NCBI GenBank assembly: GCA_951813855.1
Contig: OX638380.1
Coordinates: 1,442,876-1,506,875 of the forward strand
Direction: 5' to 3'
Origin: an uncultured Verrucomicrobiae bacterium
GTDB taxonomy: Bacteria; Verrucomicrobiota; Verrucomicrobiia; Limisphaerales; AAA164-E04
DNA length: 64,000 bases
In this document: positions 1 to 64,000 of the stretch, in pieces
Layout of the letters: each line of letters begins with the position of its first letter
How positions within the stretch are numbered: position 1 is the first letter of the stretch
The notes under the pieces: model-generated
The model's input: only the letters and a program-made list of their open reading frames with translations
The model's database searches: none
Told to the model about the DNA's origin: nothing
Made by a program: the position numbers and the translations under genes

Positions 1-1361
1 TCCTTAACCGTGAAGAGAAAATGGGCTCCGTTAACCAACACGATGGCATCGGCCATGACTCGGTTAGTATGGAGCGCATCGATCGTAATGATGGCTCCCC
101 GGATATCGACATCCTCCAAGAGAGCCGCCATCGCCGCCTGTTCGCCGCCTTGGTCTCGGCAACTGCGAACGGCGAGGGGCACCGCATCTTGATGGCGCAC
201 GAGGATGACGGTCTCGAAATGGTCTTTGCTGTTGCGATTAGCTCCGTTGATCCGCTTCCCGTCGGCAGCCAAGGCTTCCAAGGGTTGTCGAGTCAATTGG
301 GCCGTTACCCAGCGGTGAGTTACCGTTTGCAACGCTTCCGGATCCGTCTCGGTCATGACCCGGTGAATCGTCGCGAGAGACGGGGCCACGCAACGGCCCT
401 TGGCGTTGCGCCACGCCCCGAGAGTCTGCAATTGGTTTGGCGTCATTTTTTGGGCGTAACGCGAAGTCGCCAAGGGGCCGACCTTGCCGGCCAATCGAGC
501 TAAGATGCAGATAGCGAGGACCATTTCCAGCCGATGTTTGCGTCCTTGTGCCCGGCGAAAATCAGCCGTTTCCGCTAGCAGTTGCACCAATGATTTCAAC
601 TGTTTCGGAGACGTTTCTACCCGCTGCACCTGGGGGCCCCAAGACGGATCGTCCTGACGCTTCCTTAATCGGGAACCGGCTTGGGGCCGCAAGGGATAAA
701 CGTACCTTTCCTTCTTGATATTGTGCCGGGCGGTATAGCGTCCGTTGCTGCGAGCGTAGCCTTGCGATTGCCCTACCGCCCGCCAATTCCCCGCGCGATA
801 GATCGTGCCCGCGAAGTGTCGGGGATCGACGAAAGTTTCGGCCAATTCCAGCGGATGACCCCAGGTCCGTTGCCAATCGGCACTCAGCCGGCGCAGCATT
901 TTGGCCATGACGCAGCTCCCCAGATTGCGCACTTCGCCCCGCTCGGTAAGCAGGAGGAATCGGGTATTGTTGGCAATCAAATGAAGCCGACGAAACTGCT
1001 CTCGTTTTTTCCATCCGAGCCACTTGTCTCGCGGGCGACACTTGAACACTCCACTTTGCCAGCCGGCTAACGCCAACCACCGGCCTCGGTACTCGGCAAC
1101 ATAACGCAGCCCGCGTCCGGCAAAGCCTTTGAAACCCAAATAATGGTTCTGATCCATCAGCGAATCCCAGCGTCTTCGCTCACTGCTCTTCACCAATCGA
1201 ACGGTCACCCGCTTGAGGTTGAATTTGGCGTCCCTGAGGAACCAATAACGACCGGAGAATGAAAAAGCCAGCTTTATTTTCCCATTTCGAAGGCGCTAAA
1301 GTTTCGGCTCTCTGGTGAAGGGAAAAAGCGAATATGTCCCGAAATCGGTGACACAGGCCTC
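1..1361 (-). pseudogene. DruA-like/ISAs1 transposase, copy 1, inactivated
   Basis: Reverse-strand reading frame homologous to the 637-residue transposase at 48950-50863, running off the left window edge. Two lesions are visible. The start codon position (1359-1361) reads GAG where the other copy has GTG. Codon 22, CAG in the other copy, is TAG here (1296-1298). Beyond the stop the frame stays open to the window edge and keeps the DUF4338-like region (motifs like LHLIANN and RGLRYVAEY) and part of the DDE catalytic region. A restart at GTG (1206-1208) is possible but would remove the first 51 residues. I therefore call it a pseudogene, also truncated by the window. Confidence 0.75.
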
Positions 1362-1386
1362 TAGCGATTAGCGTGAAAAAACCCTG
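1..1386 (-). mobile_element. ISAs1-type element, copy 1 (right end only, decayed)
   Basis: This stretch aligns without net indel to 49503-50888 at a constant offset of 49502, by eye with only scattered substitutions. The outer end is at 1386 (sequence ...AAAAAACCCTG), matching the end of the complete copy. The other end lies outside the window, so the target duplication cannot be checked. The first outside bases after 1386 begin AAGCCGGCG. Confidence 0.8.
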
Positions 1387-1405
1387 AAGCCGGCGCCGGT
1401 ATTAC

Positions 1406-1434
1406 TTGACGCCCTGGGCAAAATAAGATAGACT
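1406..1434 (+). promoter_or_regulatory. Candidate sigma70-type promoter
   Basis: TTGACG (1406-1411), a 17-base spacer and TAGACT (1429-1434) lie just outside the ISAs1 end and point toward the small membrane-protein gene. This is pattern matching only. Confidence 0.3.
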
Positions 1435-1675
1435 CGGCAGCAATGCCCCCCGAGCGAGCCCATCACGGCGTGCGCTCCGGTGCGAGTGCCGCGCCACCTG
1501 AAGCGCACGCCGGAAAGGAGAGCTGTCCCGAATTCCATTTCCGGGGACTGACCCCCAATTCAACCGTCTTTCGCCAAAAGGACCCCAATCTGATGGAACC
1601 ATCGTTATAAACAAAATCACTCAAATCCTCCTGACAGCCACCGCCTTCGCGCCGATTCTCCTGGTTTGTGCCACG

Positions 1676-2164
1676 ATGTTGGCTCTCACCCCAGGGGCAT
1701 TCTGGGCCGCCACCAGTTTTGCCGTTGTTTGCGTTTTGCTGGTTCTGGCGTGTCTCTTGTTGCTCCGGGTCGTCAAAACCGACTCCCCGTCGAGGGAATT
1801 TCGCCCCGAATCCGTCAAACCGGTCGACAAGGAGGTATTGACGCCTCTGGTGATCTATCTCCTGCCGTACCTCACCCAACAGTCTATGCTTTCAATTTTC
1901 GGTCCTAGTTTGTTTACGTGGGGTTTGCTCCTGTTCGTCATCTGCGTATTCCCCGCCGTCAGTTACAACTTCACGTTCAATCCGTTACTCACCATCCTCG
2001 GCTATCGCTTTTACCAAGCGACCGAAACGAACGGAATGCCTCATATCCTCATCACCAACCGACCGTTGGACCAATCGGGCAAGACGCTTGACGTCACTCT
2101 GCTCTCGGAGTGCTTGCTGGTCGAAAAAAAGCGCTCTCTACCGGCTAATCCGGCTACCGAATAA
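1676..2164 (+). CDS. Small multi-pass membrane protein, unrecognised
   Basis: I do not recognise the family. From ATG 1676 the 162-residue product has a hydrophobic segment at about residues 10-34 and another hydrophobic stretch at about 55-100 with two likely membrane spans, then a hydrophilic tail of about 60 residues ending in LLVEKKRSLPANPATE. The reading frame stays open upstream. From a non-standard ATA at 1607 it would begin MNKITQILLTATAFAPILL, which looks like a natural N-terminus with one more membrane span. The true start may therefore be ATA, or the original ATG may have mutated. There is no clear ribosome binding site at 1676. It stands alone between an IS end and a gene-poor stretch. 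Confidence 0.5.
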   Translation: MLALTPGAFWAATSFAVVCVLLVLACLLLLRVVKTDSPSREFRPESVKPVDKEVLTPLVIYLLPYLTQQSMLSIFGPSLFTWGLLLFVICVFPAVSYNFTFNPLLTILGYRFYQATETNGMPHILITNRPLDQSGKTLDVTLLSECLLVEKKRSLPANPATE

Positions 2165-2760
2165 CGTCCCGAGCTGTCGGCGATGGGCGGAGAACGTGAA
2201 GTTCGTTAGCCGGCAACAGCTACCACGAAAGTAAGGAGCCGTCAGCCTGACCGAGCCCCATCGAACGCCCCGACCGCGTCGTGATGCGATTCCGGTCCGC
2301 CGGTCGGCCCGCCCGCAATCGGCGCCGCAACCCGGAGCGAACGCTCCAACCGTTGCCGCCCGGATCGAAACCCGAACCTGAGCGCCGACGGCGAGTCCAC
2401 CGAAACTCGGGAGATTCCCGGCGCCTCCGTGCCGTAGCGACGATTCCGACTCGGAGCCGAGCTTGTCCCGCAAGGGGTGCCGGGCGAGAATTCGAACTCG
2501 CAACCGGAGGTTCCCGAACGGCGCAATCACCCGAAGGCGCCCGGGAAAGCGCACCCGGCAACGGGCCGAATCCCCAAGTGGCGCCGCGGCCCATCCCGCC
2601 TCGCGATATCGCACCGGAACCGCCTCAGACGCCCGCTCGCGACCGCCTTCCGGGACGGCCGGCTCCGTTTCTTCCAACTTTGGGTCAATTTGATCTTGAC
2701 TATCCCTTTCGGAAAGCCGAGTATGTCCGACCGATTGCTTTATAACTGTGTTGCGGAGAT
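2165..2760. other. Gene-poor GC-rich stretch upstream of nusA
   Basis: About 600 bases with no convincing gene. Open frames exist on both strands but their products are dominated by Arg, Pro and Gly and overlap each other, as expected of non-coding GC-rich DNA. rimP, the usual gene before nusA, is not present here. Confidence 0.5.
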
Positions 2761-2767
2761 AAGTGGA

Positions 2768-2791
2768 GTCGGCACAATGGCCGGCTTTTTT
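2768..2791 (+). terminator. Terminator-like hairpin in the nusA leader
   Basis: GTCGGC (2768-2773) pairs with GCCGGC (2780-2785), one pair being G-U, across a 6-base loop, and is followed by six T (2786-2791). It sits 24 bases before the nusA start. It could end an upstream transcript or act as an attenuator of the nusA operon. Confidence 0.5.
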
Positions 2792-2814
2792 GTTCCCAAC
2801 GCAGGAAGGAATCT

Positions 2815-4098
2815 GTGATTGTGAACGCCAATTTACTAAAAATGGCCGATCGGATGGCGCTGGAAAAGGGCATCCCCAAGGAGACGATCCTGGAGTATAT
2901 CCAAGACGCCTACCTGTCGGCCGCCAAGAAGATTTGCGTACCCTCGCGGGGATTGCAAGTCCGGATCGACTCGCGAAGCGGCGAATTGCAGGCTATCTCC
3001 CGGCCTTTGGTGGTCGAAAAGGTCGATTCGGAACACGACGAAATCAGCCTCGATCAGGCCCGGAAAATCCGGACGGACGCACAGGTCGGCGAAGAAGTCG
3101 AGATGGTGTTCTCCGCCAAGGAATTCGGGCGGATCGGCTCCCAAACCGTGCGGCAGGCGCTCAATCAAATCCTGCAACGGGACCGCAAGCAGCAGATTCA
3201 AAAACTGTTCCAGGACCGCAAGGGAGATATCGTCAGCGGCTACGTCCACGAATTCCGAAGTTCCAACGTCATCCTGGAACTGGACCCCGAAAAAATCCTG
3301 GCTGTGCTGCCCAGCAGCGAACGCGTGCCCAGCGAAGATTATCAACGGGGCGACCGGATCCGCTGTTACATCAAAGCCATCGAAGACTACGCCAACGGCC
3401 CGGATATCGTGCTTTCCCGTTCCGACCCCGAATTCATCACCAAGCTGTTCAAGATGGAAGTCGCCGAGATCAACGACGGCACGATCGAAATCAAATCGGT
3501 CGCCCGCGAAGCCGGCTTCCGCACCAAACTGGCCGTCTGGTCCAATAATCCCAAAGTCGATCCGGTCGGCGCCTGCGTCGGCTTGCGGGGCCAGCGGGTG
3601 AAAAACATCGTTCGGGAATTGAACAACGAACGAATCGATATCATCCCGTGGGACACCGACTTGCGCACCTTGGTCACCAACGCCCTGTCGCCGGTTTCCA
3701 TCTTGGCGTTCGAATTCGATGAAGTGGCGCGCCGGGCCAAGATTCAGGTCAAACCCGAACAACTTTCCCTGGCGATCGGCAAAAAGGGCTTGAACGCCCG
3801 GCTGACGTCCCGGCTCTGCAAATGCCACATCGACATTCAACCCCGCAAGACCGCCGAATTGGGCTTCGCGGAAAAAGTCGCCCGCACCGTCGACGCGTTC
3901 GCGGCCATCGACGGCATCTCCCGGGAGCAAGCGACCATCCTGGTCAACAGCGGCTTCCATACCCTGAACGATTTGCTCCACGCGGAATTGGAGGATCTCC
4001 GGAACATCGCTGAACTGGGTGCGGACGCCGAACGGATTCTCGAGTCGGTCAAAAAAGAGTCCACCCGGCGACTATCAAAACTGGAGGAAATACACTAG
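2815..4098 (+). CDS. nusA: Transcription termination/antitermination factor NusA
   Basis: 427 residues. NusA binds RNA polymerase and nascent RNA and modulates pausing, termination and antitermination. Visible in order: the N-terminal RNAP-binding domain (about 1-130, ...MALEKGIPKETILEYIQDAYL), an S1 domain (about 136-205), two KH domains (about 210-350; GACVGLRGQRVKNI and LAIGKKGLNARL), and a helix-hairpin-helix type tail (about 370-420; ISREQATILVNSGFHTLNDLL). The start is GTG 2815 or GTG 2821. The purine-rich AGGAAGGA (2803-2810) fits either, with better spacing to 2821. It heads a nusA-infB-rbfA operon, the order common in bacteria although rimP is missing. A hairpin with a T-tract lies in its leader. 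Confidence 0.95.
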   Translation: MIVNANLLKMADRMALEKGIPKETILEYIQDAYLSAAKKICVPSRGLQVRIDSRSGELQAISRPLVVEKVDSEHDEISLDQARKIRTDAQVGEEVEMVFSAKEFGRIGSQTVRQALNQILQRDRKQQIQKLFQDRKGDIVSGYVHEFRSSNVILELDPEKILAVLPSSERVPSEDYQRGDRIRCYIKAIEDYANGPDIVLSRSDPEFITKLFKMEVAEINDGTIEIKSVAREAGFRTKLAVWSNNPKVDPVGACVGLRGQRVKNIVRELNNERIDIIPWDTDLRTLVTNALSPVSILAFEFDEVARRAKIQVKPEQLSLAIGKKGLNARLTSRLCKCHIDIQPRKTAELGFAEKVARTVDAFAAIDGISREQATILVNSGFHTLNDLLHAELEDLRNIAELGADAERILESVKKESTRRLSKLEEIH

Positions 4099-4172
4099 AG
4101 TCTTTCGCCAACCGTTCGACCATACGGCGGAAATGCTTTTCCCGCTCTCTCTTCGGCAGTAACTCAAATCTT

Positions 4173-6770
4173 ATGCCCATCCGGATCTACGAAATCGCGA
4201 AAAAACTCGGCATGCCCAGCAAGGAAGTTCTCGAGCGAGCCAAAGAATTAAAGATCAACGCCACCGTCCCTTCCAACACGCTCGACAAAATCACCGCGGA
4301 ATACTTGATCGATTACCTCCAGAAACCCGCCCCCGAATCCGCCGAGACGCCGGCCGCCGGGCAGCCGGCCGAACAGGGCATCGAAATTATCACCGGCAAG
4401 CGGGAACCCGAATCCGCTCCGCCGCCGGAACCGTTGGATCAAGGCATCGAAATCATCACCGACAAACAGGAAGGCGACCGCGAAGCGCCGCCGGAACCTC
4501 CGGAACAGGGCATCGAAATCATCAAGCACAAACAAGAGGCCGAAACCGTGGCGCCACCGGAACCGGCTGCGCCGGCCGAGCCGGTGCCGGGCGAGGTCGC
4601 CGACGTGCCCGAAGGGTCGCCGGCCGGCGACGATTCGCCGCAGGCGGACGAAACCGCCGCGCCGCCCGAGGAGCCGGATCCGGCCGTGGCCGCCGAGGAA
4701 TCCTCGGCTGAAACCGAGGCCCCGGCCGAAGCCGCCGATCCTCCCGCGGCTGCCGACGACGAACTCGAGTCCGACGAAGAAGAAAGCCCCGGCCTGGGAG
4801 CCAAGATCGGGTTCATCAAACTGTCGCGGAACATGCAGGGCCGCTCACGTTCGGATCACCCGGCCGGCCGGCGTTACGAGAACCGCCGCAAAAGCAACCG
4901 CAAATCCGAACGGGCGGAAGCCAATCGGGACGCCGAACGGAAAGCGTCTCATCCCAAACCGAAATACGTCGCCCCGGTGGACGCCAAACCGCTGACGCTC
5001 AAGCAGCCGGTTATCGTTCGGGACCTGGCGGAAGTGCTGCATCGCAAACCCTTTCAGATCATCGCCGATCTGATGGAATTAAACGTCTTCGCCACCGTCG
5101 ATCAGACGGTCGAAGAGTTCTACGCCAAACAGATTTGCGCCAAATACGGCTACCGCTTCGAAAGCAAACGGCGGGAAAAAGGCGCCGGGGTCACCCGCCA
5201 ACAGGACATCGTCAACCTGGACGTCGACGACGAAGAAAGCGATCTGGTCTCCCGCCCGCCGGTAGTGACCATCATGGGCCACGTCGACCACGGCAAGACG
5301 ACCCTGCTGGACGTGATCCGCAAATCGAACGTCGTCTCGGGAGAGGCCGGCGGCATTACCCAGCACATCGGCGCCTACACCATTCATTTCCCCCACCCGG
5401 AACGGCCGCAACAGTTGCAACAGATCACCTTCCTGGACACTCCCGGCCATGCCGCCTTCAGCGCGATGCGAGCGAGAGGGGCCAACGTGACCGACTTGGT
5501 CATCTTGGTCGTGGCCGCCAACGACGGCATCAAACCGCAAACCCTCGAGGCTCTCAATCACGCCAAGGCGGCCCACGTCCCCATCATCGTCGCGGTCAAC
5601 AAGATCGACTTGCCCGGGGCCAATCCGATCAACGTCCGGCAACAACTTCAGGATCGCGGTCTGGTGTGCGAAGAATGGGGCGGCGAAACCATTTTCGTCG
5701 ACATTTCGGCGCTGAACGCCACCGGCATCGATATCCTCCTCGAGATGGTGCTGCTCCAAGCGGAAATTCTGGAACTGCGGGCCAATCCCAACCGGGCCGC
5801 CGTCGGCAACGTGATCGAATCGGGCATGAAACAAGGCGGCCCCATCGCGACCGTGCTCGTCCGCAAAGGGACGCTGAAAATCGGCGACGCCATGCTTTGC
5901 GGGCCGAACTGGGGCCGGGTCAAGGCCCTGATCAACGAAGACGGGAAACGGCTCAAGAAAGCGACGCCCTCGGTGGCCGTCAGAGTGCTGGGACTCAACG
6001 GCGCACCCGAAGCCGGCCTGCAGTTCAACGTGCTGGGCACCGAAAAACAGGCCCGGCGGCTGGCCGAATCGACGGTCGAAGCCAGCCGGCGCAAGAGCGC
6101 CGAAAAACGCAGCTCCGTGACCCTCGAAAACTTGTTCGACACCCTCTCGGCCGACACCGCCAAGTTGCTCAAGGTCGTCATCAAGGCGGACACTCAGGGT
6201 TCGGCGGAAGCGATCGTCGATTCGCTCAAGAATATCGATTCTCAAAAGGTCAAGCTGGACGTCGTCCACAGCGGGGTCGGCTCAATCAACGAAAGCGACA
6301 TTATGCTGGCCTCGGCTTCCAAGGCCGTGGTCATCGGCTTTCAGACCCGGATCGATACCGGCATCGCCGACATCGCCAAGCACGAAAGCGTGCAGATCAA
6401 ACTCTATTCCATCATCTACGAACTGATCGACCAAGTCCGGGAAGCCATGGCCGGATTGCTGGACCCGATCACCAAGGCCCGCGTCAACGGGGTCGCCGAA
6501 ATCCGGAAAATCTTCGAAATCTCCAAGGGCAGCCGGGTCGCCGGCTGCATCGTCAATCAGGGGAAATTCGAGCGCGGCCCGGCCCGGGTGCTTCGCAAAG
6601 GCGACTTGATCTTCGAAGGCCGCACCCATTCGCTCCGGCGGTTTCAGGACGAAGTCACCGAAGTGAGGGCCGGGATGGAATGCGGCATTCGGATCGACCG
6701 CTACAACGACTTCCAGGAAGGCGACACGATCGAAAGCTTCACCCTGGAGGAAGTAGCCCAAAAACTGTAG
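4173..6770 (+). CDS. infB: Translation initiation factor IF-2
   Basis: 865 residues. This GTPase delivers initiator tRNA to the 30S subunit and promotes subunit joining. The N-terminus ([21 protein letters not shown]) is an IF2_N domain. Next comes an acidic Pro/Glu/Ala-rich linker (about 50-210) holding three copies of an EQGIEII-type repeat, then a second IF2_N-like region (about 275-330). The GTPase domain follows: GHVDHGKT near residue 369, DTPGHAAF, and NKID. The C-terminal domains II-IV follow and end [17 protein letters not shown]. It lies 74 bases after nusA and 25 before rbfA, in the same operon. The internal repeat in the linker is unusual but consistent with its flexible role. Confidence 0.96.
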
Positions 6771-6795
6771 GTCCGCCTCCGGCCCTCGGCTAACC

Positions 6796-7161
6796 ATGGC
6801 CTCGTTGCGACGCCAGAGAGTGCGCGAATTGCTCAAACGGGAAATCGGCGAAATCCTTCGTCAAAAATACCCGTTGCCGCAATTCGGTTTGTTGACGGTC
6901 GTCGACATCCAGTTGTCGAACGATCTCAAAAACGCGACGATCTACGTCGGCGGCAGCGGCGACGGCAAGGAACGGCGCCGCGCCTCCCGGCAACTGAGCA
7001 AGGATCGCGCGGCGCTCCAGCAAGCGGTCGCCGCCAAGGTCGTCCTCAAGTATATCCCCCACCTGCGCTTCGTCATGAACACCGCGATCGAGCAAGGCGA
7101 CCGCGTGCTCGATATCATCGACGAACTCGAACGAGCGAATCCCGGTAATTTTCCGGAATGA
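6796..7161 (+). CDS. rbfA: Ribosome-binding factor A
   Basis: 121 residues, normal for RbfA, a single KH-type domain protein that binds the immature 30S subunit and helps mature 16S rRNA. Family signatures are visible at the N-terminus (RQRVRELLKREIGEIL), in the centre (LTVVDIQLSNDLKNATIYV) and near the end (YIPHLRFVMNTAIEQGDRV). Its stop overlaps the start of nrnA (ATGA, 7158-7161), indicating translational coupling. It follows infB by 25 bases. Confidence 0.93.
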   Translation: MASLRRQRVRELLKREIGEILRQKYPLPQFGLLTVVDIQLSNDLKNATIYVGGSGDGKERRRASRQLSKDRAALQQAVAAKVVLKYIPHLRFVMNTAIEQGDRVLDIIDELERANPGNFPE

Positions 7162-8150
7162 ATTCCGAACCGAAAATCATCCAGCGCATCCTCGAGGCCA
7201 TCAAACAACACCGCCGGTTCTGCGTGGTGGGGCATCAGATGCCGGACGGCGATTGCGTCGGTTCCCAGCTGGCCTTGGTCATGGCTCTGGTCAACAAGGG
7301 GTACGAAGCGGTCAGTTGGAACCAGGATCCCCTGCCCGGCAAATTGAAATTCCTGAATTTCGACGATCTCTATTCCCAGCCCCGCCCCCATCAATCCTTC
7401 GATTGCGTCATCGCCGTGGATTCGGCCAATCCCGAGCGCCTGGGGGTAGTCAATTCGTACATCCAGGATCGCCAGCTGCTGATCAACATCGATCACCACG
7501 CGAGCAACACCCGCTACGGCGACCTCAACTGGGTGGAATCCGGCGTGCCGTCGTCGGGCGAATTGGTGTACCGCCTGTTCAAGAGCGCCCGCTGGAAGAT
7601 CCGGCCGGAAATCGCCAATTGCCTGTTCACCGCCATCTCGACCGATTCGGGGTCGTTCCAATACCCGACGACGCGTCCCTCAACGTTCCGGTTCGCCGGC
7701 GAGCTCGTGGCCAAGGGAGCCGACCTGGCGACGATTTGCGACGAGGTCTACCAATCCTATTCCCTTTCGCGGGTCAAATTGCTCAAGCACGTCTACAACC
7801 ATTTCAAGCTGACGAACGAAAACCGGATCGCCTATTTCTGGCTGCGGCCCGAGGACTTTCAACGGACCGGCGCTTCCCGCAACGATATCGAAGGACTGAT
7901 CGATCATATCCGCGACATCGAACCGGTCGTCGTCGCCTGCTTGTTCGAGGAAATCGAACCGGAATGCATCCGGGTCAGTTTGCGCAGCAAGAGCTCGGAG
8001 ATCGACGTCAACGCCATCGCCAAACGCTTCGGCGGCGGTGGCCACAAGGCGGCGGCCGGCGCCAAGGTACAAGGCCGCTCCATGACGATCCAGCGGCGCG
8101 TGGTCAAGGCCATCCGCGAAGCCCTTCTGCCTGCCAAAACCGGTGACTGA
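7158..8150 (+). CDS. nrnA: DHH/DHHA1 oligoribonuclease / pAp phosphatase (NrnA-like)
   Basis: 330 residues. NrnA-type enzymes degrade short RNA oligonucleotides from the 5' or 3' end and dephosphorylate 3'-phosphoadenosine 5'-phosphate in the cytoplasm. The DHH domain shows GHQMPDGDCVGS (about residues 24-35), the metal-binding VDSANPERLG and the namesake IDHHASN; the DHHA1 domain ends with FGGGGHKAAAGAKVQG (about 296-311). The ATG overlaps the rbfA stop and the gene overlaps truB by 8 bases, so it is embedded in the operon. The rbfA-nrnA-truB-ribF order is common across bacteria. Confidence 0.92.
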   Translation: MNSEPKIIQRILEAIKQHRRFCVVGHQMPDGDCVGSQLALVMALVNKGYEAVSWNQDPLPGKLKFLNFDDLYSQPRPHQSFDCVIAVDSANPERLGVVNSYIQDRQLLINIDHHASNTRYGDLNWVESGVPSSGELVYRLFKSARWKIRPEIANCLFTAISTDSGSFQYPTTRPSTFRFAGELVAKGADLATICDEVYQSYSLSRVKLLKHVYNHFKLTNENRIAYFWLRPEDFQRTGASRNDIEGLIDHIRDIEPVVVACLFEEIEPECIRVSLRSKSSEIDVNAIAKRFGGGGHKAAAGAKVQGRSMTIQRRVVKAIREALLPAKTGD

Positions 8151-8850
8151 GATCAACGGCATCCTCCTGATCGACAAGGCTACCGGGTGGACTTCGCACG
8201 ACGTCGTCGCGCGCATCCGGGGGCATTACCGCTTTCGCAAGGTCGGCCACTGCGGCACGCTGGATCCCAACGCCACGGGGCTGCTCGTCCTGGTCATCGG
8301 TAAGGCCACCAAGTTTTCCGACCGCTTCATGGCCCAGGACAAGGTATACCACGGCACGATCCGCTTCGGCGAAACGACCAACAGTTACGACGCCGACGGC
8401 GAAATCACCGACATCCGGCAGGTGCCGCCCCTGTCGGTGGAAACGCTCAATCGGGAAACCCGGCCGCTGGTCGGCGATCTCATGCAGGCTCCGCCCATGG
8501 TGTCGGCGGTCAAGATCGACGGCGTCCCCCTGTACAAACTGGCCCGGCAAGGCAAGACGATCGAACGGGCTCCCCGGCTGGTGCACGTCTACCGGTTCGA
8601 TTTCACCGACTACCTCCGCCCCGACGGCCAGTTCCGGATCGCCTGCACCAAGGGCGTCTACGTTCGCAGCCTCGCCCACGAACTCGGGCAAACCATCGGT
8701 TGCGGCGCCCATTTGCGGAGCCTGCGGCGCATCCAATCCGGCAAATTCCAGGTCGAGAACGCGCTGACCGTCGACCGAGTCACGGCCATGCCGCTCTCCG
8801 AGTTGGCGACTCAAGTTATTCCCCTGGATCGGCTCGCCGCCTACCGTTGA
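8143..8850 (+). CDS. truB: tRNA pseudouridine(55) synthase TruB
   Basis: 235 residues from GTG 8143, which overlaps the nrnA end. TruB isomerises U55 of the T-loop of most tRNAs. The catalytic Asp41 lies in GHCGTLDPNATGLL. Other family signatures are NGILLIDKATGWTSHD at the N-terminus, VSAVKIDGVPLYKLAR and the YVRSLAHELG motif. The protein is on the short side, ending soon after the catalytic domain, so a full C-terminal PUA-like extension is absent. Only 11 bases separate it from ribF. Confidence 0.93.
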   Translation: MTEINGILLIDKATGWTSHDVVARIRGHYRFRKVGHCGTLDPNATGLLVLVIGKATKFSDRFMAQDKVYHGTIRFGETTNSYDADGEITDIRQVPPLSVETLNRETRPLVGDLMQAPPMVSAVKIDGVPLYKLARQGKTIERAPRLVHVYRFDFTDYLRPDGQFRIACTKGVYVRSLAHELGQTIGCGAHLRSLRRIQSGKFQVENALTVDRVTAMPLSELATQVIPLDRLAAYR

Positions 8851-8861
8851 GCCCGAGGCGC

Positions 8862-9848
8862 ATGAAGATAATCGCCCGACCCGAAGAGTTCGAAAACGCG
8901 GCCGGCCGCCCCACCTACGGCGCGATCGGCACTTTCGACGGCCTGCATCTCGGGCACCGCTACATCATCGACTACACGGTGCGCCAGGCCGCCGAGAACG
9001 GCGGCCTGGCCTTCGCCGTCACTTTCGACCGCCATCCCGCCGAAGTCATTGCTCCGGAACGGGCTCCCACCCTGATCTATCCCTACGGGAAACGGCTGGA
9101 ACTTCTGAAAGAGACGGCCTTGGACCTGTTCTGGGTAATCAATTTCGATCGCCGTTTCAGCCGCCTAGACCGCTCCGACTTCCTGGCGAACGTTTGCCGG
9201 CATTTTCGCCCGTTAAAGATGATCTGCGTCGGCGCCGATTTCCGGTTCGGCTACCGCCGCACGGGGGACATCGATTTTTTACGGGAACGGTCCCGGAACT
9301 GGGGTTACGCCATTCCCGAGTTGGCCCCGGTCCGCCTCGCCGATCAAATCGTCAGCAGCACGGCGATCCGGGATCGGATCGTCCGGGGCGACCTGGCCGC
9401 CGCCGCCCGCCTGCTGGGACGTCCCTATGCCATCTGCGGCACCATCGTCGCGGGCAAACGGCTCGGCCGGGAACTCGGGTTTCCCACCGCCAATCTGGAT
9501 CCGGGCCGATTGACTTTGCCGCCCTCCGGGGTCTATGCGGCCTGGGTCACGACTCCGGAAGGCCGCTTCCGGGGCGTAGCGAATATCGGCGAGCGCCCCA
9601 CTGTCGAGGCGGACGCCGCCCCAAATGTCGAAGCGCATCTGCTGGATTTTCACGGCGACCTGTATGATCGGCCGATCGAAATCCGGCCGCTCCGGCGCCT
9701 TCGCCCCGAAATGACTTTCCCGTCCCGAGCGGCGCTGCAACGGCAGATCCAGGAGGATACCGTCCGAGCCGCGGCCGAGTTCCCGGAAACGCCCGTGACC
9801 GTCTCCGCGAACCCGCTCCGGAAAAAACCGGAAAAATTGAATTATTAA
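8862..9848 (+). CDS. ribF: Bifunctional riboflavin kinase / FAD synthetase
   Basis: 328 residues from ATG 8862. It phosphorylates riboflavin to FMN and adenylylates FMN to FAD. The N-terminal FAD synthetase domain has GTFDGLHLGH (nucleotidyltransferase HxGH, about residues 24-33), TFDRHPAEV and the VSSTAIRDRI motif. The C-terminal riboflavin kinase domain has GKRLGRELGFPTANLDP (about 198-214). The frame extends upstream to 8700 only inside truB, and the ATG just after the truB stop gives the standard N-terminus MKIIARPEEF. It is the last clear gene of the nusA-ribF operon. Confidence 0.93.
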   Translation: MKIIARPEEFENAAGRPTYGAIGTFDGLHLGHRYIIDYTVRQAAENGGLAFAVTFDRHPAEVIAPERAPTLIYPYGKRLELLKETALDLFWVINFDRRFSRLDRSDFLANVCRHFRPLKMICVGADFRFGYRRTGDIDFLRERSRNWGYAIPELAPVRLADQIVSSTAIRDRIVRGDLAAAARLLGRPYAICGTIVAGKRLGRELGFPTANLDPGRLTLPPSGVYAAWVTTPEGRFRGVANIGERPTVEADAAPNVEAHLLDFHGDLYDRPIEIRPLRRLRPEMTFPSRAALQRQIQEDTVRAAAEFPETPVTVSANPLRKKPEKLNY

Positions 9849-9941
9849 CCGGCTACGTTGTCGATTGACAGAAGGAGCAACTGAGGGGAGTCGACGACGG
9901 TCCGGCGCGTGAGCCGGCCAGCGATCGACCGAAGCATTCCC

Positions 9942-10931
9942 ATGAATACCGGAATTTCCGCCATCAACGAGGAAGTCAAGAAAAGCAGCGCGTTCGTCAA
10001 CCCGCTTCTGGGGGAGCTCGGCCGGGCCGTCGTCGGCCAGAAATACCTGCTCGAACGTCTCTTGATCGGCATGTTGGCCAACGGCCATATCCTGCTCGAG
10101 GGCGTCCCCGGTTTGGCCAAGACCACCTCGATCAAGTCGCTGGCTTCCTGCATCAAGGCCGGGTTTTCGCGCCTGCAATTCACTCCCGACATGTTGCCGG
10201 CCGACGTGATCGGCACTCAGATCTACAATCCCCAGTCCGGCGAGTTCTCGACCCGCAAGGGCCCCATTTTTTCCCATCTGATTTTGGCGGACGAAATCAA
10301 CCGGGCGCCGGCCAAGGTGCAGAGCGCGCTGCTGGAAGCGATGCAGGAACGGCAGGTCACCATCGGCAACCACAGTTACCGGCTGGAAGAACCGTTCCTC
10401 GTGCTGGCCACCCAAAACCCGATCGAACAGGAAGGAACCTATCCCTTGCCCGAGGCGCAAGTCGACCGGTTCATGCTCAAGCTGCGCATCGTTTATCCCT
10501 CGCGGGAAGAAGAGCGGCAAATCCTCGACTTGATGGCCCGGACCTCCGCGCTGCCGGAATTGCAGCCGGTAGTCGCCACCGAACAGATCCTTCAGGCCCG
10601 GGAAATCATCAACGAAATCTATATCGACGATAAAGTGAAGGACTACATCGTGGATTTGGTATGCTGCACGCGCTCCCCCGAAACCTACCGGATCGATCTG
10701 GCCGGATACGTGCAACTGGGCGCTTCGCCCCGGGCCACCATTGCGCTGGCCATCGCCGCCCGGGCCTACGCCTTCCTGCAAGGGCGCGGGTACGTCACCC
10801 CTCAGGACGTGAAAAGCATCGGCATGGACGTGCTGCGGCACCGGGTGGCGGTCACCTACGAAGCCGAGGCCGAGGAAATCGATTCCGAAACCGTCATCCA
10901 GAAGATCTTCGACGAGTTGCCGGTTCCCTGA
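9942..10931 (+). CDS. MoxR-family AAA+ ATPase
   Basis: 329 residues from ATG 9942 (a GTG at 9909 would add 11 residues). MoxR ATPases act as chaperones that activate or assemble metal- or VWA-containing partners. Walker A is GVPGLAKTT, Walker B is LILADEINRAPAKVQSAL, followed by the arginine-rich PEAQVDRFMLKL region and the lid domain with RHRVAVTYEAEAE. It opens an eight-gene operon with DUF58, DUF4381, two VWA proteins and Bat TPR/BatD partners. This is the classic MoxR-Bat arrangement, suggesting it acts on the VWA proteins encoded next door. Confidence 0.93.
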   Translation: MNTGISAINEEVKKSSAFVNPLLGELGRAVVGQKYLLERLLIGMLANGHILLEGVPGLAKTTSIKSLASCIKAGFSRLQFTPDMLPADVIGTQIYNPQSGEFSTRKGPIFSHLILADEINRAPAKVQSALLEAMQERQVTIGNHSYRLEEPFLVLATQNPIEQEGTYPLPEAQVDRFMLKLRIVYPSREEERQILDLMARTSALPELQPVVATEQILQAREIINEIYIDDKVKDYIVDLVCCTRSPETYRIDLAGYVQLGASPRATIALAIAARAYAFLQGRGYVTPQDVKSIGMDVLRHRVAVTYEAEAEEIDSETVIQKIFDELPVP

Positions 10932-10961
10932 GGCGAAGGGATTTCGCGACGTTACGGCATC

Positions 10962-11918
10962 ATGATACCCCGGGAAATCATTCGCAAAATCCGCCAGATC
11001 GAGATTCGCACCAATCGGTTGGTGTCGGAATCGCTGGCCGGGCAGTACCATAGCGTATTCAAGGGCCAGGGCATCAATTTCGACGAAGTGCGGGAATATC
11101 AACCCGGCGACGACATCCGCAGCATCGACTGGAACGTCACCGCCCGGATGAACCATCCGTTCGTCAAACAATTCGTCGAGGAGCGGGAATTGACGGTCAT
11201 GCTGCTGGTCGATCTGAGCGGTTCGGGATTGTTCGGTTCCGGCCATCAGTCGAAACGCGAGCTGGCCGCCGAAATCGCTTCGGTCCTGGCCTTTTCCGCG
11301 ATCAAAAACAACGACAAGGTCGGCCTGATCCTGTTCACCGACATCGTCGAACAATACATCCCGCCGCGCAAGGGGCGCCGGCATGTCCTGCGGGTGATCC
11401 GCGATATTCTCTATTTCGAACCGAGCCGGCGGCACACCCACTACCAAACCGCCCTGGAGTTTCTCTTACGCATCCTGAGCCAACGCGCCATCGTCGTGCT
11501 CATCTCGGATTTTCTGAGCCAGACCGGAACCTCCGCACCGGCGAAGAACGAAGGGCGCCGGTCCGAAGGGGCGAACCGCCTCGGCACCATTAATCCCGAA
11601 TCGCTGACCTCCCTGCGGCAAACGAACCGCCGGCACGATCTGGTGACCGTGCAGATCACCGATCCCTTCGAACTGGAGTTGCCCAATATCGGCACGATCG
11701 TCCTCAAGGACGCCGAGACCGGACGCGTCGTCGAGGTCAACACCGGGAAAGCCGCCAAACGCTCGGCATTCGCGGCGCGGCGCCGCGCCGCCTCGGACGA
11801 ACTGAACAAACGCCTGCGTTCGCTGGGTATCGACGGCATCCGGCTCCGCGCCGATCAACCCTACGTCAAAGAGTTAAGCCGCTTTTTCGAACGGCGGGAA
11901 AAACGCCGCACTCGCTGA
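10962..11918 (+). CDS. DUF58 (VWA-like) protein of the MoxR-Bat operon
   Basis: 318 residues. DUF58 proteins resemble von Willebrand A domains and are nearly always encoded next to MoxR. The signature YQPGDDIRSIDWNVTAR (about residues 48-64) is plain, followed by an MLLVDLSGSGLFG segment equivalent to a MIDAS strand (D-L-S-G-S). No membrane span is obvious, so a cytoplasmic location is likely. It starts 30 bases after moxR, and its TGA overlaps the ATG of the DUF4381 gene by one base (11918). Confidence 0.92.
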   Translation: MIPREIIRKIRQIEIRTNRLVSESLAGQYHSVFKGQGINFDEVREYQPGDDIRSIDWNVTARMNHPFVKQFVEERELTVMLLVDLSGSGLFGSGHQSKRELAAEIASVLAFSAIKNNDKVGLILFTDIVEQYIPPRKGRRHVLRVIRDILYFEPSRRHTHYQTALEFLLRILSQRAIVVLISDFLSQTGTSAPAKNEGRRSEGANRLGTINPESLTSLRQTNRRHDLVTVQITDPFELELPNIGTIVLKDAETGRVVEVNTGKAAKRSAFAARRRAASDELNKRLRSLGIDGIRLRADQPYVKELSRFFERREKRRTR

Positions 11919-12508
11919 TGGACGACACCGATGCCGCATTGATCATAGAGGAGGCCGGGGAGGAGACCTCGCTCACCGACATTCACGACATCCAATCGCT
12001 GGTCGACGCCCCGAACACCTGGGGCTGGTTGTGGTGGACCCTGCTGATTCTCGCGGTCTTATTGGCGCTGTGGTTAGGCTACCGGCGCTACCGGAAAAAC
12101 CGGGAAGCGAAGCTCCAAGAAACCGCCCGCGTCCGCCGGGAGCCGCCTCACGAACGGGCGCGGAAACTGTTGGCCGAGGCGTTGACGCAGATCCACGATC
12201 CCGACCGCTTCTGCGTCCTGGTCTCCGACGCCGTCCGCCGCTATCTGGAAGAACGATTCGAATTGCGGGCTCCGGAACAGACCACCGAGGAATTTCTGGA
12301 GGAACTGAAGCACAGCGAGCGCCTTTCCTTGCCCCACAAAGAGTTGCTGGCCGGCTTTCTCAACGAATGCGACCTGGTGAAATTCGCCCGGTCCTCGCCG
12401 GAAGCCTACGAACTGCAACAACTTCACGACGCGGCGCTGGGACTGGTCCGGGACACCGAACCGAGCCTCATGGAATCCGAGGAAACCGAAGCGCCGACTC
12501 GGCCATGA
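11918..12508 (+). CDS. DUF4381-type membrane protein
   Basis: 196 residues with one strong membrane span at about 27-50 (TWGWLWWTLLILAVLLALWLGY), then a basic helix and a cytoplasmic or periplasmic helical domain (VSDAVRRYLEERFELRAPEQTTEEFLEEL). This layout and position match DUF4381 proteins of Bat operons, whose biochemical role is unknown. It overlaps both neighbours (one base with the DUF58 gene, ATGA with batA), so it is translationally coupled. Confidence 0.85.
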   Translation: MDDTDAALIIEEAGEETSLTDIHDIQSLVDAPNTWGWLWWTLLILAVLLALWLGYRRYRKNREAKLQETARVRREPPHERARKLLAEALTQIHDPDRFCVLVSDAVRRYLEERFELRAPEQTTEEFLEELKHSERLSLPHKELLAGFLNECDLVKFARSSPEAYELQQLHDAALGLVRDTEPSLMESEETEAPTRP

Positions 12509-13506
12509 TCTCTTTTCTCCATCCCTGGCTGCTGTTGCTGTTGTTGCTCCTGCCCCTGTTGGCTTGGTGGCGGAAGAAAAGGCAACGCCACGCGGCGTTT
12601 CTCTATTCGTCAACGGATTTGGTGCGCGAGATCGTCGATCTCCGGCGCTCCCGTACGACCGGTGCCAGCGCCCTGCTCCGCTGGCTGGCGCTGGCCCTGT
12701 GCATCGTCGCCCTCGCCCGCCCCCGGTTGGAAGAAGGCGAAACTTCCGTCACAGCCAGCGGCGTGGACATTATCGTCGCGTTGGATCTGTCCAGCAGCAT
12801 GTCCGCCATGGATTTCGTCCTCGACGGCGAAACCTGCAATCGGCTGACGGCCGCCAAGGACGTGCTGGAACAATTCATCGAGCGGCGCCGCAACGATCGC
12901 ATCGGCTTGGTCGCCTTTTCCGGCCAGGCCTACATCGCGGGGCCCCTGACCCTGGATCACTCCTTTTTAAGGCATAATCTCGAACGGCTGACCTTGCATC
13001 TCATCGAAGACGGCACGGCGATCGGCTCCGCCATCACCGCCGGATTGAATCGGCTGCGAGACCTCGAATCCAAGAGCCGCATCCTCATCCTGATGACCGA
13101 CGGCGAAAACAACGCCGGCGAAGTGCCGCCGTTGACCGCCGCCGAAGCGGCCGAGGCGCTGGGGGTGAAGATCTACACGATCGGCGTCGGCACGCACGGC
13201 GTCGCTCCCATACCTACCCAGGATCCGTTCACCGGCCGGCAAGTCATGGCCAGGATGCCGGTCAGCATCGACGAGAAAACCCTCACCGAGATCGCGCAAA
13301 AAACCGGCGGAAAATACTGGCGAGCCGACAGCAGCGATACCCTGCGCGCGATTTACGGCGAAATCGACCAACTCGAAAAAACCGAAATCGAGATCAAGGA
13401 ATTCCGCTTCTACCACGAACTGATCCTCTGGTTGCTGTTGCCGGCCTTCGGCTTGCTCTTGCTGGAAGTCGTCCTTCACCATACCCTATGGCGGCGCCTG
13501 CCTTGA
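12505..13506 (+). CDS. batA: BatA-like VWA membrane protein
   Basis: 333 residues from ATG 12505, which overlaps the previous stop as ATGA. The frame continues upstream but only inside the DUF4381 gene. Layout: an N-terminal span (HPWLLLLLLLLPLLAWW), a second span (LLRWLALALCIVALARPR, about 52-70), a VWA domain with an intact MIDAS (ALDLSSSMSAMD, near 90-101; TDGENN later) and a C-terminal span near 310. The VWA domain should face the periplasm. Bat (Bacteroides aerotolerance) proteins are linked to oxygen or envelope stress tolerance; the exact function is unknown. Confidence 0.9.
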   Translation: MISFLHPWLLLLLLLLPLLAWWRKKRQRHAAFLYSSTDLVREIVDLRRSRTTGASALLRWLALALCIVALARPRLEEGETSVTASGVDIIVALDLSSSMSAMDFVLDGETCNRLTAAKDVLEQFIERRRNDRIGLVAFSGQAYIAGPLTLDHSFLRHNLERLTLHLIEDGTAIGSAITAGLNRLRDLESKSRILILMTDGENNAGEVPPLTAAEAAEALGVKIYTIGVGTHGVAPIPTQDPFTGRQVMARMPVSIDEKTLTEIAQKTGGKYWRADSSDTLRAIYGEIDQLEKTEIEIKEFRFYHELILWLLLPAFGLLLLEVVLHHTLWRRLP

Positions 13507-13507
13507 C

Positions 13508-14569
13508 ATGGACGCTTATCTGAGATTCGAACACCCCGAGTTGCTCTGGCTGATACCCGTGACGGTCGGCTCGTTGCTCCTGTTCTTTCGCTGGGCTTGG
13601 AAGCTGCGGAACAAACTGACTCGAGTCTTCGTCAAATCCCGCCTGCTGGCATCCTTGACGGTCGGCGTTTCCCGGCGGCGGCAATTCACGAAGATGGGCT
13701 TGTACCTGGCCGCCATGTGCTTCCTCGTATTGGCGATGGCCCGGCCTCAGTATGGCTTCCGGTGGCAAGAAGTCCGGCAGAAGGGACTGGACATCGTGGT
13801 GGCCATCGACACGTCCAAAAGCATGCTGGCGAACGATATCGCCCCCAATCGCCTGGAACGCGCCCGCCTGGCCGCTTTGGACCTGATGAACTTGGCGCAA
13901 TCCGACCGGCTCGGACTGGTGTCCTTCGCCGGCTCCGCCTTCCTGCAATGTCCGTTGACCATGGACGACGAAGCCTTCAAGCAAAACCTGGAAACCTTGG
14001 ACACCCAAATCATTCCCCAAGCCGGGACGGCCTTGAAGGAAGCGCTGGAAATCGCTCGCCAGGCCTTCGGCGACAACCAAGAAAATTTCCGGATCATCGT
14101 ACTCGTCACCGACGGCGAGGACCATGTGCCCGGCATCGTCGAAGCCGCCCGGGACGCCGCCGCCGAGGGCTTTCGCATCTTCACCGTGGGCGTCGGCACG
14201 CCCGAAGGCGAACTGTTGATGGTCACCGACGAACGAGGGCGGGCGAGTTTTCTGAAAGACCGGGACGGCAATGCGATCAAATCCCGGCTCAACGAAGCGT
14301 TGCTGCAGCAAGTAGCGGCCGAGGGCGGAGGGTTCTACGTTCGCCTGCAAGACGCCGAATCCCTGAAAGCCCTCTATGAGCAGGGACTGGCTCCCTTGCC
14401 CAAAAGCGAATTATCCTCTCGTCAGACGCGGGAGTATTACGAGCGGTTTTATTGGCCGCTGGCCTTATGCCTCTTCTGTCTCGTGGCCGAATCCTTTATC
14501 ATGGACCAGAAAAGAGTGCGGCGCCCGGCCGGGCCGATCCGATCGTCGACGGTTCTCGCGGCGCCGTAA
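13508..14569 (+). CDS. batB: BatB-like VWA membrane protein
   Basis: 353 residues. It resembles BatA in layout: a span at about 13-30, a second at about 60-78 (MGLYLAAMCFLVLAMARPQ), then a VWA domain with MIDAS AIDTSKSM (about 98-105), DRLGLVSFAG and VTDGEDH, and a C-terminal span at about 315-333. It starts one base after the batA stop and precedes the TPR protein by 19 bases. BatA and BatB probably form a periplasmic VWA complex served by MoxR; this is inferred from operon conservation. Confidence 0.9.
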   Translation: MDAYLRFEHPELLWLIPVTVGSLLLFFRWAWKLRNKLTRVFVKSRLLASLTVGVSRRRQFTKMGLYLAAMCFLVLAMARPQYGFRWQEVRQKGLDIVVAIDTSKSMLANDIAPNRLERARLAALDLMNLAQSDRLGLVSFAGSAFLQCPLTMDDEAFKQNLETLDTQIIPQAGTALKEALEIARQAFGDNQENFRIIVLVTDGEDHVPGIVEAARDAAAEGFRIFTVGVGTPEGELLMVTDERGRASFLKDRDGNAIKSRLNEALLQQVAAEGGGFYVRLQDAESLKALYEQGLAPLPKSELSSRQTREYYERFYWPLALCLFCLVAESFIMDQKRVRRPAGPIRSSTVLAAP

Positions 14570-14588
14570 CCCGAATTCCCGGAATGTC

Positions 14589-15527
14589 ATGACCGACGAT
14601 TCTCGAAAGTTCCCCTTCCGGCGCGGACGGCCTTGGTGGCTGCTGCTGTTTTTGTTCGCGACGGTGTCGTTCGCCGAATCCGAACGAACGGCGGAACGGC
14701 ACTTTCGCCACCAGGAATATCAAGAGGCCTGGGAAATATATCGCCGGCTAACCGCCGAAAACCCCGGCGATCACCGGTTGGCCTACAACGCCGGCGTCGC
14801 GGCCTATCGCAACCAAACGGCCGAAGAAGCCGTCGAACACTTCCGCACGGCGGCCCGAGCGACCGACCTGCAGCTCCAGCAACGAGCGCACTACAATCTC
14901 GGCAACGCGTTGTACCGCAAAGGCGAGGCTGCCGCCGAACCTAACTCGAAGGCAGAAGATTGGAAGCAAGCCATCCAACACTATCGCTACACGCTCAACT
15001 TGGACGATACGGACTCTCAGGCTCGAGACAATCTCGCGTTCGTCGAACGACGATTAGAAGAATTGCAAGAGCAGCAGCAACAACAGGACCAAGATCAGAA
15101 TCAAGATCAGGACCAGGAATCGTCCGAATCCGAAGACGACCCAAACCAGGAATCGGGCGAATCTCAGGATCCTCAAGAGCAGGAACAGAATCAGGAACCG
15201 GGCGAGTCCGAAGACCAGCAAAACCAGGAAGCTTCCGAAGCGCCGAACCCGCAGGAACCGGAGACGCCGCCCGCCGATCAGGAACAAGACCAGGAACCGG
15301 GCGAGTCCGAAGCCGAATCGGAACCGGAAGAATCCGGAATCGAAGGGGAACGGTCAACGCCCCAACAGAGCGGCGACCCGGACGAACCCCCTCCCCAAGC
15401 CCTGGGTAAAATGACTCCCCAACAAGCCCTGCAGTTGCTCGACAGCGAAAAGAGTCAAGCGAAACCCCTGATTTTCAAACCTCGCCAAACAAGCGATCGA
15501 ACCTATCGCTCGGTAAAGAACTGGTAG
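14589..15527 (+). CDS. batC: BatC-like TPR protein with Gln/Glu-rich tail
   Basis: 312 residues from ATG 14589. After a basic start, a hydrophobic segment (WWLLLFLFATVSFA, about 16-30) serves as a signal peptide or anchor. TPR-type repeats follow at about 33-155 (HYNLGNALYRKGEA, HYRYTLNLDD). Residues 160-270 are a low-complexity acidic Gln/Glu/Asp/Ser tract made of short QEPGESE-type and DQDQNQ-type repeats. The last 40 residues (MTPQQALQLLDSEKSQAKPL) recur in BatC proteins. It lies between batB and batD in the same operon. Confidence 0.85.
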   Translation: MTDDSRKFPFRRGRPWWLLLFLFATVSFAESERTAERHFRHQEYQEAWEIYRRLTAENPGDHRLAYNAGVAAYRNQTAEEAVEHFRTAARATDLQLQQRAHYNLGNALYRKGEAAAEPNSKAEDWKQAIQHYRYTLNLDDTDSQARDNLAFVERRLEELQEQQQQQDQDQNQDQDQESSESEDDPNQESGESQDPQEQEQNQEPGESEDQQNQEASEAPNPQEPETPPADQEQDQEPGESEAESEPEESGIEGERSTPQQSGDPDEPPPQALGKMTPQQALQLLDSEKSQAKPLIFKPRQTSDRTYRSVKNW

Positions 15528-15532
15528 CCTCG

Positions 15533-17362
15533 ATGAGGAATCCGAATTCATGCTTACCGACAATCGCGGCGCCGGTCTGGTCGCTGCTCGCCCTGACGAT
15601 CCTGGCCTCGCCGGCCCGGAGTCAGAACTTGGACTTCCGAGCGGAATTGTCGAAACCGTCCGTCCCGGTGGGAGAAGCGACCGTCCTCAGTTTGCGCTAC
15701 GTCGATTGCTCCCCGGACGAAACTCCGCAAATTCCCCCGATCGACGGACTGAAGATTTCTTACCAAGGAGTGAGTCAAGGCGGCTCTTCCAGCTTTACCG
15801 TCATCATCAACGGGCGGACCTTGCAACAGAAACAAAGCGCCGCTCAACACCTGGTCAATTACCAAATCGTGCCGCAAAAAACGGGAACTTTCGTCATCCC
15901 CCCCATCACCTCCCGAATCAACGGCAAAGACTATCGAACCCAAGCCGTGCGTTTAGTCGCCACGACAGGCATCGATTACAGTCAATACGCCATCCTGAAG
16001 ATCCTGCCCCCCGACTTGAACGCCGACCAGAAACTCTACCAGGGGCAACTGTTCACCCTCATAGCGCAACTCGACACCGTAAGGAACACCAGGGTCGCCG
16101 CCGGCATTACGGTTCCCGTCGACGGCTTGATCATCAATCCCAGCGCCGATCTTCAACGCCGGGTGGTTCAAGGTAATAACGGGGCGTTCGACCGGTTCTT
16201 TCAACAGTTCCACGCCCATGCCATCAAGACCGGCAAGCTAGCCCTCGGCCCGGCCCAGTGCACCGTGGGTTTGACGTTTCGCCGGAACGCTTCGAACCGG
16301 CACGATCCGTTCCGTTCCTTCCTGTCCAATCCCTTCGATTACGAACGCAAAGAAATCCAGATCGCTTCGAAGCCGCTCGAACTAGAGGTGTTGCCCTTGC
16401 CTCGGGAGGGACGCCCCGAGAGTTTCAACGGCGCCGTCGGCTCGTTCGAATTCGCCGCGGAAATCTCCACTAACAACGTCGCCGTCGGCGACCCCATCAC
16501 CCTGACGGTCACGATCGACGGAAAAGGCAAACTGGAAGCCCTCAAAATGCCGGAGTTGACCGCTCCGGGTTGGGACTCCTTCCGGCAATACCCGGAAAAT
16601 TCCCAGGTCAACTATCGCCGGAATATGACCGGATCGGCCACTTTCGAAAAAGTCGTCATCCCCGAGAACGACGGGATCACGGAACTTCCCACCCTCGAAT
16701 TCAGTTACTTCGATCCCGAACTCGAGGCATACCGAACTCACGGCCAGCCGCCCATCCCGATTACCGTCACCCCGAATCTCAACCGGACTCAGACTCCCAA
16801 TTTCGGAACCGCCGAACCGGAAGAGCCGCTCGACACGATCGAGTTCCACCGTAACAAAGCCCGCTTGGGCCGACCTGATTCGCCCGCCTCGCCTTGGCTC
16901 TTCCAGCCGGTGTTCCTCGGCGCGCAACTCCTGCCGATTCTGGTTTGGATCGCCGGACGGCTGGTCATCGCCCACCGGCAGGCTCAACAACGCAACCCGC
17001 TGGCGTTGCGCCGGCGAAAGGTCAAGGCTCTCGTCCAACAAGGCGTCAAAGAACTCAACCGACTCGCCGGCGACCATCGCTCCGACGAATTCTTCGCCAC
17101 GCTTTTCCGGTTGCTCCAGGAACAGATCGGGGAACGACTCGAACTTCCCGCCGTGGGCATTACCGAGGCCATCGTCGAAACCGACCTGCGGCCCGCCGGC
17201 CTGGAAGAGGACGAGCTAACCTCCCTGAACCAACTGTTCCAATTATGCAACCAGTCCCGCTACGCTCCCATTAATTCGAGCGAAGAACTGGCCCGGATCA
17301 CCACGCAAGCGGAGGCGATCCTCAGCCGCTTGCAACAGTTGCCCCAGCGCCCCGCCGCATGA
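15533..17362 (+). CDS. batD: BatD-like protein (BatD/oxygen-tolerance family)
   Basis: 609 residues with a signal peptide (LLALTILASPARSQ, about 19-32), a long beta-rich periplasmic region (about 35-450) with repeated BatD-type signatures such as VPVGEATVLSLRY and VAVGDPITLTVTIDGKG, one membrane span near 460-480 (LLPILVWIAGRLVI) and a cytoplasmic helical tail of about 125 residues. It begins 5 bases after batC, and batE overlaps its end (ATGA, 17359-17362). Its role is probably as the large periplasmic partner of the BatA/B VWA complex. Confidence 0.88.
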   Translation: MRNPNSCLPTIAAPVWSLLALTILASPARSQNLDFRAELSKPSVPVGEATVLSLRYVDCSPDETPQIPPIDGLKISYQGVSQGGSSSFTVIINGRTLQQKQSAAQHLVNYQIVPQKTGTFVIPPITSRINGKDYRTQAVRLVATTGIDYSQYAILKILPPDLNADQKLYQGQLFTLIAQLDTVRNTRVAAGITVPVDGLIINPSADLQRRVVQGNNGAFDRFFQQFHAHAIKTGKLALGPAQCTVGLTFRRNASNRHDPFRSFLSNPFDYERKEIQIASKPLELEVLPLPREGRPESFNGAVGSFEFAAEISTNNVAVGDPITLTVTIDGKGKLEALKMPELTAPGWDSFRQYPENSQVNYRRNMTGSATFEKVVIPENDGITELPTLEFSYFDPELEAYRTHGQPPIPITVTPNLNRTQTPNFGTAEPEEPLDTIEFHRNKARLGRPDSPASPWLFQPVFLGAQLLPILVWIAGRLVIAHRQAQQRNPLALRRRKVKALVQQGVKELNRLAGDHRSDEFFATLFRLLQEQIGERLELPAVGITEAIVETDLRPAGLEEDELTSLNQLFQLCNQSRYAPINSSEELARITTQAEAILSRLQQLPQRPAA

Positions 17363-18117
17363 CGCCCGCTCGCTCCATTCCCCCAGGCCTCCTGCTGTTG
17401 CTCGCCGGCGCTTGGTTCGCCAACGTTTGGAGCGAGGAAATTGCGGAAAAACGTTTCGATCGAGCCAATGTCCTGTTCGAACAAGGGGACTATCCCCAAG
17501 CCATCGAATCCTATCAGGCACTGATCGAGAACGACAGCGATTCGGCCGCCGTCCGGTTCAATCTCGGCAACGCTCTGCTGCGCAGTTCGCGAATCGGAGA
17601 AGCCGTTTTTCACTATCGCCAGGCGCTGACTTATGCCCCTCGAGACCCCGCCATCCTGACTAATCTGAAATACGCCCGAGAATCGCGGAACCCCGAAGCA
17701 CTTTCCGGCGGATGGCCTTGGTTACTCAAGTTAACTCTCAACGAATGGACCCTGTTAACTCTCGTGCCGTTCTGGGTCTGGATGATCGCCCGGTTAATGA
17801 TCCTCTTTCAAACCGACGCCAAACCGTACCTGACAATCGTTTCCCGCACGGCTTTTATCGCTTTGCTGCTGGCCGGCGGCGTACTGGCGTTGGCTGCGCT
17901 GGAACGATACGGCTCGACGACCGCAGTCGTCGTCACCGAAGAAGCCATCGTCCGCTACGGTCCCTTTCCCGAATCGGAACACAGTCACAAACTGGAAGAC
18001 AGCGCGGAAGTACGGATTCTGGGGCACAAGGAAAACTGGTGGCACATCAAGGACGCTTCGGGCCGGGAAGGGTGGCTGGAACGAACCCAAGTCCGGCAGT
18101 TGCCTCCCCGCCCCTGA
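17359..18117 (+). CDS. batE: BatE-like TPR/SH3b membrane protein
   Basis: 252 residues. A signal or anchor segment (about 9-24) is followed by two TPR units (about 30-100; VRFNLGNALLRSSRIGEAVFHYRQAL), two membrane spans (about 130-148 and 160-182) and a C-terminal bacterial SH3-like domain (about 190-247; VRYGPFPESE, WWHIKDASGREGWL). This matches BatE. It overlaps batD by four bases and is the last gene of the Bat operon; no T-rich hairpin is obvious after it. Confidence 0.87.
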   Translation: MTPARSIPPGLLLLLAGAWFANVWSEEIAEKRFDRANVLFEQGDYPQAIESYQALIENDSDSAAVRFNLGNALLRSSRIGEAVFHYRQALTYAPRDPAILTNLKYARESRNPEALSGGWPWLLKLTLNEWTLLTLVPFWVWMIARLMILFQTDAKPYLTIVSRTAFIALLLAGGVLALAALERYGSTTAVVVTEEAIVRYGPFPESEHSHKLEDSAEVRILGHKENWWHIKDASGREGWLERTQVRQLPPRP

Positions 18118-18255
18118 AGCCCTCGCCGATATGAACTGCCGCAACTTTTCGATTGCCTCCCCAGCGACCCCGGCCTAAGCTCGGGGCTGTCGATCAGGGC
18201 GAGCGATTCTCAATTGCCGAATCTCCCCCGGTTATCCTATCAGCCGAACGAACCC

Positions 18256-18735
18256 GTGAACCCGGAAGCCAAACTCGCCCAAATGGGCCTCGAATTACCT
18301 CCCGCCCCCAAACCCATGGGAGTTTACAAACCCTTGATGATTTTGGGGAATATAGCCTGTCTTTCGGGTCATGGGCCTCTCCTCCCGGACGGCACGCTGA
18401 TGACCGGAAAGGTGGGAGTCGACATCGATGCCGAACAAGCCAAATTGGCCGCCCGGCAAACCGGCCTTGCCATCCTGGCGACGCTCAAGGATCAACTGGG
18501 CAGCTTGGACCGCATCGCTCAGGTCTACTATCTGATGGGCTTGGTTAACGCTTCGCCGGACTTCGACGAACATCCTCAGGTCATCAACGGTTGCAGCGAA
18601 CTCTTTGCCGAATTGTTCGGCCCCGAAAAAGGCATCGGCACTCGAACCGCCTTCGGCGCAAGTTCCTTGCCCGGCAAGATCTCCGTAGAAATCGAATCCA
18701 CTTGGGTGATCGTACCGGAACCCTCGACCGCTTAA
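18256..18735 (+). CDS. RidA/YjgF-family enamine-imine deaminase
   Basis: 159 residues from GTG 18256, chosen because the product then starts NPEAKLAQMGLELPPAPKPMG, the usual N-terminus of the long RidA subgroup; a TTG at 18214 would add 14 residues. RidA proteins hydrolyse reactive 2-aminoacrylate-type enamines released by PLP enzymes. Signatures are LSGHGPLLPDG, AARQTGLAILATLKD and the C-terminal GASSLPGKISVEIESTWV. Six bases separate it from a PLP enzyme gene of the D-threonine aldolase/D-serine dehydratase fold, whose product could supply exactly such an intermediate. Confidence 0.88.
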   Translation: MNPEAKLAQMGLELPPAPKPMGVYKPLMILGNIACLSGHGPLLPDGTLMTGKVGVDIDAEQAKLAARQTGLAILATLKDQLGSLDRIAQVYYLMGLVNASPDFDEHPQVINGCSELFAELFGPEKGIGTRTAFGASSLPGKISVEIESTWVIVPEPSTA

Positions 18736-18741
18736 GGGTTC

Positions 18742-19842
18742 GTGCACCCCACCCCGCTTAGCGACATTCCTTCGCCGGCGTTGCTGTTCGACCCAGCTTT
18801 GATCGAACGGAATATCGAAGCCATGATCCGGCTGGCCGGTTCTCCCGGCCGGTTAAGACCGCACGTCAAGACCCACAAGTGCCCGAACCTGATCGAACGG
18901 CAACTGGCGCGAGGCATTAGAAAATTCAAATGCGCGACCATCGCCGAAGCGGAAATGGCCGCGCGGTGCGGCGGCGAAAGCGTGCTGTTAGCCAAACAAC
19001 CGGTCGGTCCCGATATCGAGCGGCTGGCCAGGTTGCGCGCGGCTTACCCCGAAACCGAATTCTTGGGCTTGGTCGATCATCCGGACGCTCTCAAGAACCT
19101 CGGTGCCGCTTTTTCCCGCAGATCGTTATCCATCGGACTCCTCGTCGACATCGACTGCGGCATGGGCCGCACCGGCATCGCCCCGGGAAAAGAAGCGGTG
19201 GAACTCTATCGCGCGATCGCCGCCGAACCCTTTTTGGCCGCGGCCGGACTCCATGCTTATGACGGTCACATCAGGGATTCCCGACCGGAAGCGCGGCGGG
19301 CCGCCTGCGAAACAGCCTTCGCTCCCGTTCTGGAACTGAAAACTCAATTGGAAGCCGAGGGGCTGACGGTTCCCAGTCTAGTGGCCGGCGGTTCTCCGAC
19401 GTTCACCTTTCATGCCGCCAACGCTGCCGTCACCGATTGCAGTCCGGGCACCACGGTTCTCTGGGACGGCGGTTACCGCCAAAGTTTTCCGGATCTTCCT
19501 TTCGAGCCTGCGGCGTTTCTGCTCGCACGCGTCATCAGCCGGCCGGGTAACTCCGACTTGTGCCTGGATTTAGGCTACAAGGCGATTTCGGCAGACGCCG
19601 CGCAACCGCGAGTCGCGTTTAATGCATTGCCCGACGTCGACTTCGTCTCGCACCACGAAGAGCATCTGGTCATCCGTTGCCCCCGAAAACGGAACTTCCT
19701 TCCGGGAGACTCCTTGATCGGCATCCCGAAACACGTCTGCCCTACGGTCGCCCTCTTCGATCAGGCCTGGATTCTGGGCGACGAATCTACCGCCGTCGAC
19801 CGCTGGCCGATCGCGGCCCGCACTCGCAATTTGGGAATCTGA
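18742..19842 (+). CDS. D-threonine aldolase / D-serine dehydratase-like PLP enzyme
   Basis: 366 residues from GTG 18742. It is a fold-type III PLP enzyme: the PLP lysine should be in RPHVKTHKCP (about residues 40-49), with IDCGMGRTGI (about 137-146) and the phosphate-binding VAGGSPTF (about 213-220). A C-terminal domain carries KHVCP (about 330-334), whose His and Cys match the metal site of D-serine dehydratase-type members. Whether it is an aldolase or dehydratase cannot be told from sequence. The neighbours, RidA before and an M19 dipeptidase after, favour release and breakdown of D-amino acids. Confidence 0.88.
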   Translation: MHPTPLSDIPSPALLFDPALIERNIEAMIRLAGSPGRLRPHVKTHKCPNLIERQLARGIRKFKCATIAEAEMAARCGGESVLLAKQPVGPDIERLARLRAAYPETEFLGLVDHPDALKNLGAAFSRRSLSIGLLVDIDCGMGRTGIAPGKEAVELYRAIAAEPFLAAAGLHAYDGHIRDSRPEARRAACETAFAPVLELKTQLEAEGLTVPSLVAGGSPTFTFHAANAAVTDCSPGTTVLWDGGYRQSFPDLPFEPAAFLLARVISRPGNSDLCLDLGYKAISADAAQPRVAFNALPDVDFVSHHEEHLVIRCPRKRNFLPGDSLIGIPKHVCPTVALFDQAWILGDESTAVDRWPIAARTRNLGI

Positions 19843-19878
19843 GTTATCCCGTTTTGCGGAATCACCGCTCTGGAAGCT

Positions 19879-20922
19879 ATGTTTATCTTCGATGCGCATC
19901 TCGACCTGGCCATGAACGCCATGGACCACAATCGCGACCTGCGTTGCGAACTAGAGGAAGTCCGCGAGAGAGAGAAGAATCGACAACCCGACTCTTCAAG
20001 CGGCATCCCTACGGTTTCGTTTCCGGCCATGCGCCGAGGCGGCGTCGGCTTATGCGTAGCGACTCAAATCGCCCGCTACGTCAGGCGGGACAATCCCCTG
20101 CCCGGCTGGTTTTCGCCCGAACAAGCCTTCGCCCACACGCAGGCGCAACTCGCTTGGTACCGCGCCATGGAACAAGACGGACAATTACGGCAAATCGTCG
20201 ACCGGGAGGGACTCCATCAACAACTCCGAATTTGGCAAGAGAGCGACTCACCGGACGCGACGAAACCCATCGGCTATATCCTCAGTCTCGAGGGTGCCGA
20301 TTCGATCGTCCACCTGAACTGGCTCGAGAAAGCCTGGGATTACGGGTTACGCGCTTTAGGGCCAGCCCACTACGGACCTGGCACTTACTCGGCCGGAACC
20401 GACGCCGAAGGAGGGCTCACCGGCCGAGGCCGTGATTTATTGAAGGAAATGGATCGGTTAGGCTTGATCCTGGACACTACTCATCTGACCGATCAGGCGT
20501 TCAAAGAAAGTCTGGATCTGTTCCAGGGGCCCATCTGGGCCAGTCATTGCAACTGCCGCGCTCTGGTGCCGAATCAGCGGCAAGCGAGTGACGAACAGAT
20601 TCGATTGCTTGTCGAACGGGAAGCCGTCATCGGAGTCGTATTCGACGCATGGATGATGATCCCCGATTGGGAAAAAGGCGTATCGACGCCCCAAACAACC
20701 GGGTTGCGCCTTAGCCGAATTCTCGACCATATCGATCATATTTGCCAACTAGCCGGAAACGCTCGCCATGTAGGGATCGGCAGCGATCTGGATGGAGGAT
20801 TCGGAGCCGAACAGTGCCCGGCCGATCTGGACGACATCGAAAAACTCCCCCGGCTGGCATCCTTGCTAACGGGAAAAGGCTACACTCAGGAAGAAACCGA
20901 GGGCATTCTGGCGAATAACTAA
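19879..20922 (+). CDS. Membrane dipeptidase family (M19) protein, C-terminus shortened
   Basis: 347 residues. M19 enzymes are binuclear zinc dipeptidases that accept peptides with C-terminal D-residues. Visible metal and active-site motifs: DAHLDL (residues 5-10), LSLEGADS (Glu near 136), DTTHLTD (near 200), ASHCNCRAL (near 222) and VGIGSDLDGG (near 299). The frame stops with TAA at 20920-20922 after ILANN. The partial duplicate at 26966-27308 has TGG at that place and continues WIRFLDRTWS, the usual kind of M19 ending; here the same ten codons follow the stop and end at 20952. So this copy has lost its last ten residues, possibly with mild effect. The 3' part belongs to a tandem duplication. 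Confidence 0.87.
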   Translation: MFIFDAHLDLAMNAMDHNRDLRCELEEVREREKNRQPDSSSGIPTVSFPAMRRGGVGLCVATQIARYVRRDNPLPGWFSPEQAFAHTQAQLAWYRAMEQDGQLRQIVDREGLHQQLRIWQESDSPDATKPIGYILSLEGADSIVHLNWLEKAWDYGLRALGPAHYGPGTYSAGTDAEGGLTGRGRDLLKEMDRLGLILDTTHLTDQAFKESLDLFQGPIWASHCNCRALVPNQRQASDEQIRLLVEREAVIGVVFDAWMMIPDWEKGVSTPQTTGLRLSRILDHIDHICQLAGNARHVGIGSDLDGGFGAEQCPADLDDIEKLPRLASLLTGKGYTQEETEGILANN

Positions 20923-21161
20923 ATCCGATTTCTGGATCGCACTTGGAGTTGAATCGAAGCGATCGGCACCAGAGTCGACATTCCGGTCATCGGATATCGA
21001 ATTAATCAATCGTAAAACTAAGTTCCTCCAGTAACATCGACTGATTCCCCGCCTACTGCGGAATGACTTGTGTCCGGGAGATCGTCGCGGTGTCCCGAAG
21101 TCTGGCACGCCTCGTAATAACAGGGGGTCGATTTTATGCGATTTGCAGAATTCCCAAACTA
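20600..21161 (+). repeat. Tandem duplication unit 1, dipeptidase 3' end and tail
   Basis: The dipeptidase 3' end and about 210 bases downstream match 26966-27517 almost base for base. The match ends at the TA (21160-21161) where the old IS630 inserted. Left limit approximate. Confidence 0.75.
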
Positions 21162-21194
21162 TTAATTTTTGCAAAAGTAATGTCGGAAATTAAT

Positions 21195-21890
21195 ATATTG
21201 AGTTTCTTCCAATTTGAAGAATGATTTTACTATCCCTTTTTTCTTTTGTATGGATGGCATAATGATTTGAGTTTTCTTTTCATTGCATCTTTACTGGCAA
21301 TCATGATTTGGGCCAATCTTAGTTTTAAATGATTCCAAACTTGCTCATCTGGATTCAATTCGGGACTGTAAGGATGAAAATATTTCAATTCAATATCTTC
21401 ATGTATGGCAATGAATAATTTGGGATACTTAGCTTTATGTTATCTAGCGTTGTCGCAAATGACAATTATCTTTCTTCCTATATCTTTAGATAAATTATAC
21501 AAAAACTCACAAAAACGTCGAGCATTCATTTTTCCCTTGATAATGTTAAACATCATTCGTCCATCAGCAGATATTGCTGAACCCAAATTAATGGAGAATC
21601 GATCCCCGGTATCTGAAACTACCGGGGTAACGACTCGTTTCGACCAAGTGGTTCCTCGGTGATAATCAGCGCGTACCGACGCTTCGTCCAAAAATAAAAT
21701 CACGGCATCATCATCGTCTGCGCGTTTTTTTAGCCTGAAAACATCTCGAGATATGGTTGGATTTTTTTCTTGTTTTGTTTGTATGATTTGTGAATGGGAT
21801 GCTGAGGACTCAATCCCATTGAATGCAGCAATCGGCTGATTGTGGAAGTGTGAATCGAAACTCCAAATTGTTGCTTTCCAAGACATTGTA
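21195..21890 (-). pseudogene. IS630 transposase (old copy), C-terminal part, decayed
   Basis: Minus-strand remnant with recognisable IS630 DDE features: LFLDEASVRADYHRGTTWS, AISADGRMMFNIIKGKMNA and KIIVICDNAR. The homologous region is split over two frames (KQQFGVSIHTSTISRLLHSMGL reads in one, the DDE block in another), so at least one frameshift is present. The N-terminal part is at 24622-24897, separated by the nested insertion. It is very A/T-rich compared with host genes. Confidence 0.75.
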
Positions 21891-22000
21891 TCAATCTTTG
21901 CAAAAGTAATGTCATAATTGATCAGGAATTTATTAATCCGAAAAATGAAAAATATATATATTTTTTCAACGTTTTTTGTATTGCGAATGTCTATAAAGAC

Positions 22001-22761
22001 GTGAACGATAAACCAACTCAATCTTCTCGTAATCACTATACCTATGAACTACGAACAACTGCGGTAGAAGCAGTTAAAAATGGTTCAACCGTAGCTGAAG
22101 TTGTCAGTGTAATGGGTATGTCAGCACGCACAGTATTTCGCTGGCTCGTTTGGTTTTCGACTGGGAGTTACGAAGGACTCAAAGACAATCCTAAATCAGG
22201 ACGTCCCCGTAAGATTACAGAAGAAATGGCTCAATGGTTATACAACGCGGTGACTATGGGAAATCCCAAGCAATTTCAATTCGACTTTTGCCTGTGGAGT
22301 CTCAAAACCATGCAAGTGTTATTGAAACAACAATTCGGGGTGTCGGTTCACGTTTCCACCATCAGTCGATTGCTTCATTCTATGGGATTAACTCCCCAGC
22401 GCCCCATCCACAAGTCTTACAAACAAAACCAGAAGAAAATCAAACGGTATCTGGAGATGTTTCCAGGCTTGAAACAACGAGCTGAGCAAGAGAATGCCCT
22501 AATTCTCTTTTTGGATGAAGCGTCAGTCCGAGCTGATTATCATCGAGGAACCACTTGGTCTCGAATCGGTGTCACGCCGGTAGTTCGAGATGCCGGGGAT
22601 CGCTATTCGATTAAACTAGTTTCAGCCATATCCGCTGACGGGCGGATGATATTTAACATTTTTAAAGGAAAAATGAATGCCCAGCGTTTTTGTGAGTTCT
22701 TATCGAAACTCTCTAAGGATGTGGGACGGAAAATAATTGTTGTTTGTGATAACGCCAGCTA
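22001..22761 (+). pseudogene. IS630 transposase, 5' part, interrupted by ISAzo13
   Basis: From GTG 22001 this frame encodes a helix-turn-helix N-terminus (TAVEAVKNGSTVAEVVSVMG) and the first DDE part (LILFLDEASVRADYHRG; VVCDNAS) up to codon 253. There an ISAzo13 element adds a stop after DNAS. The remaining quarter of the protein continues at 24304-24562 (YHTADYTQEF... to RYIIT). Unlike the copy at 51033-51941, the N-terminal frame here is uninterrupted because the A-run near 22075 has five A rather than seven. Confidence 0.85.
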
Positions 22762-24300
22762 GGGCTCTCGCCAAAATAAACTATCTGTTTTCCGTGTATG
22801 TATCAAATGTATTATTTACATTCATGGGGCTTTAATTTATAATTCCATTCACCATGAAACTTCTCTTTAGTCAAACGCAAATCTTGCATTTGTTCGTCAG
22901 TAATTTTTATGCCCGTCTGATATTTGGATTCATCTAGATCACAGTTTATTTTCAACCCATTTTTAGTTGTTGTATTGCTAATCAAATTAACTATGGTTTC
23001 ATAATTGGTTAATGGGCGTCCCCGCCAATTCATTGAAATATATGAAAACATTTGATGTTCAATTTTATTCCACTTGCTCGTACCAGGTGGAAAATGACAA
23101 ACTGATATTTCCATACTAAGTTCATCAGCCAGTTTTTGTAACTCGGTTTTCCATAATTTATTACGACTACCATTTGAACCTCCTCCATCAGCTGTAATTA
23201 ATAGCTTCTTGGCCTTGGGATGTTTTTTTCGTCCCATTGCTAGCCACCATCGACGAATAGTTTCTACCGCAAATTCCGCAGTATCGTGATCAGTGCCTAT
23301 ACTTACCCAACCCGTATTGGTGTTAATATCAAACACGCCATAGGGATTTGCTTTAGGTAGTGTTGGATCAGGGAAATCATGCATTTTGACTAGTTCAGGA
23401 TTTCCATTCGGATGCCATTCATTCCCCATATTTTTGTGCTGTCCCACCAATTCCTTTTTTTTGGTGTCAACCGAAATCACGGGTTCATTTTCCTTCAGGA
23501 ATTTCCGAGATTTGCGTTCAATATATCGAAATTGCTGGTCTCGATCGGGATGCTGGTTGCCTTCTAGCGTCTTCTGGTTGCCTTGAAGGCTGTATCCCAT
23601 TTCATGGAGCAAACGATTTACGGTGCGTTCACTTATCTGATGTCCCATTTCATTTAATTTGGTTTTGATTTGTTCAGCACTTTTGCAAGTCCAACGCAAC
23701 GGATTTTCAGGATCACCTCGAGTTTCGGGTTCGATAAGATTATTCAGATCTGACAAAAGAGTCTTGTCGTGTTTGGCTAATAATTTCCGTCCCCCTCCTG
23801 CTTTCCTTTGGCGATTTTTCTCCGAAATTGCTCCCGTTTTTAATTCATTAATTCCCGCTCGAATCGTAGTGCGGCTAGCACCCGTAGCTTCGTGAACTAT
23901 TTCTATTCCACCCCTACCAATGGCTATTGCCTCGGATGCTAGCCAATGACGCTTAATCAATTCTTGGAAGTTTGGCTCCAAGCTCAGATATTTTTTTCTG
24001 ATAACGGCAACCTGATCGCTCACGCTTAATCATATCATACATATTTCATTTTTTCAACCTTTAAAAGTAATTAATTCTAATTCGTTGGTTGTCAAAGGAT
24101 TGGAAACTAAGATTTACCGTCATCAAGCCTTTCAAAAACCATTGAATCGACCTAAATGGGTTGATAACTTCCAGCTTTAAATAAACCATCGAAATCAGTT
24201 TTTAGATTACCAGAGAGATTATCCGTTCATTAACATGTCAGAATGAAATTCTGATAAAAATTTAATCATTTGAACAAATATGTTATTTAGGCGAGAGCCC
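22762..24300 (-). mobile_element. ISAzo13-family insertion sequence
   Basis: 1539 bp bounded by perfect 11-base inverted repeats, GGGCTCTCGCC at 22762-22772 and its complement at 24290-24300; similarity continues imperfectly for about 10 more bases. A 3-bp target duplication CTA lies at 22759-22761 and 24301-24303. Removing the element and one CTA restores the IS630 transposase frame exactly as in the copy at 51033-51941. Confidence 0.93.
22812..24023 (-). CDS. ISAzo13-family transposase
   Basis: 403 residues. The protein matches the Rhodopirellula-type transposase DDE family: an N-terminal helical region, a helix-turn-helix segment (EIVHEATGASRTTIRAGINEL), WTCKSAEQIKTKLNEMGHQIS, and catalytic-core motifs VISVDTKKKELVGQHKN, LLITADGGGSNGSRN and CHFPPGTSKWNKIEHQMFSYI. 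The third supplies the last acidic residue (E in NKIEHQ). No frameshift or stop is seen, so it may be active. It is A/T-richer than the host genes and is the innermost of three nested elements. Confidence 0.9.
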   Translation of the reverse strand: MSDQVAVIRKKYLSLEPNFQELIKRHWLASEAIAIGRGGIEIVHEATGASRTTIRAGINELKTGAISEKNRQRKAGGGRKLLAKHDKTLLSDLNNLIEPETRGDPENPLRWTCKSAEQIKTKLNEMGHQISERTVNRLLHEMGYSLQGNQKTLEGNQHPDRDQQFRYIERKSRKFLKENEPVISVDTKKKELVGQHKNMGNEWHPNGNPELVKMHDFPDPTLPKANPYGVFDINTNTGWVSIGTDHDTAEFAVETIRRWWLAMGRKKHPKAKKLLITADGGGSNGSRNKLWKTELQKLADELSMEISVCHFPPGTSKWNKIEHQMFSYISMNWRGRPLTNYETIVNLISNTTTKNGLKINCDLDESKYQTGIKITDEQMQDLRLTKEKFHGEWNYKLKPHECK

Positions 24301-24303
24301 CTA

Positions 24304-24562
24304 TCATACAGCAGATTATACCCAAGAGTTCGTAGCCGAAAACGATAGTATTGAAATGAAATATCTTCCTCCATACAGCCCTGAATTAAATCCCGATGAG
24401 CAGGTTTGGAACCATTTAAAGCAAAGATTAGCTAAAATAATGATACCCAACAAAAAGACGATGCAACAGAAAATTCAAAACATTATGCAATCCATCCAAA
24501 AGAAAATGGGAATGGTCCAATCATACTTTAAATTGGATGATACTCGATATATAATTACATAA
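24304..24562 (+). pseudogene. IS630 transposase, 3' part (displaced by ISAzo13)
   Basis: Continuation of the frame broken at 22761: it resumes after the CTA duplication with the equivalent of YHTADYTQEFVAEND and contains YLPPYSPELNPDEQVWNHLK, the last catalytic acidic region of IS630 enzymes, ending RYIIT with a TAA stop. ATG 24356 could start a 68-residue peptide, but it has no independent role that I can see. Confidence 0.85.
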
Positions 24563-24621
24563 CATTACTTTTGCAATGATTGATATGGTTCTGAGATTCC
24601 ACAAATAAAAAAATCGAATTG

Positions 24622-24897
24622 TTATTGTTTCGGGTTACCCATAGTTACCGCTTGGTATAACCACTGAGCCATTTCTTCCGTTATCTTTCGAAAACGTCCT
24701 GATTTCGGTTTTCCATTGAGTGCTGCATAGCCTCCAGTCGAGAACCACGAAAGCCATCGAAAAACGGTGTATGTCGATATCCACATTACGCTGACAACTT
24801 CAATTACAGTAGATCCGCTTTGAACCGCCTCCACTGCTGTTGTTTTTTGTGCATCGGTGTAGTGTTTACGTAAAATTCGAGGTCTAGTTTCAATCAC
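24622..24897 (-). pseudogene. IS630 transposase (old copy), N-terminal part
   Basis: 91 residues from GTG 24897, with the helix-turn-helix part of an IS630 transposase (KTTAVEAVQSGSTVIEVVSVMW, SGRFRKITEEMAQWLYQAVTMGNPKQ) followed by a stop where the relatives read QFDF. It is the N-terminal remainder of the old minus-strand copy whose C-terminal part is at 21195-21890. Confidence 0.75.
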
Positions 24898-24958
24898 ATT
24901 ACTATAGACACTTGTAATATCAAAATGTTACAATTAAATGATGTTTTTCAGTGGAACA

Positions 24959-26560
24959 TTATTTATCATGACAATCCTTTTGCCAAGATTCATAACCAAG
25001 CCATAGCCCAAAAAAAACTCGCAGCCCAACCGATGATGCAAATATCGACCATAAATTTGAATCATATGCTCGAAAGTTCAAAATCCGTTCGAGAAAATCC
25101 TCAAGAAAAAAAACAACAAAACAACAGGCAGGAAGTAAAAAAAATCTCAACATCTTCCGGCTGTAAATACTAATCCTGTTAATCGATCGAATACCTAAAT
25201 AAACTCCATGAGTTCCAAGGCTTTTGAATTCATAATAAGTCAAACTGCAGTGCAATGAATGCATAATAAAAAGAAGCCCTAGCGTGTTAAAGTTGATCAT
25301 TAATAGCCATTGAAAACTATGGGCGCCAAACAAGGCGTAGAACATACTAGTCCTCGATCGTTGCAGCGAAGTTTCGATTCCCTCCGTAAACTCCTTGTCG
25401 AAGTTCGGCACGGTCGCAATCAATTCAAACCAACCTGAAACTCGAAGATAGCGGCCTTGAGCCAAGACATCAAGATAGACATAAATGCGGAATATCGCCT
25501 CCAACAAAAAAAGACCGAAATAACATAAAAACAAACTATCGGATAATTCGACATTAGAAAACGAAGCCACCAACGGGACCGCAGCCACGGAACCCAGATA
25601 GATCGTCGTCCCTATCAAAACTATCGTCAACCGCTGTAAGCGATTGGTCCAACGGTTCCAGAATAAATAATAATAGGGATTGAACCGATCCTGAAATTTC
25701 AGCGAACAATGTTTCGATGCGAAAAAACGTCGGTAAATGCTGTTCTGTGAACCTGACTGCGATCGATTCGAATCCGTTTCCGATCTCCAATTAATCCTGA
25801 ATATCTTCCACGCCTGCAGGAATAAAACCGTCCCAATGCCGAAATTGCTGCCGACAATCCAAAGATAAGGCCATTTGAGTAATTCGACGACCGTCAGCAA
25901 CTTAGCGGCAAGCAATTGATTTTCGAACGATTCGAGGAAGGCCGTCAAATAGGGGAAACTATGCGAATAAAGCCAAAAACCTAAACGCGGCACCATTATG
26001 CATCCTCCCAAAGTAAGTAAACTCAGCAGCACCGAAAATACCTTCTGGTGGCTGATGGTCGAATAAAACAGTCCAATGGTCAAGGCTAGTACAACCATCG
26101 AAACGACGTTAACCAATTCCAACACAACATCGGTCCACTCCAATCCGCCGAGCAATAGAGTAAGCGCGAAAATGGGCGCTACGGCAATCAAACAAAACAG
26201 AAAATGTGACGAGTTGGAGAACAATTTCCCCAATAACAATTCAGCCGGCTTCAGGGGAGTCAACAGGAGAAGACCGAGCGTTCGGTTTCGTCGTTCCGAA
26301 CTGACGGTATCGGCGGACAGAAGAACCGCGGTCAAACCGAAAAAAGTTAAAGCCGTGTAGGTTAGCAATCGTAACGACATCGGTCCGGACAGCGAACTAA
26401 TCTCCGATGACAAAAACCAAACTACGGCGATGCTTCCGACCAGGGCTAATCTCAAGGCATATATCTTCGGGTTCCGGCTGAAGACGAGGATTTCCCGGGA
26501 TACGATCGCTGCAATATTCATACCGGTCAACCGAGAACCAAGAGGCGAAGGCCCTGACAT
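24959..26560 (-). CDS. ABC-2 type transporter permease, copy 1
   Basis: 533 residues, about 10-12 predicted membrane spans. The N-terminal half is typical of ABC-2 permeases of the NosY/YhaP kind: a cytoplasmic start (IVSREILVFSRNPKIYALRLA), then a span and the conserved SSERRNRTLGLLLLTPLKPAELLLGKL coupling region. ATG 26560 is used here; ATG 26521 (MNIAAIVSRE) is a plausible alternative. No ATPase partner is in the window. It is copy 1 of a duplicated unit. Its last 30 codons differ from copy 2 and lie against the broken IS630 edge, so the C-terminus may have been altered by the insertion or deletion. Confidence 0.82.
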   Translation of the reverse strand: MSGPSPLGSRLTGMNIAAIVSREILVFSRNPKIYALRLALVGSIAVVWFLSSEISSLSGPMSLRLLTYTALTFFGLTAVLLSADTVSSERRNRTLGLLLLTPLKPAELLLGKLFSNSSHFLFCLIAVAPIFALTLLLGGLEWTDVVLELVNVVSMVVLALTIGLFYSTISHQKVFSVLLSLLTLGGCIMVPRLGFWLYSHSFPYLTAFLESFENQLLAAKLLTVVELLKWPYLWIVGSNFGIGTVLFLQAWKIFRINWRSETDSNRSQSGSQNSIYRRFFASKHCSLKFQDRFNPYYYLFWNRWTNRLQRLTIVLIGTTIYLGSVAAVPLVASFSNVELSDSLFLCYFGLFLLEAIFRIYVYLDVLAQGRYLRVSGWFELIATVPNFDKEFTEGIETSLQRSRTSMFYALFGAHSFQWLLMINFNTLGLLFIMHSLHCSLTYYEFKSLGTHGVYLGIRSINRISIYSRKMLRFFLLPACCFVVFFLEDFLERILNFRAYDSNLWSIFASSVGLRVFFGLWLGYESWQKDCHDK

Positions 26561-26960
26561 TTATGAGTGCTTATCGCGACACCATTAACCCGAGACATTG
26601 CAATCCCGAAAAACCTGCTCCTCCAATCTCGCTTCAGTCCACGAACCGCTTCGCCGCAACGCCATGGCGAGTGCCCAGTCCCGAGGAAGCCCAGACGGAT
26701 CTCGATTATCAAGCTCACATTCACCGAAATGATTTGATCACAAACGCCTCTAGCCAATCAAATTACGCCAGAATGCTCAAGCCTTTTTTGAAACACGTCA
26801 ACGAGTCGCTCCGATGGGAAACCATCACCAGCTGCCGAATTCGAGACCAAGGAACAATCAACCACGTCCCCGTTCAATAGCAGACGCCGGTGATAACGGC
26901 CCCAACTGAGTCTGCCCCGTTCCGATTCCGCCGATCTGAATTACGTGGCGAACAGGATTC
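26561..26960 (+). repeat. Permease upstream region, duplicate A
   Basis: Matches 29499-29898 with scattered differences. It holds the region before the permease start. A 105-codon plus-strand open frame (26563-26880) exists but is neither conserved in length nor start in the other copy, so I do not call it a gene. Confidence 0.75.
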
Positions 26961-27517
26961 AAGCTCATCGAACAAGAAGCTGTCATCAGAGTCGCGTTCG
27001 ACGCTTGGATGATAATCACCGATTGGGAAAAAGGCGTATCGACGCCCCAAACAACCGGGTTGCGCTTTATCCGAATTCTCGACCATATCGATCATATTTA
27101 CCAGCTAGCCGGCAACGCTCGCCACGTAGGGATCGGCAGCGATCTGGATGGCGGATTCAGAGCCGACCAGTGCCCGACCGATCTAAACTACATCGAAAAA
27201 CTCTCCCGGCTGACATCCTTGCTAACGGGAAAAGGCTTCACTCAGGAAGAAACCAAGGGCATTCTAGCGAATAACTGGATCCGATTTCTGGATCGCACTT
27301 GGAGTTGAATCAAATCGATCGGCACCAGAGTCGACATTCCGGTCATCTGATATCGAATTAATCAATCGTAAAACTAAGTTCCTCCAGTAACATCGACCGA
27401 CTCCCCGACTATTGCGGAACGACTTGTGTCCGAGAGATCGTCGTGGTCTCCCGAAATCTGGCACGCCTCGTAATGGCAGGGAGTCGATATTATGCGATTT
27501 GCAGAATTCCCAAACTA
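26961..27517 (+). repeat. Tandem duplication unit 2, dipeptidase 3' end and tail
   Basis: Counterpart of about 20600-21161. It keeps the empty TA target (27516-27517) of the IS630 insertion, so the IS entered unit 1 only, after the duplication, or was lost from unit 2. Confidence 0.75.
26966..27308 (+). pseudogene. M19 dipeptidase, duplicated 3' fragment
   Basis: Partial second copy of the dipeptidase, starting in mid-gene (equivalent of IRLLVEREAVIGVVFDAW) and running to the normal end ILANNWIRFLDRTWS. It keeps VGIGSDLDGG but lacks all N-terminal metal ligands, so it cannot be active. It retains the ten C-terminal residues that the full-length gene has lost. The breakpoint, about 26961-26966, is the junction of the tandem duplication. 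Confidence 0.85.
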
Positions 27518-27841
27518 AACGAACCAAAGCGCAAAAAAACTCGAAATCAAAAAAGGTTTTAGGACATCCGGGCAGCACTCAAGAATACTGATTAATTAAA
27601 ATTTCGGATACAGAACAGCGGCTAAATAACATTCTGGTTAATTGACTCAATGGGTGACAAAACACAACCGGATCGGCCAAATCCTTACCGGCCTAAAACT
27701 GCGACCGTAAATACCGATGTCGGGGCAGCAAGATCCGACGGTAGTTTAACCGTGTCAATTTCATAATATAAAGTAACAGATTTAATCAAATAATGATTGC
27801 CATGTCATCAACTGGCAGCGAAACGATAACCAACAAGCAGA
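27518..27841. other. Spacer without a gene
   Basis: About 320 bases, partly A-rich, with no convincing open frame. It is the ancestral spacer between the dipeptidase tail and the permease, missing from unit 1 where the IS nest now ends. Confidence 0.5.
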
Positions 27842-29498
27842 TTAGCTTGTTGGTTTGTTTTCGAAAAACACCTTTAATTTATTTTTGCCACTCCACCATT
27901 GAGAGAAAAATAAAGTATTAAACATTCGCACATAAATCGATAATCGAAACCATAAATTATTTGTTTGAAAGTTAGAAATCCGTTCGAGAAAACCCTCAAC
28001 AACAAAAAAAACATAAAAACAGGCAGGAAGTAAAAAAAATGACAACATCATCCGACTGTGAACACTAACCCTGTTAATCGATCGAACACCTAAATAAACT
28101 CCATTAGTTCCAAGGCGCCTGAATTCAAAATAAGTCAAAGTACAGTGCACTAAATGCCCGAAGACCCCTAGCACGCCGAGTAACTTAAAATCCAAACTAA
28201 ACCTATGATGATCACTAAATAAAAAAAAAGGTGATTATTAATAGCCATTGAAAAATATGGGCGCCAACCAAGGTGTAGAACATACTAGTCCTCGACCGCT
28301 GCAGCGAAGTTTCGATTCCCTCCGTAAACTCCTTGTCGAAGTTCGGCACAGTCGCAATCAATTCAAACCAACCTGAATCTCGAAGATAGTGGCCTTGAGC
28401 CAATTCATCAAGATAGACATATATGCGGAATATCGCCTCCATCAAAAAAAGACCAAGATAACATAATAACATCCTATCGAATAATTCGATATTAGAAAAC
28501 GAAGCCACCAACGGGACCGCCGCCACGGAACTCAGATAGATCGCCGTCCCTATTAAAACTATCGTCGACCGGAGCAAGCTATTGGCCCAACGGTTCCAGA
28601 ATAAATAATAATAGGGATTGAACCGATCTTGAAATTTCAGGGAACGATGATTCGATGCGAAAAATCGTCGGTAAATGCTGTTCTGTGAACCTGACTGCGA
28701 TCGATTCGAATCCGTTTCCGATCTCCAATTAATCCTGAATATCATCCACGCCAGCAGGAATAAAACCGTCCCGATGCCGAAATTGCTGCCGACAATCCAG
28801 AGATAAGGCCATTTGAGTAATTCAACGACCGTCAGCAACTTGGCGGCAAGCAATTGATTTTCGAACGATTCGAGGAAGGCCGTCAAATAGGGGAAACTAT
28901 GCGAACAAAGCCAAAAACCTAGACGCGGCCCCAAGATGCATCCTCCCAAAGTAAGTAAACTCAGCAGCACCGAAAAGACCTTCTGGTGGCCGATGGTCGA
29001 ATAAAACAGTCCAACGGTTAAGGCTAGTACAACCATCGAGACGACGTTAACCAATTCCAGCACAACATCGGTCCACTCCAATCCGCCGCGCAACAGAGTC
29101 AGCGCGAAAATGGGCGCTACGGCAATCAAACAAAACAGAAAATGTGACGAGTTGGAGAATAATTTCCCCAATAACAATTCAGCCGGCTTCAAGGGAGTCA
29201 GCAGGAGAAGACCGAGCGTTCGGTTTCGTCGTTCCGAACTGACGGTATCGGCGGACAGAAGAACCGCGGTCAAACCGAAAAAAGTTACCGCCGTGTAAGT
29301 TAGCAATCTTAACGACATCGGTCCGGACAGCGAACTAATCTCCGATGACCAAAACCAAACTACGGCGATGCTTCCGACCAAGGCTAATCTCAAGGCATAT
29401 ATCTTCGGGTTCCGGCTGAAGACGAGGATTTCCCGGGATACGATCGCTGCAATATTCATACCGGTCAACCGAGAACCAAGGGGCGAAGGCCCTGACAT
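27842..29498 (-). pseudogene. ABC-2 permease, copy 2, frameshifted
   Basis: Near-identical to copy 1 for the first roughly 415 residues (28215-29498), including the SSERRNRTLGLLLLTPLKPAELL block. The frame is then lost at a run of nine T (nine A on the plus strand, about 28221-28229) and stops after ITFFFI. The C-terminal part continues in another frame at 27842-28195 (CTLTYFEFRRLGTNGVYLG...). The lesion is in a homopolymer, so slippage or a sequencing error is possible. Its C-terminal tail differs from copy 1. Confidence 0.8.
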
Positions 29499-29898
29499 TT
29501 AAGAGTGCTCATCGTGACTCCATTAACCCGAGATATGGCTGTCCCGAAAAACCTGCTCCTCCAATCTCACTTCAGTTCACGAACCGCTCCGCCACAACGC
29601 CATGGCGAGTGCCAAGTCCCGAGGGAACCCGGACGGAGCTCGATAATCAAGCTCACGTTCCCCGGAATGATTTGATCACCAACGCCTCCAGCCAATCAAA
29701 TTACGCCAGTAGGCTCAAGCCTTTTCCGAGGCACGTCAACGAGTCGCTCCGAAGGGGAACCAACACCAACTGCCGAATTCGAGACCAAGGAACAATCAAC
29801 CACGTCCCCGTTCAATAGCAGACGCCGGTGATAACGGCCCCAACTGAGTCTTGTCCGATCCGATGCCGCCGACCTGAACTACGTGGCGAACAGGATTC
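29499..29898 (+). repeat. Permease upstream region, duplicate B
   Basis: Counterpart of 26561-26960; similarity stops abruptly after GGCGAACAGGATTCAA at about 29900, where unit 2 ends. Confidence 0.75.
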
Positions 29899-31358
29899 AA
29901 CATGCATTCGCAGCCCGATCATCGGATCTCGCAGAGTTCCCTGCCAGCGAAAACGGAATTTTCTATTTCTCGGGGAAACGATACCATCCAGGAACGACCT
30001 GCCGACATCGGATCAAACGCACTCGCCCAGCTGCGAGAACGACTCCGACCGATTCCCTAACCGCGCGGTCCAGACTCTGTCGTCACCGATCGCCCGCCAC
30101 AAAAATGCCGGCACGAGCGGCTTTCAGGCCTTCGGAATCGTGATCGACCAACTCTTCGGAAACATTTTCAAGATGCCACGGGATCTTTTCCGAGCCGATC
30201 CTAACGAATGCCATCGACTTGTGGTTTAACCGCCAAGCTCAAGCGAGAAAGCGTCTCGATTTCCGGCAGCGGTCGGGCGCCTCATCAACGAAACCATAAG
30301 TTCAGGTCAGCATCGGTTCTGGCCGCTTCGAATCGAAGCGCAACACATCGAGCGATTCTGGAAGCGGTATCGTTGTTCCTACCGAACTTTATCGAACATC
30401 GGTTGCCCATCACTGTTCGCGACCTCAATGGACGGGACTGCGCCCGAACGGCGTTCCTGTTAGAACGACGATACCGGACGCATCGCCCTAAATGATTTCC
30501 CTCATACCCACCCCGGACACGCCGCTACCCACGAACCGTTGATGGCTTGGCAGGGACAGCCGAAACCGAGAATTAGGCGAGGCCGGTCGAAGGCAACCGC
30601 AGAAAACGCAACCTCAGTTTCCCAAAGGATGGAAAGGCGGTATCCGATGTCGCCGGCAACGGACGCCCATTGTGGAGGAGGATCAACTCTTCCTACCGGG
30701 TCGATTAAATACTGTTGATCGACCCGCACCAAATTTACGACGCCGTCGTCGCCCCGCCCCGTTCCAGAAAGTTCTTTTCGCCAGTGAATTCTGTCGCGAA
30801 ATGATCACTCGTCTAGACGACCGGCCGGGCATCGGCGTCGAACCGCTTATCGCATTCCAAGACTCCGTGCGGGATGTCTCTGACGGCTATTCCCTTGCCG
30901 ATTCGCCTGATTGAAACCGATCTTATGTGACCCGTTTTCTCACCACTCAAAGGGACGGCGAGTCTGAGGCAGCATGACCTCCCCGGTTTCGACCGAGAGA
31001 ACTTACCTAACGGCCTGCTATTCCGTAACGCCGATAATTAAAGGACCGTGTTGACGGCTTTGCCGGGAAATGACTGCGTTACGAGTTCGGTCTTTCGATC
31101 GCCGGTTCCATGAGCCGGAGCCTCGACCGCCGCTCGACTCGGACGCTCCGCTATCAACGGAAATAATCGGAACGAAAGGAACGTTTCGCCCGGTTCTTTC
31201 CTTCCCGTCGAAAGATGCCCGAACGTTTTTTTTCGCAAAAAACAGTTGTTTTTTCCGCCGAATCGTTGTCCAATCCGAGCGAAGCATGCAACAAAATCGG
31301 TTGTCCGACCGTCATACTCTCGGGAACGGTTGCCGCTTGCCGAATTCCGAATGAAACC
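29899..31358. other. Gene-poor stretch
   Basis: About 1.45 kb with only short overlapping frames on both strands. The longest, 29828-30229 (plus) and 30502-30732 (minus), have no family signature I recognise. Given the duplications to its left it may be decayed coding DNA. Confidence 0.45.
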
Positions 31359-34300
31359 ATGAATCCTTCTGATACCCCGATGAGCCGAGCAAACCGAGGC
31401 TTTCTCGAACTGCTGATTCTGTCGCTGTTGTTGAGTTGGGGGTTTCATGACGCCCCTGCCGGCCTGCTGCGAGCCGAAACGGCGGATTCGACCGCCCAGG
31501 TCAGCTACTATTCGCAAATCCGCCCCATCTTCCAGGCTCATTGCCACGGTTGCCATCAACCCGCGAAGGCGCGAGGCAACTACGTCATGACCGAGTTCAC
31601 CACGCTGCTGAAAGGAGGCGACAGCGAATACAAAGCCGTCATCCCCAATAATCCGGATCAGAGTTACTTGGTGGAATTGATCACCCCCGTCAACGGCGAA
31701 GCGGAAATGCCGATGAAAGCGGATCCCCTGCCCGACGCGGAAATCGAACTGATTCGCGCCTGGATTGCGCAAGGAGCTGTCGACGACACCCCCGAAAACG
31801 TCCGCAAGACTTACGACCGGGACAATCCGCCGGAATATCGGCTCGCTCCGGTGATCACCTCGATGGACTTTTCGCCCGACGGAAAGCTCTTGGCGGTATC
31901 CGGCTTTCATGAAGTGCTGCTTCAACATGCCGACGGCAGCGGTCTGGCCGGACGCCTGATCGGTTTGTCCGCCCGCATCGAATCGGTACGGTTTTCCCCG
32001 GACGGAAAACGTTTGGCGGTGACCGGCGGCCTGCCCGCCCGCATGGGCGAAGTGCAAATCTGGGATGTCGCCGAGCAGAAACTGATCCTGTCGCTACCGG
32101 TTTCCTACGATACCGTTTACGGCGCCAGCTGGTCTCCCGACGGCAAGTACCTCGCTTTCGGTTGTTCCGACACGACCATTCGAGCCATCGAAAGCGACAC
32201 CGGAAAAGAAATGGTTTATCAGGGAGCCCATGACGATTGGGTGCTCGACACCATCTTTTCGGCGGACGGCAAACACATTGTCTCCGTCGGCCGCGACCAA
32301 ACCGCGAAGCTGACCGAGTTCGCCACCGAACGCTTTATCGATAACATCACTTCCATCACTCCCGGCGCTCTCAAGGGCGGCATCCTTTCGGTCGCCCGGC
32401 ATCCCGAGCGGAACGAGATTCTGATCGGCGGCGCCGACGGCACCCCGCAAATCTACCGCATGGAACGCAAAACGAAGCGGGTCATCGGCGATAACGCCAA
32501 CCTGATGCGGCGCTTCGACCCCATGCCCGGACGCATTTTCGGCGTCGACTATCATCCCAACGGCAAATCCATCGCGGCCGGCAGCAGCCTCGACAATCAA
32601 GGAACCGTCCATATTTACCGCAGCGATTTCGACGGCACGCTCTCCAAGGAATTAATCGGCATCCTCCAAAAGACCACGACCAGCCGCAACGCCCAGGAAA
32701 GAGCCAAGGTCGAGGCCTACAGGACCCGCGATATTTCCTTGGCTGCCAGCGCCAGTTTCCCGACGGGAATTTACGCCGTGGACTTTCATCCCGACGGCGA
32801 ACGCCTCGCCGTGGCGGGAGGCGACGGGCTTATCCGCATCCTCAATGCCGAAGACGGTTCGCTAGCGGGCATCTTCTTGTCCGCCCCGGTCACGGGCGAA
32901 GATCCGAACCGCATTCTCGCTCTCAGCGTTGATCCTCCAGTAATCGAACTGTCCCATCGTTTCGATTACGCTCAGCTGGTCATCAGCAGTTGGCGCCAAG
33001 GCGTTCCGGCCGAAGACATCACCCGCACCACGGCTTTATCCGGCGCCGAAGACCTCGTTGCCGTCTCCGAGGACGGCTTAGTCACCCCCAAGAAACAGGG
33101 GAACGGAACGCTCTCGATCGATTTTCAGGGGGAAACCCTCTCCGTCCCCGTCCGAATCGCCGATTTGGACCAACCGTTCGTCCCCGATTACATTGCCGAC
33201 GTCTCGCCGGTCATTTCCACGCTGGGATGCAACAACGGCACCTGCCACGGCTCCAAGGAAGGACGCAACGGATTCAAACTCTCCTTGCGGGGCTACGATC
33301 CCATTTTCGACGTGCGGGCGTTCGTGGACGACCATGCCGGACGACGCGTCAATTTCGCCTCGCCCGACGACAGCCTCATGCTGCTCAAGGCCACCGGCGG
33401 CGTACCTCACGAAGGCGGTCAACTCACTAAACCGGGAGAAAACTACTACGAGATCCTCAAGGCCTGGATCGGCCAGGGAGCCAAACTCGATGTCGCCGCC
33501 AGCCGCGTGACCGGGATTCGGCTCTATCCTAAAAATCCGGTAGTGAACGACATCGGCGACCGTCAGCAAATGCGCGTGATCGCTTCCTACGCCGACGGCA
33601 AACAGCGCGACGTCACCGCCGAAGCCTTCATCGAAACCGGCAACGGAGAAATCGCCGTCACGGGCGACGACGGCATCGTCACGACCGTGCGCCGCGGCGA
33701 AGCGCCGCTTCTCGCCCGGTACGAAGGCGCCTACGACGCTACAACCATGACCGTCATGGGCGACCGCAGCGGATTCGTTTGGCAGCAGCCCGAAACCTAT
33801 AACGCCATCGATCAATTCACGGCGTCCAAATGGAAGCGCATGAAAATCCTGCCCTCCGACCTCAGCACGGATCTCGAGTTCGTCCGCCGCGTCCATTTGG
33901 ATCTCACCGGATTGCCGCCCCAGCCGGAAGCCATCCGGCAATTCCTGAGCGACGAACGCGACTCCCGGAGCAAACGCGAGGAACTCGTCGACCGCCTGAT
34001 CGGCAATCCGGATTTCGTCGCCCACTGGTCCAACAAATGGGCCGACCTGCTTCAGGTCAACCGGAAGTTTTTGGGCCAGGAAGGGGCCAAGCTGTTCCGG
34101 GATTGGATCCACCAGGAAATCGAACAGAACACGCCTTACGACGAATTCGCCCACAAGATTTTGACCGCCTCGGGTTCCAACCGGGAAAATCCGGCCGCTT
34201 CCTATTACAAAATCCTCCGCAATCCGGAAGAGATCATGGAGAACACCACCCATCTCTTTTTGGCGACCCGGTTCAACTGCAACAAATGCCACGATCATCC

Positions 34301-36428
34301 CTTCGAGCGCTGGACCCAGGACCAATACTACGAGATGTCCGCCTTTTTCGCCCAGGTCGGATTGAAGCGGGACGAGTCCGCCGGCGACAAACGCATCGGC
34401 GGCACGGCGGTCGAAGGCAGCAAACCCCTTTACGAAGAGGTGTACGACAAGGGTCAAGGTGAAGTGACCCATCAGCGCACGGGGAAAATCTCCGCGCCTT
34501 CCTTCCCCTTCCCGGTGACGGTATCGCTGGAAAAACCGGAAGAAGCCACCCGCCGCGAACGGCTGGCCGACTGGATTACCTCAGACGACAACCGTTACTT
34601 CGCCACCAGCTACGTCAATCGCGTCTGGGGCTATCTGTTCGGCGTCGGAATCATCGAACCCATCGACGACATCCGGGCGGGCAATCCTCCTACCAACCCG
34701 GAATTGCTCCAGTGGCTGACCGATGATTTCATCGCCAGCGGTTTCAATGCACGGCACTTGCTCCGCACCATCTGCACGTCCCGGACTTACCAGTTGAGCA
34801 TCAAGGCCAACCAATGGAACGAAGACGACACCGTCAACTTCTCGCGCATGATGCCCAAGCGGTTGCCAGCCGAAGTGCTCTACGACGCCATTTACCACGC
34901 CACCGGGGCCCGTTCCAATTTCCCCGGCGTGCCGCGGGGCACCCGGGCGTCCGCGCTGCCGGACGTCGGCGTCAAACTCAAAGACGGGTTCCTCGCCAAT
35001 TTGGGCCGACCGCCCCGGGAAAGCGCTTGCGAATGCGAACGCTCCAACGATCTCCAGTTAGGTTCCATCATGTCGCTGGTCAGCGGGCCGACGGTCGACG
35101 AGGCGATCAGCGACGCCGACAACGCCATCACCAAACTGGTCGACGACGAACCGAACGACTCCAGGATGATCGAGGAAATCTATCTGCGCATCCTCAACCG
35201 CCCTCCCGAATCGGAAGAAATCGAACAGGCGAAATCCATCCTCGGAACCATGCAAGCCGAGCACGACCGGCTGCTCGAAAACCTGGCGGCTTACGAAAAG
35301 CAGATCGCCCCGACCGTCGCCCAGCGCGAAGCGGAGCGGGAACGCAATATCGCACTGGCCGCCGAGGAACTCGCGGCTTACGAAAAGCGGATCGCTCCCC
35401 GGGAGGAGGAAGCGGAAGCCCAACGCCAAACGAACATCGAGCAGGCGGAACAACGAATCGCCGACTACCACGAGAACATCGCCTCGGCATTGGCGAAATG
35501 GGAATCGTCCGAAGACCGCGCCACGGCTTGGGCCCCGGTCGATCCGCACCAACTCAAAGCGAGCAACAAGGCTCTGTTGGTCTTGCAGCGCGACCTGTCC
35601 GTGATCGCCTCGGGCGAAAACGGCAAGGGCGTCTACGAACTCGTCGCCCGCACGAGCCGGAAAGCCATCTCGGGCGTCAAGCTGGAAGCCATTCCCGACG
35701 AATCGTTACCGAAGAAAGGCCCCGGACGCGCCGACGACGGCAACTTCGTGGTATCGGAGTTCGAACTCTATTGGGCTCCCGCTTCGGACCCCGGCAAACT
35801 GACTCGAGTGCCGTTGGAAAACGCCCAAGCCGATTTCAGCCAGGGCAGCTACGGCGTCGCCGAAGCCATTAACAACCAGTCGCGCGACAACGACGACGGT
35901 TGGGCCGTTTCGCCCCAAGTGGGCAAAGCGCACGAAGCCATTTTCGAAGCCAAACAACCCTTCGGCGACGGCAAGCCGATCCTGTTGACCTTCAAAATCA
36001 AACAAGACTACCGCAGCGGCCAACACAGCTTGGGACGTTTCCGCTTGTCGCTCGCCACCGCCGCCAAGCCACTGGATTTCGGCGTGCCGCAATCCATCGC
36101 CGACATCCTGGAAGTCGGCGCAACCGAGCGAACCGAAGAGCAGACGGAAACGCTGACCGCTTTCTTCAAGAAGTTCGATCCGGAACTGAAACAACTGCAA
36201 GCGGCGCTCCAGGAAGTTCAAAAGGAGCGTCCGATCGATCCCCGGATACCGGAGCTCAAGCAAAACCTGGAACAGGCCAAGCAACCGTTGCCCGTGGACC
36301 CGGGATTGCGGGAATTGCGGCGGGCGGTGGAACTGAGCACCGCGCAAATCAAGAACCAACGGCTGACCGGCGCCCAGGATTTGGCTTGGGCCCTGATCAA
36401 CAATCCGGCTTTCCTGTTCAATTATTGA
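31359..36428 (+). CDS. PSCyt1-WD40-DUF1549-DUF1553 giant secreted protein
   Basis: 1689 residues from ATG 31359; ATG 31380 (MSRANRGFLELL) is an alternative. A signal peptide is present in the first 40 residues. In order: a Planctomycete-type cytochrome C domain with haem motif CHGCH (near residue 62), WD40-type repeats (about 150-500; FSPDGKLLAVSG, WSPDGKYLAFG), a Big-2-like domain (about 520-600), a second Cys cluster CNNGTCHG (near 623), DUF1549 (about 820-1010, with CNKCHDHPFERW near 973) and DUF1553 (about 1070-1340). A Glu/Ala-rich coiled coil (about 1290-1400) and a C-terminal region close the chain. Such proteins are common in Planctomycetes and Verrucomicrobia and sit beside DUF1501 genes; the function is unproven, probably periplasmic redox-linked. 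Confidence 0.92.
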   Translation: MNPSDTPMSRANRGFLELLILSLLLSWGFHDAPAGLLRAETADSTAQVSYYSQIRPIFQAHCHGCHQPAKARGNYVMTEFTTLLKGGDSEYKAVIPNNPDQSYLVELITPVNGEAEMPMKADPLPDAEIELIRAWIAQGAVDDTPENVRKTYDRDNPPEYRLAPVITSMDFSPDGKLLAVSGFHEVLLQHADGSGLAGRLIGLSARIESVRFSPDGKRLAVTGGLPARMGEVQIWDVAEQKLILSLPVSYDTVYGASWSPDGKYLAFGCSDTTIRAIESDTGKEMVYQGAHDDWVLDTIFSADGKHIVSVGRDQTAKLTEFATERFIDNITSITPGALKGGILSVARHPERNEILIGGADGTPQIYRMERKTKRVIGDNANLMRRFDPMPGRIFGVDYHPNGKSIAAGSSLDNQGTVHIYRSDFDGTLSKELIGILQKTTTSRNAQERAKVEAYRTRDISLAASASFPTGIYAVDFHPDGERLAVAGGDGLIRILNAEDGSLAGIFLSAPVTGEDPNRILALSVDPPVIELSHRFDYAQLVISSWRQGVPAEDITRTTALSGAEDLVAVSEDGLVTPKKQGNGTLSIDFQGETLSVPVRIADLDQPFVPDYIADVSPVISTLGCNNGTCHGSKEGRNGFKLSLRGYDPIFDVRAFVDDHAGRRVNFASPDDSLMLLKATGGVPHEGGQLTKPGENYYEILKAWIGQGAKLDVAASRVTGIRLYPKNPVVNDIGDRQQMRVIASYADGKQRDVTAEAFIETGNGEIAVTGDDGIVTTVRRGEAPLLARYEGAYDATTMTVMGDRSGFVWQQPETYNAIDQFTASKWKRMKILPSDLSTDLEFVRRVHLDLTGLPPQPEAIRQFLSDERDSRSKREELVDRLIGNPDFVAHWSNKWADLLQVNRKFLGQEGAKLFRDWIHQEIEQNTPYDEFAHKILTASGSNRENPAASYYKILRNPEEIMENTTHLFLATRFNCNKCHDHPFERWTQDQYYEMSAFFAQVGLKRDESAGDKRIGGTAVEGSKPLYEEVYDKGQGEVTHQRTGKISAPSFPFPVTVSLEKPEEATRRERLADWITSDDNRYFATSYVNRVWGYLFGVGIIEPIDDIRAGNPPTNPELLQWLTDDFIASGFNARHLLRTICTSRTYQLSIKANQWNEDDTVNFSRMMPKRLPAEVLYDAIYHATGARSNFPGVPRGTRASALPDVGVKLKDGFLANLGRPPRESACECERSNDLQLGSIMSLVSGPTVDEAISDADNAITKLVDDEPNDSRMIEEIYLRILNRPPESEEIEQAKSILGTMQAEHDRLLENLAAYEKQIAPTVAQREAERERNIALAAEELAAYEKRIAPREEEAEAQRQTNIEQAEQRIADYHENIASALAKWESSEDRATAWAPVDPHQLKASNKALLVLQRDLSVIASGENGKGVYELVARTSRKAISGVKLEAIPDESLPKKGPGRADDGNFVVSEFELYWAPASDPGKLTRVPLENAQADFSQGSYGVAEAINNQSRDNDDGWAVSPQVGKAHEAIFEAKQPFGDGKPILLTFKIKQDYRSGQHSLGRFRLSLATAAKPLDFGVPQSIADILEVGATERTEEQTETLTAFFKKFDPELKQLQAALQEVQKERPIDPRIPELKQNLEQAKQPLPVDPGLRELRRAVELSTAQIKNQRLTGAQDLAWALINNPAFLFNY

Positions 36429-36493
36429 ACCTGAGATTTACTTGTCACGGCCCGACAATCTGAGTATGTTGACCGGTTAACCAAGGAGCGAAC

Positions 36494-37957
36494 ATGATAC
36501 GGATACCAGGCGAATTCAACACGGACCTCTGCGACCCGGAACAAAAACTCACCCGCCGCGACCTGTTGCGGATCGGCGGCTCCGGCGTCCTGGGACTCAC
36601 CTTAGGATCGGTATTCCAGATGCAGTCGCTGGCGAGCTCGGGCCATGGCGGCCCCGGGTTCGGCCAAGCGCGAAACATCATCATGCTATATTTGCAGGGC
36701 GGGCCGAGCCACTTGGACCTGTGGGATCCCAAGGAAAACGTTCCCGATAACGTCCGGAGCGCTTTCTCCCCCATCTCCACCCGGATCCCCGGCACCAAGT
36801 TCACCGAGATTTTGCCCCATCTGGCCAAGGTCAACGACAAGTTCACCATGCTCCGGGCCATGAGCTACACGCCCAACGGCCTATTCAACCACACCGCGGC
36901 CATCTACCAGATGATGACCGGTTACACTACCGACAAGGTCAGTCCTTCCGGTCAGTTGGAACCGCCCAGCCCGAAGGACTTTCCGAATTTCGGGTCGAAC
37001 ATCATCCGCCTCAAGCCCCCGAAAGAACCCATGCTGCCCTTCGTCATGCTCCCCCGCCCCTTGCAGGAAAGCAATGTCGTAGGCAAAGGCGGCACGGCCG
37101 GATTCCTCGGCAAGGCTTACGATCCCTACACGCTGTATCCGGAAGGCGACGACATGAACATGACCAAGTTGGACCGCCTGAAAACCGACGATCTGCAGAT
37201 GCGGCCGGAAGTTTTCGCGGCCCGGTTGCGCCGGCGGGCCCGCCTGCGCGACGCGGTCAACGAAGCCATGCCGGAAATCGACAAGGCGGTGGAGAAATAC
37301 AATCTCAACGAGTACTACCAACGCGCCCTGAACCTGATTATTTCCGGGGGGGCGCGCAACGCGTTCGACATCGAGCAGGAGCCGGAAGCGATTCGCAATC
37401 TCTACGGCCGCAACACTTTCGGACAGAGTTGCTTGCTGGCCCGACGGCTGGTCGAAGCCGGCACTCGCGTCGTCGAAGTGATCTGGCCCAAGGTGGCGAA
37501 CTCGGACAACCACTCCTGGGACGTCCACGTCGGGCTGACCAACCGCATGAAGAATCAATCCGGCCCCATGCTGGATAAGGGATTATCCGGGTTGCTCACC
37601 GACCTGGATCAGCGCGGCATGCTGGAGGAAACCATGGTGGTGGCGGTCGGCGAGTTCGGCCGCAGCCCGCAGCGGGGAGTCAGCACGTCGGGCAACGGCA
37701 ACAGCGACGACGGCCGCGATCACTGGCCTTACTGCTACACCGCTTGCATCGCCGGCGGCGGGATCAAGCGGGGCTATGTCCACGGCAAGTCCGACAAGAC
37801 CGGCTCGGCGCCGCTGGAAGATCCGGTCCATCCCGCCGAATTGCTGGCCACCATTTACCACTCGATGGGCATCGATCCGGAAACGCTGGTGTACAACCAT
37901 CTGAATCAACCGCGCGAACTGGTCAAGGCCAAGCCCGTCACGAGCCTGTTCGCCTAA
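36494..37957 (+). CDS. DUF1501 family protein (sulfatase-like fold, Tat-type leader)
   Basis: 487 residues from ATG 36494. The N-terminal [18 protein letters not shown] resembles a twin-arginine signal. Typical DUF1501 motifs are [40 protein letters not shown], the [10 protein letters not shown] region and [14 protein letters not shown]1501 proteins share the alkaline-phosphatase/sulfatase fold but their substrate is unknown. The gene follows the PSCyt/DUF1549/DUF1553 gene by 65 bases, a pairing that recurs in this phylum, and it ends before a strong hairpin. Confidence 0.92.
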
Positions 37958-37983
37958 CGGAGTGGAACGGCATTCGAAGCGCA

Positions 37984-38015
37984 GATTCCGGCGGGGCGTC
38001 GTCCCCGCCGGAATC
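37984..38015. terminator. Strong hairpin between convergent genes
   Basis: A 13-bp perfect stem (GATTCCGGCGGGG, 37984-37996, with its complement 38003-38015) and a 6-base loop lies between the DUF1501 gene and the oppositely oriented phosphoesterase gene. The T-tract is weak, so it may serve both directions imperfectly. Confidence 0.6.
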
Positions 38016-38056
38016 ATTTAAACCCGGCGGTCGCCGCCGCCCCGAACGGCACGGCC

Positions 38057-38845
38057 TCACTCGGGCGGCAACGGCTCCGCTACCCGTTCAACCGAGCGGC
38101 ACTTTCCGGTTTTCTCGTCGATCTCGAGGCGGATTCCGTGAAGCACGACTCGCTTTTTGGCCACCTTGAAGCGTTGCGGCTGATAAGTCAGGCAGCGTTT
38201 GAGGATCGGTCCGGTCTCGCGCCCCAGCACGCCTTCCTGCCCCCCGGTGAATCCGGCGTCGCAGAGAAAACCCGTGCCTTCCGGAAGGATCTGTTCGTCG
38301 GCGGTCTGGACATGGGTATGGGTGCCGACCAAAGCGCTGATGCGGCCGTCCAGATAACGAGCCATGGTGATCTTTTCCGAAGTGGCTTCGGCATGCATGT
38401 CGACGAAAACTACCGGAGTCGTCTGGCGTAAGGAATCGATCACCGCTTCGATCGCCAGGAAAGGATTATCGAGCGGCGGCATGAAAGTGCGGCCCTGAAG
38501 ATTGACGATCGCCGCTCGCGGCGGGCCGGACGCCGGCCAAAACACCGTGCCCTGTCCGGGCGTGCCGGGCGGATAATTAAGCGGGCGAAGGAATCGGGGT
38601 TCATGCCGCAGCAGCTCCATTACCTCCCGCTGGTCCCAAAGATGGTCGCCCGAGGTGATGACGTCCACCTGGGATTCGAAAATGTGCGCCGCGGTTTCGG
38701 GCGTGATGCCGGAGCCTCCGGCGGAATTTTCTCCGTTGGCGATCACGAGATCGATTTCGTGTTGGATGCGAAGCAACGGCACCAACTCCCGGACCGCGCG
38801 GCGGCCCGGTGACCCGACGATATCACCGACGAACAGAATTCTCAT
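38057..38845 (-). CDS. TIGR00282/YmdB-family metallophosphoesterase
   Basis: 262 residues. Calcineurin-fold binuclear enzyme; the YmdB member hydrolyses cyclic nucleotides. All metal motifs are present: MRILFVGDIVGSPGR (D-x-V-G), IANGENSAGGSGIT, TSGDHLWD, VDMHAEATSEK and GTHTHVQTADE. Length and motif spacing are normal for the family. It converges on the DUF1501 gene. Substrate in this organism is unknown. Confidence 0.92.
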   Translation of the reverse strand: MRILFVGDIVGSPGRRAVRELVPLLRIQHEIDLVIANGENSAGGSGITPETAAHIFESQVDVITSGDHLWDQREVMELLRHEPRFLRPLNYPPGTPGQGTVFWPASGPPRAAIVNLQGRTFMPPLDNPFLAIEAVIDSLRQTTPVVFVDMHAEATSEKITMARYLDGRISALVGTHTHVQTADEQILPEGTGFLCDAGFTGGQEGVLGRETGPILKRCLTYQPQRFKVAKKRVVLHGIRLEIDEKTGKCRSVERVAEPLPPE

Positions 38846-38940
38846 CGGACCGAAGTTACGGCCTGAGTTTCCCCGAACAAGAAAAACCGTTCGACGCGGT
38901 TGCCGTTTGACAACCGGAATAAATCTGTTTAAATGGCATA

Positions 38941-39303
38941 ATGCGATGGCTCATGCTCCTCGGCATCGTGGCGCTCTTGACCGGATCCTGCCGCAAGGAT
39001 TCCCGAGACGGCGCCGGCGGAAAAGCTCCGAAGACGGCCGCCGTGGCGGGGGAAGCGGCGCCGCGCATTTTCCCTGTCACCAACGGCAACGGAACGGTGG
39101 TCAAGGTCGCCGACGAACTGCGGTTCGTCATCTTGGAATTCTTTTTGCAGTCGCCGCCCGAACCGGGTCAATTACTCTTTCTCTACCGCCAGGGGCAAAA
39201 GATGGCTCGCGTCCGGGTCACGGGCCCGACCTACGGACAGACCACGGCCGCCGACATTCTCGAAGGCAACGCGCAAGCCGGGGACGAAGTCTGGATCGAA
39301 TAA
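38941..39303 (+). CDS. Small lipoprotein
   Basis: 120 residues. A short lipoprotein signal (MRWLMLLGIVALLTGSC) puts the acylated Cys at 17. After a flexible Gly/Ala/Lys stretch, residues 55-120 form a compact beta-rich domain (VKVADELRFVILEFF, GQLLFLYRQGQKMARVRVTGPTYGQTTAADI, GDEVWIE). This resembles small uncharacterised verrucomicrobial lipoproteins; function not recognised. It is divergent from the phosphoesterase gene and convergent with the MFS-spermidine-synthase gene. Confidence 0.75.
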   Translation: MRWLMLLGIVALLTGSCRKDSRDGAGGKAPKTAAVAGEAAPRIFPVTNGNGTVVKVADELRFVILEFFLQSPPEPGQLLFLYRQGQKMARVRVTGPTYGQTTAADILEGNAQAGDEVWIE

Positions 39304-39336
39304 TCCGGGAGATTTCCGGCTCTCCCCGGTCGCGCG

Positions 39337-41886
39337 TCAGGGCGTGGTTCGGAGCCGCTCCAACAGCAGGCCGGCCAACGGTTCCTCCGGCTTGACGTCT
39401 CTCAAGTTCGACAGCAGCGTTTCCGAAAATTGCGGATCCACCTGCGCCTGTTGCGAAGCCAAGGCGATGCCTTGCGCATAACTCGGAGCGTGGTCCGCGC
39501 ATTGCCGCAAACTTTGCAACAATTGAGCCGCCGCCGCATCCCGGTCGCCTCGCAACAACGAAATCTGCGCCGACCGGTACCGGGGCTGCGCCCGCAACCA
39601 GGAGCGCGTTCGCTCCGGCAAGCTTTCGAATCCCGAACCCTCGAGCGGCACTCTGCCCGATTCGTTTTGCAACGCCAGCAATTCCTCAAGGATCCGGGTC
39701 GGACGCAAAGCGTCGCCGGCCACAATCAAAGGCGCCCGGTAACCGAGATATTGATTGTCGTCGGTGTTTAACCGGCCTTGGCCGGCAAAGCGTTCCAAAG
39801 CGCGGCGATCGACGAAGCAACTTCCCCAAACCCGTTCGAATGTATCCAGCCGGCACTGCTTCCACTCCTCTCGCAATGCGGCGCCGTTCGGACGATCGAA
39901 CGATCGGCTCCGGAACGTTTCCAACGGTTCGGCCGAACCGATCAAACCCAGTACCGGGCTAGCGAGATTATCGTTCAACAACCAACCGCTCGACTCGGGG
40001 AAGACGGCGTTGAAGGTTCGAATCACGCAACGCAACGTTTCGCGGTCCAACTGGGCGACCGGCAACCAATGGCAAAAGAGACCCTCGGGCGCCAACCGGC
40101 CGGAAACGAACCGGTAATGCTCCAAAGAATACAGCAAGCCTGCTCCGTCTCGGGCAGGATGGTAAACGTCGGCCAGAATCACGTGATAGTCACCCTCGCC
40201 ACGACGGACGAACCGCCGAGCGTCCCGCTCCTGCACGGCCACCTTTTCCGCAGGCCAGGGAAAACGATTATGCGGAGCGAATTCCGGCAGCAACTCGAAA
40301 AGTTCCGGCAACAACTCGACGGCGTCGGTCTTCAACTCGGGGTAATGGCGCACGGCGCCCAGAGTGATGCCGGTGCCGATTCCCAGCACTAACGCTTGGG
40401 ACGGCCGGGGGTGAAGGAGCAATGGGAGATGAAGTTGCCGGCGCTCGGCGACGGCCGCGCCCGTGCCGCCCATGAGAAAGCGGCGATTGACGAGAAGTTC
40501 CTTTTCCCCCGCTTCGTCGGTCTTGACCGCCAGCACGGCCGAACGGCCTTCCGTCAGTTTCCATTGTGACCGGTCCCCTTCCAATCCGAAGAGCGTCGTC
40601 GAGTTCGGCGTCCCCCAAAGCGAGAGCGCGACCGGCAAACAACCCCACAGGCGATAACGGAATTCGACCAACGCAGTCAGCCCCAAATAAACCAAGATCG
40701 CCAAGATCAAAAAAGAGCGGACTCCGGCCGACGGCAACAACGAGTGGAACAAAAGCGGCGCCAGCAAGGCCCCGAAAAAACTCCAGAACAACAGAGTTCC
40801 GATTCCCGAAAATCGTTCCGTTCCCGATTGCAACACTCGGGACAGCAATCCCCCCATTACCGTCGCCGGCAGCAGCAAAACCAAACTGGACACCGTTAAT
40901 TCGACGAACATGAGTCCGGCCTGACTGCCGCCCATTCGTTGCCACAGGGCATCGTAGATCACGGGCACTCGAACCATGAGCTGCATGCTCAACGCCACCG
41001 CCAATGCCGCCAGAATCAAACCGAATCCGAATAGAACCCGCTGCCCGGACCGCTTCGCCAATGCCTGATAAATCAAAGCGCCCAACGAATGGCCGATCAG
41101 ATAAACCGCTAGAATGACCGCATAGGTATAAACCGAATTTTCCAGGCTTTGGGATAGGATGCGCACGCAGGAAAGTTGCCAAAGCACGCCGGCAAATCCC
41201 AAGGCCAAGGCCATGACACAAGACGGCAGGGATCGCTTTTTTCCCTCGCCGGCCGGCTCGCCGCGGGTGACGGCGTACCGCCTTCTCAGGACCAAAGCGC
41301 CGACCGCCAAACCCAGGCTCAAGCAGCACGTAACCAGCAACGTTCGCAATAATCCGAATTGGGGAATCAACCAAAAGGCGGTCGCCAACACCCCCAACAC
41401 CGCCCCGGCGGTGTTAATGCCGTAGACCCAGCCGACGCAACGGCTTTCCCGGGACCGCCACATGCGTTCCAATAAAGGCAACGCGGCGCCCAAAGACGCC
41501 GTCACGGGCAAGAACGCCACGAAAATCGTCCCGAACGACGCCAGAGACGAAATGCCTGCCCACTCGGGTTCTCCCGGTCCGGAAAGCCATTGATGCCCGT
41601 AGGCGGCCAAGAGTGACGGCACGGCTATGCCCCAAGCGCTCACGAGCAAATTCAGGAACGCAAACCAAACGACCGGGGACCTCTTGCCGGCCAACATCCC
41701 AGAGCTCGCCAGCGAACCCAGCATCAGTCCCCCCATCCAAGCGGCGACGACGGCGACGATAGCCGGAGTTTCCAGTCCCATGGCAACGCCTAGTTGCCGG
41801 GTCCAAACGATCTGAATGCTCAGGCTGGCGAAACCCGTTCCCAAGACACCGAAGATCAACGGATAATCTTTGCCGCGCCCAATCAT
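39337..41886 (-). CDS. Fused MFS-like membrane domain and spermidine-synthase-like domain
   Basis: 849 residues from ATG 41886 (ATG 41943 would add 19). The first 450 residues have about a dozen membrane spans of the MFS-like half found in fused MFS/spermidine synthase proteins (FASLSIQIVWTRQLGVAMG). The second half has a methyltransferase-like fold: VLGIGTGITLGAVRHYP (SAM-type glycine loop), VELLPELFELLP and VILADVYHPARDGAGLLYSLEHYR, as in spermidine synthase relatives. The last 100 residues are helical, TPR-like. True polyamine synthesis by such fusions is unproven. It may be a single-gene unit. Confidence 0.85.
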   Translation of the reverse strand: MIGRGKDYPLIFGVLGTGFASLSIQIVWTRQLGVAMGLETPAIVAVVAAWMGGLMLGSLASSGMLAGKRSPVVWFAFLNLLVSAWGIAVPSLLAAYGHQWLSGPGEPEWAGISSLASFGTIFVAFLPVTASLGAALPLLERMWRSRESRCVGWVYGINTAGAVLGVLATAFWLIPQFGLLRTLLVTCCLSLGLAVGALVLRRRYAVTRGEPAGEGKKRSLPSCVMALALGFAGVLWQLSCVRILSQSLENSVYTYAVILAVYLIGHSLGALIYQALAKRSGQRVLFGFGLILAALAVALSMQLMVRVPVIYDALWQRMGGSQAGLMFVELTVSSLVLLLPATVMGGLLSRVLQSGTERFSGIGTLLFWSFFGALLAPLLFHSLLPSAGVRSFLILAILVYLGLTALVEFRYRLWGCLPVALSLWGTPNSTTLFGLEGDRSQWKLTEGRSAVLAVKTDEAGEKELLVNRRFLMGGTGAAVAERRQLHLPLLLHPRPSQALVLGIGTGITLGAVRHYPELKTDAVELLPELFELLPEFAPHNRFPWPAEKVAVQERDARRFVRRGEGDYHVILADVYHPARDGAGLLYSLEHYRFVSGRLAPEGLFCHWLPVAQLDRETLRCVIRTFNAVFPESSGWLLNDNLASPVLGLIGSAEPLETFRSRSFDRPNGAALREEWKQCRLDTFERVWGSCFVDRRALERFAGQGRLNTDDNQYLGYRAPLIVAGDALRPTRILEELLALQNESGRVPLEGSGFESLPERTRSWLRAQPRYRSAQISLLRGDRDAAAAQLLQSLRQCADHAPSYAQGIALASQQAQVDPQFSETLLSNLRDVKPEEPLAGLLLERLRTTP

Positions 41887-42012
41887 CCTGCAGTCACCGG
41901 GCAGATTGCCGAAGCCGGAGTGAATCGAAAAGCCGAAACCCAACCCACGCCACGAATCAAAGGCCGCCGAAGACCGGCCGGCCGATAACCACTCCCGTTC
42001 GCCCGTTGCGAA

Positions 42013-42681
42013 TTGCGATTGATCGAACGGCGCCCCAAAGCCAAACTCGGGCGAACCGCGGCCGGGCCGCCCGAGAAACTCAAGCCAAGGAAAAAACCAT
42101 TGCCACCGACTAAATCAAGCGAATGGAACAAATTGGTCGAAGCCGTGAAATGCAGTTTCGCCATCGTGATAATCCTGTTCACGATCACCCTCGTCGATCA
42201 ATTGCTGAATCTGGGGCTTCACCGTTATTTCGGAATCTATCCCCGAGATCTATTCGGCCTGATTGGGATCGCTACCAGCCCCCTCATCCACGGAAATTTC
42301 TCCCACGTGTTCGCGAATTCGATCCCGCTTTTCGTATTGTCGGTCATTTTATTCTGGAATCGCCAATACTATCCGGCCCGCAGCCTGGCACTCATTTGGT
42401 TTCTGAGCGGAGTCGGAACTTGGACGATCGGCCGGGTCAGTTCGCATATCGGAGCCAGTTCACTGGTCTTCGGTTTGGTCACCTATCTGATTATCTCTGC
42501 AATCTGGATGAGGTGCTGGAAAGCGCTGCTCTTCTCCGTTTTCGTGCTAGTCGGGTACGGCGGGATTCTGTTGAGTTTGTTCACCGTCCAGGAAGGCGTT
42601 TCCTGGGAAGGTCACCTGAGCGGCGCCGTGGCCGGTTTCTTTACCGCGTGGATCAACCACAAAAAACCAGCTTCGCCCTAA
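42013..42681 (+). CDS. Rhomboid-like intramembrane protease, variant active site
   Basis: 222 residues from TTG 42013; the start is uncertain because there is no ATG in frame near the beginning. After a basic N-terminus there are six membrane spans. Rhomboid signatures: LIHGNFSHVFANSIPLFVL (oxyanion-hole His/Asn loop, about 95-113), GASSLVFGL (Ser region, about 146-154) and WEGHLSGAVAGF (catalytic His, about 197-208). The normal Ser motif is GxSG. Here it reads GASS, with the nucleophile presumably the first Ser and the following Gly replaced. Substrate unknown. Confidence 0.8.
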   Translation: MRLIERRPKAKLGRTAAGPPEKLKPRKKPLPPTKSSEWNKLVEAVKCSFAIVIILFTITLVDQLLNLGLHRYFGIYPRDLFGLIGIATSPLIHGNFSHVFANSIPLFVLSVILFWNRQYYPARSLALIWFLSGVGTWTIGRVSSHIGASSLVFGLVTYLIISAIWMRCWKALLFSVFVLVGYGGILLSLFTVQEGVSWEGHLSGAVAGFFTAWINHKKPASP

Positions 42682-43108
42682 CCGACGGATCCAGCCGCAA
42701 AAACTGCCGACCAGACTTCGAGGCGCGGAGCCGAGCCGACTCGGCTCGCCGGTCGCCGACGCTCGTTTCGTCCCCCTCGGAAATGTCGGGCGTGCCGACA
42801 ATCTGACTGACGATCGATGATCGGAGGCTCGTCGAAATCATCGCCTAAGAATCGAATTCCCATTGCCGGATCCCCGCACCACCGCTTTCGAACCGCTCGC
42901 CCCGGACCGGAAGATTTTGAATCCTCGAAATAAATTCCGAAAAAAAATGTCCCCTTTCGCTGCGTTCTTCCGTGTACCTCTATAGAACGGCCCAATTCGG
43001 GGTTTTCCGCAGACGAACGGAAAAGCGGCAACCCGTCAGATTAGCGCCAAGTTTACTTTGCTATTACTCGACCAAGGCCCTAGGCTGGAATCAAATCACT
43101 CCAAACCC
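42682..43108. other. Intergenic stretch
   Basis: About 430 bases without a gene; a 17-base palindrome (CGAGCCGACTCGGCTCG, 42732-42748) is the only structure noted. Confidence 0.4.
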
Positions 43109-45763
43109 ATGAGAAAGTCCATCGCTCACTGTTTCGCACTGATCGGCGTGGCAGTGCTGTTCGGTTGCGCGCATCCCCAACTGGATCCGGCGAACGTGCA
43201 AGTCGTCCCTCCGCCTCCACCTGCTCCCGTAAACCCGCTTGCTCCCGTAAACTCGGCAGGCCCCGTGGTACAAACCGAGACGGTCACTCCTCCGGTCGCC
43301 GACGGCCAAGAAGTTCCGATTGCCGAACCGGCGCCGGAAGAATTCCAAACCCCGATCGAGACAATCTCCTATTCGACCTCCCAAGTACTGAAAATGTACG
43401 AGTCGCAGGTCAGCAACGACGTTATTCTTGCCCAAATCAACAGTTCGAAAACGCCGTTCGAGTTATCGGCCGATAACATCATTTACTTAACCGATCTGGG
43501 GGTCCCCGCCGAAATCATCACCGCGATGATCAGCCAGGACGAACACCTCGGGGTCGCCGTAGCGCCGGCCGCCCCGCCGACCAACCAACAACATAATACC
43601 GTTCAAACGGCGAACGGACAACCCGGGCAACCGGCGGCCCAGAACGCTACTACGGCCAAACCGGTAGTCATTCAACGAGCTCCGGCGGTCACTACCGAAT
43701 TATTCTACGATTCCCTATCCCCTTACGGCTCGTGGATCCACACCGAAAGCTACGGCTGGACCTGGCAACCGACCGTCGCGAGCGTCAACGTTCACTGGCG
43801 CCCCTATTACGACCATGGCCATTGGCTTTACACCGACGCCGGTTGGTACTGGCAATCCGACTATTCCTGGGGCTGGGCCCCGTTTCATTACGGGCGCTGG
43901 GACCTGCACCGTTCGTATGGCTGGATTTGGGTTCCGGGAGAAGTTTGGGGGCCTTCTTGGGTTTCCTTCCGTTATACCGACTCGTATTGCGGCTGGGCTC
44001 CCCTGCCCCCCCGCTCCCGATTCGTTTCGGGGATAGGATTCACTTGGCAGGGATCGCGGATCAGCGCCGGGTTCGGATTCGGCTTGAGCCATCGTCACTA
44101 CGCTTTCGTCGATCGCAAACAATTCCATCGGCCGCACAACCAACGCCAACAAGTCGCTTCGAACCAAGTCCAGCAAGTGTTCAACAACTCGACAGTCGTC
44201 AACAATTACATCGTCGGCGACAACAACACGATCGTCAATCAGGGGATCTCTCGCGACGTTATTTCAAACGGCAATCCGACCAGCATTCGGAAAGTAGTCT
44301 TGCGGGACATTGGCGACTCCAAACAGATCGCCCGGCCTTCTTCCCGAAATCGCACGGAAGATGCCGTGCCGGTCTACCGTCCCCAAATCACCAAAACCAA
44401 GGCCGCTCCGGCCTCGACGATTTTGACTCGTCAAGCTTCGAGACCCAGCTACAACAGGTTCATTGCCCGCAACAGCGAGCTACAACGAACCGGCATTCCC
44501 CAAACGTCGCGAGGAAACGATAGCTCCAGTAGCAGAACCTTGACTCCCTCGCCTTCCAGAAGCCGACCCAGCCTAACCTCGACCTCGCCGCGACGTACTT
44601 CCCCTACGCCGGCCGTCCGACGCCCCGGCACGCCTTCGAGTTCCCGTTCGACTCCCACGAGAGCGAACTCCTCGAGTTCCCGGCGACCTAGCTCGCCTTC
44701 GGTTTCACGTCCGTCACCGTCTCGAAGCAGTGCGCTCAATCGGCCGTCGACTTCGACCCAGCGATCGTTGAATTCTTCGAATTCCCAGCGAACCAGTTCG
44801 CCTTCGGTCTCACGCACGTCGCCGTCCCGAAGCAGTGCGCTCAACCGGCCATCGACTTCGACCCAGCGGTCTTATAACCCATCGAATTCCCGGCGCCCCA
44901 GTTCGCTTTCGGTTTCACGTCCTTCACCGTCCCGAAGCAGTGCGCTCAACCGGCCATCGACCTCGAATCAGAGGTCTTATAACCCATCGAATTCCCGGCG
45001 CCCCAGTTCGCCTTCGGTTTCACGTCCTTCACCGTCCCGAAGCAGTGCGCTCAATCGGCCGTCGAGCTCGTCCCAGCGGTCGTTGAACTCCTCGAATTCC
45101 CGGCGGTCCAGTTCGCCTACGATCTCACGCCCGACTCCGTCCCGAAGCAGCACCCTCAACCGACCGTCGGCTTCGAATCAGCGGTCCTATAACCCGTCGA
45201 ATTCCCGGCGCCCCAGCTCGCCTTCGGTTTCGCGCCCCACTCCGCCCCGAAGCAGCACTCTCAACCGACCGTCGACCTCGAATCAACGATCCTATAACCC
45301 GTCGAATTCCCGGCGGCTCAGTTCGCCTTCGGTTTCGCGCCCCACTCCGCCCCGAAGCAGCACTCTCAACCGACCGTCGACCTCGAATCAACGATCCTAT
45401 AACCCGTCGAATTCCCGGCGGCCCGGCTCGCCTTCGGTTTCGCGCCCCACTCCGTCCCGAAGCAGCACCCTCAACCGACCGTCGACCTCAAATCAACGAT
45501 CCTATAACCCGTCAAATTCCCGGCGGTCCAGCTCGCCTTCGGTTTCGCGCCCGACTCCGTCCCGAAGCAGCGCCCTCAACCGGCCGTCGACCTCAACTCA
45601 GCGGTCGTTGAACTCCTCGAACTCCCGGCGGTCCAGTTCGCCTACGATCTCACGCCCGACTCCGTCCCGAAGCAGCACGCCTTCGGTTTCGCGCTCCACT
45701 CCGCCAAGCAGGAATTCATCCAATTCCGGGCCCTCGTCGAATTCGAGCACCTCCAATAAATAA
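43109..45763 (+). CDS. DUF6600-type lipoprotein with 35-residue Ser/Arg/Pro repeats
   Basis: 884 residues from ATG 43109. Lipoprotein signal with lipobox LFGCAHP (Cys near 19). A proline-rich linker and a conserved helical segment (ILAQINSSKTPFELSADNIIYLTDLGVPAEIITAMI, split by about residue 125) precede a Trp/Tyr/Gly-rich domain (about 195-345) of DUF6600 type (SPYGSWIHTESYGWTWQP, GHWLYTDAGWYWQSDY, GWAPLPP). Residues 525-840 are nine tandem 35-residue units plus one partial, rich in Ser, Pro and Arg (SVSRPTPSRSSTLNRPS). The tail is probably extended, basic and surface-exposed. Function unknown; a cell-surface or nucleic-acid-sticking role is only a guess. Confidence 0.82.
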   Translation: MRKSIAHCFALIGVAVLFGCAHPQLDPANVQVVPPPPPAPVNPLAPVNSAGPVVQTETVTPPVADGQEVPIAEPAPEEFQTPIETISYSTSQVLKMYESQVSNDVILAQINSSKTPFELSADNIIYLTDLGVPAEIITAMISQDEHLGVAVAPAAPPTNQQHNTVQTANGQPGQPAAQNATTAKPVVIQRAPAVTTELFYDSLSPYGSWIHTESYGWTWQPTVASVNVHWRPYYDHGHWLYTDAGWYWQSDYSWGWAPFHYGRWDLHRSYGWIWVPGEVWGPSWVSFRYTDSYCGWAPLPPRSRFVSGIGFTWQGSRISAGFGFGLSHRHYAFVDRKQFHRPHNQRQQVASNQVQQVFNNSTVVNNYIVGDNNTIVNQGISRDVISNGNPTSIRKVVLRDIGDSKQIARPSSRNRTEDAVPVYRPQITKTKAAPASTILTRQASRPSYNRFIARNSELQRTGIPQTSRGNDSSSSRTLTPSPSRSRPSLTSTSPRRTSPTPAVRRPGTPSSSRSTPTRANSSSSRRPSSPSVSRPSPSRSSALNRPSTSTQRSLNSSNSQRTSSPSVSRTSPSRSSALNRPSTSTQRSYNPSNSRRPSSLSVSRPSPSRSSALNRPSTSNQRSYNPSNSRRPSSPSVSRPSPSRSSALNRPSSSSQRSLNSSNSRRSSSPTISRPTPSRSSTLNRPSASNQRSYNPSNSRRPSSPSVSRPTPPRSSTLNRPSTSNQRSYNPSNSRRLSSPSVSRPTPPRSSTLNRPSTSNQRSYNPSNSRRPGSPSVSRPTPSRSSTLNRPSTSNQRSYNPSNSRRSSSPSVSRPTPSRSSALNRPSTSTQRSLNSSNSRRSSSPTISRPTPSRSSTPSVSRSTPPSRNSSNSGPSSNSSTSNK
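44681..45625 (+). repeat. Nine 105-bp tandem repeats in a coding region
   Basis: Units of exactly 105 bp (35 codons), in frame, with a tenth partial unit to about 45700. Units come in subtypes (ending YNPSNS or LNSSNS; PSPSRSSALN or PTPSRSSTLN) that recur in blocks, indicating recent duplication and exchange. Confidence 0.93.
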
Positions 45764-45782
45764 TTCGATTCAACCTGGGGAA

Positions 45783-46766
45783 ATGAAAATCGGGTTCCGC
45801 TCTCTGCTTTCGATTTTTGCATTCACGCTAGCGGGCGATTCGGCGTTCGAAGGCTCTGCTGCCACGCCCGACACCGAAATATTCGAAATCATCTACGCTA
45901 CGGAATTCAAAGGAGACGAAGACTATGACCCGGAATATAACCTCGCGGGACAGAATGGCTGGCAAATCTACGGGACCGGAGGCAACGGCTTAGTCGACTC
46001 TTCCGAAGAGGAGAATTTTTTCGCCTATCTTGGATTTGACGCCCCAAAGGACGATTCCTATCTGACTACCCTCTATCTACCGGTCGAGGTAACTTCAGTT
46101 CTCGCTCACGCCCCGACCGTCAGTTTCTGGGTTTCTTTCGAACTCGTGGAATCGTCAAACGGCAACCACGACATTTTCGGGTGGTCCTTCTACAACGCTT
46201 CGGTAAATCCAAACCACCTCTTCTCCATCATGTTCGACCTGAGAGACAAGTCGATCAATTATCAGTTAGGCGATTCGGACGTGAATGTTTCGACCGGTTA
46301 TCAATTAGCCACGGAAACGCTCTACGATCTGTCGGTCGACATGAATTTCCAGCTCAACACTTGGCGAGCGGTGATCGGCGAAACCGTAATCGTCAACAAT
46401 CAACCGATCACCGAAGATGAGATTGCGTTAAGCCTGGGTTCGGTCGACGCCTTGTGGCTCGTTAACGACAGCGAAAAGCCCGGAGACAATTACATGCTCT
46501 TCGACAACTATTCGATCATCAGAACTGGGCCTGCTCGAAGCGATCCGGTAATACGGCTTCAGGGGATATTGCCCGATAACCGTACGGCATTGCGAATTTA
46601 CGGAGAACCCGGGTCCACTTACCTGGTGTATGCTTCTATCAATCTGACCGATTGGATCTTGATCAAAACCACGACCACCTCTCAGGGGGAATACTCGTTC
46701 GACATCATCGACGATAACGCCCCCCAAATACCCGCCCGATTCTACCAAGTGGTTAGAGCCGACTGA
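45783..46766 (+). CDS. Secreted protein with verrucomicrobial C-terminal module
   Basis: 327 residues, signal peptide in the first 27 (FAFTLAGDSAFEGSA). The central part is beta-rich and looks like a concanavalin/LamG-type jelly roll (WRAVIGETVIVNNQPITEDEIALSLG, FDNYSIIRTG). The last 60 residues (STYLVYASINLTDWILIKTT ... RFYQVV) match a short module frequent at the ends of secreted Verrucomicrobiota proteins. No catalytic residues recognised. It follows the DUF6600 gene by 19 bases, possibly cotranscribed. Confidence 0.8.
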   Translation: MKIGFRSLLSIFAFTLAGDSAFEGSAATPDTEIFEIIYATEFKGDEDYDPEYNLAGQNGWQIYGTGGNGLVDSSEEENFFAYLGFDAPKDDSYLTTLYLPVEVTSVLAHAPTVSFWVSFELVESSNGNHDIFGWSFYNASVNPNHLFSIMFDLRDKSINYQLGDSDVNVSTGYQLATETLYDLSVDMNFQLNTWRAVIGETVIVNNQPITEDEIALSLGSVDALWLVNDSEKPGDNYMLFDNYSIIRTGPARSDPVIRLQGILPDNRTALRIYGEPGSTYLVYASINLTDWILIKTTTTSQGEYSFDIIDDNAPQIPARFYQVVRAD

Positions 46767-46950
46767 CCACCACGGGTTCGATACCGGCCGAAGAAATCTT
46801 CGCCAACGGGCAGATTCCCAGAAAGTTCCCTTGCGTCACGGACTCGCAGTCGATTTCCAGACGCTTCGGCGAAAAGGCGGTTTTAATCCCCCGATAGATT
46901 AAAGCATAATAGTCCTTGACCTTGTCGCCGGCTTTTCGTATTTTCCTCGG

Positions 46951-46952
<2 letters not shown>
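46764..46952 (-). pseudogene. Possible C-terminal gene remnant abutting the tRNA
   Basis: The minus strand is open in one frame across the whole space between the secreted-protein gene and the tRNA. It reads KAGDKVKDYYALIYRGIK, then KRLEIDCESVTQGNFL and ends VVVSRL with TAA. It has no ATG, GTG or TTG start, and the composition looks protein-like rather than Arg-rich noise. It may be the 3' remainder of a gene truncated where the tRNA now sits. Family not recognised; it could also be chance. Confidence 0.3.
46916..46944 (+). promoter_or_regulatory. Promoter of the tRNA gene
   Basis: TTGACC (46916-46921), 17-base spacer, TATTTT (46939-46944), ending 6 bases before the mature tRNA 5' end. Confidence 0.6.
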
Positions 46953-47016
<64 letters not shown>

Positions 47017-47027
<11 letters not shown>

Positions 47028-47404
47028 AAAAAACCCCGTTATTTCATATGGATAACGGGATTTCTCTTTTCCAGATCCATGGCCCATTCATCAAACGTAA
47101 GCATACCGTAAGCGGCGGCGATGCACAGTGTGGCCTCGCTGTGACCCCGCATGGCCCTGTTGTGCTGTGAGTGTTCGGGGGCAGAATCGAGACGGTGCGC
47201 GGTCGCCGCATAAGCTTTCCTTCCGGCCGTGGAGCCCACCGCCCCGCCACCTCGTTCGACCCGCGAGAACGGCAAGTTTCTACGCTTTCCGGCCGTTTAG
47301 CACTGCCCGTGAGGCGAACCGGCACGGTTTGCTAGAACGGTTACGTCGTCGCAGGGAGCGCGATCCGGCGAATCAATGGCGGGTGGAAACCCCATAGTGG
47401 TCGC
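47017..47404 (+). repeat. Direct repeat, left copy (att-like, starts in tRNA 3' end)
   Basis: 388 bp matching 54238-54625 at a constant offset of 7221 with few substitutions. It begins CCCCGCATCCA inside the tRNA acceptor end. No integrase gene is recognisable in or between the copies. Confidence 0.9.
47032..47062 (+). terminator. tRNA terminator hairpin
   Basis: AACCCCGTTAT (47032-47042) pairs with ATAACGGGATT (47052-47062) with one mismatch, followed by TCTCTTTT. Confidence 0.8.
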
Positions 47405-47731
47405 GCCGCGCGGCGGGCCGCCCTGCAAATACGAGGCCAATCTGTTCGAGGGCCGCCGCCGGATCGATATCCGGCTGAGCTTCCATCGCTACGGCAAGGC
47501 GCTGCGCGTGAAAGGGCACAAGCTGCCCCGCAAGGCGACCGTGTGCCTGCTCCACGCCAAGCGCGTCACCGGCTTCCGCAACCGCCATTTCATGGAGGTG
47601 CCGAAGCTGCATCCGCTCAAGCTCTGGATCGTCCGGTTGAGAAGGCCGGCATCTGGCTGCCCGTCGAGATGGCGCTCAAGACGCGCTACGGCATCGCCCG
47701 CGCCCGGCTGTCGAAGCTGAAAATCCACTAG
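47405..47731 (+). pseudogene. DUF3108-like fragment, frameshifted
   Basis: One frame reads CKYEANLFEGRRRIDIRLSF, continues to PKLHPLKLWIV and breaks near 47635-47645. A second frame then continues EKAGIWLPVEMALKTRYGIA and ends KLKIH with TAG. A one-base deletion joins them. The combined sequence resembles the DUF3108 domain of secreted alphaproteobacterial proteins. The signal peptide and N-terminus are missing: similarity begins right at the repeat edge. Confidence 0.6.
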
Positions 47732-47748
47732 CCCGGATATTTCACGAA

Positions 47749-48216
47749 TTAGGTACCGCCGCGTCCGTCAACCCAGACCTCGACGTGGGCTCCAGACACC
47801 GCCTCGCGGGCGCGAACGAGATCGCGCATCGCCTCGTGGGCTTCGTCCGGCGTCCAGATCTCGGTCAGCTCGCCAGCCCGGAACAGATGGGCCAGCTTCA
47901 CGGCATCGCGGCGGTTCGTCTTCACCCGCTCACCGGGTCGGCGCGGAATCAGGGACGGCACGATGACGGCGCATTCGTGACCGAGCCCTTCGATCGACCG
48001 CTGCAGCCCGTAGCCCGTCGGCCCGGCTTGGTAGCAGAAGTGGAGCCGGCTGCCCGGCCGCTCCAGCTTGTGCACGAGACGACGCACGGAAGCGCTGTCC
48101 GAGCCGATTTCTCCATAATACCTCACCTCGCCATCGCGGCCGCCCTCCGCCACCGCCACGACATGGCGATCCTTCGACACGTCCATTCCGACAAAAATTT
48201 CGCTACAATCCACCAC
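47749..48216 (-). pseudogene. IS110-family transposase, 3'-truncated
   Basis: From GTG 48216 (AGGAGG at 48228-48233 lies upstream) the product begins EIFVGMDVSKDRHVVAVAE, the DEDD-type N-terminus of IS110 transposases, and continues through CYQAGPTGYGLQRSIEGLGHECAV to VKTNRRDAVKLAHLFRAGEL. It stops after about 155 residues, whereas IS110 enzymes have a further long C-terminal part with the second catalytic Ser region. Homology ends near AREAVSG, so it is a fragment. Confidence 0.85.
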
Positions 48217-48703
48217 GGTTCGCCCTCCTGGCTTGAGGCCCTGCTCGACGAGCAACCCTCGTTGAAAGCCGCCAGTGTAGGGCGAACTGCCCCGCCACAA
48301 GCCAGCCGCAGAACGACATACGGTCTTATCTTTGACCTGCTTGTTCGCGACACTGCTGGTCCACGGTCCAAGACGGTAGACCGCTCACCACCGGTCCGGC
48401 TTCGCCGCGGCCGCCTCCGCGTCCACCTGGGCGCGCGAGAGCCGGAACTTCCGCGTGATCACCGCCGACCTTGGCCGGGGCTGCCCGAAAGCGTCCCCTT
48501 CCCGGTCCGGCTGCAGGCCCAGCCGACCTGGCGGCGCTGGAGTAGGGCCTGCTGGCCTGAAAGGTCCCCCGGGACGCCGGCCGGGGCGTGCTCTTCTGGG
48601 CGGCTGCTGGACAGTATGGTTTTGGTGTCCTCGCCGACGGTGAGCCGCACGTACTCGTAGTCAACCCGTGTAATCGAATTCCAACTATTGCAACTGTACA
48701 GTA
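48217..48703. other. Stretch without an assignable gene
   Basis: High-GC DNA up to about 48660 with short frames on both strands, none recognised; the first part is probably the IS110 leader. The last 40 bases are A/T-richer and run to the target duplication of the ISAs1 element. Confidence 0.45.
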
Positions 48704-48712
48704 CGCGAAAGT

Positions 48713-50888
48713 CAGGACTTTTTCATGCTAATAATTTTTGATCGACGATCGTTTTTTTCAGTGTCGAGCGGAGTATTTCGATTCGTCGGAAAAACTGTTT
48801 TTCCGAATTATGCTTCGAGTTAGGCGGCGATTGCCGATTGAGACGAGTTTCAGCCGGACAGGAGACTAAACCGGTGCGAGTATCGGTCAAACGATCAATT
48901 CGCCGACCGAATCAGCAAGGAGGAAGCGTCGATAATCAGGAAGGTCGGGTCAGTTTTTTTTCGGACGTTTTTTCGGACGTTTAAACGGGGTGGTTTTCAT
49001 GACGGCTCGCAACCCTTGGTTCCGATTCGTCTGAAAATCGTCAGTAGCTTCGGCCATATTAGAGTATCCCGACTGGAGAATGATCGCCAAGGCCAGGTTG
49101 TTGCAGAGGGCATTGTTCGTCGGCCCATGGCGAGTTCGCATGAGACAATCATCTTCGCCGAAAATCCCGTCGCGACGGCGGTGATTGCCGTTTTCTACCG
49201 TCCCATGTCCCCGATTGAGTGACAACAATCGTTGAGCGTCGGCAGCTTCCGGAGGCAACGAAGTGACGCCGTAAACATATTCCACGGTCTCGGGCCCACC
49301 GTTCCAATGATGACGGTGTCGAATGATCCGAAAGACTTGGAGGACATGCGGTAATTTGACGGCTCCGGGAAGGGGTTCATAGGTTTGAATGCTCCGTTGA
49401 TCGATGCGGCCATGTCCTTTCTCCGGTTTTTCGGTGAACCGGTCCTGGGCCACTCGATCCCAATCCAGGCTGGTCAAAAATTGAGAGAGTTCGGGGTTAT
49501 TCTCTTTAACCGTGAAGAGAAAATGGGCTCTGTTAACCAACACGATGGCATCGGCCATGACTCGGTTAGTATGGAGCGCATCGATCGTAATGATGGCTCC
49601 TCGGATATCGACATCCTCCAAGAGAGCCGCCATCGCCGCCTGTTCGCCGCCTTGGTCTCGGCAACTGCGAACGGCGATGGGCACCGCATCTTGATGGCGC
49701 ACGAGGATGACGGTCTCGAAATGGTCTTTGCTGTTGCGATTAGCTCCGTTGATCCGCTTCCCGTCAGCAGCCAAGGCTTCCAGGGGTTGTCGAGTCAATT
49801 GGGCCGTTACCCAGCGGTGAGTTACCGTTTGCAACGCTTCCGGATCCGTCTCGGTCATGACCCGGTGAATCGTCGCGAGAGACGGGGCTACGTAACGGTC
49901 CTTGGCGTTGCGCCACGCCCCGAGAGTCTGCAATTGGTTTGGCGTCATTTTTTGGGCGTAACGCGAAGTCGCCAAGGGGCCGACCTTGCCGGCCAATCGA
50001 GCTAAGATGCAGCTAGCGAGGACCATTTCCAGCCGATGTTTGCGTCCTTGGGCTCGGCGAAAATCAGCCATTTCCGCGAGCAGTTGCACCAATGATTTCA
50101 ACTGTTTCGGGGACGTTTCTACCCGTTGCACCTGGGGGCCCCAAGACGGATCGTCCTTACGGTCCCTTAATCGGGAACCGGCTTGGGGACGCAAGGGATA
50201 AAGGTACATTTCCTTCTTTATATGGTGCCGGGCGGTATAGCGTCCGTTGCTGCGAGCGTAGCCTTGCGATTGCCCTGCCGCCCGCCAATTCCCCGAGCGA
50301 TAGATCGTGCCCGCGAAGTGTCGGGGATCGACGAAAGTTCCGGCCAATTCCAACGGATGACCCCAGGTCCGTTGCCAATCGGCACTCAGCCGGCGCAGCA
50401 TTTTGGCCATGACGCAACTCCCCAGATTGCGCACTTCGCCCCGCTCGGTAAGCAGGAGGAATCGGGTATTGTTGGCAATCAAATGCAGCCGACGAAACTG
50501 CTCTCGTTTTTTCCACCCGAGCCACTTGTCTCGCGGGCGACACTGGAACACTCCGCTTTGCCAGCCGGCTAACGCCAACCACCGGCCTCGGTACTCGGCA
50601 ACATAACGCAGCCCGCGTCCGGCAAAGCCTTTGAAACCCAAGCAATGGTTCTGATCCATCAGCGAATCCCAGCGTCTTCGCTCACTGCTCTTCACCAATC
50701 GAACAGTCACCAGCTTGAGGTTGATTTTGGCGTCCCTGAGGAACCAATAACGACCGGAGAATGAAAAAGCCAGCTTTATTTTCTCATTTTGAAGACGCTG
50801 AAGTTTCGGCTCTCTGGTGAAGGGAAAAAGCGAATATGGCTCGAAATCGGTGACACGGGCCACTAGCGATTAGCGTGAAAAAACCCTG
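48713..50888 (-). mobile_element. Complete ISAs1-type element encoding a DruA-transposase fusion
   Basis: 2176 bp. Left end CAGGACTTTTTCATGCTAAT (48713 onward) is an imperfect inverted repeat (about 17 of 22) of the right end (complement of bases up to 50888, CAGGGTTTTTTCACGCTAAT). A 9-bp target duplication CGCGAAAGT lies at 48704-48712 and 50889-50897. About 237 bases of non-coding DNA, with a 21-base palindrome, separate the left end from the transposase stop. Confidence 0.88.
48950..50863 (-). CDS. ISAs1-family transposase with N-terminal DruA-like (DUF4338) domain
   Basis: 637 residues from GTG 50863. Residues about 50-250 resemble the DUF4338 domain named after the Druantia anti-phage protein DruA: QNHCLGFKGFAGRGLRYVAEYRGRWLALAGW, WLGWKKREQFRRLHLIANNTRFL, FVDPRHFAGTIYRSGNW. 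Residues about 260-620 form an ISAs1-type DDE transposase (LEALAADGKRINGANRN, IITIDALHTNRVMADAIV, NRGHGTVENGNHRRRDGIFGEDDC). Gene families with this fusion exist, so the domain here probably serves transposition. All catalytic motifs appear intact and the element has a clean target duplication, so it may be active. The C-terminus is Lys/Arg/Pro-rich. Confidence 0.85.
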   Translation of the reverse strand: MARVTDFEPYSLFPFTREPKLQRLQNEKIKLAFSFSGRYWFLRDAKINLKLVTVRLVKSSERRRWDSLMDQNHCLGFKGFAGRGLRYVAEYRGRWLALAGWQSGVFQCRPRDKWLGWKKREQFRRLHLIANNTRFLLLTERGEVRNLGSCVMAKMLRRLSADWQRTWGHPLELAGTFVDPRHFAGTIYRSGNWRAAGQSQGYARSNGRYTARHHIKKEMYLYPLRPQAGSRLRDRKDDPSWGPQVQRVETSPKQLKSLVQLLAEMADFRRAQGRKHRLEMVLASCILARLAGKVGPLATSRYAQKMTPNQLQTLGAWRNAKDRYVAPSLATIHRVMTETDPEALQTVTHRWVTAQLTRQPLEALAADGKRINGANRNSKDHFETVILVRHQDAVPIAVRSCRDQGGEQAAMAALLEDVDIRGAIITIDALHTNRVMADAIVLVNRAHFLFTVKENNPELSQFLTSLDWDRVAQDRFTEKPEKGHGRIDQRSIQTYEPLPGAVKLPHVLQVFRIIRHRHHWNGGPETVEYVYGVTSLPPEAADAQRLLSLNRGHGTVENGNHRRRDGIFGEDDCLMRTRHGPTNNALCNNLALAIILQSGYSNMAEATDDFQTNRNQGLRAVMKTTPFKRPKKRPKKN

Positions 50889-50906
50889 CGCGAAAGTCTG
50901 ATTGCC

Positions 50907-50965
50907 TTGACAATGTGTAGTGAGTTTCCTACTTTCTCGATTTGAAAAAGCGAAAAAGTAGGAAA
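50907..50965 (+). promoter_or_regulatory. Promoter with palindromic operator before the HipA-like gene
   Basis: A near-perfect promoter: TTGACA (50907-50912), 17-base spacer, TACTTT (50930-50935). An inverted repeat, TTTCCTACTTTCTCG (50925-50939) and CGAAAAAGTAGGAAA (50951-50965), one mismatch in 15, covers the -10 on one arm and the Shine-Dalgarno AGG plus the A of the start codon on the other. Binding there would block both transcription and translation, as in autoregulated toxin-antitoxin operons. RNA hairpin formation is an alternative. Confidence 0.6.
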
Positions 50966-51011
50966 TGCTGCACCTCGTCGGCGAGACCATCGACAAGCAC
51001 CGCGCCCAATA
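50965..51011 (+). pseudogene. 5' end of the HipA-like gene, cut by IS630
   Basis: ATG 50965 starts MLHLVGETIDKHRAQ; the next codon is split by the IS630 insertion. Removing the IS and one TA joins this to 52168 in frame (…RAQ-Y-G-M-E-T-G…), giving one 599-residue protein. Confidence 0.8.
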
Positions 51012-52165
51012 TCAATCATTGCAAAAGTAATGTCATGTAATTATATATCGAGTATCATCCAATTTAAAGTATGATTGGACCATTCCCATTTTCTTTTGGA
51101 TGGATTGCATAATGTTTTGAATTTTCTGTTGCATCGTCTTTTTGTTGGGTATCATTATTTTAGCTAATCTTTGCTTTAAATGGTTCCAAACCTGCTCATC
51201 GGGATTTAATTCAGGGCTGTAGGGAGGAAGATATTTCATTTCAATACTATCGTTTTCGGCTACGAACTCTTGGGTATAATCTGCTGTATGATAGCTGGCG
51301 TTATCACAAACAACAATTATTTTCCGTCCCACATCCTTAGAGAGTTTCGATAAAAACTCACAAAAACGCTGGGCATTCATTTTTCCTTTGAAAATGTTAA
51401 ATATCAATTGCCCGTCAGCGGATATGGCTGAAACTAGTTTAATCGAATAGCGATCCCCGGCATCTCGAACTACCGGCGTGACACCGATTCGAGACCAAGT
51501 GGTTCCTCGATGATAATCAGCTCGGACTGACGCTTCATCCAAAAAGAGAATTAGGGCATTCTCTTGCTCAGCTCGTTGTTTCAAGCCTGGAAACATCTCC
51601 AGATACCGTTTGATTTTCTTCTGGTTTTGTTTGTAAGACTTGTGGATGGGGCGCTGGGGAGTTAATCCCATAGAATGAAGCAATCGACTGATGGTGGAAA
51701 CGTGAACCGACACCCCGAATTGTTGTTTCAATAACACTTGCATGGTTTTGAGACTCCACAGGCAAAAGTCGAATTGAAATTGCTTGGGATTTCCCATAGT
51801 CACCGCGTTGTATAACCATTGAGCCATTTCTTCTGTAATCTTACGGGGACGTCCTGATTTAGGATTGTCTTTGAGTCCTTCGTAACTCCCAGTCGAAAAC
51901 CAAACGAGCCAGCGAAATACTGTGCGTGCAGACATACCCATTACACTGACAACTTCAGCTACGGTTGAGCCATTTTTTTAACAGCTTCTACCGCAGTTGT
52001 TCGTAGTTCATAGGTATAGTGATTACGAGAAGATTGAGTTGGTTTATCGTTCACGTCTTTATAGACATTCTCAATACAAAAAACGTTGCAAAAAAAATAA
52101 ATATTTTTCATTTTTCGGATTAATAAATTACTGATCAATTATGACATTACTTTTGCAAAGATTGA
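51012..52165 (-). mobile_element. IS630-type element (intact ends) in the HipA-like gene
   Basis: 1154 bp, ends TCAATCATTGCAAAAGTAATG (51012 onward) and the inverted TCAATCTTTGCAAAAGTAATG (to 52165). TA on both sides (51010-51011, 52166-52167) is the target duplication. Confidence 0.92.
51033..51941 (-). CDS. IS630-family transposase
   Basis: 302 residues from ATG 51941, containing the helix-turn-helix end (MGMSARTVFRWLVWFS), ISRLLHSMGLTPQRP, the catalytic LILFLDEASVRADYHRGTTW, VVCDNASYHTADY and YLPPYSPELNPDEQVWNHLKQ. Relative to the copy starting at GTG 22001, about 35 N-terminal codons are out of frame because a run of five A there is seven A here (51973-51979 in plus-strand T). Either the first part is lost, or slippage on the A-run joins the two frames, as some IS elements do. 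Confidence 0.87.
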   Translation of the reverse strand: MGMSARTVFRWLVWFSTGSYEGLKDNPKSGRPRKITEEMAQWLYNAVTMGNPKQFQFDFCLWSLKTMQVLLKQQFGVSVHVSTISRLLHSMGLTPQRPIHKSYKQNQKKIKRYLEMFPGLKQRAEQENALILFLDEASVRADYHRGTTWSRIGVTPVVRDAGDRYSIKLVSAISADGQLIFNIFKGKMNAQRFCEFLSKLSKDVGRKIIVVCDNASYHTADYTQEFVAENDSIEMKYLPPYSPELNPDEQVWNHLKQRLAKIMIPNKKTMQQKIQNIMQSIQKKMGMVQSYFKLDDTRYIIT

Positions 52166-52171
52166 TATGGC

Positions 52172-53920
52172 ATGGAGACCGGCAGGCTTGTCCAGATCAT
52201 GCGGGGCATCTATATCGCATCGGAGGATGACGCCGACGCTGTCCTGTTCGATCACGCGCTCCGGATCGCCGCCTATCTATACCCGAGGACGTATCTTTGC
52301 GGCCCCAGCGCCGAGCGGCTCACGCCTACGCCTGACAGGCACCTGTTCCTGAGCGGCCGGCGCAATGCACGCACACGGCTGCGCACCCTGGAAATCGTGC
52401 AGACGCGCGCGCCCGACGCGCCCGAAACGGAGACCGCTCAAACTACCGACCCAATGAGTGACCTGAGGGTCCGGCGCTCGACGCTTCGCTTTCGGTATCT
52501 GGAATCCTTCCGGCGGCGCAGCGAAGCCGGCGCGGAGATGCCGATCGACATGCAGGCCGATATCGCCGCGCGGCTCGTCTGGAACGCCGGCGGCAAGAAG
52601 ACGGCGATCATGGAGTGCTGGCGACTGGCCGAGGCCAACGGATGGCGGGCGGAGGCGGGGCGCGCGGAAGCGTTCATCGCCACGCCGCTTCGAGAGGCGC
52701 CGCCGCGGGGGAAAGCGCTTCATGTCGGATGGCACGGCGAGAAGATCGGGGTGTTGTCTCATGACGGATCGGGCTGGCGCTGGGAGCAAACCGCGACAGA
52801 AGACGCGACGCCGGTTCGGACCGGGGCGCCGGGCCGCCTGCCGCCCTTCATCGAGAGCTTGCTGCCGGAAGGCTGGCTTGAACGCGTCCTGAAGCCGAAG
52901 TCGGAGCTGGAGCTGATATCCAGCGGGAAGCGCTACATGTCCAACATTGTCATCTCCGAGGACGCGGACGATCTTCGCACTCTTCCCGCGGATATGCTGG
53001 AGGGACGCCTCGAAGCGTACACGAAGGAGGGCGCATTCGCCGGCGGCTACGCCGGGCCCGCGCCTGTATTCGACGAGACGTTGGAAGACCGCATGTCCGC
53101 GCTGTTTGCATCGGACGAGACGCCGCGACTGTCGAGGGTTCAGATCAAAGCGCCGATGAACCTTTCCCATGCCGGCGTGTTGCGGCCGGCCGGAGAGCTG
53201 GCCTTCACGCATATCCTCAAGCCTTCGCCGGGAGCCGGCTTCGAAGACCTTCCTCTCGTCGAAGCGGCATGTCTGGCGGCGGCCCGGGCCTGCGGGTTCG
53301 AGACGGTTGCGCACGCAATGATCTCGATGCCTGGCAACCTCCCCGACGCGCTGCTCGTCGAACGCTTCGATATCCGGCGAGACCGCAATGACCGTCGAAA
53401 AGTCGCAATGGAAGACATGGCGTCCGTTCGCGATGCCGCGCCTTCCGAAAAATACGAGGGTTCCATTGAGCAGGCCGCCCGGGCGCTACGGAGCGTCTCC
53501 AGCGACACCGAAGCGGATGTCGCGGTGCTGCTTGGCCGTGCCGTGCTCGCCTGGCTCATAGCGGATGGCGTTTGCCACTTGAAGAATTTGGCCGTTCTGC
53601 GTGTTGCCTCCGACGGAGCGGAGAATTTCACATCCGTCCGGCTCGCTCCGATCTACGATGCCGTGACGACACGGGTCCTTCCGGGCCTCGAGAGCGATCA
53701 CCTCGCCCTCTCGCTGGCGGGCAAGCGGAATCGTTTGTCGTCCCGCGACTTTGTCCGGGCGGGCGTGACAATGGGCATGAATGCGGGGGAGGCTCGCGAT
53801 ATCGTCGCGTCTCTGTGTGGCTGTCTGAGCGCGCACCTTGAAGACGTTGAACCTGCCTCCGACCGCGTTAATCAAGCAGTCGAGATCTGGAAGGAGAGAA
53901 TCGAGACCACTGCCGATTGA
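52172..53920 (+). CDS. HipA-family kinase-like protein with AbiEi-like N-terminus, separated from its promoter by IS630
   Basis: 582 residues from ATG 52172 (codon 18 of the original gene that starts at 50965). Residues 1-75 resemble the winged-helix region of AbiEi-type antitoxins (RLVQIMRGIYIASEDDADAVLFDHALRIAAYLYP). The rest is HipA-like: HVGWHGEKIGVLSHD, the small central domain (SGKRYMSNIVISEDADDLRTLP), FTHILKPSPGAGFEDLPLVEAACLA, ALLVERFDI and RLAPIYDAVTT. HipA kinases phosphorylate glutamyl-tRNA synthetase or other targets. The usual catalytic loop GDxHxKN is GVCHLKN, so the Asp is Val 467; kinase activity is doubtful. GC-rich codon use suggests an alphaproteobacterial source. Confidence 0.8.
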   Translation: METGRLVQIMRGIYIASEDDADAVLFDHALRIAAYLYPRTYLCGPSAERLTPTPDRHLFLSGRRNARTRLRTLEIVQTRAPDAPETETAQTTDPMSDLRVRRSTLRFRYLESFRRRSEAGAEMPIDMQADIAARLVWNAGGKKTAIMECWRLAEANGWRAEAGRAEAFIATPLREAPPRGKALHVGWHGEKIGVLSHDGSGWRWEQTATEDATPVRTGAPGRLPPFIESLLPEGWLERVLKPKSELELISSGKRYMSNIVISEDADDLRTLPADMLEGRLEAYTKEGAFAGGYAGPAPVFDETLEDRMSALFASDETPRLSRVQIKAPMNLSHAGVLRPAGELAFTHILKPSPGAGFEDLPLVEAACLAAARACGFETVAHAMISMPGNLPDALLVERFDIRRDRNDRRKVAMEDMASVRDAAPSEKYEGSIEQAARALRSVSSDTEADVAVLLGRAVLAWLIADGVCHLKNLAVLRVASDGAENFTSVRLAPIYDAVTTRVLPGLESDHLALSLAGKRNRLSSRDFVRAGVTMGMNAGEARDIVASLCGCLSAHLEDVEPASDRVNQAVEIWKERIETTAD

Positions 53921-54237
53921 CGAGCGCGGCGAAGCGAGGTTTCTGCTTTGCACTTGGCGGCCGAAGGTTCTGGAGATCGTCAGGAACGATGCGGCGTGCG
54001 GGTCGACCGACGACTGACGACGCCGGGTATCGGCCCGGTCAGCGCTCTCAGCCAGAACCCGGCTTGGTCGATTCCCTGGCAGTGTGTTAGAGGTTTTCTG
54101 GGAGGCGTACTGACGCGGAAGTCGGTTGCCGTTGACAACTACCATGGCTCAGTGATGCGGATTCCCAAGGTAGATCAGTAAGTTAAGACGGCTCAGACCG
54201 GAATTTCGATCAAATGTCGGTCTCGGTGATTGCGAGC
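53921..54237. other. Stretch without a gene
   Basis: About 320 bases between the HipA-like gene and the second direct repeat; no recognisable coding, though the left part keeps the island's GC-rich character. Confidence 0.4.
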
Positions 54238-54625
54238 CCCCGCATCCAAAAAAACCCCGTTATTTCATATGGATAACGGGGTTTCTCTTTTCCAGATCCA
54301 TGGCCCATTCATCAAACGTAAGCATACCGTAAGCGACGGCGATGCACAGTGTGGCCTCGCTGTGACCCCGCATGGCCCTGTTGTGCCTTGAGTGTTCGGG
54401 GGCAGAATCGAGACGGTGCACGGTCGCCGCATAAGCTTTCCTTCCGGCCGTGGAGCCCACCGCCCCGCCACCTCGTTCGGCCCGCGAGAACGGCAAGTTT
54501 CTACGCTTTCCGGCCGTTCAGCACTGCTCGTGAGGCGGACCGGCACGGTTTGCTGGAACGGTTACGTCGTCGCAGGGAGCGCGATCCGGCGAATCAATGG
54601 CGGGTGGAAACCCCATAGTGGTCGC
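54238..54625 (+). repeat. Direct repeat, right copy (with partial tRNA 3' end)
   Basis: 388 bp matching 47017-47404. It starts with the 11-base tRNA tail CCCCGCATCCA and includes the terminator hairpin. Similarity ends after GTGGTCGC. Confidence 0.9.
54253..54283 (+). terminator. Second copy of the tRNA terminator hairpin
   Basis: AACCCCGTTAT (54253-54263) and ATAACGGGGTT (54273-54283), perfect here, followed by TCTCTTTT. Confidence 0.75.
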
Positions 54626-54811
54626 CGTGCGGCGGCTCCGCTTGTGAGAAGTGGATCAGGCGTGCGATGACCAGTGCTGGCCGTTACGTGAAGATTCGTG
54701 ACACGGAGGACGGGAAGTGATGTAATCAACGGGAGTAAGGCCCCTGTTTCGATTGCACCGGTTCAGTTCCAGGGCTTGGGAGCTTGGCACAGGAAAGTCA
54801 GAGGTATCCAC

Positions 54812-55231
54812 ATGCAGTTTGTGGGGAAAGGTCCAGATGTTCCCGAGCGCCTGTTGCGAGCGCACGAAGAAGGCCGTGTCGTCTTTTTCTGTGGCGCTGG
54901 AATCTCCTGTCCTGCTCGCTTGCCAGAATTTACCGAGCTGGTGGATAAACTCTATTCCGGCCTAGAGGTCATTCCGGATCCGGTGCAAGCCGCAGCCATC
55001 AAATCCAAGCGCTATGACACGGCCGTGGGTTTGCTCGAGGCGAATTTCGTCGGTGGACGTCAATCCGTGCGCCGGAAGATCGCAGAGATAATCGATCCGG
55101 ATATTTCTGCCCCCAATGCGACTGCCACGCACGACGCGTTACTGACTCTAGCGAAATGTCGCAAGCGTCGCACTCGACTGATCACGACGAACTACGACCG
55201 GCTGTTCGAGCATGTAATCGCGAACGGTTGA
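54812..55231 (+). CDS. SIR2 N-terminal part of a Dsr1-like anti-phage protein (ends at in-frame TGA)
   Basis: From ATG 54812 (GAGG at 54801-54804 gives good spacing) the product is 139 residues: QFVGKGPDVPERLLRAHEEGR, then the NAD-binding SIR2 motif VFFCGAGIS and the LITTNYDRLFE motif. The frame stops at TGA 55229-55231 and continues in the same frame as the next entry. Together they match one long SIR2-DUF4020 protein. Family proteins as I recall them read through this place without interruption. A 38-codon extension upstream to 54698 is less likely because it lacks family features. Alone, this peptide lacks the SIR2 His. Confidence 0.8.
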   Translation: MQFVGKGPDVPERLLRAHEEGRVVFFCGAGISCPARLPEFTELVDKLYSGLEVIPDPVQAAAIKSKRYDTAVGLLEANFVGGRQSVRRKIAEIIDPDISAPNATATHDALLTLAKCRKRRTRLITTNYDRLFEHVIANG

Positions 55232-55237
55232 CTTTCT

Positions 55238-58200
55238 GTGGAACGATTCGAAGCCCCGTTGCTACCCGTCCCCAAGCAACGCTGGGATGGATTGGTGTAC
55301 CTCCACGGCCTGATACCCGAGAACCCGTCCGAAAAGAGCCTCGACAATCTGGTCGTCTCGAGCGGCGACTTCGGTCTTGCCTACCTCACGGAGCGTTGGG
55401 CAGCGCGCTTCGTCAGCGAACTGCTTCGGAACTTCGTCGTTTGCTTTGTCGGCTACAGCATCGATGATCCCGTTTTACGCTACATGATGGACGCCTTGGC
55501 GGCGGATCGTCTGCTCGGCGAATCGCCGCCCGAAATGTTTGCGTTCGGAAGCTTTTCCAAGCGCAAAAAGGAGACCCGGGGCAATGAATGGCGCGCCAAG
55601 AATGTCACGCCCATTCTTTATCGGGAATTTCGTCATCACGCCTACCTGCATAACACCCTCCGTGCTTGGGCCGACACCTACCGGGACGGCGTACGTGGAA
55701 AGGAACGGATCGTCGTCGAGTACGCCATGGCGCGGCCGGGCACGGCCACGAGTCAGGATGACTTTGTCAGCCGCATGTTGTGGGCCCTGAGCGATCCAAC
55801 GGGTCTTCCCGCCATGCGGTTCGCGGACCTAAATCCGGTGCCTGCCCTCGATTGGCTCGAACCCTTGGGTAAGGATCGATTCGGACACGCCGACCTAATC
55901 CGCTTCGGCGTTCCGCCCAAGACGGGTGGGGACGAGAAACTCGCGTTCAGCCTGATTCGTAAACCCGCACCGTACAACTTGGCTCCGCAGATGACACTCG
56001 CGAATTGGAGTGTGCAGGATGGCCGCCTCGACGAGGTGATGCGACACTTGACTAGGTGGCTGATGCGTCATCTCAACGACCCCGAGCTGCTACTCTGGCT
56101 GGTAAAGCAAGAAGTGGAGCTGCAAGCACATCTTGCGGACCAGATAGCCTATCGTCTGGACGAACTGGCCCGGCTCGAGCAGCGTGAAGAGCACGAGGCA
56201 TTGGACCTCATCCGCAAGCATTCGCCTGACGCGATTCCTCACGAGCGGATGCGCACGCTTTGGGGCCTCTTGTTAGCCAATCGGGTGAAGAAGCTCGGAT
56301 CGGACCTCGAGCTTCTTCGATGGCGGGGCCGCTTCGCGAAAAGCGGCCTGACAACCACCATGCGGTTGGAGTTGCGCGACTTGCTCAGCCCTCGCGTGTC
56401 ATTGCGGGCGCCCTTCCGAAGGCCGTTCGAAAAGAATGAGGTTGAGGTTGAGGAAGAAACAGGAGGCATTCGGCAGCTCGTGGACTGGGAAATCGTTCTC
56501 TCGGCAAACCACGTACATGGAGAGCTACAAAACTTGGCGGGTGACCAGAACTGGGTTTCCACGCTGCCGACGCTACTCACTGAATTCACCGGATTGCTTC
56601 GCGATGCGCTGGATCTCATGCGCGAGCTTGGCGGGGCAAAGGACAAGAGCGATTTGTCATACGTGAGCCAACCATCGATCAGTGAGCACGCTCAGAATTC
56701 GTCTTTCCGAGATTGGACCGCCTTGATTGACCTGAACCGCGACGCTTGGAGGGCCGCAGCTGCCGTGTCGCCAAACCAGGCACGACTCATGGCGGAAGCC
56801 TGGTCACAATTGCCCTACCCTCTGTTCCGTCGCCTGGCGTTTTTTGCCGCCTCGCCGCACGGCATCGTTCCTCGAAGTCAGGGACTCGGGTGGCTGCTGG
56901 CCGAGAACAATTGGTGGCTTTGGTCGGCGGAAACGAAGCGAGAGACCATGCGACTGCTGGTCGCCTTTGGGCCGCAACTCGATCAAGACGGATTGTCCAG
57001 GCTTGGGCGGGCCATACTCGCCGGACCGCCACGCGACATGTTCAGGCCCGACATCGATGAGGAGCGCTGGACACGGATACAGGAGAGCGAGGTCTGGTTG
57101 CGACTGGCCAAGATCAGCTACGCTGGGGCACAACTGAATACCGCCGCCCAGGGCCGGCTGTACGAGATTTCGGCCAAGCATCCGGGGTGGCGGCTGGCCG
57201 CGGATGAACGTGATGAGTTTTCGATCTGGATGTGTGATCCCGGTGAGTTGCTTGTCCACGTCACGGTGCCGCGTGGTCGAGACGAACTTGTAGAATGGCT
57301 CCGCGAGAATCCCGAACCCGATCATTGGCGTCCCGATGACTGGCAAGAGCGCTGCCGAGTTGACTTTGGTGATGCCGCATCGGCTCTGGCTGCATTGGCG
57401 ACAGAAGGCACATGGCCGACGGCGCGGTGGCACGAAGCGCTTTATCAGTGGTCAGACGATGAACAGCGAGAGCATTGCTGGCGCGAATTAGCCCCGATTC
57501 TGGTCAAAGTGCCGACGGAGACCTTGCGTGAGCTTTCCCACGGAGTGAGCTGGTGGTTGGGGAAACTCGCGAAGACCTTTGAGGGCCAAGAGGCGATTTT
57601 TCTCGCGCTGTGCGATCGCGTGCTGGCGCTCGACTACGAGGATGAAGAGGAGAACGACGATCCCGTTGGGCGTGCGATCAACCATCCTGTGGGACATGTG
57701 ACGAAAGCGCTGCTTCACCGGTGGCACCGAAGCGACCTTAAGTACCAACAAGGTCTGGCTGACGAAGCGAGGCACGTGTTTACCCAGCTCTGCGACACGG
57801 GGATTCCGAAGTTCCGGCATGGCCGCGTGTTGCTGGCAACCCACGTGATCTCGTTGTTCAGAGTGGATCGCGAGTGGACGAGCCGGTCCGTGCTTCCACT
57901 GTTTGATTGGAAAACCTCTGAGGTGGAAGCACGCTCGGCATGGGAAGGGTTCCTTTGGTCGACGAGACTCTATCCGCCTTTAATGGAGTTGCTCAAGCCG
58001 GCGTTCCTGGATACGGCAAACCACTACAATCAGATTGGCCGACACCGCGAACGGTACGCGTCGTTAGTAACGTTCGCAGGGTTAGACCTAGGAGATATCT
58101 TTGAAAAGCGCGAATTAGCGCTCGCCATGCAAGCGTTGCCCCAGGACGCACTCGACACTGCGGCTTATACATTCGCCCGCGCAGTCGACAGTGTCGGCGA

Positions 58201-58609
58201 TCAAAGAGCCGACTACTGGAAGAACAAGGCGGCGCCCTACCTGAAGGCGATTTGGCCAAACACGCCCGATGCCATTTCGGAATCGGGCTCGGAGAGCTTT
58301 GCCAAAGCGTGCATTGCGGCGGGGGACGCATTTCCCGAGGCATTGGCACAAGTCTCGTGTTGGCTGCGGCCGCTCAGGCACCCGGATCGAATCGCGCATT
58401 CGGTTCATAAAGCGCAATTGGATGCGCGGATACCGGAGTCAGCACTGGAGCTTCTGAACCGAATCGTGGGTGACGCGGCTCAGGGATACTTCCGCGATCT
58501 GGCAAGGTGCCTAAGTGCCGTACGGGCCGTGCAGCCAGACCTCGAACACGACCATCGCTTTCAGAGACTGCTGGAGATCGTGCGGGCGAATGGCGGGGAT
58601 ATCGACTGA
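55238..58609 (+). CDS. SIR2/DUF4020 C-terminal part of a Dsr1-like anti-phage protein
   Basis: 1123 residues from GTG 55238, in the same frame as the SIR2 start at 54812 and separated by one TGA and two sense codons. Residues 1-80 complete the SIR2 domain: VERFEAPLLPVPKQRWDGLVYLHG (catalytic His-Gly), FGLAYLTERWAARFVSEL and FVGYSIDDPVLRYMMDAL. The remaining about 1000 residues are an alpha-helical DUF4020-type region with no stop or frameshift. Defence-associated sirtuins of this layout deplete NAD+ after phage sensing and abort infection. Without the N-terminal GAGIS and NYD motifs the fragment cannot bind NAD+, so defence probably requires readthrough or the locus is a recent pseudogene. 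Confidence 0.8.
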   Translation: MERFEAPLLPVPKQRWDGLVYLHGLIPENPSEKSLDNLVVSSGDFGLAYLTERWAARFVSELLRNFVVCFVGYSIDDPVLRYMMDALAADRLLGESPPEMFAFGSFSKRKKETRGNEWRAKNVTPILYREFRHHAYLHNTLRAWADTYRDGVRGKERIVVEYAMARPGTATSQDDFVSRMLWALSDPTGLPAMRFADLNPVPALDWLEPLGKDRFGHADLIRFGVPPKTGGDEKLAFSLIRKPAPYNLAPQMTLANWSVQDGRLDEVMRHLTRWLMRHLNDPELLLWLVKQEVELQAHLADQIAYRLDELARLEQREEHEALDLIRKHSPDAIPHERMRTLWGLLLANRVKKLGSDLELLRWRGRFAKSGLTTTMRLELRDLLSPRVSLRAPFRRPFEKNEVEVEEETGGIRQLVDWEIVLSANHVHGELQNLAGDQNWVSTLPTLLTEFTGLLRDALDLMRELGGAKDKSDLSYVSQPSISEHAQNSSFRDWTALIDLNRDAWRAAAAVSPNQARLMAEAWSQLPYPLFRRLAFFAASPHGIVPRSQGLGWLLAENNWWLWSAETKRETMRLLVAFGPQLDQDGLSRLGRAILAGPPRDMFRPDIDEERWTRIQESEVWLRLAKISYAGAQLNTAAQGRLYEISAKHPGWRLAADERDEFSIWMCDPGELLVHVTVPRGRDELVEWLRENPEPDHWRPDDWQERCRVDFGDAASALAALATEGTWPTARWHEALYQWSDDEQREHCWRELAPILVKVPTETLRELSHGVSWWLGKLAKTFEGQEAIFLALCDRVLALDYEDEEENDDPVGRAINHPVGHVTKALLHRWHRSDLKYQQGLADEARHVFTQLCDTGIPKFRHGRVLLATHVISLFRVDREWTSRSVLPLFDWKTSEVEARSAWEGFLWSTRLYPPLMELLKPAFLDTANHYNQIGRHRERYASLVTFAGLDLGDIFEKRELALAMQALPQDALDTAAYTFARAVDSVGDQRADYWKNKAAPYLKAIWPNTPDAISESGSESFAKACIAAGDAFPEALAQVSCWLRPLRHPDRIAHSVHKAQLDARIPESALELLNRIVGDAAQGYFRDLARCLSAVRAVQPDLEHDHRFQRLLEIVRANGGDID

Positions 58610-59386
58610 AGGGATTCCGCGTTGCGGTGTTGTTTCCCGGATTATTTTGGTGATAATCGGTCGTTTCGTCCCACGCTTTCTTATCGTGTTCGTTCGTTAT
58701 TTGGTGCGCCTCAACTCTTTGATAGCGTGAATCAAGGAACTTTTTTCCAAGCAGTTTGATTGCAAGTAGCGTTATTGTCCTTGGACCGGCGTTATCATAT
58801 CGGCGATGTCGGCGTAGAGAAATGGAATAATCAAGTGTCCCCGTCCTTGAAACCCTGACCTATCGTCGCCACCTCAGACCGGTTATCGACCACCGCCTTA
58901 CCAACTAAGTCCTCCTCCTGTTGCATCCAAAAATAATCCGGGATAAAAATAATCCGGGATATTTGGTTTAAACGGATTTGAAATACAACACTTGGCGCCA
59001 GAAACGGCCGTGCGGTTTTTCCGGATCGGGGAGAAAGAGCTTCTGTAGCGCAGGCTTTTCCCTGCCTTCAACACCCCAATTGGGCAAATACTTCTGCCAT
59101 GCTGCCCGTAACGAACACCTGTTCCGCTACCGGTCGAATTCCCGGAATTCGTCGTCCGATCGCTGAGAATCTAATTGACTCCCGCCCGTTTCGACGAACA
59201 TCCTGCCTTCATTCAAACGATTCTTAGCTCGCACCGGTTCGTCTCCCTAATTTCCCCGGCGAAGGGCAACAGACGAAGCCGCAGTCCCCGAGACTTTCGA
59301 TCGCACACGTCAAAAACCCCAGGTGGCGATATGTCTCTCGGAATCGCATCCCCCCATCCCCGCTAATACCGGCCCGGAACCGCTCG
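58610..59386. other. Intergenic stretch
   Basis: About 780 bases with no convincing gene. It holds a short direct repeat (AAAAATAATCCGGGA, twice near 58928-58960) and the string GCATCCAAAAA (58923 onward), which also occurs at the tRNA 3' end. Confidence 0.4.
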
Positions 59387-61021
59387 ATGCCCTCCACCTC
59401 AAATCCAGCGCCACTCGTTGCGTCCACCGGATTCTGGAAGGGACTCAATCCCGCCATGGGTATCACTGCCAAGGGGATGATCACCCTCTTCGTCGCCTTC
59501 ACGGTATTCGATGTCGAGTTCGCCGAATTATGGTACACGGAAATTCGCAGTTGGATCGAACTCAACCTCGACTGGTACTACATCGGCATCCTTGCCGTGC
59601 TGATGTTCGTTTGCTTCTACTTGAGCTTCAGCCGCCATGGCTCAATCAAACTCGGCGACGACGACAGCCGCCCCGAATTCAGCACTTTCGCGTGGTTCGC
59701 GATGCTCTTCTCGGCCGGAATCGGAATCGGCCTGTTGTTCTTCGGCATTGCCGAACCGATTTTCTACTTCGATAACTCCAGTCCTTGGGGCTATCCCAAC
59801 AATCCTTTTGCCGATCGGGCGCAACTCACCGAACTGAATGAAGCGAGAGCTGCCAGCGCCGTTCGCGTCGCCTATTTCCATTGGGGCCTGCACGGTTGGG
59901 CGATCTACGTGATCGTCGGCCTTTGCCTCGCCTATTTCGGATTCCGCAAAAAACTGCCTTTGACGCTGCGTTCGTCCCTCTACCCTATCATCGGGGACCG
60001 CATCTACGGGCCGATCGGCCACCTGGTCGACTTGCTCGCGTTATTCGGCACGATATTCGGCATCGCCACCTCGCTCGGCTTCGGGGTCAGCCAAATGGCT
60101 CAGGGCCTTCATTTCCTATTTGAAATTGATCCCGGATTACGGACCCAAATCTGGTTGATCGTGACGATTTCGTTCGTCGCTACCTTCTCCGTCATGACCG
60201 GAGTCGGCAAAGGCATTCGTATCATTTCCGAATGGAACATTTGGCTCAGTTTACTGCTGCTCGCCTACTTTCTGTACGGGGGAGATTTTCAATGGCTGCT
60301 GAAATTGTTCGGCACGACGGTTGCCGGATACTTGAAGGACTTCATCCCCATGGGATTTCAAATCTTCTCGGAACCCGGCGAAGCTTCCTGGCAGGGAGCC
60401 TGGACCATTTTCTATTGGGGTTGGTGGATCTCTTGGGCTCCGTTCGTCGGGATCTTTATCGCCCGCATCAGCCGGGGCCGGACGATCCGCGAATTCATCC
60501 TCGGAGTGATGTTCGTCCCGACTGTCGTCACCTTCTTCTGGTTCTGCGTTTTCGGCGGCAACGCGATCCATCAGGAACTGACCGCCGAAAACGGCGTCGG
60601 CACGGCAGGCATCATCCAATCGGTCAAGGACTATAACCTGCCGGCGGCGCTGTACGGCACGATCGATCAGATGACCAGTATTCCCGGATTGAATTGGGCC
60701 ATGGCGGCGCTGGCCACTTTCTTGCTCGCCACCTGGTTTATCACGTCGTCGGATTCCGGAACCTTGGTCATTACCACGATGCTCAGCATGGGCCACGATA
60801 ATCCGCCCCAACGATTTCGCGTTTTTTGGGGGCTCGGCATCGGCTGCGTCGCCGCGGCGCTGCTGCTCGCCGGTGGACTTCCCGCCCTGCAATCCGCCAC
60901 CATCGCGACGGCTTTTCCGGTCAGTGTCGTCATTTTATTGATGACGTTCGGCATCATGAAATCCCTGCACCAGGACCCCGGAACCGTGTCCCGACCGGCT
61001 AAAACCTTTTCCGATCCGTGA
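59387..61021 (+). CDS. BCCT-family transporter (betaine/choline/carnitine)
   Basis: 544 residues, 12 membrane spans. BCCT transporters import betaine-type compounds, usually with Na+ or H+, often for osmoprotection. Family signatures: MLFSAGIGIGLLFFGIAEPI (glycine-rich TM3), FHWGLHGWAIY and the hallmark WTIFYWGWWISWAPFVGIFIARISRGRTI (TM8 with Trp box, split near residue 347-375), plus TSSDSGTLV. The ATG at 59387 gives a short cytoplasmic N-terminus. Substrate cannot be fixed from sequence; betaine or choline are likeliest. It stands alone, between the island and kdsB. Confidence 0.93.
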   Translation: MPSTSNPAPLVASTGFWKGLNPAMGITAKGMITLFVAFTVFDVEFAELWYTEIRSWIELNLDWYYIGILAVLMFVCFYLSFSRHGSIKLGDDDSRPEFSTFAWFAMLFSAGIGIGLLFFGIAEPIFYFDNSSPWGYPNNPFADRAQLTELNEARAASAVRVAYFHWGLHGWAIYVIVGLCLAYFGFRKKLPLTLRSSLYPIIGDRIYGPIGHLVDLLALFGTIFGIATSLGFGVSQMAQGLHFLFEIDPGLRTQIWLIVTISFVATFSVMTGVGKGIRIISEWNIWLSLLLLAYFLYGGDFQWLLKLFGTTVAGYLKDFIPMGFQIFSEPGEASWQGAWTIFYWGWWISWAPFVGIFIARISRGRTIREFILGVMFVPTVVTFFWFCVFGGNAIHQELTAENGVGTAGIIQSVKDYNLPAALYGTIDQMTSIPGLNWAMAALATFLLATWFITSSDSGTLVITTMLSMGHDNPPQRFRVFWGLGIGCVAAALLLAGGLPALQSATIATAFPVSVVILLMTFGIMKSLHQDPGTVSRPAKTFSDP

Positions 61022-61210
61022 TACCCGGCCCGCTCCGGTTTTCTTTGCCGAATTCCGGTTTCTTTCCCGTCCATCGTTCGTGCTCATTGATAACGTCAAA
61101 CCGAACGCCCGACGCTCTCGAGCGGTCCCGGATTCGCCTCGGCGCTTCGCCGAGAAATCGCCGGCGCTGCTTGCCGGACGCTCGTTCTTAACCGCCCCGA
61201 AACCAGCAGA

Positions 61211-64000
<2,790 letters not shown>

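Follow-up and report, generated by a model that had tools for sequence, protein, structure and literature searches.

DSR2, for which structures have been solved, is a NADase that is activated by the phage tail tube. Its activity requires the residues N133 and H171 (PMC10981675; PMC10973363), and its C-terminus is reported to have little in common with that of DSR1 (PMC10973363). KomC and ThsA are two further SIR2 NADases, which belong to separate systems with partner proteins and lack a comparable long C-terminal region. Dsr1 is represented by the family models NF041818 of NCBIfam, with an equivalog cut-off of 1,400 bits, and PDLC02183 of PADLOC.

In the window, i.e. the whole stretch of 64,000 nucleotides that was analysed, the frame at 54812-58609 is one more copy of this known anti-phage gene, which leaves the knowledge of Dsr1 unchanged. 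We consider it probable that this is a horizontally acquired dsr1, carried as the cargo of an island, which a single C-to-T transition turned into a young pseudogene by creating a TGA. The features of the gene are the following:

54618..54811, + strand: upstream stretch common to relatives, with homology from 54732 in L002, 54618 in L003 and 54714 in L004
54798..54811, + strand: Shine-Dalgarno region (AGAGGT) with the spacer to the real start, -7.1 kcal/mol
54812..58609, + strand: dsr1 frame of 1,265 codons and a terminal stop, interrupted by one internal TGA (ORF reading, Dsr1 profile matches)
54812..55231, + strand: N-terminal fragment of 139 aa, with GAGIS (nucleotide-binding) and TTNYD (N127), catalytic His absent
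55229..55231, + strand: in-frame TGA at residue 140, where a hypervariable loop starts after the predicted helix 131-139
55238..58609, + strand: downstream open frame of 1,123 codons, opening at a GTG 6 nt past the stop

Family assignment and SIR2 domain

The ORF reading of the window gives a single frame from the ATG at 54812 to the terminal TGA at 58607-58609, in agreement with the preliminary description, according to which the SIR2 start and the long frame that follows are parted only by the TGA at 55229-55231, and the remainder carries no further lesion (one internal stop across 1,265 codons). The family call made there is confirmed by end-to-end profile matches of the conceptual full protein, which scores 1,778 bits against NF041818 (model 1-1263, matched over 1,258 of 1,265 residues) and 1,519 bits against PDLC02183 (residues 1-1259). 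The two halves of the frame match neighbouring stretches of one Dsr1 model, 1-135 and 145-1272, and the join is therefore real and not due to chance. The sole Pfam match, both here and in two E. coli Dsr1 proteins, is SIR2_2, found at E=1e-22 in the N-terminal region of the read-through protein; DUF4020 gave no match at E=10 in any of the three, and this model is possibly missing from the Pfam copy used.

The window gene resembles other Dsr1 members (NF041818, PDLC02183) in its near full-length match, its length, its single-gene layout and the retention of the SIR2 active-site residues, and the copies of its relatives are also found on mobile islands. It differs from them by the stop at residue 140, by NYD in place of NFD (the middle position is F in 74 of 75 distant relatives), and by a raised rate of change on its branch. 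Since the TGA at residue 140 breaks what is otherwise a single coding frame in Dsr1, we file the locus as an inactivated member of the family and not as a working one.

The structure of residues 1-300 was predicted from an alignment of 42 sequences (pLDDT 84, pTM 0.85), and structure comparison suggests that the SIR2 domain shares its fold with the structures of DSR2, KomC and ThsA. KomC is the top PDB sequence match of the window protein (E=5e-6). The predicted domain has a TM-score of about 0.7 to the DSR2 structures 8wyc, 8w56 and 8k9a, with about 17% sequence identity and an equivalent Asn/His catalytic pair; this comparison covers the SIR2 domain. The pair consists of N127 and H165, the equivalents of DSR2 N133 and H171, which are invariant across the 42 sequences and both present in the window protein. 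Residue 140 is predicted to lie directly after helix 131-139, in a loop ahead of strand 145-147, and its column varies very strongly among 75 distant relatives, with Gly, Ser, Lys, Ala and others.

The stop had been placed between the GAGIS/NYD motifs and the catalytic YLHG, and this position holds: N127 (in TTNYD) lies upstream of residue 140 and H165 (in YLHG) downstream of it. The downstream frame contains YLHG, the remaining SIR2 domain and the C-terminal region. As the stop separates N127 from H165, each fragment lacks part of the active site.

The tRNA-fMet island and the relatives of dsr1

The gene lies in a region organised around an initiator tRNA-Met gene, with these elements:

46951..47027, + strand: initiator tRNA-Met gene, island attachment site, the only tRNA in the window
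47017..47416, + strand: repeat copy 1, 400 nt, opening within the last 11 nt of the tRNA
54238..54635, + strand: repeat copy 2, 97% identical to copy 1, upstream edge of the dsr1 element
58923..58933, + strand: candidate third attachment core GCATCCAAAAA, exact over 11 nt and in the same orientation, a short and tentative downstream edge

The cargo is thus flanked by a repeat of the tRNA 3' end (400 nt, 97%), which has only two copies in the whole genome, and tentatively by the 11-nt core downstream. This arrangement points to two tandem elements anchored in tRNA-fMet, one at 47017-54237 and another, carrying dsr1, from 54238 to about 58922, where the downstream edge is tentative. The first of them contains a DruA-domain transposase, an IS630-type element and a HipA-like gene. 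No integrase gene was found in either element, by Pfam on the scanned ORFs or by tblastn with the integrase of the relative L004. At the candidate downstream core there is also a perfect 16-nt tandem repeat, AAAAATAATCCGGGAT (58929-58960), part of which recurs in inverted form at 58630-58648.

Similar pieces are found beside the dsr1 of two relatives. In L003, 44 nt of the 400-nt repeat sit 250 nt upstream of the gene, and in L004 a 45-nt piece of tRNA-fMet lies 1.5 kb downstream of it, with a tyrosine integrase gene in between. These associations suggest that this dsr1 clade has repeatedly travelled on tRNA-fMet islands. The mobile-island setting proposed in the preliminary description is therefore supported, by the repeat and by its counterparts in relatives; the gene does lie beside a copy of the tRNA-anchored repeat (about 175 bp upstream), whereas the tRNA gene itself is 7.8 kb away. 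The stretch 54618..54811, judged by its homology in relatives, likely represents a promoter and leader that move together with dsr1. In congeners the empty site could not be placed, as the flanking genes were too divergent or absent.

The host genome has no dsr1 other than that of the window, and the gene is lacking in 57 related genomes, three of them congeners. Its nearest relative, in an Albidovulum MAG (L002, MPMP01000065.1), shares 87% protein and 92.5% DNA identity; at the DNA level the two are homologous over the gene and some 80 nt ahead of it, and in L002 the frame is intact and the flanks are different. Carriage of dsr1 by a phage was rejected, as a search of a phage collection gave no match and IMG/VR yielded only distant relatives, at 41-53% on 17 contigs.

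Other observations concern the contents of the window. The 637-aa protein at 48950-50863 (- strand) joins a Druantia DruA domain (PF14236) to DDE_Tnp_1-associated and DDE_Tnp_1 transposase domains. The IS630-type element (51009-52168) has 28-bp inverted repeats and ends 4 bp ahead of the HipA-like kinase gene (52172-53920, 582 aa), whose original start or partner may be lost. A 105-nt direct repeat array of nine or more copies (44561-45700) lies within the gene for a 901-aa DUF6600 protein, and about 8 kb at 20001-28000 have 43-44% GC, against roughly 60% in the surroundings, and are likely a foreign segment.

Age of the stop and selection on the frame

A genome scan yielded 80 relatives, and the site of residue 140 is free of stops in every one of them. 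In the three nearest, at 87, 77 and 74% identity, the codon there is for arginine and lies one transition from TGA, and across 65 nt around the site the stop position is the sole difference between the window and L002. Other lesions occur in 3 of the 80 (L081 with a single stop, L047 with two, of which one is close to the end, and L028 with a frameshift near residue 1118). In E. coli, one dsr1 type has its full length in 14 of 14 copies, and the 60 records listed for the other type include one interrupted by an IS element, two truncated at the 3' end and one that matches in part. Taken together, these counts indicate that roughly 1 in 20 dsr1 copies (about 5%) is broken.

Four outgroups served to polarise the changes that arose after the split from L002, and dN/dS was corrected for the mutation spectrum. 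The corrected value is 1.19 on the window branch (95% interval 0.83-1.77), compared with 0.56 (0.38-0.86) for the sister L002 and 0.21-0.33 for four other tips. A purpose-written maximum-likelihood codon model gives 0.77 for the window branch, 0.59 for L002 and 0.17 for the background, the window branch being indistinguishable from 1 and one value for both tips fitting as well as two; the raw N:S contrast between these tips has P=0.065. In columns that are at least 90% conserved, 13 changes are observed on the window branch against 25.9 expected under neutrality, i.e. half the neutral rate, and 4 against 32.6 in L002, an excess in the window with P=0.007.

On the window branch there is a single stop, where about 7.7 would be expected if the whole branch were neutral (P=0.004), and there are no frameshifts. 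This depletion of stops and the half-neutral rate of conserved columns indicate that the relaxation was at most partial. A raised dN/dS and an excess of conserved-column changes, yet one stop instead of 7.7, argue that the frame was selected during most of the branch and lost late. A rough mixture estimate from the conserved-column ratios, with a wide error, suggests that the unconstrained share of the branch may reach about 40%; such a share predicts about 3.3 stops, with which the one observed is compatible (P=0.16). Of the four readings that had been offered for the stop (very recent, suppressed, phase-variable or an error), a recent origin is the best supported, although the mild relaxation signal means that the loss need not be extremely recent.

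Since the L002 split, the coding strand on this branch has acquired 55 G>A against 17 C>T changes (54812-58606, P=4e-5). GC skew on the + strand is negative almost throughout the window, whereas it is near zero to slightly positive in the island and slightly positive in the dsr1 segment (+0.03, +0.01), and the simplest reading of the G>A excess is that the DNA of a newcomer is drifting to the negative skew of its surroundings. Such a drift to the local strand bias would support a recent acquisition of dsr1, and hypermutation was rejected as the less simple source of the excess. The change that created the TGA is itself a C>T.

Alternative readings and consequences for Dsr1

A sequencing or assembly error, the true genome having an intact and working dsr1, is unlikely, but survives best among the alternatives. 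It would account for a lone substitution in an otherwise clean frame of 1,265 codons and for the strong depletion of nonsense and frameshift changes on the window branch, and the genome is a single contig for which the read type is not given. A wrong base call in a still-working, fast-evolving gene would also fit the partial relaxation, and dN/dS is raised in L002 too, where the frame is intact. However, consensus assemblies contain fewer substitution errors than indels, the stop site lacks a homopolymer, and an error does not predict the conserved-column excess (13 vs 4).

Quite unlikely, in our view, is a leaky functional gene, in which near-cognate reading of the TGA by tRNA-Trp at a few percent would supply low-level Dsr1 and could limit NADase toxicity. 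The frame downstream of the TGA is intact, and Trp would probably be tolerated in the hypervariable loop at residue 140. The base after the stop is C, a weak termination context. Against this reading, the stop is private to the window genome, no dedicated suppressor tRNA was found, and constraint on the window branch is reduced and not kept. In E. coli, TGA is the leakiest stop and is read mostly as Trp, while a T in the next position promotes termination and a G promotes read-through (PMC11126739); the T-rich CTTTCT that directly follows the TGA here favours termination on this basis. Traces of full-length Dsr1 made by read-through are plausible, and nothing shows that they have functional weight. 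We regard as very unlikely that the TGA serves as a translational brake, with few-percent read-through or a self-assembling split SIR2 domain; if true, a costly NADase would be held at a safe level with phage defence retained.

A Dsr1 made of two polypeptides, with a restart at GTG 55238 and fragments assembling into a split SIR2 domain, is highly improbable. This GTG is in frame 6 nt past the stop, and the break would fall in the predicted loop between helix 131-139 and strand 145-147, but Shine-Dalgarno pairing there (-2.4 kcal/mol) is no better than the random median (-2.7), in L002 the identical GTG is simply a Val codon, and the natural split at this site that would have undercut the preliminary description was found in none of the 80 relatives, and was thus rejected.

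Programmed decoding or switching, by selenocysteine insertion or a phase-variable on/off state, deserves next to no credence. The host genome encodes a tRNA-Sec, yet residue 140 is Arg, Gly, Ser, Lys or Ala in relatives and not Cys, so that selenocysteine was discarded; phase variation has no substrate, since the site has no homopolymer, repeat or invertible element and the nearest relative differs by a base substitution. Suppression by a dedicated mechanism likewise finds no support: ARAGORN read all 47 host tRNA genes (46 tRNA-model matches and tRNA-Sec), none of which besides tRNA-Sec has a TCA anticodon, which speaks against a suppressor tRNA, and TGA is an ordinary stop here, terminating 8 of 9 genes checked nearby, which also argues against general TGA recoding. 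The tRNA-Sec lies at 1497-1593 of L087, and the host may make selenoproteins.

The evidence is best for an ordinary loss of a defence gene and not for a new gene control. In the acquired and then inactivated dsr1 that we favour, a small element carrying the gene would have integrated at the 3' end of the initiator tRNA-Met gene, and a single C-to-T transition would then have produced the TGA inside the SIR2 domain. By analogy with DSR2, the C-terminal region of an intact Dsr1 would sense a phage component and turn on the N-terminal SIR2 NADase, so that NAD+ is depleted and the infection aborted. In the window allele, translation would end after 139 codons, leaving fragments with the N127 half and the H165 half; as the active site is divided between them, neither should hydrolyse NAD+ alone. 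Most likely, phage defence is lost in this allele, and the loss may have been tolerated through missing pressure from the matching phage or because of the cost of the NADase. The locus would then be a case of a mobile abortive-infection gene lost after its arrival, whose frame was maintained through most of its history until one stop arose late, and it warns that such loci should neither be counted as active defence nor dropped as annotation noise.
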